Positions 1-64,000 of a stretch of DNA of 64,000 bases are shown here, piece by piece. Below the pieces are notes generated by a model, which was not told the DNA's origin, did no database searches, and saw only the letters and a list, made by a program, of their open reading frames with translations. Source of the DNA: Candidatus Poribacteria bacterium (GTDB taxonomy: Bacteria > Poribacteria > WGA-4E > WGA-3G); contig JAJECK010000099.1 of NCBI GenBank assembly GCA_022822085.1, positions 1 to 64,000 on the forward strand, read 5' to 3'. Positions within the stretch are counted from its first letter, which is position 1. Each line of letters starts with the position of its first letter. The translations under genes and the position numbers were made by a program.

Positions 1-118
1 ATGTTCTTTCACGATTTTATTCAAAAATATAGTCTAAATTGCTGTGATTTCAAACAGAAAATGAGAAGCAAAAGTGTTTACACAACTATTTTCTTCCCTG
101 TTGAAAGTCTTGACGGGT

Positions 119-1051
119 TTAAACTGTCCAAACTATAGTAACATTTAATAAATCCAGATATATTATATGTACAGTGTTTCGCAAAAATCGCGTGTAGTCA
201 TCGCTAAAGTGTATACGATGTTGATCCCACGCAGTCCCAACGGCGAGCATCTTGCCGTCGGCACTATACGCTACACTATTGATAGTAGCGTTATAGTCGT
301 CTTGGTTTCTGTTAGAGGTGTGAAGACTTTGGAGTGTGCCATCCGTTGCATCCCATAAGCGCAGTTCGTATCCACCGCCAGTGGCGATCATGGAGCCATC
401 AGGACTAAAAGCAGCACTCGCGACATTGGGATGGTCCAGCGTATTTCGAGCGGTCCTGGTCTCCATATTCCATAACCGCACGGTGCCGTCATCACTTACA
501 CTGGCAAGCGTGTCACCGTCGGCAGTCCACATTAAACTTGTAACAGTGTCGGTATGTCTGCCGAGTGCGTCTTTGCTGCTGGTCGCCACATCCCATAAAG
601 ACACGGTGCGACCACTTGCACTGGCAAATGTGCTGCCATCTGGTCTAAAACTAACGCTCCGCACAGGGGCCCCTTGTGCGGGCAGCGTGTTTCGGAGGGC
701 ACCCGTTTCCGCGTCCCATAACCGCACGGTGCCATCTCCATTTCCGGTGGCAAGCGTGTTACCGTCTGGACTAAAACTAATGCTATTGATCCAGCTCGTG
801 TGTGCCCCGATCAGTACCACTTCCCCATCTGTGGCCGTATCATACACCCAGACACCAATGCTACTTGCCACAGCAAGCCGACTGCTATCTTGAGAATACG
901 TTATTTCTGTTATAACGCCTTTGTTTAAGCGCGCCCTCACTCCGTTCGGTAAGTGCCATTGCTCAGAAAGTTCTGCATTACTTGTTGTTAGATTAAAGGT
1001 TAACGCATTCAATAAAACTATTATAAAAAAGAACGAAATTCTGATTTTCAT
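119..1051 (-). CDS. exported WD40-repeat protein, probably truncated
   Basis: A 310-residue protein with an N-terminal signal peptide (hydrophobic residues about 5-20, cleavage near Ala26) followed by about five WD40 blades with repeated SFSPDG and GTVRLWD motifs. WD40 propellers are scaffolds for protein contacts, and here the protein should lie outside the cytoplasmic membrane. The start is an ATG with an AGGAG at about 1061-1065. The last blade stops making sense after about residue 280: the expected LWD ending is replaced by an unrelated hydrophobic tail, so the gene may have lost its 3' part by deletion or frameshift. Seven blades are usual and fewer are visible. The exact role is unknown. 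Confidence 0.8.
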
Positions 1052-1336
1052 CTTAGAAATCTCCTTTATGTTTGTAACGTATGGTAAGGTTTAGATCTAT
1101 CTTTGCTTACGATGCTACTTTCGTTAATAACACACCACTGACGAGATTAAAAAAAAATCGACTGCAAAAGTGTTCGCGTAAGTCTCGAACTGTTCAAGTA
1201 TTGATGTCCAGTGCATCACCAACAAAACCAGCACGCAGCAAGCGGCAGTAAGGTATAGATGCACGACCATCAGTGAATCAAAATTAGGGTATTTGGACGT
1301 TGTATTTTCAGACGCATACCCAATTGCCAGTTGGGT

Positions 1337-1545
1337 GGAGACGGGAGGTAGAAGGATCTACCCCGGCAATCCGTCTCCAACGTCCATTCGTAATGGTACA
1401 AGATTTTCCGAAAAAAATCAAGTAAATTATGACGCTGCTTAAAATATCGTACATAGCAACTGCAATGTATGATATAATTAAACCCGCACTGGCAATCTCA
1501 GCTTGGCAGTGCCGCGGTTCGGGAGTCTTGCACACTCGCCGAACC
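1337..1545. repeat. cluster of four successive inverted repeats (possible structured RNA)
   Basis: Four hairpins follow one another. At 1337-1378 arms GGAGACGG/CCGTCTCC enclose an inner stem GTAGA/TCTAC. At 1444-1475 there are 11-base arms, ATATCGTACAT and ATGTATGATAT, with one G-U. At 1487-1511 the arms are CACTG/CAGTG. At 1516-1545 arms GGTTCGG/CCGAACC extend inward through GAGT/ACTC. So many stems in 210 bases suggests a folded transcript or a small mobile palindromic element. I recognise no RNA family. Confidence 0.4.
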
Positions 1546-1750
1546 ACCAATAAAGGATTTTACGGATGCCGAAGGTATATTACCAAAAATGAAAAGAAAA
1601 TTCAACGTTTTTTAATTATTAACCCATTTTTTGTGTAAATCTCAGTTGGTATTCAGCTAATTTTGATAATTCATAAATATTCCGCCTACTATTTCTGTAT
1701 ACCGACGGACATTTTTTGTTGTCCAACTCGCGCACAATATGTCGGTACAA

Positions 1751-1856
1751 GCAAGTTTAATGCCAACCTAATTCGGGCAGTTATGGATAGAAAAATGACG
1801 ATTCCTCCATAAGTTTTGTCCGAATCAACATAAGTTATGTCCACATCTGCATGAGT
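1751..1856. repeat. dispersed repeat, copy 1
   Basis: About 106 bases that align without large gaps to 3570-3675, sharing for example CATAAGTTTTG, CGAATCAACATAAGTT and ATCTGCATG. Both copies are in the same orientation and both are intergenic. No coding potential is shared between them. Probably a degenerate copy of a genome-wide intergenic repeat. Confidence 0.6.
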
Positions 1857-2029
1857 CTTGCTTATGATAGATTCCCCTTGCAGGGGAAGTTTGAAAACTC
1901 GCCTGCGGAAACCCATCGTCCTAAAAAGCCATTTCGTAAATAGCAACCTAATGTTCTGTCAACATTCAAAATGAGGGTTGTGGGTCAGGTTGAACGACGA
2001 GAAACCCTTATGCGTCAATTTAAGAATGC

Positions 2030-2108
2030 AAAGTAGTCCGCACACTTCGTGTGCCGTTCACGATAATAGTTTCAGAAAGTAGTCCGCATAAGCCGTGTAC
2101 CGTGATTT
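2030..2108. repeat. short tandem direct repeat
   Basis: Two imperfect copies start with AAAGTAGTCCGCA at 2030 and 2076, each continuing into a CGTGT(G/A)CCGT segment. A related segment in inverted orientation follows at about 2125-2150 (CACGGAGTGTGCCTGCTAC). Function unknown. Confidence 0.45.
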
Positions 2109-2241
2109 TTTCGCTTGCGGACGGAGGACCCACGGAGTGTGCCTGCTACCTTTAAATCTCCGCTAAATTGACGCCTATAGGTATCCCTCAATATTAAACT
2201 TGACAAAACACAAAGTTATTTAAGAAAGTTGAGGACGTTTT

Positions 2242-2679
2242 TCACTGTGTAACAGCTGCGACTCCCAGTCCAAAACCTATACCGCCACCTGCAACTGCAA
2301 TTACAATACAACCGCTGAGACAACCTGCTCCCATATAGTTCGCCTGGACTTCCCCTCTTTTCCGATTGTAGATAGCCGTATAAGTTTCTATATATTCAGG
2401 TGATTTGCCAATCAGCCGTGATGCTGGCGGTCCCGGTTCATAGAGATAGCCGCTAAGCCCTCCAATAAGCAGAAAATACCCATACGGCTTCAGTAAATAT
2501 GCCACACCGGAAAGAAGACAACCGGTACCAAACCACAAAGGCTTGTTTGCATCTTTATTCGCATCTGCTTCGGCAGCAGCTTGTACACCAGTACGCTGCG
2601 CCAACGTGACAAAGGGTATACTGAACATCAAGACGACTATAAAAAATGTAAAAACGCGAAACGTTAATTTTGTTTTCAT
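2242..2679 (-). CDS. small exported or membrane protein of unknown function
   Basis: A 145-residue protein with a clear signal peptide (hydrophobic core about residues 8-25, cleavage near LAQ28). The mature part has two hydrophobic, glycine-rich stretches (about residues 52-80 and 118-142) that could be membrane segments; the second reads AVAGGGIGFGLG. Three cysteines near these stretches could form disulfides. An AGGAG lies just upstream of the ATG. It follows the lipoprotein gene at 2722-3198 on the same strand with a 42-base gap, so the two are probably cotranscribed. I recognise no family. Confidence 0.65.
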   Translation of the reverse strand: MKTKLTFRVFTFFIVVLMFSIPFVTLAQRTGVQAAAEADANKDANKPLWFGTGCLLSGVAYLLKPYGYFLLIGGLSGYLYEPGPPASRLIGKSPEYIETYTAIYNRKRGEVQANYMGAGCLSGCIVIAVAGGGIGFGLGVAAVTQ

Positions 2680-2721
2680 TGGACTTCTCCTTGATAGTTT
2701 TAGTTAGCAGGATCTCCTTTT

Positions 2722-3198
2722 TCAATCTGTAGGTAAGGAGGTAACCGTATAGAATTCAACCCTGTGAATTTCCCCAGCGATTGCCCATCCTTTTTTCGTG
2801 GGTGCTATCCTACTTGTTTTTTGTACAATGGCTATCCTATCTGTATATGCAAACTCGATAGAAGAAACATCATGCGGAAAATCTAAAGTCCCTTTAATAT
2901 CTTTCACGAATTTCCACTTAGTTGATGCGCCATACTTTAGTGCATAAATTTCTACGTTAGAAACTCTACCTTCACCGAAGATACGAATTTTCCGTATCAG
3001 TTTTTTCTCAGGAATGGAATATACTGTCGCACCTGCTCTCCCTACAACGCCGTACGCTTCTGTAATCGGCGCATCAATAAGTACGTATTTCTGTTTAGCG
3101 AAGAGCGTTTCTGTCAAATTCGCACATCCTAAAAACAGAAGTACTGGCAATAAGAACAGTGCGTTTGCAGCTTTCTTAGTGGTTCTATATGCTTTCAT
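2722..3198 (-). CDS. putative lipoprotein of unknown function
   Basis: A 158-residue protein whose N-terminus has two lysines, a hydrophobic core and a near-consensus lipobox (LFLGC, Cys25), so it is probably lipid-anchored outside the inner membrane. The mature part looks beta-rich, with no cytochrome or enzyme motif. AGGAG stands before the ATG. It is the first gene of a probable two-gene minus-strand unit with 2242-2679. Function not recognised. Confidence 0.65.
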   Translation of the reverse strand: MKAYRTTKKAANALFLLPVLLFLGCANLTETLFAKQKYVLIDAPITEAYGVVGRAGATVYSIPEKKLIRKIRIFGEGRVSNVEIYALKYGASTKWKFVKDIKGTLDFPHDVSSIEFAYTDRIAIVQKTSRIAPTKKGWAIAGEIHRVEFYTVTSLPTD

Positions 3199-3295
3199 TG
3201 TCCATCTCCTAAAATATCTAAGTTCCTACCTATACCTACAGGGTTATTTAGTTTTAAGAATTTTCTTATGGTGAGTGTAACATAAAGTTAGTATC

Positions 3296-3332
3296 GTAGG
3301 TCGGGTTTCGCTAACGCTCTACCCCGACCTAC
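3296..3332. repeat. hairpin repeat, short form of the GTCGGGTTTCG family
   Basis: Arms GTAGGTCGGG and CCCGACCTAC enclose TTTCGCTAACGCTCTAC. It shares the GTCGGGTTTCG core and the ACCCGACCTAC-like end with the longer elements at 3889-3962 and 25282-25360, so it is one member of a dispersed family. Confidence 0.6.
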
Positions 3333-3569
3333 GGTCCTTTTGTTTGTTATTAACATTTGTGATAAATCCAATAGGAAAACCGAAAACTAAATACCCCTGT
3401 TATACCTATAAAGGACTTGCAGATTCATGCGTTTTGCTCTATAATGTTTCGCAACAAATATAAAACAACTTTATGGCGGAGTAGGTAACAACTTGGGTTA
3501 CGCGATGAATTTTCATTTAGTTCATGCCGAATTTGCACAAACTGACAATTGACACTATCAGTTAGTTAA

Positions 3570-3675
3570 GCAAGGTTGATGCCAAGTAAATTGAGCAGTT
3601 ACAGGCAGAAAAATAACGATTCCAGCATAAGTTTTGCCCGAATCAACATAAGTTTTGTCTAAATCTGCATGGGTT
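3570..3675. repeat. dispersed repeat, copy 2
   Basis: Same-orientation partner of 1751-1856; the two align along about 106 bases with scattered differences. Divergence is high enough that they are unlikely to come from one recent local duplication. Confidence 0.6.
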
Positions 3676-3888
3676 ATGTAAAAAGATAGTGTGGTGAAGT
3701 TCTTGCATTCCCATTGGTGTCAATTTTAGAAAACATAGAAATTATTTCGATCGCTTTGCATGACACATAGTTATTGGATTTGTCCTATATTTAGTCCCAT
3801 CCGGGACTGAAGAGAGACACTCGAAATCAAAAATCCTTAAGTTGACACCCGCTGGATGTCAAAAAGGTATTCATAGCGTTGATTTATA

Positions 3889-3962
3889 GGTAGAGACACG
3901 AAACCCGACATGCAGCTTCTTATTATAAAGAAAGTCGGGTTTCGTGCCTCTACCCGACCTAC
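3889..3962. repeat. inverted-repeat element, GTCGGGTTTCGTGCC family
   Basis: Left arm 3889-3909 (GGTAGAGACACGAAACCCGAC) pairs with right arm 3934-3954 with one mismatch, across a 24-base loop. The right end, 3934-3962, is identical over 29 bases to 25331-25359. It lies about 60 bases upstream of the regulator gene at 4024, so it could also affect its transcription. Confidence 0.75.
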
Positions 3963-4023
3963 AAACAATAAAATATAGACTGAACAGTCCACTATCGATG
4001 GAGTAGATATAGGAGCCAAGATA

Positions 4024-6141
4024 ATGAAAGCAGAAGGCAATGCAGCAAAAGAAGTCCTAATCATTGATGACAATCGAAGTTCTGACAAATTGGAGGGTTT
4101 CCTGAAGAATAAAGGCTACTGCCCTTACCTCGTTGACAATGTTGACGAAGGTTTGGCATACATTCACAAATTCGAGAGCCTTGAAGTTGTCTTACTCAGT
4201 GCGGCATTGTCAGCGAGAAGCGGTTTAGATGCGTTGAAGAAAATTAAGGACAGACACCCAAACGTAATTGTAATCGTGATCAGAGCAGGCATGCATACAT
4301 TGATAAGGGCATATTCTCTGGGAGCATTTGAGGTTTTATTTCGTCCCATTAATTTCGAAGAGCTTTGTGATGCACTTGAACAGGCGTTTGACAGGCTATA
4401 TAGACTCAGCAACATCTCCCTGATCGCTAAGGGAAAAAAGGATGAGGAAGAGTCGCCTCTCATTGGAAAGAGCAGACTCATGCGTGAGCTCAAAAAACAA
4501 ATTGGACGTGCAGTGAGTTTCAAGGCTTCAGTGCTACTTACAGGTGAGACAGGCACTGGAAAGGGGGTGATTGCGCGCTTAATGCACACGATAAGTGATC
4601 GTAAAAAGGCACCCTTTGTCACAATTGATTGTGGTGCTGTGCCCGAATCACTCCGTGAAGATGCACTATTTGGTCATGAAAAAGGAGCATTCACAGATGC
4701 GATAGATAAACGTTCTGGCGCATTTGAACAGGCGGATGGCGGTACCCTGTTCCTGGATGAAGTCAGCAATATGACACCCGCACTACAGGGAACACTCCTC
4801 AATGTACTACAGGAAAGAGAGTTCCAACGAGTCGGTGGCGTTCGGACACGTAGCGTAGATGTGCGTGTCATCAGTGCAACCAATCAAAATTTGGAGGAAA
4901 TGATAGAAGAAAGGGAATTTCGAATGGATTTGTACTACCGTCTCTGCGATTATGAGATCTCCGTGCCGCCCTTGCGAGACCGGAGAGAGGATATTGAGTT
5001 ACTCGCCACACACTTTCTGAAACGTATTGAGAAAGAGAATGAGATGCCAACCATCGCACTTTCCACAGAAGCGACGGAATTGCTCAAGGCGTATAGATGG
5101 CCGGGTAATGTTCGGGAACTATATAGCTGCCTCAAAAGGGCGGCAATGAATTCCCAAGGCAGCGTGATTTTGCCGAGGGACCTTCCGCCAGAACTTCAGA
5201 TGGTTAGTGAAGATGAGAGTTCAAGGCAGGGCATGTCGGAAACGCGATCTGCTGAAACGCCAAAAACACCAAAATATCAGAACCTGCTTGATCTCCCGGT
5301 CGTTGTGTTCTGTCAGTTTATTTCTGATGCTGCCGCAGATGTCACTGACAAACAAATCGCTCTATGGTGGAAGGAGTTCTCTAATGATGGGCTCAACCGT
5401 GCCTATATGGCCAGACGCAAAATTGAGAATTGGCTGGAAGAATATTACGATACTGATGAGTTAGACTTTCCGAGGCTTACGGAAGAATATATTAAGGATG
5501 TGATTGACAAGTCCATCTCTCAACTATCAAAGTTCCGGAGTAGAATGGACTCCGAACCCATAGAAGAAGCTGAACCAGTCTGTATAATGGGAAAAACTCT
5601 CCAGGAGAGCCTTACTGAGGTGCTTCGCGAAATCTTAAAGGAATATGGTGGAAACAAAGAAAAAGCCGCAAAAGAATTACGTATTTCTCTTGATACGCTA
5701 AACAGGGAGTTGTCGTATTGGACAGAAGATGATGAAAATGACACGAAAAAAGAAGATGAAGAATCTAAACCGACTTTACGCCAGATAGAACGGTTTCCTA
5801 TGGACGAGATCATGAGGCTTCATACAGAACCGATCAAGCATTTCATTTGGGAGAATCTTTCTCGGGCAGAATGGCGAAACAAAGGACTGGATGGTCAGGC
5901 GCGGACTGTCCATCTCGCTTTGAAAGTACTATCTAAACGTCTGGCTGGAGAGCACGGTTATATCTATTTCGGTGGTCTGACCCGTTCGCGCATTGAATGG
6001 AATATTTATCGCCGAACTTCATACTTATATGCTAACCATGCTGAAGTCGCTAAGGTACTAGATAAAGTCGAAAGAACGGTCGAGAAGTTCTGGGATAAAA
6101 AGAAACCATTCCCAAGCCATCATACCCTTTTTACGGGTTAG
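4024..6141 (+). CDS. sigma54-activator-like AAA+ regulator with degenerate receiver domain
   Basis: A 705-residue protein with NtrC-like order. Receiver-like domain: residues 9-120. AAA+ domain: about 148-385, with Walker A GETGTGKG (174-181), GAFTDA (221-226) and Walker B GGTLFLDEV (239-247). A Fis-type helix-turn-helix lies at about 548-572 (NKEKAAKELRIS). NtrC-type proteins use ATP to open sigma54 promoters. Oddities: alignment with NtrC puts Ser59 at the phosphoacceptor Asp, and the conserved Lys is Arg (FRPI), so phosphorylation is unlikely. The sigma54 loop reads GAFTDA rather than GAFTGA. About 130 residues follow the HTH, which normally ends the protein. A 140-residue unknown segment separates AAA+ from HTH. 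Start supported by AGGAG upstream. No partner kinase is nearby. Confidence 0.85.
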   Translation: MKAEGNAAKEVLIIDDNRSSDKLEGFLKNKGYCPYLVDNVDEGLAYIHKFESLEVVLLSAALSARSGLDALKKIKDRHPNVIVIVIRAGMHTLIRAYSLGAFEVLFRPINFEELCDALEQAFDRLYRLSNISLIAKGKKDEEESPLIGKSRLMRELKKQIGRAVSFKASVLLTGETGTGKGVIARLMHTISDRKKAPFVTIDCGAVPESLREDALFGHEKGAFTDAIDKRSGAFEQADGGTLFLDEVSNMTPALQGTLLNVLQEREFQRVGGVRTRSVDVRVISATNQNLEEMIEEREFRMDLYYRLCDYEISVPPLRDRREDIELLATHFLKRIEKENEMPTIALSTEATELLKAYRWPGNVRELYSCLKRAAMNSQGSVILPRDLPPELQMVSEDESSRQGMSETRSAETPKTPKYQNLLDLPVVVFCQFISDAAADVTDKQIALWWKEFSNDGLNRAYMARRKIENWLEEYYDTDELDFPRLTEEYIKDVIDKSISQLSKFRSRMDSEPIEEAEPVCIMGKTLQESLTEVLREILKEYGGNKEKAAKELRISLDTLNRELSYWTEDDENDTKKEDEESKPTLRQIERFPMDEIMRLHTEPIKHFIWENLSRAEWRNKGLDGQARTVHLALKVLSKRLAGEHGYIYFGGLTRSRIEWNIYRRTSYLYANHAEVAKVLDKVERTVEKFWDKKKPFPSHHTLFTG

Positions 6142-6154
6142 GATCCGTTATATC

Positions 6155-9100
6155 TCATCGCGCTGCGGCTTGCAAGGAAGTCTCTACTTTTCGTCGCAAA
6201 ATAACACCCCATTGACCTACTACCCAAAGTGAGTTTCCATTTTTTGCCTTCGTGATAACATAGAGATCGTTATCAATATCGGTATGTTCTTGTTCCCAAG
6301 TTTCTCCACCATCTGATGATCGTATGATCGTTCCTGCATCACCGCAAGCATATATTACTTTTTCTGACAGAGCAATAATGCTATTCAATGTGTTAGTATT
6401 ACCAGACATTTTGGGTTGCCATGTAAATCCGCCATCTACAGTTTTGAGGACAATACCACCTTCTCCAACTGCCCACCCTTTCCGTTTTGTAATGAATGAC
6501 ACTGACGTAAGGTCGTATACGGTATTGGATTCGTGCATTTTCCAATAATCTCCACCATTGATCGTTCTTTGGATAACACCGCTTTGTCCGACTGCCCAAC
6601 CGAGTGGTGCGAATTTCATGTCAACACTCGTGAGTGTATCGTTAGTAGTTGTTCGTTGAAGTGTCCAAGTGCCCCCCCCATCTTTGTTATGTATAATGTC
6701 CCCAAATCTACCGACACCCCATCCCTCCGAGAATTTACCGAAGCTAACATCGTTTATTGAGTAACGAGTGGATGGGTCTCCTTCAATAAAGGGTGGTCTT
6801 TCTGGAGTATCACCTGCTGTCCACGTATTTCCGTCAGTGGTGTAAAGTACAGTGCCATCACTACGCATCGTCCACCCCCATTTTGGTTCCAGACTTGCGA
6901 AGTGTATGCCAATAAGGCGTTGGTTCGTTCTTATATTTAACTTTTCCCATGTCTGTCCACTATCTTGTGTTTCCAACAGTGTGCCATCACTACTTGCTAT
7001 CCAACCGATTTTGTCATTGTAAAACAGAACTTCTCTGAAGTTATTACGTTGCTGTTCTCCAAGTTGACGTTCCCACGTTTCCCCTCTATTTGTGGTACGA
7101 TAGATGCTTCCTGCACTTCCTACTGCCCATGCATGTTGGTCATCGAGGAAATAGACATTTGCGATTCCACTGCCACCACGTCTGAACCTTCTCCTCTGTT
7201 CAGGTTGCTCTTGTGGAGCATTATTCGTCTGTTCTGCATTGTTAGGAAGTGTGCCTTCAGGAGCGAGGTTACCCGGTCTTTGTCGTTGTTGACTGAGTTG
7301 CCTTTGCAATGAATCAAATGGGTTGAATTCTTCACTTGCTGTAGAGTCATCCTCACTCTTTTCTTCATCTGTTTCTGGTTGTTCTTGTGTTACAGGTTGG
7401 GGTCGTCTCATAGTTAACATTTCAGGCCCCGTTGAAATGGGTATTTGTTGCCAATTTACCCCTTGATCTTCAGTGATGTATGCACTTCCTCCACCTATTC
7501 CCCATGCCTGTGTATGTGATCGGAAAGTTATTTGTGTCAATCTACCTGGACTCTGTGTTGTAGATTGCATTTTCCAAGTTTCACCACCATCATTTGACAG
7601 TAATGAGTTACCATTCCCCAGAACTACCCATCCATTTTTTGCATCAGCAAAATGAACAGCAATGCCTGTCTGATTGGTTTTAGATTGGATTTTCCAATAT
7701 TTGCCGCCATCCTCTGTTTTGAGAATAAATCCACCATCGCGACGTTGCGGTGCAATTGCCCAGCCTTCTAAATTATTGATAAAGTAAATGTCAGTAATAT
7801 TTGCATTTGTTGTACCAGTTTTTTGGACTTTCCATGTTTTTCCTCCATCTGTTGTATGGACGATTTGTCCTATTGATGCACCGAGCCATCCAACATCCCT
7901 ATTGATGAATTTCATCATACTGATACGTGGTAAGTTTTGTTGTGTTGTTTTTATAATGGGTTTCCACGTTTCTCCGCCGTTTTCAGTTTGTAGTATCACA
8001 TTTGATGCGAGAATTCGTCCATGTTTTTCGTCAGTAAACTCAACATCTCGTAAATTTACACTAACACCGCTATGTTGAGGCAACCATGTTTTTCCACCGT
8101 CAAGAGTGTGTGCAATTAAGCCGCCAGAACCTACTGCCCATCCCTTATGAGTGTCAACAAAATGAACATCTGAGAAATCAGTTCTCCAAGTTGCTTGACG
8201 AATTATGTCCCAATGATAGACGACTGGCACAATAGGTTTCTCTTCTTCAACGACAATAGTCTCTGGTTCTGTTGCCACAGGCGGTAATTTGGCAGGTAAT
8301 TGGACATTGTCAACAGAATAACGCATTGCAATTCCACCTTTACCCACCGCGACTACTCCATCAGGTGAAAGAGCCAATCCGTATAAGTCATTATTTGTAC
8401 CACTGTCCTGTAGTTCCCATTTTTTTCCACCATTCACAGTAGTTAGCATTATTCCGTTATCACCAACGATCAAACCGTGTTGTGTATCGGCAAAATAGAC
8501 TTTATTCAAATTCTCTTGTGTGCGACTATGTTGTAAATCCCAATCTTTTCCACCGTTATTTGTGTGTAAAATCTCACCGAATTGTCCAACAATCCATCCT
8601 GTATTTTCATCAATGAAGTAGACAGCATATAGTTCATTAAATGTGTCTGTTGACTGTTGTTTCCATGTCAATCCCCCATCCTGTGTTGCTATACATACAC
8701 CGGGCCAACCGATTGCCCATCCTCTTTTATCATCAAGGAAAAATACTCCCTTTAACATTACAGATAGAAAGTCTCCAATAGGAATCTGTGGCAGCCAGAT
8801 ATTTCCGCCATCGATTGTATGTATGATAGTTCCCATGTCTCCGACAATCCATCCGACTTTTTCGTTAATGAAATGGACAGCGCGAAGTGCAAATGGTGCA
8901 GGTGCCCGTTGGGGTTCCCAATTGGTACCACCGTCGTTGGTATGAATTATGAGTCCTCGTTCTCCGACTGCCCAACCGTGTTTATCAGTAGCAAAATAGA
9001 TATTCCATATTCCGTCCCAAATTTCATTGTCCAATTCTTTCCATGTTTGACCGCCATCGTTTGTGACCGCCATCGTTCCTCGTTCACCAATAGCGATTGC

Positions 9101-10183
9101 CCGATTAGCATCTGTAAATTGTACGTTTTGCAGGTCATTTGCTGTTGTTCCGCTGACCATTTCCCATGTTTTACCTGAATCTTTTGAGTGCATAATAGTG
9201 CCTGACCACCCAATAGCCCATGCTTCCTTTCTTGAAGTAAACTGCACTCCTGTGAGATTGTTTTCAATTCCGCTATCCATCAAGTGCCAGTTATCACCAC
9301 CATCCTCAGTGCGTGTGATAAACCCTATATCAGCAACCGCGATACCGTAATTTTTATCTGCAAAATGTATACTGTTAATTGTTTCTCTGACGTGCCCATT
9401 TATTAGAGGTATACGGCTGTCTTGTTTTTCCCAATTGACTCCACCTGAAGTTGTATGGAAAATTGAACCGTCACTTCCGGCGATCCACCCTTCATTGTTA
9501 CTGATAAAGAAAACCTTCTTATTGTCATTAATTAGCCGGTCGCGTTCACCTTCAAAACGATTGCTCTGTTCATTCCAAGATTCTCCACCGTTTTTCGTAT
9601 GGAAAATCCTGTCATACGTTCCCACAGTCCATCCTCTATCATTGTCAACGAACCATACACCGTTTAGCGGGAATTCACTTACATATTGAAATCTGTTCCA
9701 ACTTTTACCAGCATTTTTTGTATAGAGTACATCAGAATCTTCACCAACAATCCAACCTTCTTTTCCATTTGCAAAAAATACATCTCGTAGCATTGCAGAC
9801 GATCCACTTTTTTGAATAGTCCAGAATCTTCCACCGTCATCTGTAGTAGCGATTAACCCATCCGTTCCGACTGCCCATCCATCTTGTTCGTTAGGAAAAT
9901 AGACTGCCTTGAAATCTCCAGTCGTATTGACCTCCTGCTTCTGCCATGTTTTCCCGCCATCTGCTGTGTGTACGATAGTTCCTCCGAGTCCGACGATCCA
10001 TCCTTTTTTGGCGTTTACAAAGTGTAAATCAGTAAAGTTTGTTTCCCAATCTGCCTTTCGGGTTGCTTCCATCTTTACACAACCGTTAATTATTAACATC
10101 ATACTAAGAATAATTACAATTGTATATGAAGTGGTTAGTTTCTGTATGTATCTATCAGTTTTGTTGTTGTTCTTAAGGTTCAT
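6155..10183 (-). CDS. giant YCF48/BNR-repeat lipoprotein (26 repeats)
   Basis: A 1342-residue protein built almost wholly of a repeat of about 45 residues with the pattern GWAVG..G.I.HT.DGGKTW. I count 26 copies of the (D/N)GG..W signature. This is the YCF48 / photosystem II assembly-factor-like BNR repeat, which forms beta-propellers; 26 repeats would fill three or four propellers. Two low-complexity linkers (about residues 625-660, acidic/proline; about 928-995, Gln/Glu/Asn-rich) divide it into three blocks. The N-terminus carries a lipobox (INGC, Cys35), so it should be a lipoprotein. GGAGG precedes the ATG. It is the last gene of a unit with 10204-11103 and 11136-11753. The family occurs widely in non-photosynthetic bacteria; its partner here is unknown. 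Confidence 0.9.
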   Translation of the reverse strand: MNLKNNNKTDRYIQKLTTSYTIVIILSMMLIINGCVKMEATRKADWETNFTDLHFVNAKKGWIVGLGGTIVHTADGGKTWQKQEVNTTGDFKAVYFPNEQDGWAVGTDGLIATTDDGGRFWTIQKSGSSAMLRDVFFANGKEGWIVGEDSDVLYTKNAGKSWNRFQYVSEFPLNGVWFVDNDRGWTVGTYDRIFHTKNGGESWNEQSNRFEGERDRLINDNKKVFFISNNEGWIAGSDGSIFHTTSGGVNWEKQDSRIPLINGHVRETINSIHFADKNYGIAVADIGFITRTEDGGDNWHLMDSGIENNLTGVQFTSRKEAWAIGWSGTIMHSKDSGKTWEMVSGTTANDLQNVQFTDANRAIAIGERGTMAVTNDGGQTWKELDNEIWDGIWNIYFATDKHGWAVGERGLIIHTNDGGTNWEPQRAPAPFALRAVHFINEKVGWIVGDMGTIIHTIDGGNIWLPQIPIGDFLSVMLKGVFFLDDKRGWAIGWPGVCIATQDGGLTWKQQSTDTFNELYAVYFIDENTGWIVGQFGEILHTNNGGKDWDLQHSRTQENLNKVYFADTQHGLIVGDNGIMLTTVNGGKKWELQDSGTNNDLYGLALSPDGVVAVGKGGIAMRYSVDNVQLPAKLPPVATEPETIVVEEEKPIVPVVYHWDIIRQATWRTDFSDVHFVDTHKGWAVGSGGLIAHTLDGGKTWLPQHSGVSVNLRDVEFTDEKHGRILASNVILQTENGGETWKPIIKTTQQNLPRISMMKFINRDVGWLGASIGQIVHTTDGGKTWKVQKTGTTNANITDIYFINNLEGWAIAPQRRDGGFILKTEDGGKYWKIQSKTNQTGIAVHFADAKNGWVVLGNGNSLLSNDGGETWKMQSTTQSPGRLTQITFRSHTQAWGIGGGSAYITEDQGVNWQQIPISTGPEMLTMRRPQPVTQEQPETDEEKSEDDSTASEEFNPFDSLQRQLSQQRQRPGNLAPEGTLPNNAEQTNNAPQEQPEQRRRFRRGGSGIANVYFLDDQHAWAVGSAGSIYRTTNRGETWERQLGEQQRNNFREVLFYNDKIGWIASSDGTLLETQDSGQTWEKLNIRTNQRLIGIHFASLEPKWGWTMRSDGTVLYTTDGNTWTAGDTPERPPFIEGDPSTRYSINDVSFGKFSEGWGVGRFGDIIHNKDGGGTWTLQRTTTNDTLTSVDMKFAPLGWAVGQSGVIQRTINGGDYWKMHESNTVYDLTSVSFITKRKGWAVGEGGIVLKTVDGGFTWQPKMSGNTNTLNSIIALSEKVIYACGDAGTIIRSSDGGETWEQEHTDIDNDLYVITKAKNGNSLWVVGQWGVILRRKVETSLQAAAR

Positions 10184-10203
10184 TCTTTTTCATCCTCCGT
10201 ATG

Positions 10204-11103
10204 TTAATAGTATGTCTCTTGTCCAAAAAGTCCTGATCTGATTACCGCAATTCCTACAGCTACACCTACAAAAAGTGTTATGAGACCTACCTGAATCAAT
10301 CTTGGTTTGTAATTAATCAATGGTTGTAATGCTTTTATCTTATGAATCCAAATCAATAACGGTGAAATTGCTAATAATAGTATACTAATAAATGGTGCTT
10401 CTCCGTAAAAATAACCGTTCATCCAGATGCCAACGAATAGGAAAGTCAACAATGGAGAAACACTCTGCGGGAAAACAAGTGAATTATCACTATCTTTTTT
10501 ATGAATATTTTGTAAAATTATATTAAGGATCCAGACTGATATAAAAATAGCGACTAAAGTGCCTGCATGTAGAGCTAATCTTATACTTCCAGTTAGTGCT
10601 ATAACAAGAGAAGTGCCACCCGATATTACAAAATAGATAATCGGAACGGAATTATATGATGGAATAGCAGAAAAACTCTGTTTAACAATGTGCCAAAAAA
10701 CAAATATACTGATTGATAAACATATCCACCAGATAATCCCTTGAACTGTTCCCCAGGTATGTTGGAAGAGTGCGTCTAATAGTATTCGCGGTATCAAAAT
10801 GGAATAGATAACTTGAGAAATCGTTCTTCGCAATCCAACAGAATCCCAATAGGTACTGCTCAATAATGCAAATACTGCTAAGTATATGAACCAATGTATA
10901 CTTTCTCTTGGAATGAGGACAATTCTCCCTTCAATCCCAATGTAACCGATGATGTACCCTATTGATAAGGTCGCTGCTGTTAACCATAATAGGTGTTCGG
11001 TTTTTTCTTTGTTCCTTCTGATATAGAATACAAGTATGTACAATCCACCACAAACAATTGCGGGTAAGAAGATACTTAAAAACAATTGATTCGTACTTGG
11101 CAC
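10204..11103 (-). CDS. polytopic membrane protein of unknown function
   Basis: A 299-residue very hydrophobic protein with about nine or ten predicted membrane helices and a short basic loop after the first one (RRNKEK). It starts with GTG, supported by GAGG eight bases upstream. It lies 32 bases after the YceI gene and 20 bases before the YCF48-repeat lipoprotein gene, all on the minus strand, so the three are likely one operon. No transporter or enzyme motif is recognisable. Confidence 0.75.
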   Translation of the reverse strand: MPSTNQLFLSIFLPAIVCGGLYILVFYIRRNKEKTEHLLWLTAATLSIGYIIGYIGIEGRIVLIPRESIHWFIYLAVFALLSSTYWDSVGLRRTISQVIYSILIPRILLDALFQHTWGTVQGIIWWICLSISIFVFWHIVKQSFSAIPSYNSVPIIYFVISGGTSLVIALTGSIRLALHAGTLVAIFISVWILNIILQNIHKKDSDNSLVFPQSVSPLLTFLFVGIWMNGYFYGEAPFISILLLAISPLLIWIHKIKALQPLINYKPRLIQVGLITLFVGVAVGIAVIRSGLFGQETYY

Positions 11104-11135
11104 TGTTTATTACCTCAATAATAAAGTGCGTCCGT

Positions 11136-11753
11136 CTATTTATGTGCAGCTTCAACACTCACTGTAATTTGTATTTCATCATTAACACCTTCCATACCGT
11201 AGTTAAACCCGTATTCACTTCGTATTATGTCAAAGGTTGTATGAAAACCGATAATATTTCCAACATCTGGGATAGTTTTCTTACCAGTTAATTCGACATC
11301 AACAGTGATTGATTTTTCAACTCCGTGCATATTGAAATCACCAGTGACTTCAAGGATATTTTCTTTATCAGGTTTAGCACTGACTTTTGTGCTTTTGAAG
11401 GTAATTACAGGAAATTGTTTTACACTGAAAAAGTCGGAACTTCTAAGGTGTTGGTCGCGTTTGTCGTTTGCAGTATCAACACTTGCGCTTTTTACTTCAA
11501 ATTCAACACTACTTTTGGATATATCATCTTCATTTAATGTAATATTTCCAGTAAATTCGTTGAATCTACCATAGAAATATGTAACACCCATGTGTTTTGC
11601 ACGGAAAAGCACTGATGAGTGTAAAGCATCAATATTGTATTCTTTAGTTTGATTTTGCGATTCGGTTTTATCGGTGAAAGTTACAACGAGTATTCCCAAT
11701 AGGACTATTCCAATAAATGAGAACTGTAAGTTTCGTTTCAACCATGTTTTCAT
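11136..11753 (-). CDS. YceI-family protein
   Basis: A 205-residue protein with an N-terminal hydrophobic segment (about residues 10-27) and a YceI domain (about 38-203). Typical features are YNIDALHSSVLFRAKHMG at the start of the barrel, GRFNEFTG, the DQHLRSSDFF element and the FxSTKV strand. YceI proteins are lipocalin-like barrels that bind polyisoprenoids or isoprenoid quinones, usually outside the inner membrane. The ATG at 11753 is preferred over an in-frame TTG three bases earlier because GGAGG lies nine bases before the ATG. First gene of the three-gene minus-strand unit. The link to a quinone-using respiratory chain is plausible but not shown. Confidence 0.9.
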   Translation of the reverse strand: MKTWLKRNLQFSFIGIVLLGILVVTFTDKTESQNQTKEYNIDALHSSVLFRAKHMGVTYFYGRFNEFTGNITLNEDDISKSSVEFEVKSASVDTANDKRDQHLRSSDFFSVKQFPVITFKSTKVSAKPDKENILEVTGDFNMHGVEKSITVDVELTGKKTIPDVGNIIGFHTTFDIIRSEYGFNYGMEGVNDEIQITVSVEAAHK

Positions 11754-12036
11754 CAAAATAATCCTCCATAATAATAGTGGTTTCGCTTTAAAAATGTTCT
11801 TTATACATTAGGGCAGTATACATTATTTTTCTGAAAGTGTCAACGAAAAAGCAGAGGCATTCAATATCTTATAAATCGATTGTAAGATTGTGGTAATACA
11901 ACCGTTGAAAATGCTGCAAGTTTGAAGGAGAAATAATAGGTTAAATTGGTATGATCTCCACAGAATTCGGTTGAAATTTGTTGGTTGGATATGTTATTAT
12001 TTTCCCTAACGACCTGAATTGCGGAGGACAAGACTC

Positions 12037-14292
12037 TTGAGCAAACCGTTAAAGGGATTCATTACCTATTCACACGCGGATACAAAAGCAAAAGATGAAT
12101 TGACAACACGTCTTGCCATGCTGCGAAGTGAAGGCATGATAGATATCTGGCACGATAACGAAATTACGCCGGGTAAAAAGTGGCGTGATGCTATTTCACG
12201 TAGCCTTGCTGATTCCGATCTTCTCCTTTACCTCGTTTCTAAAAATAGTCTTGCTTCTGAAAACTGCAACAAAGAATTGGCAAAAGCATTAACGGAAAAA
12301 ACAAGAATTGTCCCAGTCATACTTGAAGATTGTGATTGGCTGCATCATGAACTTAGTAACTTCCAAGCTTTGCCGGATGAGGGCAAGCCAATTATCAAAT
12401 GGGAAGATAAAAGCGAAGGCTGGCAAAATGTGGTAAGTGGCATCCGAAAAGTTATTCACGAAATGCAGCCCTATTCTGCTGGCACCAAGAAGGAAAGTAA
12501 ATATTATAAGACTGATAGTAACGAATTCCAAGCTGAACTAGCGTTTCAATACGGTAACGCTCTGCTAATGCTTGGGCAAATTGACAGGGCAATTGAAGTT
12601 TATTCATATGCTATAGAACGCAATCCTTACGCGGTTCATATCTATAACAATCGTGGAGAGGCTTATCGCATCAAAAATGAGATTGACCGTGCTATAGAAG
12701 ATTATACCGAAGCGATAAAATTAGACTTAGAACTTGTTGAGGCTTATAATAACCGCGGTGTGGCTTACCGAAACAAAGGTGAGATCGACAAGGCTATTTT
12801 AGACTATAATAGAGCGATTGAACTTAATCCAAATTATGCTGAGGCGTTTGTCAACCGCGGCACGGCTTATGATAGCAAGGGCGATTTCGACCAGGCTATA
12901 GCCAACTATAACAAAGCATTAACACTGAATCCAGATGAGCCTGTTACCTATAATAACCGAGGGGTTGCTTACCTGGGCAAAGGTAATGTGAAACAAGCAA
13001 TTGAGAATTATAATAAGGCGATAAGACTAAAACCTGATTACGCTAATGCCTACTACAATCGGGGTGAAGCACTGTTACATCTGAGTGAATGGAAAAAGGT
13101 TAAGGTTGACCTTATTGCTGCCAAGGATATGGGGACAGATATTGTCGCAGCATTTCGTAATGATTACAAAAATGTTGAGGCATTTGAGAAACGACATCTA
13201 ATTAAATTGCCAGAAGATATCGCGTTTCTGCTAACACAGCGCAGGCGGATCCGTTTCCCTAAGAAACAAAAAGCGTTTAATACTAATCGTATGCCCCTTG
13301 AATCACCAAATGTGGTAAATTTACGAGAGCAACTTCGCCATGCTGGGATTCCGTTAGGTAAATACATCAAAACAAAACCCGCTTTCGGCATCAACACAAC
13401 CCCAACCGAAGTTTTTGTAATAGACAAAACAACGCGGAATAAACTCATCGCAGATCATCCTTCCTCTACTGATATTTTGAAGCCGTATTTGCACGGAAAG
13501 GATTTAAGACGTTGGCATGTTAGCACACAGCAGCAGTGGTTAATCTTTACACATCGTCAAATAGCAATAAACGATTATCCAGCAATCCTGAAATATCTTG
13601 AAGAACATAGAGGACCCTTGAGCAAAAGAAAAGGAAAACAGGAATGGTATGAGCTGCAAGCGTCTTTCAGCGATGCGGAGCGTTTTGCCCAAGCGAAACT
13701 GGTCTGTCCAAATGTCTATAACCATCATACTTTTGCAGTTGATACTGCTGGCTATTTTTACGGAAATACTGCCTACCTTATCCCAACAGAGGAAAAGTGG
13801 CTTTGTGGACTCCTCAATTCCCGCACTGTGGAGTGGTTTTATTCACAGGTGTCGAAACAATTGACGATCGATCCTCTTCGGGCGCGTAGCGGATATATCC
13901 AACAAATTCCGATTCCGGATCTCACATCAGAGCAGAAGGCACTAATCGGCAAAATCGTTGATTACCTGATCTATCTTCAGCAGCAGCCAACGATAAATAG
14001 CAAGGATTTGGCACATGCCCGCGACCGTATAATGCTCGGATATTTTGAACGGATTATCGAAGGTTTAGTTTATGAGGCTTACTTGCGTGAGGAACTTCAT
14101 GCAAGTGACAAATATTTCCTACAACCTTTGTTAGAGGAACAATTGCCACCAATTGAGGACATTAAGGGTGATAAAATGTCGGTGTGCCGAGACATCTTTG
14201 AGCTGCTATATGAAAGAACACATCTTGTCCGGCGCAACCTTTACTATTTGGACAGTGTGAAACCGGTGCGCATCATTGAGGGTAAGTTGTGA
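12037..14292 (+). CDS. TIR-TPR-TaqI-like specificity domain fusion (putative defence effector/sensor)
   Basis: A 751-residue three-part protein. An N-terminal TIR domain (about residues 5-135) begins KGFITYSHAD and carries the Glu of the NCNKEL motif (Glu80), the usual catalytic Glu of NAD-cleaving TIRs. Six TPR units follow (about 165-370, repeated YNNRGxAY). The C-terminal 350 residues resemble the TaqI-like C-terminal specificity domain of type IIG enzymes: DILKPYLHGKDLRRW, WLIFTHR, WYELQ, LLNSRTVEWF, IPIPD. No methyltransferase or nuclease motif is present, so a DNA-recognition domain seems to have been joined to a TIR effector. The start is TTG 12037, nine bases after GGAGG; a longer frame from 12019 would overlap the Shine-Dalgarno. 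Its stop overlaps the next gene's start by four bases. Domain calls are from motifs; the defence role is inferred. Confidence 0.85.
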   Translation: MSKPLKGFITYSHADTKAKDELTTRLAMLRSEGMIDIWHDNEITPGKKWRDAISRSLADSDLLLYLVSKNSLASENCNKELAKALTEKTRIVPVILEDCDWLHHELSNFQALPDEGKPIIKWEDKSEGWQNVVSGIRKVIHEMQPYSAGTKKESKYYKTDSNEFQAELAFQYGNALLMLGQIDRAIEVYSYAIERNPYAVHIYNNRGEAYRIKNEIDRAIEDYTEAIKLDLELVEAYNNRGVAYRNKGEIDKAILDYNRAIELNPNYAEAFVNRGTAYDSKGDFDQAIANYNKALTLNPDEPVTYNNRGVAYLGKGNVKQAIENYNKAIRLKPDYANAYYNRGEALLHLSEWKKVKVDLIAAKDMGTDIVAAFRNDYKNVEAFEKRHLIKLPEDIAFLLTQRRRIRFPKKQKAFNTNRMPLESPNVVNLREQLRHAGIPLGKYIKTKPAFGINTTPTEVFVIDKTTRNKLIADHPSSTDILKPYLHGKDLRRWHVSTQQQWLIFTHRQIAINDYPAILKYLEEHRGPLSKRKGKQEWYELQASFSDAERFAQAKLVCPNVYNHHTFAVDTAGYFYGNTAYLIPTEEKWLCGLLNSRTVEWFYSQVSKQLTIDPLRARSGYIQQIPIPDLTSEQKALIGKIVDYLIYLQQQPTINSKDLAHARDRIMLGYFERIIEGLVYEAYLREELHASDKYFLQPLLEEQLPPIEDIKGDKMSVCRDIFELLYERTHLVRRNLYYLDSVKPVRIIEGKL

Positions 14293-15731
14293 GAATTACC
14301 GACATTGAGATTAAGAACTTCAGAGCCTTTCCAAAAACTTATGAAATAAATCCAAACAAAGCAGGAAAGAATTTATTGGTTTATGGAGAAAACGGTAGTG
14401 GAAAGTCATCGCTATATCTCGTCCTAAAATATTTTATTGAATCTGGTCTGGACATCAACGACGAGAGTAACAAAAGTAATGATTTTGAAAGCCATCAAAA
14501 CATCTTTGTCAAGGATCCTGGTCATATCAAACTCTCTTTCGGGGCAGATCCTCAATTACAGAAAGATACCTATGAGTGGTCAAAGACCTTAATAGAAACG
14601 ACTGACGAACTGATTATTGAGACAGCAAAAGCGTGCGGATTTCTTGACTATAAAGACCTTTTGGGAGTACACTATCTGCAACCCGAAGGCAAAGCTGTGA
14701 ATGTGTTTGATTTGCTGGTTGAGAAGCTTTTAGCAAATACGATTAACCCAGTGACAGCTCGAACTCTTGCTGAGGCGTGGAACGATGATATTCAAGGTCC
14801 CTATCCCCGTAGGGACGCGAAACATCGAATTACAGCTCTTGAACAAAGAATTGCAGTTTTTAACGATGAATTAGCAAATAGATTAGAAGAATTGCGTCCG
14901 AAGGTGCGTGAGATTCTTGATAAATTTGGATATAAAGTCGATCTTGATTTAGATTTTCAAGGCATAACCTATAATCACAGGAATAAAACGCTTGATAACC
15001 AGCAGAAGCTATTGAATGTCAAATTCTTTGACAAAGATGTTTCTAAACAATACCTTTTACTGAACGAAGCGAAGTTGTCGGCAATTGCAATTTCCATCTA
15101 TCTTTCATCGATTCTACTTCTACCAGAGCCAAAAAGTGGATTAAGAATTCTTGCACTTGATGATGTACTTATCGGTTTGGATATGTCTAATCGCTTCCCA
15201 GTACTTGATATCCTCGAGGATTACTTCAAAGATTACCAAATCTTCCTGATGACTTACGATAAAGCCTGGTATGAGATTGCTAAACAACGGTTGAGCGAGA
15301 AGAATTGGAAATATACAGAATTCTATTTCAAGGCAACCGACGAGCACGAACTACCTGTGTGTAAGGAAGATACTCCGTACTTGAAAAAGGCTGAGGAATT
15401 TCTTGATGAGAATGACTACAAAGCATGTGTCATCTATCTCCGCACTACATTTGAAACCATAATCAAGAAATTTTGTGACAAAAGAAATCTTCGTGTTAGA
15501 TATTGTGAAAATCCAAAAAAGTTAGATACTAATGATTTTTGGGAACCTATTAAAACTGGAACAAAGAATGATGGTAGTGCTTTTTTAGATGATCAACTTA
15601 TCACAAAAATTGAACAATATCGCACTTGCATATTAAATCCGCTTAGCCATGCCTCTATTGTAAACGTTTCCAGAAGAGAGATTGAGGATACAATTAAAGC
15701 GATTGAGGAACTTGAGGCGGCGTTAGTATAG
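14289..15731 (+). CDS. SMC/RecF-like ABC ATPase partner of the TIR-TPR protein
   Basis: A 480-residue ATPase. It begins with the RecF/SMC-type sequence ITDIEIKNFRAF, Walker A GENGSGKS (33-40), a short helical middle region (no long coiled coil), a signature-like LNEAKLSAIAIS (about 258-269) and Walker B LRILALDDVLIGLD (about 286-299). A C-terminal alpha-helical domain (about 365-480) includes a YRTCILNPLSH element. That part resembles helical HEPN-like domains but has no canonical R-x4-6-H motif. Such ATPases often act in phage defence as sensors or regulators of a toxic partner. The GTG start overlaps the preceding stop (GTGA), so the genes are translationally coupled and the proteins probably form a complex. 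Confidence 0.85.
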   Translation: MRITDIEIKNFRAFPKTYEINPNKAGKNLLVYGENGSGKSSLYLVLKYFIESGLDINDESNKSNDFESHQNIFVKDPGHIKLSFGADPQLQKDTYEWSKTLIETTDELIIETAKACGFLDYKDLLGVHYLQPEGKAVNVFDLLVEKLLANTINPVTARTLAEAWNDDIQGPYPRRDAKHRITALEQRIAVFNDELANRLEELRPKVREILDKFGYKVDLDLDFQGITYNHRNKTLDNQQKLLNVKFFDKDVSKQYLLLNEAKLSAIAISIYLSSILLLPEPKSGLRILALDDVLIGLDMSNRFPVLDILEDYFKDYQIFLMTYDKAWYEIAKQRLSEKNWKYTEFYFKATDEHELPVCKEDTPYLKKAEEFLDENDYKACVIYLRTTFETIIKKFCDKRNLRVRYCENPKKLDTNDFWEPIKTGTKNDGSAFLDDQLITKIEQYRTCILNPLSHASIVNVSRREIEDTIKAIEELEAALV

Positions 15732-15853
15732 ATTTAAGCAAATAGAGGAAGACTAAACATAATCGTGAGTTGAATCACCGAAAGGCGAAGCACAATACCC
15801 TGACTTGCAAAACAGATTGCCTTCCTCTAATCTACCAAACAATCATATCTCCA

Positions 15854-16822
15854 CTACTCCTTGTAAGCCAACTCTGTCTGCAGCATACTTGCGATGGTAT
15901 TAATATTGTGTCGCATCATTCCGATATAGGTGCCTTCAGGTGTTCCGGGTGTTCCCATTGCATCAGAGAATAATCCACCCCCTATTTTTACATTATAACC
16001 GTTTGCTTTCACTGCTGCTTGAACAGACATGATTCCTCGAGGAGGCGAGGATGTTTCAACAAACATTGTAGGAATTCCATTATCAATAATGTATTGGGCA
16101 AGCTCTCTCACATCAGCAATACTTACTTCATCTTCTGTATTTATCCCTATCAGTCCTCGCACTTCAAAACCGTAAGCTTTTCCAAGGTAACCGAATGCAT
16201 CGTGAGTTGTTACAAGAACTCGCCGCTTAATTGGTATTTGCGCTGAAAGCGTTTGTACTTCATGGTGGAGTGATTTTAATTCTGCTAAATAGTTTTTGGC
16301 ATTGGAACGATAATATTCAGCATTATGTGAATCCTTCAGAGATAATGTATCACGTATCTTTTCTGTGGCTACCATCCAGAGTGACACATCATGCCAAACA
16401 TGTGGGTCATAGCCTCCTATGAACTCCGGGGTCTCACGAAGCCTTTTACGATCCATTCCATCCGTGACTGCAATCGCTTTCGCCTTATCCTTCATTTTAT
16501 CAAATACTGTACCTGTTATTCTCACTTCAAGATGCAGACCGTTATAGAAAATAACGTCTGCTGCCTTTAGTATTTTGGTGTCTCTTGCAGTTGGTTTATA
16601 TAGATGTGGGTCAATTCCTTCTCCAATGATACCTGTAACGTCAATTCTATCTCCTCCAACATTATGTAATACATCGGTAATCATACCAATCGTAGACACT
16701 ACATTTAGTTTTCTATCTGGACCAGGTTTAACATCATCTTTCTCATTATTGCATCCACAAAAAAATAAAAGTAAAAAAAGTAAAAACGGACATAATTGTT
16801 TTGCTATAACTTTTGTCAACAC
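15854..16822 (-). CDS. Mn/Zn ABC transporter substrate-binding lipoprotein (ZnuA/TroA/PsaA family)
   Basis: A 322-residue cluster A-I metal-binding protein. The N-terminus has a lipobox-like CGC after a hydrophobic stretch. Putative ligands are the His in DPHLYKP, the His in YDPHVWHD, the Glu in INTEDE and the Asp in LFSDAMG, the His-His-Glu-Asp set seen in Mn-binding PsaA/TroA proteins. The His-rich loop typical of zinc ZnuA is absent, so manganese or mixed specificity is more likely. It starts at GTG with AGGAG eight bases upstream; an ATG just before is out of frame. No permease or ATPase gene is adjacent, so its transporter partners must lie elsewhere. Confidence 0.85.
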   Translation of the reverse strand: MLTKVIAKQLCPFLLFLLLFFCGCNNEKDDVKPGPDRKLNVVSTIGMITDVLHNVGGDRIDVTGIIGEGIDPHLYKPTARDTKILKAADVIFYNGLHLEVRITGTVFDKMKDKAKAIAVTDGMDRKRLRETPEFIGGYDPHVWHDVSLWMVATEKIRDTLSLKDSHNAEYYRSNAKNYLAELKSLHHEVQTLSAQIPIKRRVLVTTHDAFGYLGKAYGFEVRGLIGINTEDEVSIADVRELAQYIIDNGIPTMFVETSSPPRGIMSVQAAVKANGYNVKIGGGLFSDAMGTPGTPEGTYIGMMRHNINTIASMLQTELAYKE

Positions 16823-17003
16823 TCATCTAACTCCTTTGGTTTGTCCTTTTTCAATCTCAAGATAGTTATGTATATCAAGAATACGAAATAAGACCTAATA
16901 AATTAAGTAGGAAAATTATTTTACATTAGTAAAAACGTTTCTTTTGTCCTATAAAGTTACAACAATTCTGTGGACAACATTCATTTAATATTCACCAATT
17001 TAC

Positions 17004-17033
17004 TTGAATTATTGATTGCAATTGTTGTATAAT
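17004..17033 (+). promoter_or_regulatory. sigma70-like promoter for the cytochrome-WD40-HMA gene
   Basis: TTGAAT at 17004-17009 and TATAAT at 17028-17033, separated by 18 bases, with a TG directly before the -10 hexamer. Transcription would start near 17040, leaving a leader of about 75 bases before the ATG at 17117. It lies in the intergenic region between divergent genes. Confidence 0.5.
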
Positions 17034-17116
17034 TGTCCCAAATATGTCATGAATTTATGAAATGTTTCAGATCGAAACAGATTATCATCTGTATTCTTAG
17101 GAGTGCTACTATAAAT

Positions 17117-18712
17117 ATGGGTATTTCAATATTGAAGTTTATATCTTATTTTGCATTAATTCTATTATGTGTCTTTCTGTGTAGTCCTTCTGTGATAGCA
17201 GATGGGCATATTAAGGAGAAACCTGTCAGTTACTATACACAGATTGTTCCTATTCTTAAACGGAGTTGTCAGGGATGTCACCACCCTGGTGATCCGAATG
17301 GTGACCTTATCGTCACTTCCTATGATGAACTCAAGCGAGGTGGAATGGCGGGAGAAGCAATTATATCTGGAAAACCGGATGATAGTCTGCTCATAGAACT
17401 TATATCTGGGGATCCACCTGCTATGCCGCAAAATCAAGAGCCACTTTCTAAAGAAGAGATTGACCTTTTCAGGCGTTGGATTTTGGAAGGCGCGAAAGAT
17501 GATACACCTGCCGATGCTGATGTCATGGATGGTGAAAACCCGATATATACAGTGCCCCCTGTAATATCAGCCCTTGCTTATTCACCCGATGGCACTTCAC
17601 TTGCGGTGTCAGGTGTTCATGAAGTCCTATTGTATGATACCAAGACTTTTGAAATCAAAGCACGATTGGTTGGAAAAGCACGTCGAATTACATCGATTGT
17701 CTATGCAGATGCGGGTAAAGTTCTTGGCGTTGCTGGCGGATCACCTGCACAATTTGGAGAAATACAGATTTGGGATACTGCTACAAATAAACTTACCAAA
17801 GCAATACGTTCTACTTATGACACTATTTATGGACTATCTTTCTCACCAGATACGAAACGTGTTGCGATAGGTTCATCTGATAAAACGGTACGCGTCATCT
17901 CTATTACAGACGAGAAGGAACTTGTAAAATTTGACAATCATGGTGATTGGGTATTCGGTACGGTTTTTTCTACGGATGGCTCCCATTTTGTGAGTTGCAG
18001 CCGTGATACTGCGCTCAAATTGGTTGAAGTTGATACCGGTTCATTCGTGGATGATGTAAATTCAAGCAACAAAGGTTACGGAGAAATCAATGCTATTGCA
18101 AGGCATCCTAATGCAGACCAAGTGTTGAGTGTCGGAGAAGATCGCATTCCGCGGCTTTACAGAATGTTCCGTCAAACGCGTAGAGACGTTGGCAACACAG
18201 ACTTTAATCTCATTAGGGCTTATGAAGCGCAGGGAGGATCAATTGACGCTGTGGCGTTTTCGGCAGATGGAAGAAAATTTGCAGTCGGTAGTTCTGCTGG
18301 AGAAGCGCGTATCTATAACGTAGCAGATGGAAAACGGCTTGCCTCTATGCAAGGTGATACTGTTGGCGTTTTTGCCCTGGCATTTCATCCTAATGGCACA
18401 CAACTCGCCACGGGTGGTTTTGATGGAAAAATTCGCATATTTGACGCAAACTCAGGACAACAATTGAACATCTTTATGTCAGTGCCAATTGAAACGACTG
18501 CGAGTGAGGAAGTTACTTTAGCTGTATCAGGTATGACATGAGGTGCGTGTGTTTCAAAAGTGCAGGATGCACTTACAAAACATCAAAATGTTATCAGTGC
18601 AGAAGTTTCTTTACCTGATCAAGCAGTGATTAAGGTGCGTAAGAACACAGTAAAAGTTGACGAACTCACGAATGTCATAAAAGATGCTGGTTTTACCGCG
18701 ACTGCAAAGTAG
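17117..18712 (+). CDS. exported cytochrome c-WD40-HMA protein, putative selenoprotein (Sec at UGA 18539)
   Basis: Read through one in-frame TGA this encodes 531 residues: signal peptide (about 1-31); PSCyt1-like cytochrome c domain with CQGCH (Cys51) and PAMPQ as probable Met ligand; a WD40 propeller (about 150-460); and a C-terminal heavy-metal-associated (HMA) domain. TGA 18539-18541 is codon 475 and falls at the first Cys of the HMA motif, giving GMT-U-GACV. The 56 codons after it fit an HMA fold (VQDALTKHQNVISAEVSL, VIKDAGF) and end at TAG 18710-18712. A SECIS-like hairpin follows the TGA. Selenocysteine (UxxC metal site) is the best reading. A TGC/TGT-to-TGA mutation, leaving a 474-residue protein, is the alternative. 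ATG 17117 is preferred because the signal peptide begins there; an upstream TTG at 17033 overlaps the -10 box. Confidence 0.75.
18542..18583 (+). promoter_or_regulatory. SECIS-like hairpin just downstream of UGA
   Basis: Inner stem AAGTGC (18558-18563) pairs with GCACTT (18569-18574) around loop AGGAT. The outer stem GTGTTT (18549-18554) pairs with AAACAT (18578-18583) with one G-U. A symmetrical 3x3 internal loop separates them. The apical loop starts 22 bases after the UGA and has G as its second base, matching the usual bacterial SECIS description: a short loop about 16-37 bases downstream with G in the first two loop positions. Confidence 0.65.
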
Positions 18713-18721
18713 ATCAAGAAG

Positions 18722-20176
18722 ATGTCAGATGAAAAGCCTAACATTCTCTGGATTTGCACTGACCAGCAACGTTATGACACTATAGGAGCATTAGGTAATC
18801 CGTATGTGTCAACACCCAATATTGATAGTTTGGTTGCTGATGGTGTCGCATTTACACATGCATATTGTCAAAGTCCAATATGCACACCCAGTCGTGTAAG
18901 TTTTTTGACAGGTATGTATCCGAGTGCAACCCATGTTAATGGGAATGGAAATGATTATTATCCTGAAACATTCCCGCTGATAACACGGACGCTTGCTGAC
19001 ATCGGGTATGATTGTGGTTTAATTGGAAAACTGCATCTTGCGAGTGCATATCGTAGGATAGAACCTCGTGCAAACGATGGTTATCGTTATTGGCAATATA
19101 GTCATGCACCACGCGATGATTGGCAGGAAGGCCACGATTACGCAGATTGGGTTAGATCAAAGGGATTTATCCTCCGTGAGTTAACCAGAAATCCTGAAGG
19201 TGTTCCAGCGGAATTGCACCAGACAACTTGGTGTACGGAAAAAACGATTGAGTTTATACGTGAGGAACGGGAAGGACCTTGGCTTGCAAGCGTTAATATT
19301 TATGATCCGCATCCACCATTCAATCCACCACAGACATATCGCGAACAGTTTGCTCCAGAGGAGATGCCTGAGCCACTTTTCCAGGAGAGTGATTTAGAAC
19401 AACAGAACCGATTAGGTAAGATAGATTTCCAATCAAAAGTCAGAACACCAGATGATCTTGACATTCGGAATCCTATCATTCCACAATCATCAGGAAGTAA
19501 GATCAATTCTGCGTTGGTTGGTAGAAGAGATGCTAAGACACTCATTGCTGCATACTATGCCATGATAAAACTGATTGATGATCAGTTAGGACGGATTTTA
19601 GATGTACTTGATGAAACGAGACAACGAGAAAACACAGTTATCATATTTACCAGCGACCACGGTGAGATGCTTGGCGATCACGGACTAATCCAAAAAGGTT
19701 GTCGGTTTTATGAAGGGTTGGTCCGGGTCCCGTTAATTTTCTCTTGGAAGGGACATTTTGTAAACGGATTGCATAGTCCTGCACTTATTGAACTTGTGGA
19801 TAAGGTGCCGACATTATTGGAATTGGCAGGATTACAAGTGCCTGATGGAATGCATGGTCGTTCACTATTGCCGATTCTCAAAGGTGAAGTGGATTCTGAT
19901 CAACATAGAGACTTTGTTCGTTGTGAATACTATGATGCACTGGATATGCGAGATCATTCATTCGCAACAATGTTCCGCAATAAGCGTTATAAGTTAGTAG
20001 TATATCATGGACACGAAGAGGGAGAACTTTACGATTTAGTTGATGACCCTGATGAGTTTAACAATCTTTGGCATTTTTCAGATAAGCAAGATATAAAATT
20101 GGATTTGTTAAAAAGAAGTTTCGATGCGTCAATGTTGGCGATGGATAGAGGTCCGAAACGGGTTGGACCTATGTGA
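18722..20176 (+). CDS. type I sulfatase (arylsulfatase family)
   Basis: A 484-residue sulfatase. The CTPSR motif (Cys54) is the site turned into formylglycine, the catalytic residue that hydrolyses sulfate esters. The calcium site is visible in ICTDQQ (Asp14, Gln15) and TSDHGEMLGDHG. There is no signal peptide, so it may be cytoplasmic or this start may be internal. Such enzymes remove sulfate from polysaccharides or other sulfated compounds and are abundant in Planctomycetes and Poribacteria. It lies 9 bases after the HMA-domain stop, so it may be cotranscribed with the putative selenoprotein gene. Substrate unknown; no sulfatase-maturing enzyme is seen nearby. Confidence 0.93.
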   Translation: MSDEKPNILWICTDQQRYDTIGALGNPYVSTPNIDSLVADGVAFTHAYCQSPICTPSRVSFLTGMYPSATHVNGNGNDYYPETFPLITRTLADIGYDCGLIGKLHLASAYRRIEPRANDGYRYWQYSHAPRDDWQEGHDYADWVRSKGFILRELTRNPEGVPAELHQTTWCTEKTIEFIREEREGPWLASVNIYDPHPPFNPPQTYREQFAPEEMPEPLFQESDLEQQNRLGKIDFQSKVRTPDDLDIRNPIIPQSSGSKINSALVGRRDAKTLIAAYYAMIKLIDDQLGRILDVLDETRQRENTVIIFTSDHGEMLGDHGLIQKGCRFYEGLVRVPLIFSWKGHFVNGLHSPALIELVDKVPTLLELAGLQVPDGMHGRSLLPILKGEVDSDQHRDFVRCEYYDALDMRDHSFATMFRNKRYKLVVYHGHEEGELYDLVDDPDEFNNLWHFSDKQDIKLDLLKRSFDASMLAMDRGPKRVGPM

Positions 20177-20200
20177 TTATTATAAATTGCATGAAATTTG

Positions 20201-20228
20201 TTGCACAATTTTAAAATAGTGTTATAAT
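20201..20228 (+). promoter_or_regulatory. possible sigma70-like promoter
   Basis: TATAAT at 20223-20228 with TTGCAC at 20201-20206, 16 bases apart. The -10 is perfect and the -35 weak. It is well placed for the gene starting at 20266. Confidence 0.35.
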
Positions 20229-20265
20229 AAATCTTATGCATATTCTTCTTGAATTAGGAGGAAAG

Positions 20266-21087
20266 ATGTTAAAAAAAGGTATCATTTGCTTGACATTAAT
20301 CCTATTATGTGGTTTAAATTTAGGACTTGCCAGATTAGAATTAGGATATCTCTATTTGGGTGATAATGGTCCATTTACTAAACCCGCGCTTGAATTTGCT
20401 GAAGGGACTTTTAGTACAAGCGTATTAGGTAAAGATGATATAAAAAGTGATAGACTGAAAAATTATGCTGTCGTTTGGTGGAATGAAGGGGATACTGATC
20501 CAGGTGCTTTGTCTAACGCAGAAATTGATGCGTTCTTAGACTACGCTGAAAGTGGTGGTGCTATCCTTTTGACAGGCTGGGCTATCCGATATGCTACACC
20601 GATGGGATTGGAGGATGCTGTTGCACGTCAATTCGGTCCAGAGTTGGACGATGGACAAAACGTAGGCATTACCGTGCTCCAGGAAACACTTGACCATAAC
20701 TTGGTTCAAGGACTAAAGAATATTGATGGCAAAACACCCGAAGTTGGTGATAGGATTCAGGTCAATTCAACCGGGTTTCCGAAAAGTGGTGACTATTACA
20801 ACAACCTTTGGAAGAATTTTATTACGTTAGCAAATGCATGGGGACCGCCAGCAAACGATTGGGGTGCTGGAATTGCTGCTTTTGGTTATTGGAAAGCAGG
20901 GGACGGCAAAGTGTTTAATATGAATTGGCGGCTGCCAAACTACCATGCAAATAACAAAAGTATTGATCAGTTAGAAAAACTCACAGAAAACGTTATCAAT
21001 TGGTTAGCAAGTGAATCAGCGTATTTAGATGTATCCTCACGCGGGAAGTTGCCCGTGGTGTGGGGAAAATTGAAAAATCAGAGGTAG
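20266..21087 (+). CDS. exported protein of unknown function, ThuA/GATase1-like fold suspected
   Basis: A 273-residue protein with a signal peptide (hydrophobic residues 5-20, cleavage near LGLA). The mature part alternates strands and helices: YAVVWWNEG, then SNAEIDAFLDYAESGGAILLTGW, then a late NVINWLA. This resembles the glutamine-amidotransferase-like fold of ThuA/DUF4960-type proteins, but I cannot confirm the family. The C-terminus GKLPVVWGKLK looks like an ending I recall on other exported Poribacteria proteins. The ATG at 20266 is chosen because GGAGG precedes it by a few bases; an upstream in-frame ATG at 20236 lacks one and overlaps the promoter region. Followed 83 bases later by the PSCyt1 gene. 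Confidence 0.7.
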   Translation: MLKKGIICLTLILLCGLNLGLARLELGYLYLGDNGPFTKPALEFAEGTFSTSVLGKDDIKSDRLKNYAVVWWNEGDTDPGALSNAEIDAFLDYAESGGAILLTGWAIRYATPMGLEDAVARQFGPELDDGQNVGITVLQETLDHNLVQGLKNIDGKTPEVGDRIQVNSTGFPKSGDYYNNLWKNFITLANAWGPPANDWGAGIAAFGYWKAGDGKVFNMNWRLPNYHANNKSIDQLEKLTENVINWLASESAYLDVSSRGKLPVVWGKLKNQR

Positions 21088-21170
21088 ATAAAAGCCAAAT
21101 TTAGTGATATTAAGTATTTTTGCGGAATTACCCGCAACCTATAAGTTTCATATCATCTATGGAGGTTAAT

Positions 21171-23648
21171 GTGAAACTCAGTTATAACTTGGTTGCTACA
21201 CTCCTTATTGTATGCTCATTGTGTTTTGTATTTCAACATGTAAGTTGGAGTCAGATGGAGGAGACCGTTCCGAGTGTAGATATTCCTGAAATTAAAGCGT
21301 TAAAGACTCAACCTGAAGCATTGACTTTGGAGCATGCGCGAGATGGTCGTCGTGTGCTTGTTTCGGGGCAAACAAAAGATGGAAAATGGGTGGATGTAAC
21401 ATCTTGGGCAGAGCTAAAACCTGCCTCAGATGGTGTAAAACTTCATGAAGATGGATATATCTTTCCTGCATCTGTTGGCGATACACAGATTGTGGTAACA
21501 GTTAAAGGTATCACAACCGAATTACCTGTGACTGTGAAGAGTGTAGACGCGCCACCCGTTAGTTTTGTTAGGGATGTTATGCCTATCCTGAGTCATGCGG
21601 GTTGTAATAACGGCACATGCCACGGTGCAGCAAAAGGAAAAAATGGTTTCAAACTCTCACTACGCGGTTACGATCCAGATTTTGACTACGAACTGTTGAT
21701 AGAAGATATTTCTGGACGACGTTTTAATCGTGCTTTTCCTGAACAGAGTCTGATGCTTCTCAAACCGACATCTGAAGTGCCGCATAAAGGTGGACAAGTA
21801 GTTGTCCCTGGTTCGCGGGATTACAATCTCATACATCAATGGATTAGTGAGGGAGTAGTTTCTGATGTGGAAACAACCCAACGGGTTGAGAGATTGGAGG
21901 TCCTTCCTAATTCTGCGGAATTGTCCATGCCAGGTACCAAGCAACAATTAATTGTTATTGCCCACTATCCAGATGGAACGACACGTGATGTCACCCGTGA
22001 AGCAAAATTCACCAGTAGTATGAATGAGGTTGCTAAGGTAACTGACGATGGTGTTGTTACTGCTGAACGACGCGGTGAAACGGCTATATTAACCCGATAT
22101 GAAGGTGCATATAGTACGAATGGTATCATCGTCATGGGAGATCGTAGTGGATACGAATGGGTTGAAACACCTGTCTATAACTATATTGATACACATGTCC
22201 ACAACAAATTGAAAAAGCTTAAGATTCTACCATCTGAACTTTGCACCGATGAAGAGTTTATTCGTAGGGTCTATTTTGATATGACAGGACTGCCGCCAGC
22301 TCCCGATGAAGTGCGAAGTTTCCTGACAGATAAAACACCGTCTAAGGAGAAGCGGGAAAAATTAATTGATAAACTCGTTAATACCTCAGAGTATGTTGAT
22401 CATTGGACACATAAATGGGGTGACTTGTTACAATCCAACCGTAAATTCCTTGGTGAACGTGGGATGTGGCTTTTCCAGCAGTGGATACATGAGTCAATTG
22501 CAGCAAATCGACCATACAACAAATTTGTGCATGACTTAATTACGGCTACAGGTAGTGCGTATCAAAACCCGGCGGCGAATTATTTCCGGGTCTCACGGGA
22601 ATATACTGCAGCTGTTGAAAACACAACGCAGCTATTCCTTGGTGTTCGGTTCTCTTGTAATAAATGCCATGACCATCCATTTGAGGTATGGACACAGAAT
22701 CAATACTATGAATTAGGTGCATTTTTCTCGGATGTTAAGGTGAAAAATGGACGATTGCCGGGTGAAGAAGTTGTCTACGCAAGTTTCAATCCTACCCCGG
22801 TTCAACACCCGAGGACTTTAGCAGTTGTTCCCCCGTCTGTGCCATTTGGTGAAACAAAGGCAGACATCACCAATAAACGTGAATCTCTTGCAGAATGGTT
22901 GACTTCTGCAGAGAATCCGATGTTTGCAAAAGCAGGTGCAAACCGAATTTGGAGTTACTTTATGGGACGTGGTATCATTGAACCTGTTGATGATATTCGG
23001 ACAAGCAACCCGCCAAGTAATCCTGAACTTCTTGATGCACTTACGAAAGATTTTGTTGAAAGTGGTTTTGATATTAAACATATCATGAAAACGATTGTCC
23101 GTTCGCGAACCTATCAACAGAGTATTAAAACGAACAAGTGGAACAAAGAAGATGCGATTAATTTCTCTCATGCGATTGCACGACGTCTGACAGCAGAACA
23201 GTTGTTAGATGCAATCGGTGTTGCAACGGGAAGTCAACCGAAGTTTCAAGGTGTTCCAAAAGAATTCCGTGCTGTTCAATTACCTGATAGTAAAGTCAAG
23301 GACGATGGATTTTTGAAATTATTTGGTCGTCCAGAACGTGAAAGTTCGTGTGAATGTGAAAGAACAACAGAAGTAAGCCTCGCTCATGCGATGAACCTAA
23401 TCAACGGACCGACAGTTGCAAATGCAATTATAGATCCAAATGGACGAATTGCAAAACTTCTCAAAGAAAACAAGGATGATCGTGTCATCATTGAAGAGAT
23501 GTATCTTGCAACATTTGCTCGGTTACCGATGGAAAACGAATATACGACTGCGATTGATCATCTTGCCAGTGCTGAATCAAAGGAGGAAGGCGTGCAAGAT
23601 TTAATGTGGGCATTAATTAATAGTCCTGCATTCTTATTCAATCGTTAG
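21171..23648 (+). CDS. PSCyt1-DUF1549-DUF1553 planctomycete-type cytochrome protein with Ig-like domains
   Basis: An 825-residue exported protein. Order: signal peptide (about 1-28); BIG2-like Ig domain (about 40-125); PSCyt1 domain with CNNGTCHG; a second BIG2-like domain (about 240-330); DUF1549/PSCyt2 (about 345-545), including SCNKCHDHPF with a CxxCH; and DUF1553/PSD1 (about 590-825). This architecture is typical of Planctomycetes and Verrucomicrobia, where it pairs with a DUF1501 protein, as here. The pair is thought to work in oxidative or hydrolytic breakdown of complex substrates at the cell surface, but biochemistry is scarce. The GTG start at 21171 has GGAGG five bases upstream; the frame opens earlier at 21120 without a ribosome site. 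Confidence 0.92.
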   Translation: MKLSYNLVATLLIVCSLCFVFQHVSWSQMEETVPSVDIPEIKALKTQPEALTLEHARDGRRVLVSGQTKDGKWVDVTSWAELKPASDGVKLHEDGYIFPASVGDTQIVVTVKGITTELPVTVKSVDAPPVSFVRDVMPILSHAGCNNGTCHGAAKGKNGFKLSLRGYDPDFDYELLIEDISGRRFNRAFPEQSLMLLKPTSEVPHKGGQVVVPGSRDYNLIHQWISEGVVSDVETTQRVERLEVLPNSAELSMPGTKQQLIVIAHYPDGTTRDVTREAKFTSSMNEVAKVTDDGVVTAERRGETAILTRYEGAYSTNGIIVMGDRSGYEWVETPVYNYIDTHVHNKLKKLKILPSELCTDEEFIRRVYFDMTGLPPAPDEVRSFLTDKTPSKEKREKLIDKLVNTSEYVDHWTHKWGDLLQSNRKFLGERGMWLFQQWIHESIAANRPYNKFVHDLITATGSAYQNPAANYFRVSREYTAAVENTTQLFLGVRFSCNKCHDHPFEVWTQNQYYELGAFFSDVKVKNGRLPGEEVVYASFNPTPVQHPRTLAVVPPSVPFGETKADITNKRESLAEWLTSAENPMFAKAGANRIWSYFMGRGIIEPVDDIRTSNPPSNPELLDALTKDFVESGFDIKHIMKTIVRSRTYQQSIKTNKWNKEDAINFSHAIARRLTAEQLLDAIGVATGSQPKFQGVPKEFRAVQLPDSKVKDDGFLKLFGRPERESSCECERTTEVSLAHAMNLINGPTVANAIIDPNGRIAKLLKENKDDRVIIEEMYLATFARLPMENEYTTAIDHLASAESKEEGVQDLMWALINSPAFLFNR

Positions 23649-23718
23649 TTAAGCCCTAAACCGATTTGTATACTTTCAAACAGTAAAGTTCCTACAAAAT
23701 TAATGGAGGAAATAATTG

Positions 23719-25164
23719 ATGATTTCGTTACCACAAGCACCCGGAAAATTATGTGATGGGTTCTCACGTCGGGAATTTCTCCGCGTGGGTGGTGCGGCGA
23801 TGCTCGGTATTAGTCTACCACAAGTCCTGTCACTCCAAGCCAAGGCAAGCACGACAGTTGCCCCCGCTACGCCTCTAAACGGTTGGGGCAAAGCGAATTC
23901 TGTTATCTTGTTGTTCTTGCAGGGCGGACCGAGTCACATTGATATCTGGGATCCAAAACCTGATGCTCCGTCCAACATACGGGGTGAATTTAATCCTATA
24001 CCAACGAATGTGCCCGGCATTCAGTTGTCAGAAACGATGCCGCTATTAGCGCAACAGATGGATAAAGCATGTCTTATCCGTTCAGTAAGTTATACACCAG
24101 CAGGTCTTTTCAATCACACGGCTGCGATGTATCAGATGGTTACAGGTGAAACACCGGACAAAGTTGCCCCTTCTGGACAGCTTGACCCGCCATCGCCTGC
24201 TGATCATCCGAATGCTGCAGCACATATAGCAAAGATGAGACCGCCGGAAGAACCGATGTTAGCTGCCGTTCAACTCCCGCGTCCGATGCAGGAGAGTAAT
24301 ATCATCGGTAAAGGTGGAAATGCTGGATTCCTCGGTAGAGCGTATGACCCGTATTTTCTGTTCCAAGATCCGAATAAAGAGGTTAAACTTGACGATTTGA
24401 CATTACGTCCTGAAGTTCCCCCGATGCGGCTGAAACGTCGGAAGAACTTACTTGAAACGATCAATGAAAATATGCCTGAAATTGACAAGGTTGCTGATTC
24501 TTACGCACTCAATGAGTATTATGAAAAAGCGTATAATCTGATCTTATCGCAGAAGGCACGTAATGCATTTGATTTATCTCAAGAAACAGATGAAATGCGT
24601 GACAAATACGGTCGTCATACATTTGGTCAAAGTGTGCTCCTTGCACGACGTTTAGTAGAAGCAGGCACGCGTTTCGTTCAGGTCAACTGGCCCTCTGTGG
24701 CAAACGGTAACCCGAATGATACTGCATGGGACACACATGCAGCGAACTTCGGTCCTTTGAAAAACCTACACTGTCCTAAATTAGATAGTGCTGTTTCTTC
24801 TCTGCTTGAAGATTTAGATCAGAAGGGCATGTTAGAAGAAACGCTCGTGCTCGCAATTGGTGAATTTGGTCGTTCGCCACGTATGGGTATAAGTACATCA
24901 GGTAACGGTAACGCACCTGATGGACGCGATCATTGGCCGTATTGCTATACAGGACTAATGGCTGGTGCTGGTGTCAAAGGTGGTCAGGTATACGGTAAAT
25001 CTGATGATACAGGTTCAACACCGCTTGAAAAACCGGTACATCCACGAGATATACTCGCCACGGTCTACCATACGCTTGGTATCGATCCGCACACTATTGT
25101 GATGAATCACTTAGATCAACCACGCGAATTGGTGAAAGGTGAAGTGATTTCCGGAATATTCTAA
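23719..25164 (+). CDS. DUF1501 family protein with Tat signal
   Basis: A 481-residue protein with a twin-arginine signal (SRREFLRVGG, about residues 17-26), so it is exported folded. The mature part matches DUF1501, an alkaline-phosphatase-superfamily-like fold: FLQGGPSHIDIWDPKPD near the start, and GEFGRSPRMG and DGRDHWPYC near the end. DUF1501 genes nearly always follow DUF1549/DUF1553 genes, as in this 70-base spacing. Substrate unknown. GGAGGA lies eight bases before the ATG at 23719; an in-frame TTG just before is less likely. A terminator-like hairpin follows at 25181. Confidence 0.92.
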   Translation: MISLPQAPGKLCDGFSRREFLRVGGAAMLGISLPQVLSLQAKASTTVAPATPLNGWGKANSVILLFLQGGPSHIDIWDPKPDAPSNIRGEFNPIPTNVPGIQLSETMPLLAQQMDKACLIRSVSYTPAGLFNHTAAMYQMVTGETPDKVAPSGQLDPPSPADHPNAAAHIAKMRPPEEPMLAAVQLPRPMQESNIIGKGGNAGFLGRAYDPYFLFQDPNKEVKLDDLTLRPEVPPMRLKRRKNLLETINENMPEIDKVADSYALNEYYEKAYNLILSQKARNAFDLSQETDEMRDKYGRHTFGQSVLLARRLVEAGTRFVQVNWPSVANGNPNDTAWDTHAANFGPLKNLHCPKLDSAVSSLLEDLDQKGMLEETLVLAIGEFGRSPRMGISTSGNGNAPDGRDHWPYCYTGLMAGAGVKGGQVYGKSDDTGSTPLEKPVHPRDILATVYHTLGIDPHTIVMNHLDQPRELVKGEVISGIF

Positions 25165-25180
25165 ATTTGTTCTAATACTG

Positions 25181-25220
25181 AAGCCTGTGCTTGGACAATT
25201 ATAATTCAAGCTCAGGTTTT
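25181..25220 (+). terminator. probable rho-independent terminator
   Basis: Arms AAGCCTGTGCTTG (25181-25193) and CAAGCTCAGGTTT (25207-25219) pair with few mismatches around a 13-base AT-rich loop and run into TTTT. It stands 17 bases after the DUF1501 stop codon. Confidence 0.55.
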
Positions 25221-25281
25221 CTAATATAACGAGTTGTACGAAATAATACCATTTATACTTTGATAATATACCCTTTTTCGT

Positions 25282-25360
25282 CCGTCGGGTAGAGGCACGA
25301 AATCCGACATGTATTGACTGTAGTTATCATGTCGGGTTTCGTGCCTCTACCCGACCTACG
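25282..25360. repeat. inverted-repeat element, GTCGGGTTTCGTGCC family, in a 313-base gap
   Basis: The left arm from 25282 (CCGTCGGGTAGAGGCACGAA...) pairs with the right arm 25327-25360 around a short AT-rich loop. Bases 25331-25359 are identical to 3934-3962. A partial extra copy of the end, CTACCCGACCTAC, is at 25409-25421. The gap 25165-25477 contains nothing else apart from the terminator and the leader of the next gene. Confidence 0.75.
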
Positions 25361-25477
25361 GAAGAATGGTCCAAAAACAATTAGAATTGGTATTAGTTCT
25401 ACCGGATTCTACCCGACCTACAACTGCTTACATCAACTACAAACAAGAAGGTTGGTGTGTAATTCAAATTCCTTATA

Positions 25478-26389
25478 ATGTCAAAATACGGTTATATTGA
25501 TAAAAGCGGAACAATTGTTATTCCACCGCAATATGATACTCCCGGTTATCATATCGATGGATTGGCCGCCGTAGAGGTTGATGGAATATGCGTGTTTATT
25601 GACAAACACGGAGAGTTGGCACTACCCTTTCAATATGAATATGTAGAGGATTTCAGTGAAGGATTAGCTGCTGTTTCCATAGATGGTAAGTCCGGTTACA
25701 TCAATATATCCGGCACCGTGGTGATACCACCGACGTTTAAATCTGCTGATTCCTTTTCAGACGGTCTTGCACTTGTAAGAACAGAAACAATCATAGGTTA
25801 TATTAACACCGATGGTGAGTGGGCGTTGATTCCGCCTTATGTATGCTGCTTCTCCTTCTCTGAAGGATTGGCAATAGCCTGGTCGGAAGAAGAAGAAACC
25901 AATGAAGGGTATATTGATACAACGGGAGCAGAGGTTATTCCTACTCACTTTGCAGACACAGCTGATTTTTCTGAAGGCTATGCCTATGTAAAGACAAAAG
26001 ATGGAAAACGGGGTTTTATTGATAAAACGGGTCAAATGGTTCTTGAATCCGAGTTAATATTTAATGCACCATACTTCTCTGAAGGGTTGATCGGTGTTAA
26101 GCTCGATCATAAATACGGTTATGCAGATAAAACCGGGAGTGTCGTGATTGAACCGAGATTTGATAGAGTTGGGTATTTTTCTGAAGGACTCGCATCTGTG
26201 GCTGTAGATGCTAAGTACGGTTATTTCGACAAATTGGGTCAGTGGGTCCATGATCAGAGTTTCAAGAAAGGTGGACTTTTTGTAGATGCTAAATATGGTT
26301 ACATTGACAAATCGGGAGAGTGGGTGATTGAACCGAGATTTAAGGAAGCTGGTTATTTTTCAGAAGGATTAGCTTCGGTAATAGTATAA
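25478..26389 (+). CDS. WG-repeat protein
   Basis: A 303-residue protein composed of nine WG-type repeats of about 33 residues, each with a Y(G)YIDKSG-like turn, a VIPPxF-like strand and FSEGLAxV. This is the KWG/WG family, thought to form beta structures that mediate contacts. No signal peptide is seen, so it may be cytoplasmic or part of a larger ancestral protein. Repeat 8 lacks its FSEGL part, probably from an internal deletion between repeats. No strong Shine-Dalgarno precedes the ATG. Repeats 7-9 are more alike than the rest, pointing to recent repeat expansion. Function unknown. Confidence 0.85.
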   Translation: MSKYGYIDKSGTIVIPPQYDTPGYHIDGLAAVEVDGICVFIDKHGELALPFQYEYVEDFSEGLAAVSIDGKSGYINISGTVVIPPTFKSADSFSDGLALVRTETIIGYINTDGEWALIPPYVCCFSFSEGLAIAWSEEEETNEGYIDTTGAEVIPTHFADTADFSEGYAYVKTKDGKRGFIDKTGQMVLESELIFNAPYFSEGLIGVKLDHKYGYADKTGSVVIEPRFDRVGYFSEGLASVAVDAKYGYFDKLGQWVHDQSFKKGGLFVDAKYGYIDKSGEWVIEPRFKEAGYFSEGLASVIV

Positions 26390-26514
26390 TGTGTGGTAGA
26401 ACCGATTATTTCATTCTTACCAACATCAAATTCAGATATTAGTTTTTCTAAATAGGTTACTCAGGTTAGCACATCATAACTACTAAGTAAGCACTTGTCC
26501 AAGAGGTAATCAAT

Positions 26515-28998
26515 ATGCTTGAACCACTATTTTGCAAACATAAAACAACAAAGAACAAACAGAAATTCCTAATCCAACTTGTTCTAACTTTCTTTTTGAC
26601 TGTAGGGTTATCGTATGCTCAAGTTGCACCGCAGTTGACAAGTATATCCCCGCGTGCAGCACAACGCGGGCAAACTATTGATGTTACATTAGTCGGAAAA
26701 AACATAGACGAAAGTGCAAAGATATGGCTTGGTAAAACAGGTATCAAAGCGGAAATCAAGCAGAAAACGCCAGTAGCAACCGTACGTTTTACAGGTTCAG
26801 GAATATCAGCGAACATTCCAAACGACCCACGATTAGTTCTTTCATTTGAAATTGCACCTGACGCGCCATTAGGTAACCATCAGATACGATTAATAACCCC
26901 CAATGGCGTTTCCAACCCGCAGAACTTCCTGGTCGGTGACCTGCCTGAGAAGAACGAGCAAGAACCGAATTCTACTCAAGAAGAAGCAAACATGCTTGAG
27001 TTACCGGTTACAGTTAACGGTGCAGTCACTTCTATTGATGATGTGGATATCTTTCATTTTAATCTAAGAAAGGGCGCACGTCTCATAATTGATATATTCG
27101 CTCAACGAATTGGATCACCATTAGATTCATATATTGTTCTGTATGACCCGAATGGTAATGAAGTTGTTAAAAGTCTGGATGGGAATGGATTAGATTCATT
27201 TATTGATTATACAACCCAGCAGGAAGGGAAATACTCACTTCACGTCCGTGATGTCCGATACCAAGGTGGTGGTAATTATCTATATCGTTTGAATATCGGA
27301 GAGTTACCCTATCTTCAGAGTATATTTCCATTGGGCGGAAAACGTGGTGCTGCAAATACTGTCAATGTTTCTGGTGCTAATTTAGGAGCTGTAAACGCAG
27401 TCCAACTTGATATTTCACCTGATGCATCACTTGGAATTCAAGAGCTCAGAGTGAGTAATCCGAACGGTTTAGAGACAAATCCATACCCGTTTGCTATAGG
27501 TGAATTTAATGAGTCCAATGAAAAAGAACCGAATGATGCGTTGGCTCAAGAAAACAAAATCGGAACTCCAATAACAGTCAACGGTAGGATAGAGAAAGAA
27601 GGTGATGTAGATAGGTATTCCATAAAAGTAGAAAAAGGAACGAGTTTAGTTTTTGATGTTAAAGCGCGCCAGTTTCGTTCACATCTTGACCCTGTGCTAA
27701 CTATCTATTCTCATAAGAAAGGTGAAGCGGAAGGCAGTGTAGAAGAACAGGTCCTGAGTGTAAATGATGATGCAAGCGGAACAGATGCAAGGATTGCCTT
27801 TACATTTCCAAATGCCGGAGATTACGGAATATCTGTGCGTGATCTAAATGGTGCTGGTGGCAGTCCTTATCCGTATAGACTGACTGTCCGTCCTCTAAAA
27901 CAAGGATTTAGTCTGAGTGTAAATGCAGATAACCCGCGTATAAGCCGTGGTGGCACACTCATGTTGACTGCATCTGTCGCACGGATAGATGGATTCAATG
28001 GGGCACTCCGTTTTTATTCTCCTGATCTACCCAAAGGATTTGTCTTTAGTCCTACTATTCTCTTCCCCGGTCAAAATCAAGCATTAATAACTATAACCGC
28101 ACCAGTAGATGCAGAACTGGGTTTACACCCATTTTCTATCGTAGGAGTCAGTGCTGTTGGCGGTGAACGTATAGAAGAAACTGCATCACCGAAAGGTATA
28201 CTCTTGACGGTGTTGGATACCCCTCCTTTTACACTATCATTTGCAGATGTTGATGTAAACGTGGTCCATAACAAAACAACTAACTTTCACGTGATAGCTG
28301 ACAGGAGAAATGACTTCAATGGGGCAATTTCTCTAAATGTTCAAGGCGTTCCTGCACGTATCTCAGGCGGAAAGGCGACAATTCCTGCTGGTAAAAATAG
28401 TGCCTTGATTTCACTAAGAGCAGGAACTGTTGAACGACGCGAGCAATTTTCTGTTGTGCCAACACCTGGTACAAGTTATATCTCAGTAAGTGGTTCCGCG
28501 AATGTCAACAGAGAAAACTATTCCGAATCATCTCCTGCTATACCTCTAACAGTGGTTGAAGCACCATTTATCGTTACGATTGAACCATTACGTTTTAGTA
28601 TTGTCTTCCCAAAACAAGCAGACGCATCTGAACCTAAGGCTGATACAGCAGAAGGTGAAACTGTCGCTGTCTCAAATCCAAGTCCTTCTGAAAATCCACA
28701 GACTGAACTAAAGACTGATGCTGAACCGATAACAAAATCTGCTAAACTTACAATGAGTATTGTTCGGAGAGGCAGTTTTACGGATATCGTCACCATAAAA
28801 CCGATAACGGTCCCAGAAGGTATTACTATACCAGATGCGATTATTCCTATCAATGAAAATGATGTTGAAGTAGACCTACAGGCTATTGGTTCTCTTGAAG
28901 CAAAGACCTATCAAGTTAAATTCCGTGCTACAGCTATTATTAACGGTAAAACTTTTCAACAAGATAGTCCGGTAATTAATGTAAAGATTATTCGGTAA
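26515..28998 (+). CDS. exported PPC-domain protein of planctomycete type
   Basis: An 827-residue exported protein with a signal peptide ending near SYAQ (about residue 36). It begins with an IPT/TIG-like Ig domain (TSISPRAAQRGQTIDVTLVG). Two bacterial pre-peptidase C-terminal (PPC) domains follow, each introduced by an EPN motif: EQEPNSTQEEAN and EKEPNDALAQEN, with DVDIFHFNLRKG / DVDRYSIKVEKG. The last 380 residues are Ig-like strands with a Ser/Glu/Thr-rich linker (about 705-740). No protease domain is attached. In related genomes such proteins sit beside PSCyt1/DUF1501 genes, so a role in the same surface system is likely. AGAGGT precedes the ATG. Confidence 0.85.
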   Translation: MLEPLFCKHKTTKNKQKFLIQLVLTFFLTVGLSYAQVAPQLTSISPRAAQRGQTIDVTLVGKNIDESAKIWLGKTGIKAEIKQKTPVATVRFTGSGISANIPNDPRLVLSFEIAPDAPLGNHQIRLITPNGVSNPQNFLVGDLPEKNEQEPNSTQEEANMLELPVTVNGAVTSIDDVDIFHFNLRKGARLIIDIFAQRIGSPLDSYIVLYDPNGNEVVKSLDGNGLDSFIDYTTQQEGKYSLHVRDVRYQGGGNYLYRLNIGELPYLQSIFPLGGKRGAANTVNVSGANLGAVNAVQLDISPDASLGIQELRVSNPNGLETNPYPFAIGEFNESNEKEPNDALAQENKIGTPITVNGRIEKEGDVDRYSIKVEKGTSLVFDVKARQFRSHLDPVLTIYSHKKGEAEGSVEEQVLSVNDDASGTDARIAFTFPNAGDYGISVRDLNGAGGSPYPYRLTVRPLKQGFSLSVNADNPRISRGGTLMLTASVARIDGFNGALRFYSPDLPKGFVFSPTILFPGQNQALITITAPVDAELGLHPFSIVGVSAVGGERIEETASPKGILLTVLDTPPFTLSFADVDVNVVHNKTTNFHVIADRRNDFNGAISLNVQGVPARISGGKATIPAGKNSALISLRAGTVERREQFSVVPTPGTSYISVSGSANVNRENYSESSPAIPLTVVEAPFIVTIEPLRFSIVFPKQADASEPKADTAEGETVAVSNPSPSENPQTELKTDAEPITKSAKLTMSIVRRGSFTDIVTIKPITVPEGITIPDAIIPINENDVEVDLQAIGSLEAKTYQVKFRATAIINGKTFQQDSPVINVKIIR

Positions 28999-29080
28999 CA
29001 ATCAAGTCTTTCTGTTAAACATTACTTAGATCTAATGCCAGTTTGATAAAAGAATTCAATTTTGATACGATGGACTCACT

Positions 29081-29212
29081 CCCCCTTGAATGAAGATTAA
29101 CTTATTAATCGGGTGATTTTTCTTCTGGAGAGGACAGTTGTACTACTTGCTGGCGAGGTTTCCTAACCTCGCCACATTACCCGATTAAATTCTTAATCTT
29201 CATATAAGGGGG
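29081..29212. repeat. MITE-like element with 37-base terminal inverted repeats
   Basis: Bases 29081-29117 (start CCCCCTTGAATGAAGATTAA) pair with 29176-29212 with roughly six mismatches. Inside is a smaller hairpin, 29152-29173, with arms GGCGAGGTT and AACCTCGCC. There is no open reading frame. Size (132 bases) and shape fit a non-autonomous miniature transposable element, but no target-site duplication is obvious. Confidence 0.6.
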
Positions 29213-29213
29213 A

Positions 29214-29254
29214 TTAGGGGGTTAAAAGTCGCTATTTCAGTGTTTACCCCCTAA
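29214..29254. repeat. inverted repeat next to the MITE-like element
   Basis: Arms TTAGGGGGTTAAA (29214-29226) and TTTACCCCCTAA (29243-29254) enclose 16 bases. It directly abuts the palindrome to its left and shares the G-tract/C-tract theme, so the two may form one composite element. Confidence 0.5.
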
Positions 29255-29455
29255 GCCCCTTATCAAAGGGACCTTAAGAGGCATGCATCCATTCTGCCTT
29301 TTTATCAAACTCACGTTGGATCTAATGTGTTTGTACGTTTCAAGTAAAAAGTTCAGTAAATTAATACTGATGATGTGAAACTTGATTTTGCTTTGAAGCG
29401 AAATAATACACTCACCTCGCAAATTACACAGAAACAATAGGATTTTATCGGGCTC

Positions 29456-31297
29456 ATGCTAAAATTCTTGTCTGAAATTGGAAAGACAATTAGCAACTAC
29501 CCCCGTGCAGTCATCCTTATGTGGCATGCTAGTCCAAAGGAGATGACTGCATTTACCCTATTCAATCTACTTTCAGCTTTTGTCACACCATTACAGATAT
29601 GGCTCTCAAAGTACATCGTTGATGGAGTGGTTGCGGCAATACAAGTGACAGAAGGCACAGCATCAACACACCTCAGACAAATTGCTATTCTCATCGGATT
29701 GCAGCTCCTCTTATGGTTGGCAAGTAATGCTATTACAAGCATTCAAACGGTACTGACATACCCTCTTAACCTAAAAGTCTCCTATTACACCCAAGAACTC
29801 ATTTTTCAAAAACTATCAACATTAGATTTAGCATTCTTTGAATCGCCAACATTCTTCAATCAGATGACGTATGCACGAGAAGAATCAATTCGACGAATTC
29901 CAAACTTCGTCAACAATGTCTCAAGTTTGCTGTCCAGTCTATTGATGCTCATAACCCTGTTAATTATGGTTGCCAATTTGCATATTTTGGCAATGTTGAG
30001 CATCATTGTCCTATCAATTCCTCACCTCATTGCAACCAGTTATTTCGGAAAACGTTGGTTTAGTTTGCTTCTCAAACAGACCTCTGAAAAGCGTTTAGCA
30101 CAATATCTCACTACGCTGCTCAGCACGCGTGAACCAGTGAAAGAGATGAAACTCTTTGGACTATATGATGTACTTGTTGATCGTTTTCGGACCCTATACC
30201 AAAAATTCGTTCGTGAAAACCACACACTGTCGTTCAAACAAGAAATATCTAAAGTTGCCCTGGATCTACTTTCCACGTTGAGCACTGCGGGGATTTGGCT
30301 ATACGCAGCTATTCGAGCGGTAGCACAGGAGATTTCGATTGGAGACATGATACTCTACTTTCAGACTTCAGAAAGAGCAAGAAGCTCGATTGTAAGTGTG
30401 TTTAGATCAAGCGGAATCTTCTATGAGAACAGCCTGTTCCTTGAACATCTCTTTTCGTTTTTAGATTTAGACCCTAATGCTGTTGAAGGAACACTCCAAT
30501 CATCTGAAAGGGAGACAGAGAAGAAAAAAGTCAGTCGTCCACTCCAGGAAGGTATTGTGTTTGATGACGTATCGTTCAAGTATCCTGGAACAGAAGAAAC
30601 CGTTCTCAAAGATGTCAGTTTCGCAATTTCTCCTGGCGAGTGCGTAGCCATTGTTGGACGCAATGGTGCTGGTAAAACGACTTTAGTCAAACTTCTGACC
30701 CGTCTTTATGATCCGAACGACGGTTGTATTTGCCTTGATGGTACAGACCTAAGAGAATATCCTCTCAAAGAGTTACACAGCCAATTTAGTGTCATATTTC
30801 AGGATTTTGTCCAGTATCACTTCAGTGTGCGCGATAATATTGGATTTGGACAGGCGGGTGACTGTGAGAATATGGAACGTATTCGCGCTGCAGCTGAAAA
30901 AGCAGGTAGTCTTTCGCGTATTGAAAAATTACCCCAACAGTTTGACACTATATTGGGTCGTACTTTAGAGGAAGGTGTAGATCTTTCAGGTGGAGAGTGG
31001 CAAAAGATTGCGTTGGCACGCGCCTTTATGCGAGATGCCCAAGTATTGATTCTTGATGAGCCCACTGCAGCACTTGATGCAGTCGCAGAAGAAGAGATAT
31101 TCCAGCGTTTCAATGAACTGACAGCAGGAAAAACATCGGTTATCATTTCACACCGATTCTCTACAGTTAAAATGGCGGATCAAATCATCGTGTTAGAAGA
31201 CGGTTGTATAATTGAGAAGGGGACACATGATGAGTTAATAGCACAAAACGGCACATACACAAGGATGTATACACTTCAGGCACAACGTTATCGTTAA
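29456..31297 (+). CDS. ABC exporter, fused membrane and ATPase domains
   Basis: A 613-residue half-transporter. A six-helix membrane domain (about residues 15-330) is followed by a nucleotide-binding domain: Walker A GRNGAGKTT, signature LSGGEWQKIALARA, Walker B VLILDEPTAALDA and H-loop ISHRFSTVKMADQ. Such proteins work as dimers to export lipids, peptides or drugs. The signature has Trp instead of the common Gln (SGGEW), as seen in some peptide or bacteriocin exporters. No substrate gene is adjacent, so the cargo is unknown. The ribosome site before the ATG is weak. Confidence 0.92.
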   Translation: MLKFLSEIGKTISNYPRAVILMWHASPKEMTAFTLFNLLSAFVTPLQIWLSKYIVDGVVAAIQVTEGTASTHLRQIAILIGLQLLLWLASNAITSIQTVLTYPLNLKVSYYTQELIFQKLSTLDLAFFESPTFFNQMTYAREESIRRIPNFVNNVSSLLSSLLMLITLLIMVANLHILAMLSIIVLSIPHLIATSYFGKRWFSLLLKQTSEKRLAQYLTTLLSTREPVKEMKLFGLYDVLVDRFRTLYQKFVRENHTLSFKQEISKVALDLLSTLSTAGIWLYAAIRAVAQEISIGDMILYFQTSERARSSIVSVFRSSGIFYENSLFLEHLFSFLDLDPNAVEGTLQSSERETEKKKVSRPLQEGIVFDDVSFKYPGTEETVLKDVSFAISPGECVAIVGRNGAGKTTLVKLLTRLYDPNDGCICLDGTDLREYPLKELHSQFSVIFQDFVQYHFSVRDNIGFGQAGDCENMERIRAAAEKAGSLSRIEKLPQQFDTILGRTLEEGVDLSGGEWQKIALARAFMRDAQVLILDEPTAALDAVAEEEIFQRFNELTAGKTSVIISHRFSTVKMADQIIVLEDGCIIEKGTHDELIAQNGTYTRMYTLQAQRYR

Positions 31298-31449
31298 GTG
31301 CATAGTGTAGAAAATAACGAACGAAGCGGGCCTTTCTTTGGTCGATTTAGACGAAGAAGTCAGTACACGGTACAGTCTTGTAAAAACTGAAATCGGATAG
31401 TAGAAGAGTCAAACCCAATTTCAACATACAAAGTATCTGGAGAAATATT

Positions 31450-31465
31450 CACGGATATCCGTGAT
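31450..31465. promoter_or_regulatory. 16-base perfect palindrome upstream of the Rieske operon
   Basis: TCACGGATATCCGTGA, a perfect palindrome about 100 bases before the Rieske gene. The same 16 bases form the core of the terminator at 37442-37474, at the other end of the Rieske/cytochrome gene run. It could be an operator, a terminator of upstream transcription or a repeat unit. No T-run follows here, so a terminator is less likely at this site. Confidence 0.45.
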
Positions 31466-31510
31466 AAAGTAATTTTAAAGCATTCAAAATTCATGCAAAG
31501 AGTCTTATTC

Positions 31511-31542
31511 TGTGATATAATTTCACAAAGTCAATTTTGTGA
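31511..31542 (+). promoter_or_regulatory. extended -10 promoter with overlapping operator-like dyad
   Basis: TGATATAAT at 31513-31521 is an extended -10 (TGnTATAAT). A perfect 7-base dyad TCACAAA-N6-TTTGTGA follows at 31523-31542, where transcription would start, the usual place for a repressor. A TGTGA-N7-TCACA pair (31511-31527) overlaps the -10 but has one base more than the CRP/FNR spacing. The Rieske gene starts a few bases later. Confidence 0.45.
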
Positions 31543-31548
31543 TTCGTA

Positions 31549-32049
31549 ATGGGGGACAAGACGTTGTCTCGACGTACATTTTTTCTTTCACTTGCATGGG
31601 GAAGTTTTACGGCTGCACTCGGTCTATGTTTCGGTCCCGGTTTAGTACGTTATCTATATCCGCGTGTTCTGTATGAGCCATCATCAACTTTTAAAGCCGG
31701 GTTTCCAGCTGAATATCCTGCTGGTAGTGTCAGTGAAAAATATAAAAAAGAACCTTTCGGTGTATGGATTGTTCGGCGTGAGGATGGTGAGTTTTATGCA
31801 TTACTTACTACCTGTACACATTTAGGCTGTACACCGCGTTGGCTCTCCTCCGAAAATAAATTCAAATGTCCTTGCCACGGTAGTGGTTTTGACCGTGATG
31901 GCATTAACTATGAAGGCCCCGCACCACGACCACTTGAACGAGTAAAAATTACCTTGGCTGAGGATGGACAACTTCAAATAGATAAATCTGTGAAGTTTTT
32001 AGGCGAAAAAGGGCAGTGGGGTGACCCTGGTGCCTCTTTGAAAGTCTAA
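31549..32049 (+). CDS. Rieske 2Fe-2S protein of a cytochrome b6f/bc-type complex
   Basis: A 166-residue Rieske protein. An N-terminal membrane anchor has a twin-arginine motif (SRRTFF, Tat-dependent insertion). The Fe-S domain has CTHLGC (Cys89, His91, Cys94) and CPCHGSGF (Cys107, Cys109, His110), all cluster ligands and the disulfide pair intact. It takes electrons from quinol in the bc complex and passes them to c-type haems. The two following genes encode the cytochrome b halves. Either ATG 31549 (no ribosome site) or TTG 31564 (GGGGGA about 7 bases before it) may be the true start; both give the Tat motif. First gene of the respiratory island. Confidence 0.95.
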   Translation: MGDKTLSRRTFFLSLAWGSFTAALGLCFGPGLVRYLYPRVLYEPSSTFKAGFPAEYPAGSVSEKYKKEPFGVWIVRREDGEFYALLTTCTHLGCTPRWLSSENKFKCPCHGSGFDRDGINYEGPAPRPLERVKITLAEDGQLQIDKSVKFLGEKGQWGDPGASLKV

Positions 32050-32103
32050 AACTATAGTATTTCAGTTGAGTTAGAATGTACAAACAGATTGAAAAGGAAG
32101 ATA

Positions 32104-32877
32104 ATGAACGAAGAACGCAAAGGACTAATAGAAAAGATAACAAATTCTGATATTTGGAAATCTATTTTTCGACACGGATACGAAAAAACTGGTCGTCGTT
32201 ACACATTACAGGTTCTGCAAAATGTCTGGTTACATCTGCATCCTCCCCGTATTTCACGACATGCATTGAACTTCAGATTTACATGGTGTATGGGTGGAAT
32301 TACCTTCCTCATGTTCCTTGTTACAGCAGTTACAGGCGTCCTACTCATGTTCTATTATAGACCTGTAGCTGAATATGCTTTCCGAGATGTGCAAGCACTT
32401 GAATTTGACATTCCATTTGGAATGCTTCTTCGTAATATGCACCGTTGGGCTGCACACGGTATGGTCATTTCAGTTATGCTCCATATGTTTAGGGTTTTTT
32501 TGACAGGTTCATACAAAAAACCGCGTGAGTTCAATTGGGCAGTCGGTGTAATTCTGTTGCTCATCACATTTTTCTTGAGTTTTACGGGTTACTTGCTTCC
32601 GTGGGATCAACTTGCACTTTGGGCAGTTACAGTCGGGACAAACATGGCAAGTGCTACTCCGGTTTTAGGGAATGAAGGCCCCTTTACCCCCACAGATATT
32701 ATCACGCAATCCAATGACGTTAGATTTGCATTACTTGGCGGCACAATTGTTGGACCTTCTACGTTGTTAAGGTTCTATATCTTGCATTGCATTGCAGTCC
32801 CTTTAGTAGCAAGTGTTCTTATGGCACTACATTTCTGGCGTGTCCGTAAAGATGGCGGAATTTCAGGACCATTATAA
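32104..32877 (+). CDS. cytochrome b, N-terminal (b6-like) subunit
   Basis: A 257-residue membrane protein with four main helices. It carries the bis-histidine pattern of cytochrome b: two His in the second helix (NMHRWAAHGMVISVMLHMF region) and two in the fourth (YILHCIAVP and ALHFWRV). It binds two b haems and, with the next protein, forms the quinol-oxidising core. It stops after helix four, as in cytochrome b6, with the rest in the next gene. ATG 32104 has AAGGAAG just upstream; an in-frame TTG at 32089 lacks one. Confidence 0.93.
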   Translation: MNEERKGLIEKITNSDIWKSIFRHGYEKTGRRYTLQVLQNVWLHLHPPRISRHALNFRFTWCMGGITFLMFLVTAVTGVLLMFYYRPVAEYAFRDVQALEFDIPFGMLLRNMHRWAAHGMVISVMLHMFRVFLTGSYKKPREFNWAVGVILLLITFFLSFTGYLLPWDQLALWAVTVGTNMASATPVLGNEGPFTPTDIITQSNDVRFALLGGTIVGPSTLLRFYILHCIAVPLVASVLMALHFWRVRKDGGISGPL

Positions 32878-32956
32878 AACTTCTATGACATTTGCAGTAA
32901 GACATACATATTGGCAATTAAGGTGAATTACGATTTGAAGGAGATAGTATTCAATT

Positions 32957-33823
32957 ATGGATAATTTTCTATTATTAATAGAGAAACCTGATAATGTTCC
33001 GATTTTGGCTATGCTTTTTTTAATTCCATTTTTTATATGGTTAGCATACAGGCAAGCGCGCCAAACTGATCGAACAGGTGTCCCTTCAGATGCTGCTCTG
33101 AACGATAAGGTCTATGTTTGGCCTTATCTTTGTCGTAATGAATTTGTCTGTGCAATTATCATCATGCTCATCCTGGCGGTATGGTCAATTATGATTGACG
33201 CGCCACTTGAGGAGATGAGTAATCCCGCTAAAACCCCGAATCCCTCTAAAGCCCCCTGGTATTTTCTTGCTCTACAAGAAATGCTGGTCTATTTTGACCC
33301 TTGGATCGCGGGTGTGGTGTTACCAGGTCTCATCATCGTTGGTCTTATTGCTATTCCCTATATTGACATCAATCCAAAAGGCAAAGGATATTATACAATT
33401 AAAGAACGACCCTTCGCGCTTGCTGTGTTTAGTTTCGGATTTATCGTCCTGTGGATTGTCTTGATGATAGTAGGGACTTTCTTAAGGGGACCAGGATGGA
33501 ACTTATTTTTACCGTGGGAATATTGGGACCCGCATAAACTCGTCCCGTTGACAAATGTTAATTTGTCAGAGTTTATTGGGATACAAGATGCTATGACTGC
33601 GAATTTCTTCGGATTTGCAGTTGTTGCAGGATATTTCGCACTCGGACCGATTTTCTATTTTTGGAAGAGCAAAAGTAATAAATTTTTACAAGAACTCGGT
33701 CTTGTCAGATATGTCATCGTTTCATTTCTGTTTTTATGTATGATGGCACTTCCGATTAAGATGATTCTAAGGTTAGCATTGAATATAAAATATGTGTGGG
33801 TATCCCCTTGGTTCAACATCTAA
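32957..33823 (+). CDS. cytochrome b, C-terminal (subunit IV-like) subunit
   Basis: A 288-residue membrane protein with about six helices, an extra one at each end relative to b6f subunit IV (about 160 residues). The quinol-site motif normally written PEWY appears as KAPWYFLALQEML, followed by FDPWIAGVVLPG. It completes the split cytochrome b. A glutamate of PEWY takes part in proton transfer in classical complexes; here that position is Ala-Pro, as in some Planctomycetes/Nitrospira-type complexes. AAGGAGA is upstream. Confidence 0.9.
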   Translation: MDNFLLLIEKPDNVPILAMLFLIPFFIWLAYRQARQTDRTGVPSDAALNDKVYVWPYLCRNEFVCAIIIMLILAVWSIMIDAPLEEMSNPAKTPNPSKAPWYFLALQEMLVYFDPWIAGVVLPGLIIVGLIAIPYIDINPKGKGYYTIKERPFALAVFSFGFIVLWIVLMIVGTFLRGPGWNLFLPWEYWDPHKLVPLTNVNLSEFIGIQDAMTANFFGFAVVAGYFALGPIFYFWKSKSNKFLQELGLVRYVIVSFLFLCMMALPIKMILRLALNIKYVWVSPWFNI

Positions 33824-33906
33824 ATCACTACGCCTAATGTTATATATTACCATTTTGCTTTCAACATGTAACGTTAACAAAAGATGTCTTGGAGGTTAAG
33901 CAATTC

Positions 33907-36900
33907 GTGAAGAGCAAAAAAGAAATTCCAGCAGAAAAAAAATCTTATGCTGTTTTGTTCTTTATTCTATCAGCATTGTTAGGACTTGTTACTATATGGG
34001 GTTTCTGGGATGAAATGATCACACGTCGTCCTTGGAAAGAAATTCAACAACAGTTCTACCAATATGAATATGAAAAAACAAAGACTGAATTGGAAAATGC
34101 AAATAGAAATTTACCTGAAGAACCCTCCGAACCCGAGATTGATAAGAACACGTTGAGAGATTTAAATAAAGTTGTTAATGAAAAAAAGGTCGTTTTAGAC
34201 GAAGCCTTGCAAAAACGTAAGTTTGAGCAGAGTAAATCTGACGCAATTAATTATAAATATCAACATAGTCTGCATCTTGCACACGGTAAGCACACAGAGG
34301 CAGTTAACAAATGGAAAGAGAAACTGGACGAATTTGAAAAACGGATTGAAGGAGAACTCACCTCAGCTGTCTTACAAGCACAAAAAGAATACGCAGATGC
34401 TAATAAATCACTGGCAGAATTTTACCAGACCAGTGGTGCCTCTACCGAAGCACTCTCAACCTATCTAATCGCACAAAAAAATAATCCAACCGATACAGAA
34501 ATTGATGCGGGAATTGCTGCAGCGCAACAAGCACTTGCAGCACTTCAAGCGACACAGAAACAGTTTGATACAGTTAAGCGTCTTGAAGAGAAGTTAGCTG
34601 ATGTCGGTGGGATCAAACGCACGTTCCTTGGTAGCTTGTTGGAAAATCCGTTTCGAGAGACACGTACAATCGTTCAATATTATCTTGAAGAGTTTGATTA
34701 TACTGCGGACCGTTGTGCCACATGCCATTTCTCTGTTGATAGAAGTGGTTATGATACTAAGGCACAAGAGACATTTGAAATAGAAGGTGACGGTGAGAAT
34801 CTGGTCAAACATCAACTCTTACACCCCAAAGTAAAAGTGGGTAGTGAGACAATAGTTATTGATGGTTTTGATGCTGAACCTGAAGAATATGAACTGTCAG
34901 AGGATGGAGTCCTTACGTTCAAAGACACTGAAATATTTGGTGAAGTTGAAATATCTTATGAGACAGGTTACCGAGATGTCCTTCAAACTCATCCAGAACG
35001 CAATGTGCTCCTTGCCAAACATCCTGTTGAAAGATTTGGATGTACACCTTGTCATGGTGGACAGGGACACGGGTTAACCGCAAAATCTGCGCACGCGCTA
35101 ACACATGCGGAATTTTGGCTTACACCTGTGCTCGGTATGGATAAAGACACTGGAATGACATCTAAAGAGAAAAAAGGATATATGGAATCTAATTGCCGGC
35201 GTTGTCATGATGGTGTAATGAAATTAGACTTTGATGTTGACCCAGAAACTAACATCCCTGTGGACTATGCCCCCAATCTCTCCAAAGGTATGGATCTCTT
35301 TGAAAGTCTTGGATGTCATGGATGTCATGCTGTAGAAGGTTACAGTTCACTTGAAAAAATTGACAAAGTTGGTCCCTCTCTGAGCAAAGTTGGTAGTAAG
35401 GTTAACGATGTTAAATGGCTTGAGGAATGGATTAAACAACCTGAAGCTTACCTGCCAGAAACTACAATGCCCAACTTCTTTCCGGCTGATGGAATGCCAC
35501 AACTTGTCTATTTTAAAAATGGTGGGCAGCGAACAGGAATTGTTACAGAAACAGAAACAACATATACTCTAAAGACAGACGATGGAACATCTTATACTTA
35601 TGCTAAAGATGATGTGTTACGTGTTGTTGATGAGGTTAAGTCAATTGCAGCATATCTTGCAGATATGAAAGACGATTCTTTGGATGAATCACAAGGAGCA
35701 TATTCTAAATCTGAAAGCGCGATTCAGGCTGGTGAAGAGACAGTCAAGACTGTAGGATGTCTATCTTGTCATACTGTTGGTGAGTTAGGCAGTGATTTCG
35801 CTCCTGCGCTGGATAGTGTTGGTAATAAATTAAAACCGAGTTACCTACGCAAATGGATTGAAAATCCAAGAGAATATGACCCTAATACATCAATGCCGAG
35901 TTTACGTTTGAGTGACAGAGAACTTGACAATGTAGTGGCATATCTTATGAGTCTACAAAAAGAGACTCCATCACCTCTTTCTGATTCAATAGGTGAAGTT
36001 GATGCTGATGAAGGCGAAAAACTAGTTCGAACTTATGGGTGTTTCGGTTGCCATGAGATTCCAGGATTTGAGAATGAATCAAAGGTTGGGGCTGATCTTG
36101 GTGAATTCGGTGCAAAACTATATGATGAACTTGATTTCGGTGACACCTTAGAGGAGGATGTCCAACATAGTTGGCACGGATGGACAATAGGTAAACTTAC
36201 AAACCCAAGAAGATACCAAACACGTCGTATTGTATCCCGCATGCCAGTGTTCCAAAATCTGAAAAACAGTGTTGAAGATGCGAAAGCTATTGCAGTATTA
36301 TTGAAGAGTTTCCAACCACAACCATATCCATTGAATTATATTTACGAACATGCAGTTGAGTCTCATCGTGTAGAGAAACAGAATCAAATTGATGCTGGTA
36401 GAAGAGTTGTTAAAAAATACAACTGCACAGGATGTCACATAATAGAAGGTGAAGGCGGTGATTATCAAGACGTTATTGTATCACATGAAGGTTTAGATCA
36501 GATTACTGCTAAGCAGTTAGCCCCTCCACCTTTGCAAGCAGAAGGAGCACGTGTCTATCCAGATTGGTTATTTGATTTCCTCAAAGCACCATCAGATGTC
36601 CGTTATGGACTCAAGGTGCGTATGCCAACATTTGATATGTCGGATGAAGATGCAACAACCCTCGTAAAATACTTCTCAGCATTAGACGATGAACCGTTCC
36701 CTTATGAAACCATCGAACAACCAATGTCAACACGTGCTGAACTTAATGTCGGTAGACAGATCTTTAATGAGTTGAAATGTGACGCATGCCATCCATCACA
36801 AGGTGAGGTAATTCCCGATGGTAGCGACAAAGCAGGTAGACCGGATCTTTCATTGGCAAAAGAACGATTAAAAGCGGATTGGTTGATTGATTGGATGAAA

Positions 36901-37050
36901 GATCCGCAGAGTTTCCAAAAAGGTACTGCTATGCCACAAGCATGGCCTCTCGTTGGTGGACAGCACATGGCAGTTCCAGGTTACGCAAATGATGACGCTG
37001 AAAAACAGATCCGTTTGGTTCGTGATTATCTCATATCGTTAGGACGTTAG
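33907..37050 (+). CDS. membrane-anchored octahaem cytochrome c with coiled coil
   Basis: A 1047-residue protein: N-terminal membrane helix (about 14-38), a long coiled-coil region (about 50-230), then cytochrome c domains with eight CxxCH sites at Cys270, 379, 430, 470, 618, 712, 840 and 958. Several have downstream Met ligands (TTMPNF, TSMPS, SRMPVF, VRMPTF, TAMPQ). Its place after the Rieske and cytochrome b genes says it is the electron acceptor of that complex, replacing cytochrome c1/f. A beta-rich insert (about 538-578) interrupts the domain around haem 4 and recurs in the dihaem cytochrome and CoxB-like proteins of this island. GTG 33907 is used because GGAGG (33891-33895) precedes it; a TTG at 33889 would overlap it. 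Confidence 0.9.
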   Translation: MKSKKEIPAEKKSYAVLFFILSALLGLVTIWGFWDEMITRRPWKEIQQQFYQYEYEKTKTELENANRNLPEEPSEPEIDKNTLRDLNKVVNEKKVVLDEALQKRKFEQSKSDAINYKYQHSLHLAHGKHTEAVNKWKEKLDEFEKRIEGELTSAVLQAQKEYADANKSLAEFYQTSGASTEALSTYLIAQKNNPTDTEIDAGIAAAQQALAALQATQKQFDTVKRLEEKLADVGGIKRTFLGSLLENPFRETRTIVQYYLEEFDYTADRCATCHFSVDRSGYDTKAQETFEIEGDGENLVKHQLLHPKVKVGSETIVIDGFDAEPEEYELSEDGVLTFKDTEIFGEVEISYETGYRDVLQTHPERNVLLAKHPVERFGCTPCHGGQGHGLTAKSAHALTHAEFWLTPVLGMDKDTGMTSKEKKGYMESNCRRCHDGVMKLDFDVDPETNIPVDYAPNLSKGMDLFESLGCHGCHAVEGYSSLEKIDKVGPSLSKVGSKVNDVKWLEEWIKQPEAYLPETTMPNFFPADGMPQLVYFKNGGQRTGIVTETETTYTLKTDDGTSYTYAKDDVLRVVDEVKSIAAYLADMKDDSLDESQGAYSKSESAIQAGEETVKTVGCLSCHTVGELGSDFAPALDSVGNKLKPSYLRKWIENPREYDPNTSMPSLRLSDRELDNVVAYLMSLQKETPSPLSDSIGEVDADEGEKLVRTYGCFGCHEIPGFENESKVGADLGEFGAKLYDELDFGDTLEEDVQHSWHGWTIGKLTNPRRYQTRRIVSRMPVFQNLKNSVEDAKAIAVLLKSFQPQPYPLNYIYEHAVESHRVEKQNQIDAGRRVVKKYNCTGCHIIEGEGGDYQDVIVSHEGLDQITAKQLAPPPLQAEGARVYPDWLFDFLKAPSDVRYGLKVRMPTFDMSDEDATTLVKYFSALDDEPFPYETIEQPMSTRAELNVGRQIFNELKCDACHPSQGEVIPDGSDKAGRPDLSLAKERLKADWLIDWMKDPQSFQKGTAMPQAWPLVGGQHMAVPGYANDDAEKQIRLVRDYLISLGR

Positions 37051-37086
37051 TGTAGGTGCGGATTTCTATTTTGGAGTATCCTACCT

Positions 37087-37443
37087 ATGAAACATCTATT
37101 CGTTATAGGCGCGATGATACTTGTGTGGTTAAACGGATTCATTTGGTTGGGAAAACAGATTGATCCAAGTACAAAGTATCCAACAGAAGTTGAGTATCAA
37201 TATGCAAGATATTGTACTGGATGCCATGGGAACAGTGGTGAAGGTAATGGGAGAATAGGACGATTCAAAAAATTAGACCCGGCTGACTTAACGGATAAGA
37301 ATTTATGGTCGATGCATGAAGATGAACAATTATTGAATAGTATTCGAGATGGAAAAAACGATATGCCAGCGTTTCACTATTATCTCAGCGTTGACGAACA
37401 GGAGGAACTTCTTGAATATATCAAGAAAACCTTCAACCCTTAA
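37087..37443 (+). CDS. small membrane-anchored cytochrome c
   Basis: A 118-residue protein with an uncleaved-looking N-terminal helix (about residues 4-22) and one haem site, CTGCHG (Cys43). The probable Met ligand is in NDMPAF near the C-terminus. A one-electron carrier outside the membrane, likely moving electrons from the bc-type complex to the oxidases. It ends the first transcription unit: a strong terminator overlaps its stop codon. Confidence 0.9.
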   Translation: MKHLFVIGAMILVWLNGFIWLGKQIDPSTKYPTEVEYQYARYCTGCHGNSGEGNGRIGRFKKLDPADLTDKNLWSMHEDEQLLNSIRDGKNDMPAFHYYLSVDEQEELLEYIKKTFNP

Positions 37444-37474
37444 CTATCACGGATATCCGTGATAGTTGTTTTTT
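37442..37474 (+). terminator. rho-independent terminator
   Basis: A perfect 26-base palindrome (37442-37467, AACTATCACGGAT and its complement) followed by GTTTTTT. It begins in the stop codon of the small cytochrome gene. Its core TCACGGATATCCGTGA is the same as the palindrome at 31450-31465. Confidence 0.85.
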
Positions 37475-37543
37475 ACGGTTTGCCAATTCAAATCTTAAGG
37501 TGTTAATATAATAAAAAGTTAATTTTATTAAAGGAGAAGAACC

Positions 37544-38308
37544 ATGAAAAATCTAAAAATCATTATCACTTTACTTGTATTCGGAATGTTGACAAGTTTT
37601 GCTTTTGCAGGAAACATAACAGGAACAGTTACTTATGAAGGAGATGCACCTGAGCGGACTGCATTGACAATTAACACGACTGAACAACACTGTATTGATA
37701 CAACAAAGGGTGCTAAATCTGAGAATCTTGTAGTTTCAAAAGGTAAAGGCATCCAGAATGTTGTTGTTTACGCACGTGGAAGAGGTTATAAAGTTACACC
37801 ACTCAAGGAGAATGTTACAGTTGACCAAAAGAACTGTCGATATTTGCCACATGTAGTCGTAGTTCCTACAGGATCTACTGTAGAACTTACATCCAGTGAT
37901 CCAGTAGCACACAATGTTCATTCACATGCTGAAAAAAATGAAGCACCGAACATACAGATTGCAAAAAGTGGAACGAAAATACCGTATACAATCACAAAAG
38001 CAGAAGCAATTAAATTGACATGTGATATCCATGCGTGGATGTCAGGTTACATAGTTGCGGTTGATAGCAACTATTATGCTGTAACAGGACAGAAAGACGA
38101 TAAAGATAAATTCATTGATCCTGACACTTATGAAAAATCTGCTGATAAAGGCAAATTTACATTGAAAGATGTACCTGCAGGTAGAACGAGAGTTGTTGCA
38201 TGGCATGAAGATCTCGGAACTGCTAACACGCTCGTGGAAGTACCTGAAGAAGGTGATGTTACAGTTGAATTCAAAAGTACAGATTTCAAGAAACCTAAGA
38301 AAAAATAG
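37544..38308 (+). CDS. exported cupredoxin-like blue-copper protein, copy 1
   Basis: A 254-residue protein with a signal peptide ending FAFA (about residue 22). A cupredoxin-like domain has type 1 copper ligands His in HNVHSH and the C-x2-H-x2-M cluster CDIHAWM (as in amicyanin). The C-terminal 80 residues look like a carboxypeptidase-regulatory Ig domain (GKFTLKDVPAGRTRVVAWHE). It should carry electrons in the periplasm. A paralogue is at 44505-45302. Shine-Dalgarno AAAGGAG precedes the ATG and a TATAAT is at 37507-37512, so it probably opens a new transcription unit after the terminator. Confidence 0.85.
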   Translation: MKNLKIIITLLVFGMLTSFAFAGNITGTVTYEGDAPERTALTINTTEQHCIDTTKGAKSENLVVSKGKGIQNVVVYARGRGYKVTPLKENVTVDQKNCRYLPHVVVVPTGSTVELTSSDPVAHNVHSHAEKNEAPNIQIAKSGTKIPYTITKAEAIKLTCDIHAWMSGYIVAVDSNYYAVTGQKDDKDKFIDPDTYEKSADKGKFTLKDVPAGRTRVVAWHEDLGTANTLVEVPEEGDVTVEFKSTDFKKPKKK

Positions 38309-38383
38309 AGTATTTGACACTGTATGCGTCTATTGAGTGTCCTTTTACAATTAGTGTAATCTAATGAATCTGAGAAACGAAAA

Positions 38384-40294
38384 ATGCGTTGTTGCTCTCC
38401 ACAAACTCTAAAGAGAATTTATTTCATACTTGCAGTGATGCTATTCGGCATTGTGTTATTTGCTGTGATACCAGCATTTGCACAGGATGTCACTGAAGAA
38501 GAATATCGTCCGTTCCCAATGATCGGTAGTCGGAATGCTGCTTGGATAGCTGCACAGTTACACCTGTTATTCGGTTCATTTATTCTTGGTGTCCCGATGT
38601 TTGCTGTTATCATTGAATTCATCGGTTGGAAAACTAAGGATGAACGGTACGACAGAATGGCACATGAATTCATCAAACTCTGTATGGGGGCATTCTCTAC
38701 AACTGCATTACTGGGTGGTGTTCTCGTCTTTATATTAGTATGGTGTTATCCAAAGGTATTGTTCAAGTTGAGTGGAATATTTGGACCGACAATGATATTT
38801 TATGTCGTCCTGTTTTTTGGCGAAACATTTACACTATACATCTATTACTACGGTTGGGATAAGATGCAGGGCAGGTTTAAATGGATCCACCTCGTTCTTG
38901 GTGTCTTGTTAAACCTGTGGGGGACAGCCATTATGTTTGTATCAAATACATGGCTCACCTATCAGACCAGTCCTGCAACACAATTTAAGAAGCTGTCCGA
39001 TGAAACAAAGGAAGCCTGGATTGAGAGTGTATTATCTCAAAATCCAGAGATGACCCGTGCAGAAGTTCTTGATGGGATTACTGGAAATTCAGTTATTCCC
39101 CTACACAATGAGACGACAGGTGAATTCTTAGCAAATGTATGGGAGGCGGTCAACAACTTCACATGGATGCCTGTCAATATCCACAGACTCATAGGGAACA
39201 TTGCATTTGGTGGCTCTATTGTAGCTGCTTATGCTGCATTTCGGTTTCTCGTTGCAAAAACTGAAGAGGACAAATCTCATTATGATTGGATGGGGTATAA
39301 TGGAAACTTCATTGCACTGATAGGTCTGATCCCGCTCCCTTTTGCGGGGTATTGGTTGGGTCGAGAGATCTACATGTTCAACAACACCATGGGCATCAAT
39401 ATGATGGGTAATCTTTTTTCTTGGTTATTTATCATACAAGCTGTGATGATCGGTGTTTTATTTATTGGTGCAAACTACTATCTATGGTCTGGCATGGGAA
39501 GAATTGAGGGGGCAGAGATATATGCACGTTACCGGCCTTATATGATTGCAACCATCGTCATCTGTGTGGCTGTATGGATGACTCCTCGAACACTATCAAC
39601 AATTTCCTCAGCATCTGAACTGAGTGCAATGGGAGGAGGAAACCATCCACATCTCGGATTCTTCGGCTTGATGACTGCAAAAAATACGGTGGTTAATATC
39701 GTTATTCTGACAACTTTCTTGAGTTTTCTTTTTTATAGAAGGTCCGGAAAAACACCTACTGCAAGTTGGAAAAACATTGGGAACATAGCAATTTCAGTAA
39801 TTTTCTTTTTAGGGGTTGTCTCAATTGTCGTTCTTGGTATCGTTGGGTTTAGTAAGAAACTTCCACCTCTCTACCGTGAAAATGTGTTGACACCTTGGCA
39901 GGTGATGGTTGCACTCGGTGTCATGGTAGTTGTTACAATCATTGACATCTTCATGTATAGAAAAGCAACTACCGCTGGAACAATTAAATGGGGAGAAATG
40001 ACCGAACGATCACAATACGTTCTAATTTTACTTGCAATTACTTTTACCTCATTGATGGGACTAATGGGATATGCCCGTTCAGGTCTGCGTGAAGGGTGGC
40101 ATATCTTTGGTGTTCAGAGGGATACTTCCGTTGACGCATTTACACCAACTCTTAGTAATGCAGTTAACATGGTGGCAATTATAATGGTTATTTTCTTTGC
40201 ACTTGTCGGGTTTATCTTCTGGCTTGGACTTTGGGGTGAAAAGAAAAAACAGCAGGCAGTACCGATAGAAGCAGCTGCTGAAAGTGACGATTAA
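38384..40294 (+). CDS. cytochrome bd-like oxidase subunit I
   Basis: A 636-residue membrane protein with about 14 helices. It resembles CydA: AAWIAAQLHLLFGSF (haem His), NIHRLIGNIAFGGS (second haem His), WLTYQTSPA after helix four. A CydB partner is not present. Divergent CydA-like proteins next to c-type cytochromes are known from Nitrospira and Planctomycetes, where they may form a cytochrome-c-linked complex and not a classical quinol oxidase. Here two or three cytochrome c genes follow at once. Whether it reduces oxygen cannot be told from sequence. Confidence 0.8.
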   Translation: MRCCSPQTLKRIYFILAVMLFGIVLFAVIPAFAQDVTEEEYRPFPMIGSRNAAWIAAQLHLLFGSFILGVPMFAVIIEFIGWKTKDERYDRMAHEFIKLCMGAFSTTALLGGVLVFILVWCYPKVLFKLSGIFGPTMIFYVVLFFGETFTLYIYYYGWDKMQGRFKWIHLVLGVLLNLWGTAIMFVSNTWLTYQTSPATQFKKLSDETKEAWIESVLSQNPEMTRAEVLDGITGNSVIPLHNETTGEFLANVWEAVNNFTWMPVNIHRLIGNIAFGGSIVAAYAAFRFLVAKTEEDKSHYDWMGYNGNFIALIGLIPLPFAGYWLGREIYMFNNTMGINMMGNLFSWLFIIQAVMIGVLFIGANYYLWSGMGRIEGAEIYARYRPYMIATIVICVAVWMTPRTLSTISSASELSAMGGGNHPHLGFFGLMTAKNTVVNIVILTTFLSFLFYRRSGKTPTASWKNIGNIAISVIFFLGVVSIVVLGIVGFSKKLPPLYRENVLTPWQVMVALGVMVVVTIIDIFMYRKATTAGTIKWGEMTERSQYVLILLAITFTSLMGLMGYARSGLREGWHIFGVQRDTSVDAFTPTLSNAVNMVAIIMVIFFALVGFIFWLGLWGEKKKQQAVPIEAAAESDD

Positions 40295-40309
40295 TTGGAG
40301 ATTAGGACC

Positions 40310-41845
40310 ATGAAAAATACACTTGTCCGAGTTGCATGTCTTATCATAATGGTAGTGAGTTTCATTGCCTTTCTTGCCAAGGCACCCGCCTTTCCGATTG
40401 CATCTGAAAACCTGTTACCATGGTCAGTCTGGTTTACTATATCAGTAATAGTGAACATGGTATTGTGGTTTCCAGTCATGAAACTTGTCACGTTCTCATT
40501 AGGTGTTATATGGTTTTATGCCTTCATTACCGCTCTTGTTCCCGATACATCAACAGCAACAGGTCCGGTAACAGAACTTGATTGGTCCGATCCTGATGCA
40601 GTCGTAGAAATTGGAGCCTCTATTTTCAATACAAAAGGACAGTGCGCAGCATGTCATACATTGGATACCTCTGCCCCAAAAGGTAGATGCCCCGATTTGA
40701 CAGATATCGGTGTTAATGCCGCCAACCGTGTAGCCGGAATGGATGCAAAGGCATATCTAATAGAATCTCTGTATGATCCGGGTAAATTTTTGGTACCTGG
40801 TTATGGTAAGATTATGCCAGAAGTATGGAAACGACCAATTGAACTCACTAAATTAGAGATTGCAGCGGTTATTGCTTTTCTTCAGAGTCAAGGAGGCGAA
40901 ATTGACCCGGAACCGTTTGATGAACCCATTGATAGAGCAAATATTGAGACAACCGCAGAAGCACTACCACCACTCCTTACTGGAGATCCTGATGCCGGAA
41001 GAAAAGTCTTTATAGATCAAGCATGTGTATCGTGTCATGTTGTCAAAGGTGTTGAAAATCCAAAAGCAGGAGAAGCAAATGAGGACTTTGAAGTTGTCAC
41101 CGCGCCAGAACTCACTGAAATTGCTGCATTTAATGAAGTCCGTTATCTTGAAGAATCTATCCTAAAACCACATGCACAGATTGTTAGCGGATATGGAACA
41201 GCAAAAATCAGAGCAAATGGAACAACTTATGAAGGCACTATAGTTTCACAAGATGATGAAAAAGTTGTCATAAAAACAAAAGCAGCCGATGGTACTGAAG
41301 AGGAACATACCATCTTATTTAGTGAATTTGATGAGGAACCAGTTACGGAAGAAGATATTGTGAATTTAAAAGCAGAGGGATTTTTCACGTTAACCATTAC
41401 CCCTAAAGATTCAAATACACCGGTAACTGGAGAAATCGTTGAAGAAAGTACCGACACGGTAACCCTTAAGATTGGTGAGGAGAATCAAACTTTTTCAAAA
41501 ACGGATGTGAAAAAGATGATGACTCTTACCATCTTTGATGCTGATCCGGTCACTGGAGAATATGTTTCGGGAACGAGGGATGATGAATTCGTCTTAATAG
41601 TTGATGGCAATGAAGAGATTATTGATGGCTTTGATGTTGATGAAGAAGTCTTAGCAGTTGGTTCAGGAAAAAGGTTGCTTGTCAAATCTCCAATGCCAGA
41701 TAACTTTCCAGATTCATTATCTGTTACACAGATGGCAGATTTAGTAGCTTTCTTAAGTACATTAACTGGTGCTACAGAAGAAGAGACAACGGAAAATACT
41801 GATCAATCTGAATCGACTGATTCATCAGAACAACCAACAGAATAA
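40310..41845 (+). CDS. membrane-anchored dihaem cytochrome c with triplicated beta insert
   Basis: A 511-residue protein: two or three N-terminal membrane helices (about 5-75), haem sites CAACHT (Cys112) and CVSCHV (Cys239), Met ligands in KIMPEVW and KSPMPDNF. Between the second haem and its Met lies an insert of about 160 residues with three related copies of a beta unit (G.IV....D.V.L....E....K.DV). The same unit is in the CoxB-like protein. The C-terminus is Thr/Glu/Ser-rich. GGAG lies ten bases before ATG 40310; an in-frame TTG at 40295 overlaps it. 15 bases after the CydA-like gene, so cotranscribed; probably its electron partner. Confidence 0.88.
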   Translation: MKNTLVRVACLIIMVVSFIAFLAKAPAFPIASENLLPWSVWFTISVIVNMVLWFPVMKLVTFSLGVIWFYAFITALVPDTSTATGPVTELDWSDPDAVVEIGASIFNTKGQCAACHTLDTSAPKGRCPDLTDIGVNAANRVAGMDAKAYLIESLYDPGKFLVPGYGKIMPEVWKRPIELTKLEIAAVIAFLQSQGGEIDPEPFDEPIDRANIETTAEALPPLLTGDPDAGRKVFIDQACVSCHVVKGVENPKAGEANEDFEVVTAPELTEIAAFNEVRYLEESILKPHAQIVSGYGTAKIRANGTTYEGTIVSQDDEKVVIKTKAADGTEEEHTILFSEFDEEPVTEEDIVNLKAEGFFTLTITPKDSNTPVTGEIVEESTDTVTLKIGEENQTFSKTDVKKMMTLTIFDADPVTGEYVSGTRDDEFVLIVDGNEEIIDGFDVDEEVLAVGSGKRLLVKSPMPDNFPDSLSVTQMADLVAFLSTLTGATEEETTENTDQSESTDSSEQPTE

Positions 41846-41873
41846 ATTGAGAGGAACATATAGGAGATAACCC

Positions 41874-42656
41874 ATGAAAAGAATATCACTTTTCACAATT
41901 TGTTTCGTAATATTCATTGCGTCTTGGGTATTTCTACGATTTGTCGTTGGTGGGTTTATTTCAGTGCCAATACCAAGTAGCGTGATTGCGATGTATATGG
42001 CGTTGATTTTTGTAGCTATTCTGGTGCATGTCTCTGTTGAAGATACGAGATTTTCAGAGTTTATCAGACCTATTCACGAAACGCTTGTTGATGAAAATCG
42101 TAAGACGAGACGGATCGTTCTGGCAGTGTTGATTCCTATTCTGATGTTGGGGTATACATATACAAATATTGCTCAAAAGGCAATTCCTGCAGGAGATCCG
42201 CGGGTTGCACATCCGGTTCCTCCATCCGAATTTATATTAACGTATAAAGAAAAGGAAATCGGTACAATGCAGGAGGTAGAAAATCCTTATAGACATTATG
42301 AAAAAGACAGTCCTGAAGAATTTAAATCTCATATAGAAAATGGACGGCGCGTCTATTATGATAACTGCTTCTATTGTCATGGGGATCATCTTGATGGACA
42401 GGGGCATTTGGCACACGGATTTCAACCCTTACCTGCTAATTTCCAGGACCCAGGTATCATTCCCAATTTCCAAGAAGCTTTCTTCTTTTGGCGGATAAGT
42501 AAAGGTGGACCTGGTTTACCAAATAATGGTACTCCATGGAATTCTGCAATGCCTGTGTGGGAAGAAATCTTAACTGAAGAAGAAATTTGGGATGTAATCC
42601 TCTTTTTATCTCATTACACAGGATATTCATACCGCCCATCAGGGGAAGCACATTAA
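41874..42656 (+). CDS. membrane-anchored monohaem cytochrome c
   Basis: A 260-residue protein with three predicted N-terminal helices (about 5-25, 35-55, 80-98) and a C-terminal cytochrome c domain with CFYCHG (Cys165). The probable Met ligand is in SAMPVWEE. The domain faces outward. It sits 28 bases after the dihaem cytochrome and 2 bases before the EB_dh-like cytochrome, so all belong to one operon. Confidence 0.9.
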   Translation: MKRISLFTICFVIFIASWVFLRFVVGGFISVPIPSSVIAMYMALIFVAILVHVSVEDTRFSEFIRPIHETLVDENRKTRRIVLAVLIPILMLGYTYTNIAQKAIPAGDPRVAHPVPPSEFILTYKEKEIGTMQEVENPYRHYEKDSPEEFKSHIENGRRVYYDNCFYCHGDHLDGQGHLAHGFQPLPANFQDPGIIPNFQEAFFFWRISKGGPGLPNNGTPWNSAMPVWEEILTEEEIWDVILFLSHYTGYSYRPSGEAH

Positions 42657-42658
42657 TC

Positions 42659-44389
42659 ATGAGAGTAACATTTTTTGTCCTATTTCTCCTATTTTCAAGT
42701 TTGTTTACAGTAATTCTTGTTGCTTATGCGCAAGAGACTCCTGAAGTTTCTGAACGTGGGAAAGAGGTATATGAGGAAAGTTGCGCACACTGCCACGGTA
42801 TTGAAGGACGTGGAGATGGCAGTGCAGCTGAAAACCTGCTACCGAGACCGAGAGACTTCACTGGAGGTGTGTACAAAATCAGATCTACAGAAAGTGGTCA
42901 ATTGCCTACCGATCAAGACTTATTTGATATCATTACCAACGGTATGCCCGGTTCATCAATGCCTGAGTGGGAAAGTGCACTCAGTGCTAATGACCGTTGG
43001 GAACTCGTTGCGTATGTAAAAACTTTCTATAGTGGGTTTCAAGAATTAGAAGAGACTGAAACAACACCAAGACTAATTAATTTGACTGGAAAAGTAAAAT
43101 ACTCTGAAAAAAGCGTTGAAATTGGAAAAGTCCTTTACACTGATCTTGGTTGTATTGAATGTCACGGAAATGTAGGTAGAGGTGATGGAACTTCCGCACC
43201 CACATTAGTTGATGTTTGGGATTTTAGGACATGGCCTGCTAATCTAACGCAGGGATGGACATTTAGAGGTGGTTCAAGTACAGAAGATATTTTCAAGCGA
43301 TTTATCGGTGGAATTGCGGGTTCACCAATGCCTGCATTTGAGGGAGACACTTTTTATCATTTTGGCTTGACACCAGAAGAATCAAAAAACTTTGCGCTAT
43401 TAGAAAAAAAAGTAGAAAATGAAGAAGAGTTGACTGAAGAGGAACAAGAAGAATACGACAAACTTTATGAAAAATGGGATACTACCGTTCTTGCTGCACT
43501 TGATCGTGCGGAAGGAACTGAGCTAACCCCGGAAGCACAGAAAATCTATGATAATGCAATGAAAGATGTTTTTGAAAAAAGTTGGCATCTGGCGAATTAT
43601 GTCAAATCTCTTTCACCAGAAAGACGACCTAAATCCGCTATCGGCAAGAATGTACTTAGATCGCAGTACAAGGAGGGAGATTTACCTACTTTGGATGATG
43701 CTGAATGGGGGACGCTTACATCAAGTTATTACCCACTTGTTGGGCAAGTCATAGTTGAATCCAGACAGTTCAATCCAACTATAGACTCAGTGAATGTCAA
43801 ATCCTTCTATAATGATACTGAAGTAGCGTTCTTATTCACATGGGACGACAGAACGAACAATACTACCGTAGAAGAAACTGAAGATTTTGGAACATCATAC
43901 ATAGATGGCTTGGCAATTCAGTTTCCTGTTAAAGTACCTAAAGGTCCAACTGATGAAAAACCTTATTTCCTATGGGGAGGGAAAAAGCCTGTTTATCTGT
44001 GGCAGTGGATGGCTTCTGAACCTGAGTCAATTAAAGAGCTCACTGCTAAAGGGATAAACAACGCAGAGGAACAAGAAGATCAAGGAACTGTTCAAGTAAA
44101 TAGTGAATACAAAGATGGGCAATATAGATTATGGGTTAAACGTGCATTAAAAACTGAGGATAAAAAAGACTTGCAAATTGAACCTACTGTATTTGTGCCA
44201 ATAGCATTTTCCGCATGGGATGGTGCTAACGGTGATGTTGACACAAAACGTGGTATATCAAGTTGGTACACCTTTGTTTTGGAACCTGTTCCTTCGTCAA
44301 GAAGGTTTATTTATCCACCTATAGTTGCATTGCTCTCATTAGGGTTATTAGTTGGTTTGCGACAGTTTGTGCAACGAAGGAATACATAA
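42659..44389 (+). CDS. dihaem cytochrome c fused to ethylbenzene-dehydrogenase-like haem b domain
   Basis: A 576-residue exported protein. Signal peptide (about 1-24), two cytochrome c domains with CAHCHG (Cys42) and CIECHG (Cys165), then a C-terminal region (about 340-540) like the haem-b-binding gamma subunit of ethylbenzene/DMS dehydrogenases (PLVGQVIVE, VAFLFTWDD, GKKPVYLWQW, SAWDGANGD). A C-terminal membrane helix follows (about 550-568). Such fusions accompany DMSO-reductase-family or Nxr-type complexes; no molybdenum subunit is nearby, so here it probably serves the respiratory chain. The ATG at 42659 is two bases after the preceding stop and has AGGGGAAG upstream; the frame opens earlier inside that gene. 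Confidence 0.85.
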   Translation: MRVTFFVLFLLFSSLFTVILVAYAQETPEVSERGKEVYEESCAHCHGIEGRGDGSAAENLLPRPRDFTGGVYKIRSTESGQLPTDQDLFDIITNGMPGSSMPEWESALSANDRWELVAYVKTFYSGFQELEETETTPRLINLTGKVKYSEKSVEIGKVLYTDLGCIECHGNVGRGDGTSAPTLVDVWDFRTWPANLTQGWTFRGGSSTEDIFKRFIGGIAGSPMPAFEGDTFYHFGLTPEESKNFALLEKKVENEEELTEEEQEEYDKLYEKWDTTVLAALDRAEGTELTPEAQKIYDNAMKDVFEKSWHLANYVKSLSPERRPKSAIGKNVLRSQYKEGDLPTLDDAEWGTLTSSYYPLVGQVIVESRQFNPTIDSVNVKSFYNDTEVAFLFTWDDRTNNTTVEETEDFGTSYIDGLAIQFPVKVPKGPTDEKPYFLWGGKKPVYLWQWMASEPESIKELTAKGINNAEEQEDQGTVQVNSEYKDGQYRLWVKRALKTEDKKDLQIEPTVFVPIAFSAWDGANGDVDTKRGISSWYTFVLEPVPSSRRFIYPPIVALLSLGLLVGLRQFVQRRNT

Positions 44390-44504
44390 TTTTAAGTTAA
44401 GAATTCAATTTGAATGAATTACATTGCGTAATTGATTGTGTTCTCCGTATTTTGTTATGCGGTAAAGAAACAGTCAACAATATACGCACATAAAGGAGAA
44501 AACA

Positions 44505-45302
44505 ATGAAAATTAAAATGTTTACCGCTTTTTTAGTACTTCTCGCGTGTGGTTTAGGTCTGATAGTGTTGGCAGACAACCACGAAGAAGAAGAAAATAAC
44601 AAACTTGTTTTTCCAAAAGCTTATACAACCATGAAAGTCTCCGATGGAGGAAAAATCACTGGTGTCGTCAAGTTTGAAGGTGAAGTTCCTAAGATGAAAA
44701 AGCTTGATATAAATAAAGACAAAGTAGTCTGTGGAAAAACAGATAAGTATGATGAATCCGTTGTTGTTGGCGAAAGTATGGAACTGAAAAATACGATTGT
44801 CTATCTCATGGACATCACAAAAGGAAAAGATTTCGACGCTAAAGCAAACAAACCCGAAATTGACCAAGAAGGTTGTAAATTCACTCCACACGTTCAAATC
44901 GTTCCTGTTGGTGTACGTCTAACAATGCTTAATAATGCTCCAATTACCCATAATGTACATATATTTCTTAATGATGCAGATATGGGTCAAGATATTAACA
45001 AACAGCAGAACAGGATGCTAAAGAAGCTAAGGATCAAGAGTATTGCAGAAGCGGGTGGACCTGTTGAAGTTAAATGTGATATTCATAGCTGGATGAAAGC
45101 TTGGATCGCTTATGTCCCTCATCCCTATTTTGCGGTGACCGATGAAAAAGGTGAATTCACACTTGAAGATGTCCCCCCAGGAACTTATAAATTGGGATAT
45201 TGGCATGAAGCATGCGGTACAAATAACAAAGAACCGCAAGCTGTTACTGTCACTGCTGGTGGTGAGGTCAAGCAAGATTTCACGCTGAAACTTGCAGAGT
45301 AG
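44505..45302 (+). CDS. exported cupredoxin-like blue-copper protein, copy 2
   Basis: A 265-residue paralogue of 37544-38308. Signal peptide (about 1-23), a cupredoxin-like region with HNVHIF and the CDIHSWM copper cluster, then the Ig-like ending GEFTLEDVPPGTYKLGYWHE. The two share the same fold order and ligand spacing but are well diverged. It has AAAGGAG before the ATG. It is followed 6 bases later by the ABC exporter ATPase. Confidence 0.85.
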   Translation: MKIKMFTAFLVLLACGLGLIVLADNHEEEENNKLVFPKAYTTMKVSDGGKITGVVKFEGEVPKMKKLDINKDKVVCGKTDKYDESVVVGESMELKNTIVYLMDITKGKDFDAKANKPEIDQEGCKFTPHVQIVPVGVRLTMLNNAPITHNVHIFLNDADMGQDINKQQNRMLKKLRIKSIAEAGGPVEVKCDIHSWMKAWIAYVPHPYFAVTDEKGEFTLEDVPPGTYKLGYWHEACGTNNKEPQAVTVTAGGEVKQDFTLKLAE

Positions 45303-45308
45303 TTTAGT

Positions 45309-46226
45309 GTGGAAAACAAAATTACGGTTGAAAATTTATCACATTCCTACGGTTCAAGATGTGCTTTAGACAATGTGAGTTTCTCCGTAACATTTGGCGA
45401 TATTTTATGTTTTCTCGGTCCAAATGGTAGTGGAAAAACAACCCTTTTTAAAATTCTATCTACGCTAATTCCTCCTATATCAGGAAGTGTTAACATTCTT
45501 GGATATGATTTAAAGACAGAGGCAATAGCAATACGGAAATTATTAGGGGTTGTTTTCCAACATCCTGGACTTGATGGTAAACTGAAGGTCCTTGAAAATC
45601 TAAAACATCAAGGTCATCTTTACGGATGTAAAGGAAAAAGTCTAAATAACAGAATAACAGAACTCCTTGGAAAGTTTGACATTGAAGATAGATCAAATGA
45701 CCTTGTTGAAGAATTATCTGGAGGATTACAAAGACGGGTTGAAATCGCTAAAGCGTTGATACATTCTCCCAAAGTCCTGCTTCTTGATGAACCAAGTAGT
45801 GGATTAGATATCGGTATTAGAAGGCAACTGAGTGATTATCTAAATTTACTTTCTAAATCAGAAAATATACTCATCCTTATGACAACGCATCTCTTAGATG
45901 AAGCAGATTTGGCTGACAAAGTTGCAATTTTGGATAACGGTAAATTGGTTTCACTTGGTTCACCTACAGATTTGAAATCACAGATTGTAGGTGATATTGT
46001 GCTGATTGAAGCAAATAGACCTGATGTTCTCTGTAGGGAAATAACAGACAGATTTGGAGTTTCACCTATAATTTTTAACAATCTTTTACATATTGAATGT
46101 GAACAGGGACATGAGTTCGTTAGAGAAGTTGCATCCGTATTTCCGGACGAAATCCATAATGTGCGAATTGGTAAACCCACATTAGAAGATGTATTCATAA
46201 AGTCAACGGGAAACCCATTTGTATAG
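45309..46226 (+). CDS. ABC transporter ATPase, ABC-2 type (NatA/CcmA-like)
   Basis: A 305-residue ATPase with GPNGSGKTT (Walker A), LSGGLQRRVEIAKAL (signature), VLLLDEPSSGLD (Walker B) and TTHLLDEAD (H-loop), and a C-terminal extension typical of DrrA/NatA types. It drives the permease encoded next. GTG start; weak ribosome site, so translation may depend on the gene before. Its place between cupredoxin and oxidase genes suggests export of something needed for the oxidase, but the cargo is unknown. Confidence 0.9.
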   Translation: MENKITVENLSHSYGSRCALDNVSFSVTFGDILCFLGPNGSGKTTLFKILSTLIPPISGSVNILGYDLKTEAIAIRKLLGVVFQHPGLDGKLKVLENLKHQGHLYGCKGKSLNNRITELLGKFDIEDRSNDLVEELSGGLQRRVEIAKALIHSPKVLLLDEPSSGLDIGIRRQLSDYLNLLSKSENILILMTTHLLDEADLADKVAILDNGKLVSLGSPTDLKSQIVGDIVLIEANRPDVLCREITDRFGVSPIIFNNLLHIECEQGHEFVREVASVFPDEIHNVRIGKPTLEDVFIKSTGNPFV

Positions 46227-46239
46227 GGTAATCAAATAG

Positions 46240-47019
46240 ATGGATGTTCTGCTTCCAGTATCAACAATATGGTGGCGTGAAATAATTAGGTTCTTTCGTC
46301 AACGGAGTAGACTCCTTAGTGCCATTGTTCAACCACTACTGTTTTGGATTTTGATAGGAAGTGGATTGAGTGCATCATTCCAACCTGCAGGTGTGCTGGA
46401 GAATCAAAACTATATTGAGTACTTCTATCCCGGTATAGTTGTTTTGGTATTGCTATTTACAGCCATATTTGCTACAATCTCGGTTGTAAATGATAGAAAA
46501 GAAGGATTTTTACAAGGTATACTCGTCGCACCAGTACCAAGATGGAGCATTGTTCTCGGTCAAGCATTAGGAGGAACAACTTTAGCGTTACTTCAAGGAA
46601 TACTACTGTTGATTATCGCACCATTAACTGGAATCCAATTTGGATTAACTTCGCTGATATGGACATTGGGTGTGATGTTCCTAATATCCTTTGGATTAAC
46701 AAATCTTGGTTTGATGATTGCTTGGAGAATGGAATCAACACAAGGGTTTCATGCGATAATGAATATAATCCTCATTCCGATATGGTTGTTGTCTGGAGCA
46801 TTTTTCCCGATAACAGGAGTGCCGGGATGGTTAAGTTGGGTTATGAAACTAAATCCATTGACTTACGCACTTGACGTATTTCGTTTTAGTCTTTATTTCA
46901 ACAGTATACCAACAGGTACAACATTATCTCAATGTACATTCTCAATAATAATTACAAGCGTGTTTTGTGTATTGACTTACTTGGGAGCAACGTTTACAGC
47001 GTACTCCCAAACGAACTGA
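46240..47019 (+). CDS. ABC-2 type permease
   Basis: A 259-residue membrane protein with six helices and the ABC-2 signatures FFRQRSRLLSAIVQPLLFW and KLNPLTYALDVFR near the C-terminus. It pairs with the ATPase immediately upstream (13-base gap). Substrate unknown. Confidence 0.9.
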   Translation: MDVLLPVSTIWWREIIRFFRQRSRLLSAIVQPLLFWILIGSGLSASFQPAGVLENQNYIEYFYPGIVVLVLLFTAIFATISVVNDRKEGFLQGILVAPVPRWSIVLGQALGGTTLALLQGILLLIIAPLTGIQFGLTSLIWTLGVMFLISFGLTNLGLMIAWRMESTQGFHAIMNIILIPIWLLSGAFFPITGVPGWLSWVMKLNPLTYALDVFRFSLYFNSIPTGTTLSQCTFSIIITSVFCVLTYLGATFTAYSQTN

Positions 47020-47100
47020 ATCAAAAGAATCATTGTGCATTATTCTGTTTGGAGATGAATACAGCATTATTTTGCACAACTTTATGTTAAGGAGAATTTG

Positions 47101-48006
47101 ATGCTACGATGGCTCCCAGTGAATATATCATCGTTCGGAGAAGGCGTTGACGATCTTTTTACGCTTATCTATTGGATTACGTTTGTAGTGTTTGTCCTCG
47201 TTATGGCAACACTGGTTTATTTTCTAATAAATTACCGCCATCGTGAAGGTGTCCGTGCTACGTACATTGAAGGAAGTACGTGGCTTGAAATCATTTGGAC
47301 AGCTGCGACAACTATAATTGTGTTCGGTCTTGCGATGTTGAGTTTCCCGCAATGGAATAATATAAAATCTCCATCTGAGTTTCCACAAAATCCTGATCTT
47401 GTGGTTCAGGTGAGAGCTAAGCAGTTTAATTGGAAAGTAATCCATCCCGGTCCTGATAATGAATTCAACACAGAAGCTGGTCGTGATGGTGAATTAGGCA
47501 CAGTGGATGATCCAGGTGATGATCTGAAGAAACTTGATGAATTGCATGTACCTGTCCACAAAACTGTGCATGTGAGATTAATATCGGAAGATGTTATCCA
47601 TAGTTTTTTCGTTCCGGAATTACGTTTAAAACAAGATGCATTACCCAATCGATTTATCAATGTCTGGTTTGATACCGATGAATTAGATGTGAATCCAATC
47701 ACAGATTTTAAAAATGTCAGGAAAAAGGGATGCTTTACTGGAACACTTACATTTAATGATGCGAATACACCTTCTGTCATGGGGAATATCGTTTTTGAGA
47801 CTGATGATGAATTGACAGTCAGTGTTGATGGGGAAATTAACACATACAACAAATCAGATGTAAAACAACTTGACGTAACGGTCTGGCGTTATGAAATGCC
47901 ATGTGCAGAACTTTGTGGTTTTGGGCACTCTACTATGGTTGGTCATCTATATGTACATACACAAGAGAGTTATGATGCATGGGTAGCGGAAGAGTTGTCC
48001 GAGTAG
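47101..48006 (+). CDS. ctaC: cytochrome c oxidase subunit II (CuA), with unusual insert
   Basis: A 301-residue protein with two N-terminal membrane helices (about 20-42 and 60-82) and a CuA cupredoxin domain. The copper ligands are intact: His in DVIHSFF and the CAELCGFGHSTM cluster (Cys268, Cys272). CuA takes electrons from cytochrome c or cupredoxin. About 60 residues between NVWFDTD and PCAELC are not in normal subunit II: they form a beta unit (FTGTLTFNDANTP ... NTYNKSDVKQL) matching copy two in the dihaem cytochrome. No haem c domain is fused. ATG 47101 is preferred to an adjacent TTG, with AAGGAG upstream. Confidence 0.93.
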   Translation: MLRWLPVNISSFGEGVDDLFTLIYWITFVVFVLVMATLVYFLINYRHREGVRATYIEGSTWLEIIWTAATTIIVFGLAMLSFPQWNNIKSPSEFPQNPDLVVQVRAKQFNWKVIHPGPDNEFNTEAGRDGELGTVDDPGDDLKKLDELHVPVHKTVHVRLISEDVIHSFFVPELRLKQDALPNRFINVWFDTDELDVNPITDFKNVRKKGCFTGTLTFNDANTPSVMGNIVFETDDELTVSVDGEINTYNKSDVKQLDVTVWRYEMPCAELCGFGHSTMVGHLYVHTQESYDAWVAEELSE

Positions 48007-48081
48007 GTTTAGAATAGATATACATCCTTACTTGACGACTTACATACCTCGTTTACGATCTCAAAAGGAGTTAAAAAGACA

Positions 48082-50043
48082 ATGCAGGAAAACGATAATA
48101 GATCACATGAACACGACAATGATGAAAATCATGATGCTGCACACGAAGATCATGATACAGTTGAACATGCACCTGAGCATAACGGTGATGACCACGATGC
48201 ACATGCACATCATCATGAAGAAGGTTTTATAAGAAAATATATCTTCTCTCTTGATCACAAAATGATTGGGAAGCAGTTCCTGATTTACGGACTGATTATG
48301 CTATTTCTCGGTGGTGGGCTCGCTATGCTATTTAGATGGCAGCTGGCGTATCCTGAAATACCTGAACTTGAGGGACAGGCAGGACGTGGAGCAAAACCGT
48401 TACCATTTCTTGGATTATCCGATGAATATCAGGAAACAGGAGAACCAAAGACTTGGGCAGACAGATATTGGGAGAAAGTTTTCGACTCTGAAGAAACTGA
48501 ATGGACTGAAGAATTCATTCCAGCTGGGGTTATGACAGGTGCATTCTATAATATGCTGTTCACCATGCATGCCACTATTATGGTGTTTTTTGTAGTTGTG
48601 CCTATTTTAGTTGGAGCATTCGGTAATTTCCTAATCCCACTCATGATTGGGACACGGGATATGGCGTTTCCCGTGCTGAATATGCTCTCTTTCTGGTTGG
48701 CAGTTTTGGCTGCAGTTGTCATGGTATCCGGATTTTTCGTTCCAGGTGGACATGCGTCCGCTGGGTGGACAGGATATGCACCGTTATCTGTTGATCCTGG
48801 TTGGACAGGTGTCGGATGGGGTTTGAACTTATGGGCAATTAGTTTATTGATACAAGGTTTCTCATCGCTTGTAGGTTCAATAAATTATATTACAACCATC
48901 ATCAATATGCGTGCACCAGGTATGACATTCTTCAGACTGCCTCTTGTCATCTGGGCACTTTTCATCGTTGCAATCCTATTGCTTCTGGCTTTCCCAGTTT
49001 TATCTTCCGCATTAGCACTCCTAATCTTTGATCGACTTGCTGGAACAACATTCTTCTCTACAACAGCTGGAGGTGGTGGTGATCCGTTACTTTGGCAGCA
49101 CTTATTCTGGTTCTTCGGACACCCCGAAGTATACATCCTTATATTACCGGGGATGGGTATTGCATCCGAATTGATACCGGTATTCTCACGTAAACCTATT
49201 TTCGGATATCGTTCTATGGTCTATGCTATGATTGCAATTGCATTCTTAGGGTGGATTGTATGGGGGCATCATATGTTCCAAAGTGGAATGCAACCTGGAA
49301 TGGGGGCATTCTTTATGACCACAACGATGCTTATTGCAGTGCCTTCTGCGATCAAGACATTTAACTGGCTTGGAACTATGTACCGTGGTTCTATTCGATT
49401 CACAACGCCAATGCTACACGCGATAGCGTTTGTGTCTATGTTTGTAATTGGTGGACTTAGCGGTATCTATATGGCAAATACCCCTGTTGATGTTGCTATA
49501 CACGATACATATTTTATTGTAGCACACATCCATTATGTTGTTTTTGGTGGTAGTCTGTTTGCAATTTTCGGTGGAATAATTTTCTGGTTCCCAAAAATGT
49601 ATGGACGTTATATGAACGATACGCTATGTAAGATACATTTTTGGTTGACGTTTATTGCTTTTAATTGCACCTTCTTCCCGATGCACATTCTCGGTGTTGG
49701 TTTGCACAGACGGCGAATTGATAATCCAATGGCAACAGAGCATCTGTTTGGATTTGAAGGAATGAATATCTTTATTACAATGAGTGCATTTACGCTTGGG
49801 GTTGTCCAACTTATCTTAGCGTTCAACTTTGTCTGGAGTATTTATAAGGGTAAAGTTGCTGAAAAGAACCCGTGGCATGTCAACACTTTGGAATGGGAAG
49901 CACCCACACCCGTACCCCATGGAAACTTTGCACAAATACCTACTGTTTATCGTGGACCTTATGAATACAGCGTCCCTGGTGAAGAATCTGATTGGCTTCC
50001 ACAGGCGCAACCAGAGCATGCCCCAGCGAGTGCAGGTGATTAA
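48082..50043 (+). CDS. ctaD: heme-copper oxidase subunit I
   Basis: A 653-residue catalytic subunit, type A1 by GHPEVY (the proton-path Glu and the Tyr cross-linked to His). Haem and CuB ligands are visible: TMHATIM, WGHHMFQ, AHIHYVVFGG. It reduces oxygen to water at haem a3-CuB and pumps protons. Unusual is an N-terminal tail of about 50 residues very rich in His, Asp and Glu, perhaps a copper-collecting tail, and a long acidic segment between the first two helices (about 90-150). AAAAGGAG upstream. The whole set through 55921 is one oxidase locus. Confidence 0.97.
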   Translation: MQENDNRSHEHDNDENHDAAHEDHDTVEHAPEHNGDDHDAHAHHHEEGFIRKYIFSLDHKMIGKQFLIYGLIMLFLGGGLAMLFRWQLAYPEIPELEGQAGRGAKPLPFLGLSDEYQETGEPKTWADRYWEKVFDSEETEWTEEFIPAGVMTGAFYNMLFTMHATIMVFFVVVPILVGAFGNFLIPLMIGTRDMAFPVLNMLSFWLAVLAAVVMVSGFFVPGGHASAGWTGYAPLSVDPGWTGVGWGLNLWAISLLIQGFSSLVGSINYITTIINMRAPGMTFFRLPLVIWALFIVAILLLLAFPVLSSALALLIFDRLAGTTFFSTTAGGGGDPLLWQHLFWFFGHPEVYILILPGMGIASELIPVFSRKPIFGYRSMVYAMIAIAFLGWIVWGHHMFQSGMQPGMGAFFMTTTMLIAVPSAIKTFNWLGTMYRGSIRFTTPMLHAIAFVSMFVIGGLSGIYMANTPVDVAIHDTYFIVAHIHYVVFGGSLFAIFGGIIFWFPKMYGRYMNDTLCKIHFWLTFIAFNCTFFPMHILGVGLHRRRIDNPMATEHLFGFEGMNIFITMSAFTLGVVQLILAFNFVWSIYKGKVAEKNPWHVNTLEWEAPTPVPHGNFAQIPTVYRGPYEYSVPGEESDWLPQAQPEHAPASAGD

Positions 50044-50100
50044 CTGATATAAACAGCAACAATCATTGTTCATATAAAAATAGTTGTGCTGAAATGAAAG

Positions 50101-51036
50101 ATGAAGCATTACATATATAGTCCTTGGTTATATAGAATTGCGATTATTACTGCAACAGCCACTTTCATATTGATTGTTATAGGGGGAATAGTAACAAGTA
50201 CAGAATCAGGATTGGCAGTCCCAGATTGGCCTACTACCTTCGGGTACAACATGTTTCTGTATCCGCTTTCTGAGATGGTCGGTGGAATCCTATATGAACA
50301 CAGTCATCGCTTGATGGGCTCACTTGTAGGTTTGTTGACGATTGCCTTATTCGTTCTGCTATTGATAAAAGACTCTCGAAAGTGGATGAAATGGCTTGGG
50401 TTTGCTGCCCTCATTAGTGTCAGTGTGCAGGGCGTTCTCGGTGGACTTCGTGTAACTGAGCTCAATCTAAATTTCGCGATAGTGCATGCATGTTTGGCAC
50501 AAGCATTTTTTGCACTGCTATGTGGAATATGTCTATTTACTTCTCGTCAATGGCTGAAGAATCAAACCAATGGACAGATAGAAGGGATACAGTCAAAGAA
50601 ATTACGAAGATTGAGTCTATTTACAACAAGTCTTATATACTTTCAACTCATCTTTGGGGCAGTTTTACGACATACAGGTAGTAGACTTGATGCACATCTT
50701 TTGTTTGCATTTTTGGTAACACTCCACATCTTTTTATTAGTCAGACGTGTATTAAGTTCAGACGAACAGACACAAGAAATTGGGCAATTGATACCATTAC
50801 TACTGCTTGGACTGCTTGCTTTACAATTAATCCTTGGTACCGGGGCATATCTTACGAAACTAACTGCTTTAGGGGAATCAGTGTCAGCACTAATTACAGA
50901 CATTATTACAACTGCTCATGTAGCAATCGGCGCCCTTATGTTAGTAAGTAGTTTTGTGATTACATTAAAAATCTTCAGATATACTGATAATTCAATAATA
51001 TCTGTCCCCAATTCAAATGCGTTTGCAACAGAATGA
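50101..51036 (+). CDS. ctaA: heme A synthase (CtaA/COX15)
   Basis: A 311-residue membrane protein with eight helices and the typical motifs: IGGIVTSTESGLAVPDWPTT, the EHSHRLMG His pair, QGVLGGLRVTE and a third conserved His in IVHACLAQ. It oxidises the C8 methyl of haem O to the formyl of haem A, needed by the oxidase. Followed by CtaB with a short overlap or near-contact. Confidence 0.95.
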   Translation: MKHYIYSPWLYRIAIITATATFILIVIGGIVTSTESGLAVPDWPTTFGYNMFLYPLSEMVGGILYEHSHRLMGSLVGLLTIALFVLLLIKDSRKWMKWLGFAALISVSVQGVLGGLRVTELNLNFAIVHACLAQAFFALLCGICLFTSRQWLKNQTNGQIEGIQSKKLRRLSLFTTSLIYFQLIFGAVLRHTGSRLDAHLLFAFLVTLHIFLLVRRVLSSDEQTQEIGQLIPLLLLGLLALQLILGTGAYLTKLTALGESVSALITDIITTAHVAIGALMLVSSFVITLKIFRYTDNSIISVPNSNAFATE

Positions 51037-51046
51037 GATTTACACA

Positions 51047-51982
51047 ATGCGTTCAACTACAGCAACTATACAAAACAATAGCGATACATTAAATCATCCG
51101 TCAAAAGTCTCAGTTCTGGTGAGACGGGTAAGTTCGTATATTGAACTAACCAAACCGAGAATGGTTATGATGATACTTGTTACTACTGCTGCAGGTTTTT
51201 ATCTGGGAATGCAAGGTGCTGTGAATTGGATACTATTCGGACACACTCTAATTGGTGCTGGATTAACAGCGGCAGGTGTATTAGGTCTAAATCAATATAT
51301 TGAACGTGATGTTGATGCTTTGATGCCGAGAACACAGCACAGACCGCTTCCCGCAGGAAAAATCCATGATATGGAAGCACTGATTTTTTGTGTATTTCTC
51401 ACTATCAGCGGTATGTTGTATCTCACATTTGTTGTTAATCCGATCAGCGGATTTATTATTTCTCTAATTGTTGTTAGTTATCTGTTTTTCTATACACCGC
51501 TCAAACGGAGCACGTCTTTATGTACACTTATCGGAGCATTCCCTGGTGCCTTACCACCTGTTGTAGGTTGGGTAGCAGCCCAAGGTAAATTGTCAGGTTC
51601 TGCATGTGTGCTGTTTGCGATATTGTTTCTTTGGCAACTACCGCACTCGCTTGCTATTGCCTATATTTATCGTGAGGATTATGCCAATGCGGGGTTAAAG
51701 TTATTGCCTGTTATTCATCCTGATGGAGTAAGCACACGCCGTCAGATTGTAATCAACTGTGTTGCGCTTTTTGGTATAGGTCTTCTACCAACTTTGTTCA
51801 ATATCTCTGGGGAAATCTATTTTATTGTTGCACTTCTGGTGGGTGGTATGTTTTTGATTAGTGGTATCTATTTTGAGAGAAAACCCACAGTTAAAACCGC
51901 ACGATATGTGCTTTACGCATCTTTATTGTATCTTCCATTGATATTCATTACAATGGCAATAGATAAAATAAGTATTTATTAA
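51047..51982 (+). CDS. ctaB: heme O synthase (protoheme IX farnesyltransferase, CtaB)
   Basis: A 311-residue UbiA-family prenyltransferase with nine helices and the signatures LTKPRMVMMILVTTAAGF, NQYIERDVDALMPRTQHRPL (first Asp-rich motif) and YTPLKRSTSLCTLIGAFPG. It makes haem O from haem B and farnesyl diphosphate, the step before CtaA. ATG 51047, just after the CtaA stop, is preferred; an in-frame ATG at 51017 would overlap CtaA by 20 bases. Neither has a strong ribosome site. Confidence 0.95.
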   Translation: MRSTTATIQNNSDTLNHPSKVSVLVRRVSSYIELTKPRMVMMILVTTAAGFYLGMQGAVNWILFGHTLIGAGLTAAGVLGLNQYIERDVDALMPRTQHRPLPAGKIHDMEALIFCVFLTISGMLYLTFVVNPISGFIISLIVVSYLFFYTPLKRSTSLCTLIGAFPGALPPVVGWVAAQGKLSGSACVLFAILFLWQLPHSLAIAYIYREDYANAGLKLLPVIHPDGVSTRRQIVINCVALFGIGLLPTLFNISGEIYFIVALLVGGMFLISGIYFERKPTVKTARYVLYASLLYLPLIFITMAIDKISIY

Positions 51983-51992
51983 AGGGCTCAGA

Positions 51993-52247
51993 ATGAACGA
52001 AAGCGAAAAAAGACGTAGGAATCTTAATGTTGCAATTATCTTAGGGGCAATCTTTCTGGGATTGTTCATACTCACTACACTAACCTTTGTGTTTGATCTT
52101 GAGGCACCACCATCAATTAAGAAGATTGTACATTGGGGCACAACAATTATTGCTGGGGTTATAGGTGTCCTACTTATTGGTGCAGCCATTGTTGAGATAA
52201 TTAAAAAAACTGGACTTGTTGACTTTTTCGTTAAGTTAGTGAAATAA
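51993..52247 (+). CDS. small two-helix membrane protein of the oxidase locus
   Basis: An 84-residue protein with a basic N-terminus (KRRR) and two membrane helices (about 12-34 and 45-68). No known family recognised. It lies 10 bases after CtaB and 8 bases before subunit III, so it is likely an accessory or assembly factor of the oxidase. Confidence 0.65.
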   Translation: MNESEKRRRNLNVAIILGAIFLGLFILTTLTFVFDLEAPPSIKKIVHWGTTIIAGVIGVLLIGAAIVEIIKKTGLVDFFVKLVK

Positions 52248-52255
52248 GGGGACCA

Positions 52256-52864
52256 TTGAGTTCGTGGATGATGGTACAGCGAGAAATGGAAATTGCTGAA
52301 AATCGCCCATTTAGTAATGCCAAATTAGGAGTAATTATACTTCTTGGTGCTGAGACGATGTTGTTTGCAGGACTAATTGGAGCATTTTTGGTATATCGGA
52401 TGGGAAATGCTACATGGCCGCCACTGTCCCACGCGGACATTCAACTCCCTCGCTTGGTAACAGGAATCAATACCGGGTATCTAATTATAAGTGGAATTAC
52501 AATGTATCTGTCACTTCGTATGATTCAGATTGATTTGCCCAAGTTATTCAGCAATGTGTTGTTGATTCTCACAGGAACATTAGGATTAGTGTTTCTAATA
52601 ATCCAAGGCAGTGAATGGGTCCAACTTATCGGTAAAGGATTGACACTTCAATCTGGTGTTTATGGTGCTACATTTTATGTACTTATCGGTTGCCATGCCG
52701 TTCATGTGTTCGGAGCAGTTATCTGGTTAACGATTGTTATTGGTATGTCATTGGCAGGCCGTTTTACATCTGATAATCACACAGCAGTTGAAACTTGCAC
52801 AATTTATTGGATTTATGTTGTTGCACTATGGCCTATACTTTACTTTTTGGTGTATTTCGCTTGA
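52256..52864 (+). CDS. ctaE: heme-copper oxidase subunit III, copy 1
   Basis: A 202-residue membrane protein with five helices. It matches subunit III: AKLGVIILLGAETMLFAGLIGAFLVY, YGATFYVLIGCHAVHVFGA, AVETCTIYWIYVVALWPILYFLVYF. The conserved helix-three Glu is present (GSEWVQL). A TTG at 52256 with AAGGGGA upstream is used; ATG 52268 or 52271 are alternatives. Subunit III stabilises the catalytic centre. A second copy is at 54251-54901. Confidence 0.9.
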   Translation: MSSWMMVQREMEIAENRPFSNAKLGVIILLGAETMLFAGLIGAFLVYRMGNATWPPLSHADIQLPRLVTGINTGYLIISGITMYLSLRMIQIDLPKLFSNVLLILTGTLGLVFLIIQGSEWVQLIGKGLTLQSGVYGATFYVLIGCHAVHVFGAVIWLTIVIGMSLAGRFTSDNHTAVETCTIYWIYVVALWPILYFLVYFA

Positions 52865-52875
52865 AGGAGCATCTG

Positions 52876-53094
52876 ATGATACGGAAAATAGTCTTGAGTC
52901 TACTTATTGCTGCACTTATTATTGCAAGTATACCACTTTCTCTTGAGGCATGTCCAGCATGCAAAAACTTAGATGACCCGATCGCAAGAGGATTCAATTG
53001 GAGTGTGCTGTTTATGATGGCGATGCCATTTGCCGTATTTGGTGTCATCGGTGGGAGTGTTTTCTATACTTACAGACGTGCTTACAAAGAATGA
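52876..53094 (+). CDS. small exported/membrane protein with CPAC motif
   Basis: A 72-residue protein with a signal sequence (about 5-25), CPAC right after the likely cleavage site, and one membrane helix (about 44-65, MMAMPFAVFGVIGGSVFYTY) ending in basic residues. AAGGAG is six bases before the ATG. Similar small CPAC proteins occur in oxidase loci of Bacteroidetes and related bacteria; the two cysteines could bind copper or form a disulfide for CuA assembly. That role is an inference. Confidence 0.75.
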   Translation: MIRKIVLSLLIAALIIASIPLSLEACPACKNLDDPIARGFNWSVLFMMAMPFAVFGVIGGSVFYTYRRAYKE

Positions 53095-53135
53095 ACATAG
53101 TGCTTAGTCAAGTTCTAATTCATGGGACTGAAAGG

Positions 53136-53201
53136 GTCGGGAATCGGAGTTCCCTCGGACCATAATCAACCCATCGGTAGGAGCGATCTCCGAATCGCGA
53201 C
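53136..53201. repeat. inverted repeat inside the oxidase locus
   Basis: GTCGGGAATCGGAGTTCCCT... (53136-53160) is an imperfect inverted partner of 53177-53201 (GTAGGAGCGATCTCCGAATC...), matching at about 17 of 25 positions. It sits between the CPAC-protein gene and the DNA methyltransferase gene and may mark an insertion boundary. Confidence 0.5.
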
Positions 53202-53268
53202 AGACAATAATATGTTGACAAAGCAATAGTATAACCACATGTAAATTTCGGAGTAAATCAAAGATACA

Positions 53269-54138
53269 ATGAAAAATAGTGGTAACTCTTGGATTCAGTG
53301 TGTTGATTGTCGCAAAGGTATGACCAAAATTGCCACGCAGAGTGTATCACTTATTTTGACGGATCCGCCCTATTTTCTTGATGGAATGGATGACAGTTGG
53401 GATACAAACCGTATAAAATCTAGACAGAAAAAGGGTGTCATCGGCGGGCTGCCTGTTGGCATGAAGTTTGACAAAGCACAAGGACAGAACTTATACCGAT
53501 TCCTGTTACCGATTGCTGAACAGTGGATAAGAATAATCAAACCTGGAGGATTTGTTCTCTGTTTTTCACATCCAAGACTATCACATCGCGCAACATTGGC
53601 ATTAGAGGATGTCGGTTTTGAAATTCGGGATATGTTGGCATGGCGATATGAAGGACAAGCAAAAGCATTTAAACAAGATCATTTCGTTAGAAAGAGAAAT
53701 CTACCGAGTGATGAAACAGAGAGGATAATCAAAGCATTAGGAGGAAGAAAAACGCCTCAACTTAAACCGCAGATGGAGTTGATTGTTTTGGCACAGTCTC
53801 CTCGTGAGGGAACATTCGTGGACAACTGGTTACAACATCTGACTGGACTCATTGATGTGTCGGACCCTATAGTAGAAAATGATCGTTTTCCAGGAACTGT
53901 GATTCCTGTTGCTAAACCTCGTGAGAAATTTGGACACATTGCTGCTAAACCTGTTCCGCTGCTGCGACATCTCATTCGGATATTTTCGGTAGAAGGCTCA
54001 ACTGTATGTGATCCTTTTGCAGGCTCCGGTTCCACTGGAATAGCAGCACATAAGGAAGGACGCGACTTTATCGGGTTTGAGATAGACAAGAATATGGCAA
54101 TAATGGCAAACAATAGAATAGAAATCGGAACAAAATAA
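53269..54138 (+). CDS. site-specific DNA methyltransferase, beta-class order
   Basis: A 289-residue DNA (N6-adenine or N4-cytosine) methyltransferase. Catalytic motif TDPPYF (DPPY, about residues 31-37) comes before the SAM-binding motif DPFAGSGSTG (about 246-255), the beta-class order. The 200 residues between include the target-recognition region. No restriction enzyme gene is next to it. It interrupts the oxidase gene run, with 174 bases before it and over 100 after, while its neighbours are tightly packed; it may be a later insertion. It could be a solitary regulatory methyltransferase or a partner for the TaqI-like specificity protein at 12037, but nothing ties them. Confidence 0.9.
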   Translation: MKNSGNSWIQCVDCRKGMTKIATQSVSLILTDPPYFLDGMDDSWDTNRIKSRQKKGVIGGLPVGMKFDKAQGQNLYRFLLPIAEQWIRIIKPGGFVLCFSHPRLSHRATLALEDVGFEIRDMLAWRYEGQAKAFKQDHFVRKRNLPSDETERIIKALGGRKTPQLKPQMELIVLAQSPREGTFVDNWLQHLTGLIDVSDPIVENDRFPGTVIPVAKPREKFGHIAAKPVPLLRHLIRIFSVEGSTVCDPFAGSGSTGIAAHKEGRDFIGFEIDKNMAIMANNRIEIGTK

Positions 54139-54250
54139 TAATCAGTTTCTTCCAAATATGTAGTGTATATTTTCCTTGTAAATTGGACTTCTATATTTAC
54201 TTATTTGATAAATTTAATTGGTATTACAAAAATTAAAGGAGTTTAGTATA

Positions 54251-54901
54251 GTGGAACAAGTTACCACTTTAGAACATACTGAAGACGTATACGAACCTTC
54301 GCTTACGCCTGATAGTCTCGGCAAACTCGGCATGTGGGTCTTCCTGATTGGGGATACCATGTCGTTTGGGGCACTGCTTGCAGCTTATGCAGCACTCCGA
54401 GGTGGGGCAGGGGCAATCGGATGGGTGCCACCAAGTGAAATATTAGGTATTGAACTGACAGCTTTTATGACGTTCCTGTTGATTTGCAGTAGCGTTACAA
54501 TGGTTAAAGCGTTAGAGTCAATTCAAAAAGGCAACGTAGGTAGAATGTGCGACTTCCTCGGGTTAACGATTTTAGGAGGCATAATTTTCCTCGGATTACA
54601 GGCGTATGAGTGGACACACCTGATTAAACATGGGTTAACTTTAACTGGTATTCCTGACCACGGACTTACAGGTGCAGCAATTAGCGGTTCTACCCTATTT
54701 GGACCTACTTTCTATGCTATCACAGGATTCCATGGATTACACGTAACTGGTGGTGTGATTTACCTCATAGTTATATTGAGAAATGGGTGGTCAGGACGTT
54801 ATACTGCAGAATTTAACCATGAAGTCGAGATTGTAGGACTCTATTGGCACTTCGTAGACCTGATTTGGATTATGGTTTTCACCTTTATCTATTTATTATA
54901 G
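54251..54901 (+). CDS. ctaE: heme-copper oxidase subunit III, copy 2
   Basis: A 216-residue membrane protein with about seven helices, from the subunit III family: KLGMWVFLIGDTMSFGALLAAYAALR, AYEWTHLI (conserved Glu), LFGPTFYAITGFHGLHVTGGVIYL, VGLYWHFVDLIWIMVFTFIYLL. Diverged from copy 1 and closer to the usual caa3 type ending in YWHFVDxxWI. The GTG at 54251 has AAAGGAG nine bases upstream; the frame opens at 54218 without one. Confidence 0.92.
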   Translation: MEQVTTLEHTEDVYEPSLTPDSLGKLGMWVFLIGDTMSFGALLAAYAALRGGAGAIGWVPPSEILGIELTAFMTFLLICSSVTMVKALESIQKGNVGRMCDFLGLTILGGIIFLGLQAYEWTHLIKHGLTLTGIPDHGLTGAAISGSTLFGPTFYAITGFHGLHVTGGVIYLIVILRNGWSGRYTAEFNHEVEIVGLYWHFVDLIWIMVFTFIYLL

Positions 54902-54913
54902 GAGGACATGAAT

Positions 54914-55252
54914 ATGGCACAGAACGGAGAACATAAACACCCAAGGTATTGGTTTATTTTCTTATGGCTTGCAGTTTTGACAGCAATTGAGATAGGGGTG
55001 GCTATACCGGAATATTCTACCGTCATCAAAGCTATCTTACTTATCGGATTGGCATGTGGTAAGGCTTTCTTAGTTGCTGCCTATTTCATGCATCTAAAAC
55101 TTGAAAAACGCACTTTATCTGCGATCGTAATTACACCTTTCCTAATTTGCGTTTTCCTTGTCATTATGTTAATTCCAGACTTGACAACAGATGCACGACA
55201 TAATGCCATTGATAAACCTGCAGAAAAAGTCCAAGAGACTACACCGCACTAA
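54914..55252 (+). CDS. ctaF: cytochrome c oxidase subunit IV, prokaryotic type
   Basis: A 112-residue protein with three helices matching the prokaryotic COX4 family: HPRYWFIFLWLAVLTAIEIG, ILLIGLACGKAFLVAAYFMHLK, PFLICVFLVIML. Subunit IV assists oxidase assembly. ATG 54914 is taken because GGAGG (54901-54905) is well placed for it; the ATG at 54908 would be too close. Lies 12 bases after subunit III. Confidence 0.92.
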   Translation: MAQNGEHKHPRYWFIFLWLAVLTAIEIGVAIPEYSTVIKAILLIGLACGKAFLVAAYFMHLKLEKRTLSAIVITPFLICVFLVIMLIPDLTTDARHNAIDKPAEKVQETTPH

Positions 55253-55291
55253 GGATCGGACAATACACTTTCCTTATATGGTATAACGATT

Positions 55292-55921
55292 ATGGATAAC
55301 CTGAAGGCTAAACCTAAATTTGATAAAACTATTATCCCTTGGGTTGTGTTGGGGATAATTATAATCAGCATTGCCTTACTTAATTTGTGGTCAGTCTTCA
55401 CCAATAAAGATAAATCTGAGCAAGAGAAATTAGTTGCAAGTGTTCCCCAGTTTAGTTTGACCAACCAGCAGGGTGAAGAAATAAGTTTATCTGATTTAAA
55501 TGGAAAAGTCTGGATTGCCGATTTTATTTTTACAAATTGCCCTACAATTTGTCCAATCATGACGAAGGAGATGGCAACATTACAATCAGAATTTGATTAT
55601 CAAGATGTTAACTTCGTATCTTTCACGGTTGACCCTGTACGAGATACATCTGAAGTTCTTGCAAGTTACGCTAAACAATTTGGGGCAGATGAAAAAACTT
55701 GGCATTTTCTGACTGGTGAAAAGGAACAAATATATAAATTGGCAAATGAAGGTTTTAAATTAGCCGCTGCACAACATGAAGGGGCGTTTCCACATAGTAG
55801 AAAGTTTGTCCTCATTTCCTCTGTAGGGGAAATATATGGATATTACGATAGCCATAGTAAAGCAGAAATGGTGAAATTACGTAAAGATATCAATACGCTT
55901 CACAAAAAAATTAGGATATGA
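55292..55921 (+). CDS. SCO1/SenC/PrrC-family copper chaperone
   Basis: A 209-residue protein anchored by an N-terminal helix (about 15-33) with a thioredoxin-like domain outside. It carries the SCO metal motif TNCPTICP (CxxxC) and the distant His in FPHSRKFVLI. SCO proteins deliver or reduce copper for the CuA site of subunit II. Located at the end of the oxidase locus, as common. Overlaps the next gene by four bases. Confidence 0.95.
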   Translation: MDNLKAKPKFDKTIIPWVVLGIIIISIALLNLWSVFTNKDKSEQEKLVASVPQFSLTNQQGEEISLSDLNGKVWIADFIFTNCPTICPIMTKEMATLQSEFDYQDVNFVSFTVDPVRDTSEVLASYAKQFGADEKTWHFLTGEKEQIYKLANEGFKLAAAQHEGAFPHSRKFVLISSVGEIYGYYDSHSKAEMVKLRKDINTLHKKIRI

Positions 55922-56181
55922 ACCTTATTATTTCCTTCATTGCCCTTTTGGTTCATTTCCCATTTGGATTTTATCGGGTAAAATATAAGAAATTCAGTCG
56001 CCCTTGGAGCAGATGTCTATACATTCCAATCGTACTTAATATGCTTGTTAGACATTTTATCCTTCCTTGGGACTGGCAAACTGCAATGATATACTTATGG
56101 CCAGCAGTCCTGGTTGCACACATCCTTGGAGGGTATATTGGGTCCCGTTTCAATCCAAGCGAAAATGTAGAAACACAGTAA
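55918..56181 (+). CDS. small membrane protein, possibly an oxidase accessory protein
   Basis: An 87-residue protein with two or three hydrophobic helices and His/Trp-rich short loops (LVHFPFGFYRVKYKKFS, RHFILPWDW). Its ATG overlaps the SCO stop (ATGA), so they are translationally coupled. No family recognised; an accessory role in oxidase copper insertion is a guess from position. Confidence 0.65.
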   Translation: MNLIISFIALLVHFPFGFYRVKYKKFSRPWSRCLYIPIVLNMLVRHFILPWDWQTAMIYLWPAVLVAHILGGYIGSRFNPSENVETQ

Positions 56182-56215
56182 GAGATTACCTATGTCCGAG
56201 AAGTGAGATAAGATA

Positions 56216-58126
56216 ATGAAAAAAATATACGTACCAGTTGATAACTCAGACCATTCAGATGCAAGTATTGATTTAGCAGTTGACTTTGCAATGAAATTTG
56301 ATTCTCAACTGGTTGGATCACATGTTTACGCAGCAAAAATGCATGATGTTCGCTTCAAACAGATGGAATATACGCTACCTGAAGAATATCAAGACGAAGT
56401 AGAACTTGAAAAGCAGCGGCGTATTCACGATACTCTCATTACAATGGGACTCCAACTTATCTCAGATTCATATCTGGAGGTAATGAAACAGAAGTGCGAA
56501 AAGAATAACATTCCATTTGAACCGAAGATGCCTGAAGGCAAGCACTATATTAAATTGGTTGAGGATATTCAGGAAAACGATTACGACCTGGTTATTATGG
56601 GGGCACTCGGTATGGGAGCAGTTAAGGATAGCCTTATCGGTGGTGTCTGTGAGCGAGTTGTTCGACGAATTACCACGGATACACTTGTTGTCCGTAATCT
56701 TGATCCGATTGAAAAAAATAGAGGTAATATTCTTGTAGGAATTGATGGAAGTCCAGAGTCTTTTTCTGGATTGAAAACCGCCATTCAACTTGGGCAAAAG
56801 TTCAACAAACAGGTAGAAGCCGTCGGTGTATACGACCCGTATCTCCACTACATCGTCTTCAATTCCGTTGTAAATGTACTGACTGAACGTGCAGCAAGAA
56901 CATTCAGATTTAAAGAACAGGAACAATTGCACGAAGAAGTTATAGATACCGGACTTGCGAAAATATATCAATCTCACCTTGAGGTCGCACGTTCTATTGC
57001 AAAAGAGGAACATGATTATCAACTAAAAATTACTCTCCTTGATGGAAAAGCTTATGAAAAAATCTTACAATATACTCGTAAAACAGAACCGTGGCTCCTT
57101 GTAATAGGTAGAATTGGTGTACATAACGAACAAGATTCAGACATCGGCAGCACTGCAGAAAATCTGTTACGTCTTGCTCCATGCAATGTGTTGCTCACAA
57201 GCCAACGTTATTTCCCACAAATTGATGTAAAGGCGGAAGAAACCCTTGTTTGGACACAAGAAGCAATGGATCGCATGGAAAAGGCTCCACCATTGGTGCG
57301 CGGAATTGCTAAAACCGCAGTACACCGTTTCGCAATTGAACGTGGACACTCAGTCATTACTGAAAGCGTTATAGACAAAGCGATGGAAGCGATAATGCCA
57401 CAACGCGCATCTGAAAAACTTACACGAGTGGCAAAAGAAATTGCTGAACAAAAGGTCTTAGAATCCGATGCAGTACAGACATATATTTGTGGTGAATGTG
57501 GTTATGCTGCCCACAACCAACAGCCAGTACAATGTCCTGTCTGCAGTTCTCCGCCTGAACGTTTTCAGATGGTAGATAAAGGTTCTCTTGAAAACATTGC
57601 AATTGACGAAGGTGGTGCTGACGAAGTGGAGACGTTTGACGGTGTCCGTTTGCAATGGTCTGAACATGCAAAAAAGGCACTACGGACGGTACCTCGCGGA
57701 TATATGCGTAGGAATGTAAAAGCACGGATTGAAAAATCTGCTCGTGCCCAAAAGATAAACACAATTACAAATGATTTTGCAATGCAAATCATTGACGATA
57801 GCATGGGGGAAGCAGCTGCTGTCCGAGAGGATGCTCCAGAACTCAGAGCCATGCAAACTCAGGCCGATTCTCAAAATGATTCCGCTCATATAGACTTCGT
57901 TAGTTCACTAAATTGGACAGAGGATGCAATTAACCGCTTGAACATAGTTCCTGCTGGTTTTATGCGAAATATCACACAAACACGGATTGAACAGCGTGCG
58001 AAAGAGACAGGTATTACGCAAGTTACACTTGATTTCGCAGCGCGTGTTATTGAAGATGGAAGAAGTCTTGCAAATGAGGTCTTAGGAGAATACTATCAAG
58101 GAAAACTACCAGAAAATACGGAATAA
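56216..58126 (+). CDS. universal stress protein fused to PCP_red and rubredoxin-like domains
   Basis: A 636-residue soluble protein. Two UspA domains (about 1-165 and 170-335), each with the fold's IYVPVDNS / ILVGIDGS start, bind nucleotides in this family. Next comes a PCP_red helical domain (about 342-390, WTQEAMDRMEKAPPLVRG), a rubredoxin-type metal site with CGECGY and CPVCSSPPERF (about 425-450), then two more PCP_red domains (about 479-525, WSEHAKKALRTVPRGYMR; about 566-612, WTEDAINRLNIVPAGFMR). PCP_red is best known from the C-terminus of the dark-operative protochlorophyllide reductase, but no photosynthesis gene is near. The rubredoxin-like site suggests redox or iron sensing. Another PCP_red protein is at 61399-61917. 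Function uncertain. Confidence 0.85.
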   Translation: MKKIYVPVDNSDHSDASIDLAVDFAMKFDSQLVGSHVYAAKMHDVRFKQMEYTLPEEYQDEVELEKQRRIHDTLITMGLQLISDSYLEVMKQKCEKNNIPFEPKMPEGKHYIKLVEDIQENDYDLVIMGALGMGAVKDSLIGGVCERVVRRITTDTLVVRNLDPIEKNRGNILVGIDGSPESFSGLKTAIQLGQKFNKQVEAVGVYDPYLHYIVFNSVVNVLTERAARTFRFKEQEQLHEEVIDTGLAKIYQSHLEVARSIAKEEHDYQLKITLLDGKAYEKILQYTRKTEPWLLVIGRIGVHNEQDSDIGSTAENLLRLAPCNVLLTSQRYFPQIDVKAEETLVWTQEAMDRMEKAPPLVRGIAKTAVHRFAIERGHSVITESVIDKAMEAIMPQRASEKLTRVAKEIAEQKVLESDAVQTYICGECGYAAHNQQPVQCPVCSSPPERFQMVDKGSLENIAIDEGGADEVETFDGVRLQWSEHAKKALRTVPRGYMRRNVKARIEKSARAQKINTITNDFAMQIIDDSMGEAAAVREDAPELRAMQTQADSQNDSAHIDFVSSLNWTEDAINRLNIVPAGFMRNITQTRIEQRAKETGITQVTLDFAARVIEDGRSLANEVLGEYYQGKLPENTE

Positions 58127-58173
58127 ATCCGAAATCGTCAATAATATTGAGATAATATATAAACACAAAATAA

Positions 58174-58200
58174 ATAGCATATTCCTTGAGAATATGCTAT
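58174..58200. terminator. hairpin, possible terminator
   Basis: Arms ATAGCATATTC and GAATATGCTAT, perfectly complementary over 11 bases around CTTGA, 48 bases after the stop at 58126. Only a mixed AT stretch follows, so a terminator role is likely but not typical. Confidence 0.5.
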
Positions 58201-58230
58201 CTTAATATAGACATTATCAGGACAAGTTAA

Positions 58231-58707
58231 GTGGCAAATATACAAATAGACGAAGTTAGAGATAATGAAATTGTTACTTTTATCGGCATTCCACGAAAAT
58301 GGGTAAATCCGGCACTAAAAATCTATTCATTTATCTTTTTGGGTTATGCAATATGGGTAATCTATTTGAAATTCAATAGTGGCACCCAGGTGCTGCTGGA
58401 AAGATTAAGTGCTCTATTTACACATCTCGCAGGTTTCTCTGTAGTAGAGGGTCTCACTATCGTCGCTATAATTCAAGTGGTGGATTTAATCATGTATCTA
58501 ACAAATAAATTCAAAACAAAAGTAAAAAAGCAAGTTAATGAAGCAAAAGCAGAAGGTAAAGCAGAAGGTAAAGCAGAAGGAAGAGAAGAAATCCAGAAGG
58601 CATGGGTAGCCTGGAATGCTCGCCGGATTGAGGCGGAAACAAGAGGAATTCCTTTTGACGAACACCCTCCTACACTACCTGATGACACACAGGGGACATC
58701 AGAATAG
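58231..58707 (+). CDS. small membrane protein with Ala-Glu-Gly-Lys repeat
   Basis: A 158-residue protein with two hydrophobic segments (about 27-45 and 70-92) and a charged C-terminal part containing a short tandem repeat (EAKAEGKAEGKAEGREE, about residues 106-122) from repeated GCAGAAGGTAAA units in the DNA. GTG start with AGGACA upstream. No family recognised. The repeat makes a charged helix that may vary in length among strains. Confidence 0.6.
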   Translation: MANIQIDEVRDNEIVTFIGIPRKWVNPALKIYSFIFLGYAIWVIYLKFNSGTQVLLERLSALFTHLAGFSVVEGLTIVAIIQVVDLIMYLTNKFKTKVKKQVNEAKAEGKAEGKAEGREEIQKAWVAWNARRIEAETRGIPFDEHPPTLPDDTQGTSE

Positions 58708-58758
58708 ATTTACAAACCGTAAAACTCGTGATCCTGACACAAAATACGGGTATACATA

Positions 58759-59187
58759 ATGACAGAGATTCCCTCAATCACTTTCCAAATACTTGGTCCG
58801 AATGAAGGTACTGCAGAAGGTGCCAGCAAGGGGGTGTGGTTTAAATTAAAATCCGATCCGCCGCCAAATGACGACCTTCTAATCGGATTGAAAGTCTATT
58901 CCTCAAATGGTGAGGTTAAGCAATCGGGTGTAATTATGATACTCAAACATGAAAGTCATTCCGCCGACTTTTTCTACAAAACAGTATGTTTTGAGCTTGA
59001 TGTATGGATGGAAATCCTGCCACATGCTTCTTTATCCAATCTGGAGTTTCCAGTTATTACAAATGAAGGTTACGTAATTGATGACAATTCTGAGTTTCCT
59101 AAATATGAAATTGGTAAGTTATCAAAAATAGTCACATATATGTGGAACGGTCCCGATAGAGGTTTGTGGACAGATGAGAATCGTTAA
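58759..59187 (+). CDS. hypothetical protein
   Basis: A 142-residue soluble-looking protein, no signal peptide or membrane helix. Its early part (SITFQILGPNEGTAEGASKG, FKLKSDPPPNDDLLIGLKV) reads like an Ig/cadherin-type beta sandwich, as in fragments of larger surface proteins. The ATG at 58759 has no clear ribosome site. Lies between the small membrane protein and the PQQ-like gene. Function unknown. Confidence 0.55.
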   Translation: MTEIPSITFQILGPNEGTAEGASKGVWFKLKSDPPPNDDLLIGLKVYSSNGEVKQSGVIMILKHESHSADFFYKTVCFELDVWMEILPHASLSNLEFPVITNEGYVIDDNSEFPKYEIGKLSKIVTYMWNGPDRGLWTDENR

Positions 59188-59208
59188 TACCTACAATGGA
59201 GGTAAATC

Positions 59209-60483
59209 ATGCGTATACGGACAGTTATAAATTTAGTTATTTTCCTTATTATATCTATCACTCTAATAAATGTCAGTTTTGCAGGAAACTGGCATCAATG
59301 GAGAGGTGCTAACAATGACGGTATAAGCAATGAAACAGATGTACCAATCCAATGGAGTCATACAGAAAATGTGCGCTGGCGACATCCACTACCCGGCGAA
59401 GGGGCATCTACTCCTGTCGTTTGGAAAGATAAGATATTCCTCACCTGTGCAGATGGAAACGATCTGGTTCTTATGTGCATTAATACCGATGGTGAAGAAC
59501 TATGGAAACGTACATTAGCACAAGGTAACCGAACTAAACGGGGTGGTGAAGTTAACAATGCTGCCCCTTCTCCAACAACAGATGGAAAGCATGTATGGGC
59601 TTTCCTCGGAACGGGTGATCTTGTTTGTTACGATTTCAAAGGGAATAATATCTGGCACACAAATATTGAGGAACGATATGGCAACTTCAGACTCGGTTTT
59701 ATAATGTCAATGACACCACTGCTCTATAAAGATAGATTATATCTTCAACTCATACATAGCAACGCATGGTTAGTCCTTGCACTTGACAAGATGACTGGTG
59801 AAGAGATATGGAAACATGATAGGAAAAGTGATGCCACGGCAGAATGTGAACATGCTTACACATCACCGATTCTATATCGAGATTCTGAACGGGAATTTCT
59901 TGTTGTCCACGGAGCAGACTATGTCACAGCACACAATCTTGATGATGGTAGTGAGATATGGCGTTGTGGTGGATTGAATTCCAAGGCAAGTTATAATCAT
60001 TCCTTCCGTCTTGTCGCTTCTCCTGTAGCCGCTGAAGGACTCATTGTTGTACCTTCCGCAAAAAATGGTCCTGTCCTGGGTTTAGATCCCTCAGGGGCTG
60101 GAGATATTACGGATAGTAAATGGCAAATTTGGAAACTCTCACGCGGTACGCCAGATGTACCATCACCACTAATTCATGATGGTTTAGTCTATCTGTGTAG
60201 AGAAAATGGTGATCTTATCTGTATTGATGCAAAAACAGGTGAACAATTATATCTTGAAAGAACACATCGTCACAGACATCGTTCTTCTCCTGTCTATGCT
60301 AACGGTTATATCTTTCTCACCGCTCGTGACGGGGTTGTAAATGTAATCAAGGCAGGTCGTGAATTCCAAATCGTCTCTACAAATTCAATTGGCGAAGCTG
60401 TTGCTGCATCACCAGTAATTGCTGATGGAACACTTTATTTACGAAGTTATGATGCATTGTATGCTATCGGCAAGAAAGAATGA
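59209..60483 (+). CDS. exported PQQ-like beta-propeller protein
   Basis: A 424-residue protein with a signal peptide ending SFAG (about residue 26) and a WHQWRGANNDG start that is typical for planctomycete PQQ-like (pyrrolo-quinoline-quinone repeat) propellers. Blades repeat GDLVCYDFKG, GEEIWKHD, ADGTLYLRSYDALYAIG. No quinoprotein active-site pair is evident, so it is probably a BamB-like or substrate-binding propeller and not a dehydrogenase. GGAGG before the ATG. Its stop overlaps the Mrp gene start by four bases. Confidence 0.88.
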   Translation: MRIRTVINLVIFLIISITLINVSFAGNWHQWRGANNDGISNETDVPIQWSHTENVRWRHPLPGEGASTPVVWKDKIFLTCADGNDLVLMCINTDGEELWKRTLAQGNRTKRGGEVNNAAPSPTTDGKHVWAFLGTGDLVCYDFKGNNIWHTNIEERYGNFRLGFIMSMTPLLYKDRLYLQLIHSNAWLVLALDKMTGEEIWKHDRKSDATAECEHAYTSPILYRDSEREFLVVHGADYVTAHNLDDGSEIWRCGGLNSKASYNHSFRLVASPVAAEGLIVVPSAKNGPVLGLDPSGAGDITDSKWQIWKLSRGTPDVPSPLIHDGLVYLCRENGDLICIDAKTGEQLYLERTHRHRHRSSPVYANGYIFLTARDGVVNVIKAGREFQIVSTNSIGEAVAASPVIADGTLYLRSYDALYAIGKKE

Positions 60484-61361
60484 AAACTTACGAGGAACTC
60501 CCTGACGATGCCGGTTCAAATATTGTCGGACAGGTTAATGCACAAGCAACCCGGATCAGTAAAAGGCTTGCATCGGTAAACTATACCGTGGCTATAATGA
60601 GTGGAAAGGGTGGTGTTGGCAAAAGTGTTGTAACAGCGAACATCGCAACTGCACTGACACTGTCCGGTCTTGCAGTCGGGGTTGTTGATGCTGATATCAA
60701 TGGTCCTACGATTGCTAAGATAATGGGGGTTCGTAACACAACACTTGAATATGCCTCATCTGGTGTGAAACCAGCTGAAACGCCTCTCGGCACAAAAGTA
60801 ATATCAATGGATCTGCTCCTATCAGAAGATGACGCGCCTGTCCTGTGGAACGCACATACACAAAAAGATGCTTTCACATGGCGCAGCTCTATGGAGGTAA
60901 GTGCTTTACGTGAATTTATCGGTGATACCGATTGGGGAGAATTAGATTATCTCCTGCTTGATCTACCCCCTGGTTCTGAACGACTTTCAAATGTATTTGA
61001 ACTGATTCCAAATCTCGGAGGCGTAGTCGTTGTAACTATCCCATCAGAAGTCTCAAACTTGATCGTCAAAAAGTCTATTACTATGGCACGAGACATGCTC
61101 AAAGTGCCAATCATTGGTGTTATTGAAAATATGTCTCACTATGAGTGTCAACATTGTGGTGAACACGAACCACTTTTTTCTTCTGAGGGTTCAGTAAGCG
61201 CTTCGTTTCAGTTATCTTCCCTTGGTAAAATACCGTTTGATCCGAAATTATCTATTTGTAGTGACAACGGCACACCTTTTGTCCACGAATATCCAAATTC
61301 ACCTGCCGGAAAGGAGTTGATGAATGTATCACAAAAGGTCCAAGATTTCTTCAAATCATAA
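60480..61361 (+). CDS. Mrp/NBP35-family Fe-S cluster carrier ATPase
   Basis: A 293-residue ParA/MinD-type ATPase: deviant Walker A SGKGGVGKSVV, then DADINGPTIAKIMG, LLLDLPPGSER and VIENMSHYECQHCGEHE, whose Cys pair binds the Fe-S cluster between subunits. Mrp proteins carry or insert Fe-S clusters. The N-terminal DUF59 domain of some Mrp proteins is absent. ATGA overlap with the PQQ-like gene; followed by a PCP_red/Zn-ribbon gene, so a link to metal-site assembly is plausible. Confidence 0.93.
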   Translation: MKTYEELPDDAGSNIVGQVNAQATRISKRLASVNYTVAIMSGKGGVGKSVVTANIATALTLSGLAVGVVDADINGPTIAKIMGVRNTTLEYASSGVKPAETPLGTKVISMDLLLSEDDAPVLWNAHTQKDAFTWRSSMEVSALREFIGDTDWGELDYLLLDLPPGSERLSNVFELIPNLGGVVVVTIPSEVSNLIVKKSITMARDMLKVPIIGVIENMSHYECQHCGEHEPLFSSEGSVSASFQLSSLGKIPFDPKLSICSDNGTPFVHEYPNSPAGKELMNVSQKVQDFFKS

Positions 61362-61398
61362 AACAGATGTCTAAAGAAAAAATATTGGAGTAACAAAC

Positions 61399-61917
61399 AT
61401 GAAATTTCTATGTATAGATTGTGATACTGCGATGAAATTTAAGGACGTAACACGTCCTGAACAGGGTTCGGTCACCGCTGTGTTTGAGTGTCCTGATTGT
61501 TTTACTGAGATAGCAATGTTTCTCAATCCCTCAGAAACGCAAATGCTAAAGTCATTAGATCTGAAACTCGGTGGAAACAACGCAACGGCACAACCAATGC
61601 AGATGATTCGTTCACAATTAGAGACTTCAAAACAGGATTTGATGTCCGATGTTTCGGTTGACATGGATATCAGTGAAACGGAAGAAGGCGGAAAATGTCC
61701 GTTTACCTCTGTCATCTCGGATGCTTTTGAAGAGAAAACAGAACCTGAAACTGAAGGTATTTCTTGGACTTCAGAGGCACTTGAACGGTTGGAACGTATT
61801 CCAAGTTTTGTACGTCCGATGGCTAAAATGGGGATTGAAGGCTTCGCGAAAGACAACGGACATTCTGAAATAACTGGCGAAGTGATGGATGCTGCACGCG
61901 GAAACTTCCCTATGTAG
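61399..61917 (+). CDS. zinc-ribbon plus PCP_red domain protein
   Basis: A 172-residue protein: N-terminal CIDC and CPDC pairs (about residues 5-8 and 31-34, metal-binding ribbon), a flexible acidic middle, and a C-terminal PCP_red domain (WTSEALERLERIPSFVRPMA, about 122-168). The PCP_red domain is close in pattern to the first one in the USP fusion at 56216. GGAG precedes the ATG by ten bases. It lies 37 bases after the Mrp-type gene, suggesting a joint role. Confidence 0.8.
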   Translation: MKFLCIDCDTAMKFKDVTRPEQGSVTAVFECPDCFTEIAMFLNPSETQMLKSLDLKLGGNNATAQPMQMIRSQLETSKQDLMSDVSVDMDISETEEGGKCPFTSVISDAFEEKTEPETEGISWTSEALERLERIPSFVRPMAKMGIEGFAKDNGHSEITGEVMDAARGNFPM

Positions 61918-61971
61918 TTCTAAGTGTAAACCATTATCTGATCTTTCAGAATCTAAATATTAGAGTGGACG

Positions 61972-62385
61972 ATGAATCATCCAAACATCCGATGGAAGCA
62001 GAGAGCTGATAGTTTTCGTAAAGCGTTTTCTCGATTAGAGGAAGCTGTAGAACTTGCTAAGCAGCGTGAACTTTCAGATTTAGAATCTCAAGGTTTGATA
62101 CAAGGATTTGTATATACACATGAATTAGCGTGGAATACACTTAAAGATTTTCTGCAAGCACAAGATTTCAAACTTTATGGTTCACGGGATACAACACGCA
62201 CAGCATTTAAAGAAGGAATAATAGAAAATGGCGAAGCATGGATGGATATGATTCGTCATCGGAACCTAACATCACATACCTATAATGAAGATACTGCAGA
62301 AGAGGTTGTTTCTGCAATTCTCAACATATATTACTCAGAATTTAAGACTTTATTAGCAAAAATAGAACAACTCCAACAGGAATAG
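61972..62385 (+). CDS. hepT: HEPN toxin of a HepT-MntA pair
   Basis: A 137-residue helical protein of the HI0074/HepT family (nucleotidyltransferase substrate-binding). The RNase motif R-x4-H is visible as RNLTSH (Arg97, His102) followed by TYN, the usual RxxxxHxY-like order. The protein alone would act as an RNA-cutting toxin. Five bases separate it from the MntA gene, so they are cotranscribed. Confidence 0.88.
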   Translation: MNHPNIRWKQRADSFRKAFSRLEEAVELAKQRELSDLESQGLIQGFVYTHELAWNTLKDFLQAQDFKLYGSRDTTRTAFKEGIIENGEAWMDMIRHRNLTSHTYNEDTAEEVVSAILNIYYSEFKTLLAKIEQLQQE

Positions 62386-62390
62386 TCGTT

Positions 62391-62726
62391 ATGAAATACG
62401 GGTTATCAGACCAGACCATTGAAAAAATCCATAGCGTCTTCGTGAAGTATCCACAGATCGAAAAGGCTATTTTGTACGGTTCACGTGCCACAGGTAACTA
62501 CCGTAACGGATCAGACATTGACCTTACGCTATGCGGCGAAGGGTTAACACACAGCATCCTTACTAAAATTGACTTTGATCTTGATGATCTGCTTTTGCCT
62601 TATATGATTGACATATCTGATTTTAGTAAAATAGGAAATTCTGATATGATTAAACAGATTCAAAATGTTGGTGTCCAGTTCTATGAGAAAGGTAAGGACA
62701 TAGAATCTCATACCCAAATTGAATAA
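62391..62726 (+). CDS. mntA: MntA-type nucleotidyltransferase antitoxin
   Basis: A 111-residue minimal nucleotidyltransferase with GSRATGNYRNGSDIDLTL, the GSx10DxD active site. In characterised pairs MntA adds AMP units to a Tyr of HepT and neutralises it. Its partner toxin gene is upstream. Confidence 0.88.
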   Translation: MKYGLSDQTIEKIHSVFVKYPQIEKAILYGSRATGNYRNGSDIDLTLCGEGLTHSILTKIDFDLDDLLLPYMIDISDFSKIGNSDMIKQIQNVGVQFYEKGKDIESHTQIE

Positions 62727-62746
62727 CTAATTAGCAATTAGAAACA

Positions 62747-63205
62747 ATGCGTTCATTCGTAGAACTTATCATCCGAAGTATCCATCTAATCTCAGCAATA
62801 GTCTGGTTCGGAGGCGTGTTTTTTTATGCTTTTGTTGCAGTCCCAATAGGACATAGAAAACTATCAGCAAATGCGCTGTTAGACATACATAATCGCTTAC
62901 GACATGCAATGCGGTTGACAATTAACGTCCTGCTATTGACAGGTGGGATAGCCATCTTTATCGTGGCTTGGAACAATAACATGCAATTGCAATCGGAATA
63001 TATGGTATATTCGGCAATAAAGTTTGGGGCGTTTGGTTTGATGGCACTTTTTTGGGGGTTATATAGTTCGTTGTTTCGCCGTCATCTTGAAGCAGTAGAA
63101 CCAGATAGTCTGATCATTGTCCCATTACATATCAATGTCTTGGGACATCTAACACTTTTTTCAGGATTAATTGTTTTCGCACTTTCACTGCTATTGAGAA
63201 ATTGA
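62747..63205 (+). CDS. four-helix membrane protein, CopD-like
   Basis: A 152-residue protein with four membrane helices. The opening IRSIHLISAIVWFGGVFFYAFVAVP resembles CopD-domain and related haem/copper membrane proteins, with His in the first helix and in PLHINVLGHL that could bind haem or copper. Its TGA stop is directly followed by the ATG of the radical SAM gene (TGAATG), so they are translationally linked. No strong ribosome site. Exact family uncertain. Confidence 0.7.
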   Translation: MRSFVELIIRSIHLISAIVWFGGVFFYAFVAVPIGHRKLSANALLDIHNRLRHAMRLTINVLLLTGGIAIFIVAWNNNMQLQSEYMVYSAIKFGAFGLMALFWGLYSSLFRRHLEAVEPDSLIIVPLHINVLGHLTLFSGLIVFALSLLLRN

Positions 63206-64000
63206 ATGGAAAAGACTAAAGTTCAGGCTGTCTCATGGAATATCACAAGATTATGCAATCTGAAATGCACGCACTGCTACCTTCCTGCGGGATTTGTGGA
63301 CACAGACGAGTTTCCGCAAGGTTATGTTAGAGACTCGGAGTTGACGCAATCAGAGTGTTTTCGTGTCATTGATGAAATTGCAGAGATAAATCAGCATATC
63401 CTGTTGATACTCACAGGGGGAGAGCCATTATTACGTCCCGATATTCTGGAGATTTCAAAATACGCTTCGGATACCGGATTTCTTGTGGTAATGGGAACGA
63501 ACGGTGTGCTTCTAAACGACGAAGTGGTTGAGAAGATGCAACAACACGGGGTTACTGGTGCGGGGTTAAGTATCGATTCAATACAACCGTCAGATCACGA
63601 TAAGTTTCGAGGTATGGAAGGTGCATGGAAAGCAACAATGAACGGGGTTGAATCACTTAAACGTGCAAAACTTGATTTCCTTGTCCAGACCTCTGTCACG
63701 CAGTGGAATTACGATGAAATCCCAGAGATTGTTGAATATGCATATCAGTTAGGGGCAAAGGTGCTAAACCTATATTTTCTTGTGCGGACAGGTAGAGGCA
63801 AGACTGTTATGGACATCACACCTACACAATACGAAAAGATGCTTGAAACGATGTTTAAACTTCAATCGGATTATAGCGGTAAGATGTTGATTGCAGCGAA
63901 ATGTGCACCGCACTACAAGCGCGTGATATATGAACAGCAATCTGACTCTGCTTTCCTTCAAGGATATCCAAGCGGCACATGTCCTTGCGGTATCTACTAT
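63206..64000 (+). CDS. radical SAM protein, 3' end outside the window
   Basis: The first 265 codons of a radical SAM enzyme; the frame is open to the window end. The CNLKCTHC motif (Cys17, Cys21, Cys24) binds the 4Fe-4S cluster that cleaves SAM, and LTGGEPLLRPD is the usual SAM-binding segment. At the end GTCPCGIYY is probably the start of a SPASM-type auxiliary cluster domain. The general form recalls enzymes of haem d1/alternative haem biosynthesis (NirJ/AhbD) and peptide maturases. With the CopD-like neighbour a haem role is possible but not shown. Confidence 0.9.
   Translation, partial: MEKTKVQAVSWNITRLCNLKCTHCYLPAGFVDTDEFPQGYVRDSELTQSECFRVIDEIAEINQHILLILTGGEPLLRPDILEISKYASDTGFLVVMGTNGVLLNDEVVEKMQQHGVTGAGLSIDSIQPSDHDKFRGMEGAWKATMNGVESLKRAKLDFLVQTSVTQWNYDEIPEIVEYAYQLGAKVLNLYFLVRTGRGKTVMDITPTQYEKMLETMFKLQSDYSGKMLIAAKCAPHYKRVIYEQQSDSAFLQGYPSGTCPCGIYY

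Follow-up and report, generated by a model that had tools for sequence, protein, structure and literature searches.

The window analysed here, a stretch of 64,000 nucleotides from a genome of Candidatus Poribacteria (5.6 Mb in 158 contigs), encodes a subunit II of cytochrome c oxidase (CoxB) with an insert of about 70 residues in the hairpin that leads to the CuA cysteines. Insert-bearing CoxBs were found in a few sponge-dwelling Poribacteria. This locus raises the questions of where the segment came from, how it reached the species that carry it, and what it may do beside a CuA site. A preliminary description of the window had proposed five copies of one beta-rich insert (one in CoxB, three in a dihaem cytochrome c and one in an octahaem cytochrome), spread between unrelated redox folds.

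An oxidase subunit with an enlarged hairpin

CoxB is encoded together with CoxA in a respiratory cluster (Table 1) that also encodes additional cytochromes and contains copper-protein-like genes and genes for oxidase subunits III and IV. The same cluster includes a relative of cytochrome bd subunit I (38384-40294) and a protein in which two c-type haem motifs are joined to a haem b domain like that of the ethylbenzene dehydrogenase gamma subunit (42587-44389). Within the oxidase cluster, a DNA methyltransferase gene (PF01555, 53269-54138) is found between two COX3-like genes (52256-54901). Elsewhere in the window, positions 12019-14292 encode a possible defence protein that combines a TIR domain, TPR repeats and a TaqI-like specificity domain.

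Table 1. Coordinates of the features discussed, given as positions in the window except for the fusion proteins of family f4
Feature	Position	Strand	Basis or remark
Rieske protein and cytochrome b halves	31549-33823		respiratory cluster
Octahaem cytochrome	33889-37050		respiratory cluster
Beta-like segment of the octahaem cytochrome	35491..35625	+	after the TMP Met ligand
Dihaem cytochrome c, its second haem domain carrying three beta modules in tandem; very probable source family of the CoxB insert	40295..41845	+	profile against 7zs0 E 3.3e-49; Foldseek E 1e-10
Beta module 1, corresponding to the nose domain in Kustd1711	41189..41329	+	
Beta module 2, within this genome the nearest relative of the CoxB insert	41324..41518	+	
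Beta module 3	41519..41668	+	
CoxB, cytochrome c oxidase subunit II, 302 aa	47098..48006	+	PF02790 E 2e-10; PF00116 E 4.5e-10
CuA ligand His168	47599..47601	+	DVIHSFF motif
Entire segment (residues 192-263) found where other poribacterial CoxBs have a short hairpin tip, EATKAG	47671..47886	+	orthologue alignment
Homologous core of the CoxB insert (residues 195-258), predicted Hfq/SH3-like five-strand module, very probably from cytochrome module 2	47680..47871	+	
CuA ligand loop CAELCGFGHSTM, intact (C269, E271, C273, H277, M280)	47902..47937	+	
CoxA, subunit I	48082..50043	+	PF00115 E 5e-151
SCO1/SenC (CuA assembly factor family)	55292..55921	+	PF02630 E 1.5e-30; oxidase cluster
Fusion proteins of family f4, about 1195 aa	L128:5726-9319; L129:5346-8924; L130		

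As in other members of the COX2 family (PF00116, PF02790, TIGR02866), this CoxB has a transmembrane hairpin, a cupredoxin domain (the fold being recovered by Foldseek against subunit II structures, E 2e-11), a CoxA neighbour and the complete CuA ligand set, that is, H168 and the five residues of the ligand loop. It differs from that family in the insert of about 70 residues, which follows the first CuA histidine, H168, and precedes the CuA cysteines, C269 and C273. The insert truncates the Pfam COX2 match to positions 47-93 of 120, and the TIGR02866 match, split into two stretches that flank it, reaches 147.2 bits and misses the cut-off of 147.7 by half a bit. With a short Pfam match and a sub-cut-off NCBIfam score, insert-bearing CoxBs may be misnamed by automatic pipelines. 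A whole-genome search gave a single PF00116 match, which makes this CoxB the sole COX2-family protein found in the genome; a second, normal CoxB that would render it dispensable was looked for there and not found. Similarly, CoxA is the sole COX1-family protein found in the genome. A second insertion relative to other poribacterial CoxBs, of 14 residues, was seen at residues 125-145 (47470-47530), where model confidence is low; this is approximately where cox2 is reportedly enlarged in other lineages.

A module related to those of the dihaem cytochrome

The gene for the dihaem cytochrome sits 6 kb upstream of that for CoxB, and the insert of CoxB resembles the second module of this cytochrome. 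In a single-sequence search, CoxB residues 195-258 matched module 2 with E 2e-7 and 42% identity. A module profile, built with rows from both CoxB and the cytochrome, scored 110 bits for CoxB and 104 bits for the dihaem cytochrome in this genome, the next segments reaching 14.1 and 12.7 bits. When profiles were compared with each other, the cytochrome side being drawn from 50 species, module 2 matched the CoxB inserts with P 4.4e-20 (99.3%), while a control segment of CoxB gave P 0.2-0.8. Against the cytochrome modules of related species, the inserts reach up to 55-58% amino-acid and 70% nucleotide identity. Small beta barrels do look alike, and the preliminary description had itself raised chance similarity of unrelated folds as the alternative; given the profile comparison with its control segment and these identities, a chance likeness among generic beta segments is refuted for CoxB and module 2, and we give it practically no weight.

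That caution still applies to the segment of the octahaem cytochrome. It scores 12.7 bits (E 0.6) against the module profile and gives P 0.002-0.11 in profile-profile comparisons with the modules. The preliminary description had placed it between the haem core and the Met ligand; it actually lies after the TMP methionine (35458-35478), between that residue and the last helix. Its membership of the module set is therefore unsupported, and the five copies proposed become four. The first and third copies in the dihaem cytochrome, on the other hand, are real tandem modules: module 1 matches module 2 with P 2.7e-5 and module 2 matches module 3 with P 2.5e-4, the direct match between 1 and 3 being weak, and strands are predicted over residues 302-351, 363-413 and 419-460 with block-mean pLDDT of 78-91.

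The insert itself is predicted to form a compact barrel. The AlphaFold2 model, computed from CoxB with 53 further rows that included cytochrome-module rows, has a mean pLDDT of 82 and a pTM of 0.79; over residues 201-270, the block-mean pLDDT is 86-97 and five strands are predicted (212-219, 227-234, 238-243, 246-251 and 255-268), as expected of an Hfq/SH3-like barrel. In agreement with this, the module sequences match SH3-like small barrels, namely the RimP C-terminal domain (E 2.5e-4), Rpp29 (E 0.015) and the myosin N-terminal domain. In the model, the fifth strand runs unbroken into the cupredoxin strand that ends at C269, which suggests that the module is probably held rigidly beside the CuA domain. 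The insert had been described as lying just before the CuA cysteines; it is indeed adjacent to them in sequence, but a strand of about seven residues intervenes.

A solved relative of the cytochrome is Kustd1711, a dihaem cytochrome c of Kuenenia stuttgartiensis (PDB 7zs0), whose C-terminal haem domain bears a 'nose domain' of five strands with an Hfq-like fold (PMC11791136). Its authors noted a strongly negative surface, nose domain included, and suggested that this serves partner interactions (PMC11791136). The two proteins share a two-haem architecture, and the nose, inserted in the second haem domain, is the counterpart of poribacterial module 1 (scores in Table 1). However, Kustd1711 has one nose module where the poribacterial cytochrome has three, and it belongs to an nxr cluster, with no CoxB copy reported, whereas an aa3 cluster is present here. 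The insert matches the nose sequence directly with P 0.005 only, so that the link goes via modules 1 and 2. The second haem domain of the cytochrome with module 1 also matches the TIGR02603 haem-binding domain (E 4e-16, 59.1 bits, under the 68.15-bit cut-off), which bears out the suggested relationship to planctomycete haem-binding domains; the cytochrome differs from that family in its three tandem modules, and the TIGR02603 profile found no match in CoxB.

Capture of the module and its spread among species

To establish how widely the insert occurs, the CoxB tail including it was compared with all 73 genomes of the order. It was matched over its full length in four of them: the window's own genome (G000) and G010, which belong to one genus, and G026 and G066, which belong to another. 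The remaining CoxBs align only before and after it. In a first set of aligned CoxBs, those without the insert have, with the single exception of G006, a short hairpin or loop at this place, typically VWFEATKAGRYEIPC or VWFEATKAGRYEIPCAELCG; a short loop is likewise present in two genomes from a more distant family, and the outgroup families are without the insert. Three CoxBs besides that of the window thus carry the segment, but the insert is rare and is not a general trait of CoxB. An assembly or binning artefact is unlikely, as the four genomes are separate, the insert of G010 comes from a single-contig assembly, and two of the four are in separate public records. In G006, the CoxB gene (L070:3781-4551, minus strand) has an unrelated low-complexity, DETEP-rich insert, KKPDETEPDETEPDETEPDETEPEVKR, in exactly the same hairpin, which indicates that this loop accepts insertions repeatedly.

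The module profile, in turn, matched the dihaem cytochrome in nearly all members of families f1, f2 and f4, and it did not find the module in families outside these three. Beyond dihaem cytochromes, its only matches were the four CoxBs and a protein of family f4, in which a beta-propeller like that of sugar dehydrogenases and further haem motifs are joined to a dihaem cytochrome paralogue that has the beta modules. A scan of the genome collection with the module profile and one short pattern gave matches only in Poribacteria.

When 50 cytochrome module-2 segments and the four inserts were placed in one tree (62 columns), the inserts formed one clade (98/88) nested among the module-2 sequences of the family, and a DNA tree recovered the same grouping (87/90). 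This nesting points to the cytochrome as the source. The CoxB insert is thus, very probably, a copy of module 2 captured within the poribacterial family, and the single beta insert that had been noticed in cytochrome c and cupredoxin folds acquires a direction, from a c-type haem domain to a place within the cupredoxin domain of CoxB. In Poribacteria, the nose known from Kustd1711 has become three modules, the second of which was copied into CoxB.

The number of captures is less firmly settled, although one is probable from the sequences and is, in our judgement, clearly preferred to separate ones. All four inserts share an extra residue after NTP and a VKQL end, and in all four insert-bearing CoxBs a Trp immediately precedes the point where the RYE/RFE strand resumes. 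That genera g1 and g2 each captured the module independently, in the same loop, appears unlikely: these common features and the single insert clade argue against it, as does a 2-residue insertion in the cytochrome module of G000 that is absent from the CoxB insert of the same genome. In favour of separate events, the CoxB cores of one pair are distant from those of the other, and AU tests do not reject separate placements (p 0.24 with g2 inserts beside g2 modules, p 0.16 with g1 inserts beside g1 modules), a result that is due to the availability of only 62 columns. The G000/G010 insert branch is long in the module tree, and insert identity between the genera is only 48-53%. A direct repeat flanking the insert, GTNTGG (Val-Trp), is too short to serve as evidence of mechanism.

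The genes around the insert tell a history of their own. Neither the CoxB cores nor the CoxA proteins of the four insert-bearing species group together; AU tests gave p 0.0496 for a grouping of all four CoxB cores and, for CoxA, rejected G026 and G066 as sisters (p 0.008). In sliding comparisons of nucleotide identity along coxB, these two genomes are mutually nearest only along a tract of about 0.6 kb that surrounds the insert and extends just past it, with up to 98% identity where the next best is 90.5%. In the flanks on both sides, the nearest relative of G026 is mostly G080, G077 or G023, and that of G066 is mostly G021 or G027. A shared tract between flanks with different nearest relatives indicates that homologous recombination moved the insert-bearing stretch of coxB between species of this genus.

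For the other genus, an AU test gave p 0.03 against the grouping of the G000/G010 CoxB core with the CoxA sisters of these genomes, G006 and G016, which hints that the coxB of G000 and G010 is itself recombinant. A single capture would imply transfer between genera, and the conflict between the CoxB core and CoxA in G000/G010 is compatible with such a transfer. An ancient insert in the ancestor of the family, lost many times, would equally place it in two genera; it is very improbable, since many precise losses would be needed, each restoring the same short hairpin, and since the shared tract with differing flanks points to movement by recombination and the outgroup families are without the insert.

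What the module may do in CoxB

The insert has been kept under constraint. Its dN/dS is 0.14 between G000 and G010 (95% interval 0.05-0.35), compared with 0.15 for the rest of CoxB, and 0.20 between G026 and G066 (0.05-0.57). These ratios indicate that the insert belongs to a constrained protein and that its sequence is kept, and they imply no particular function.

The explanation that we favour as a whole, with moderate confidence, is as follows. Module 2 of the dihaem cytochrome was very probably copied in frame into the tip of the beta-hairpin from which the chain runs to the CuA cysteines, and the insert-bearing coxB stretch then passed between species by homologous recombination. The module is predicted to fold as a compact five-strand barrel and would stand as a rigid domain at the side of CoxB's periplasmic part, where it could offer a protein-protein contact surface that helps to orient the oxidase to its electron donor, most simply the cytochromes of the same cluster. 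This last element, a docking surface, is put forward tentatively. The CoxB inserts carry a net charge of -5 to -7, whereas the cytochrome modules average -10.6 (range -16 to -8), so that part of the supposed docking charge would have been lost. A plain gain of docking charge is therefore disfavoured, with shape or self-association as the alternatives. In the insert-bearing species, no faster evolution was seen in module 2 of the cytochrome itself, and species without the insert run the same cluster.

The main rival to a docking role is nearly as likely. The module may be a tolerated passenger that an insertion-accepting loop acquired by accident and that is kept because it is well folded and harmless; purifying selection would then reflect the need of an essential protein to fold, and no new function. 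The rarity and patchiness of the insert fit such an origin, as do the unrelated insert of G006 in the same loop, the neighbours that manage without one and the fall in acidity after capture. On the other side stand the low dN/dS in both lineages, the travel of the module between species along with coxB sequence and its persistence over substantial divergence (48-53% identity between genera).

A more specific form of contact, to which we assign a small probability, is that the CoxB and cytochrome modules constitute an Hfq/Sm-like self-associating set, in which edge-to-edge pairing fixes the haems of the dihaem cytochrome beside CuA. If true, this would be a modular plug that evolved by copying the partner's own module and was traded between species.

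A handle for CuA assembly is improbable. Such a module would recruit a copper chaperone, for instance the SCO1 protein of the cluster, or shield the CuA loop during metallation, and both its place in the sequence between the first and the remaining CuA ligands and the SCO1 gene within the cluster would suit this. However, the four inserts have no conserved Cys, His or Met, the source module is found in a c-type cytochrome without a known copper site, and insert-free species have the same oxidase.

Enlarged CoxBs are known from other systems. In caa3 oxidases (e.g., PDB 2yev), CoxB gains a whole cytochrome c haem domain at its C terminus; the poribacterial protein is likewise enlarged by a cytochrome part, but the addition is only a haem-free side module and lies inside the cupredoxin fold. 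Large in-frame insertions in the soluble domain of cox2 have been described in ciliates, brown algae and bacteria (discussed in PMC5374615), where their reported position is between the region of the haem-patch Trp and the CuA half (PMC5374615). They show the same tolerance of the soluble domain for large in-frame additions; the poribacterial insert differs from them in its place, after the first CuA His and ahead of the CuA Cys loop, and in having a source traceable to a cytochrome. Searches of the open-access literature found no description of a CoxB with a cytochrome side module ahead of its CuA cysteines; the domain itself is known, and its transplantation beside CuA appears to be unreported.

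This is a genuine and well-resolved case in which a domain was transplanted from one protein of an electron-transfer chain to another, giving known domain types a new arrangement. Transfers of this kind are usually inferred for ancient events; here, the donor family, the recipient, the empty site, the insertion site and the later spread are all visible among close genomes. In a highly conserved oxidase subunit, the hairpin that precedes the CuA cysteines can take a whole folded domain, and the insert-bearing variant is able to spread by recombination, which means that respiratory proteins can exchange whole parts. More generally, oxidases that have the module can be paired with matched ones that lack it, and such pairs are suited to testing the docking role of nose domains, which so far has only been suggested.
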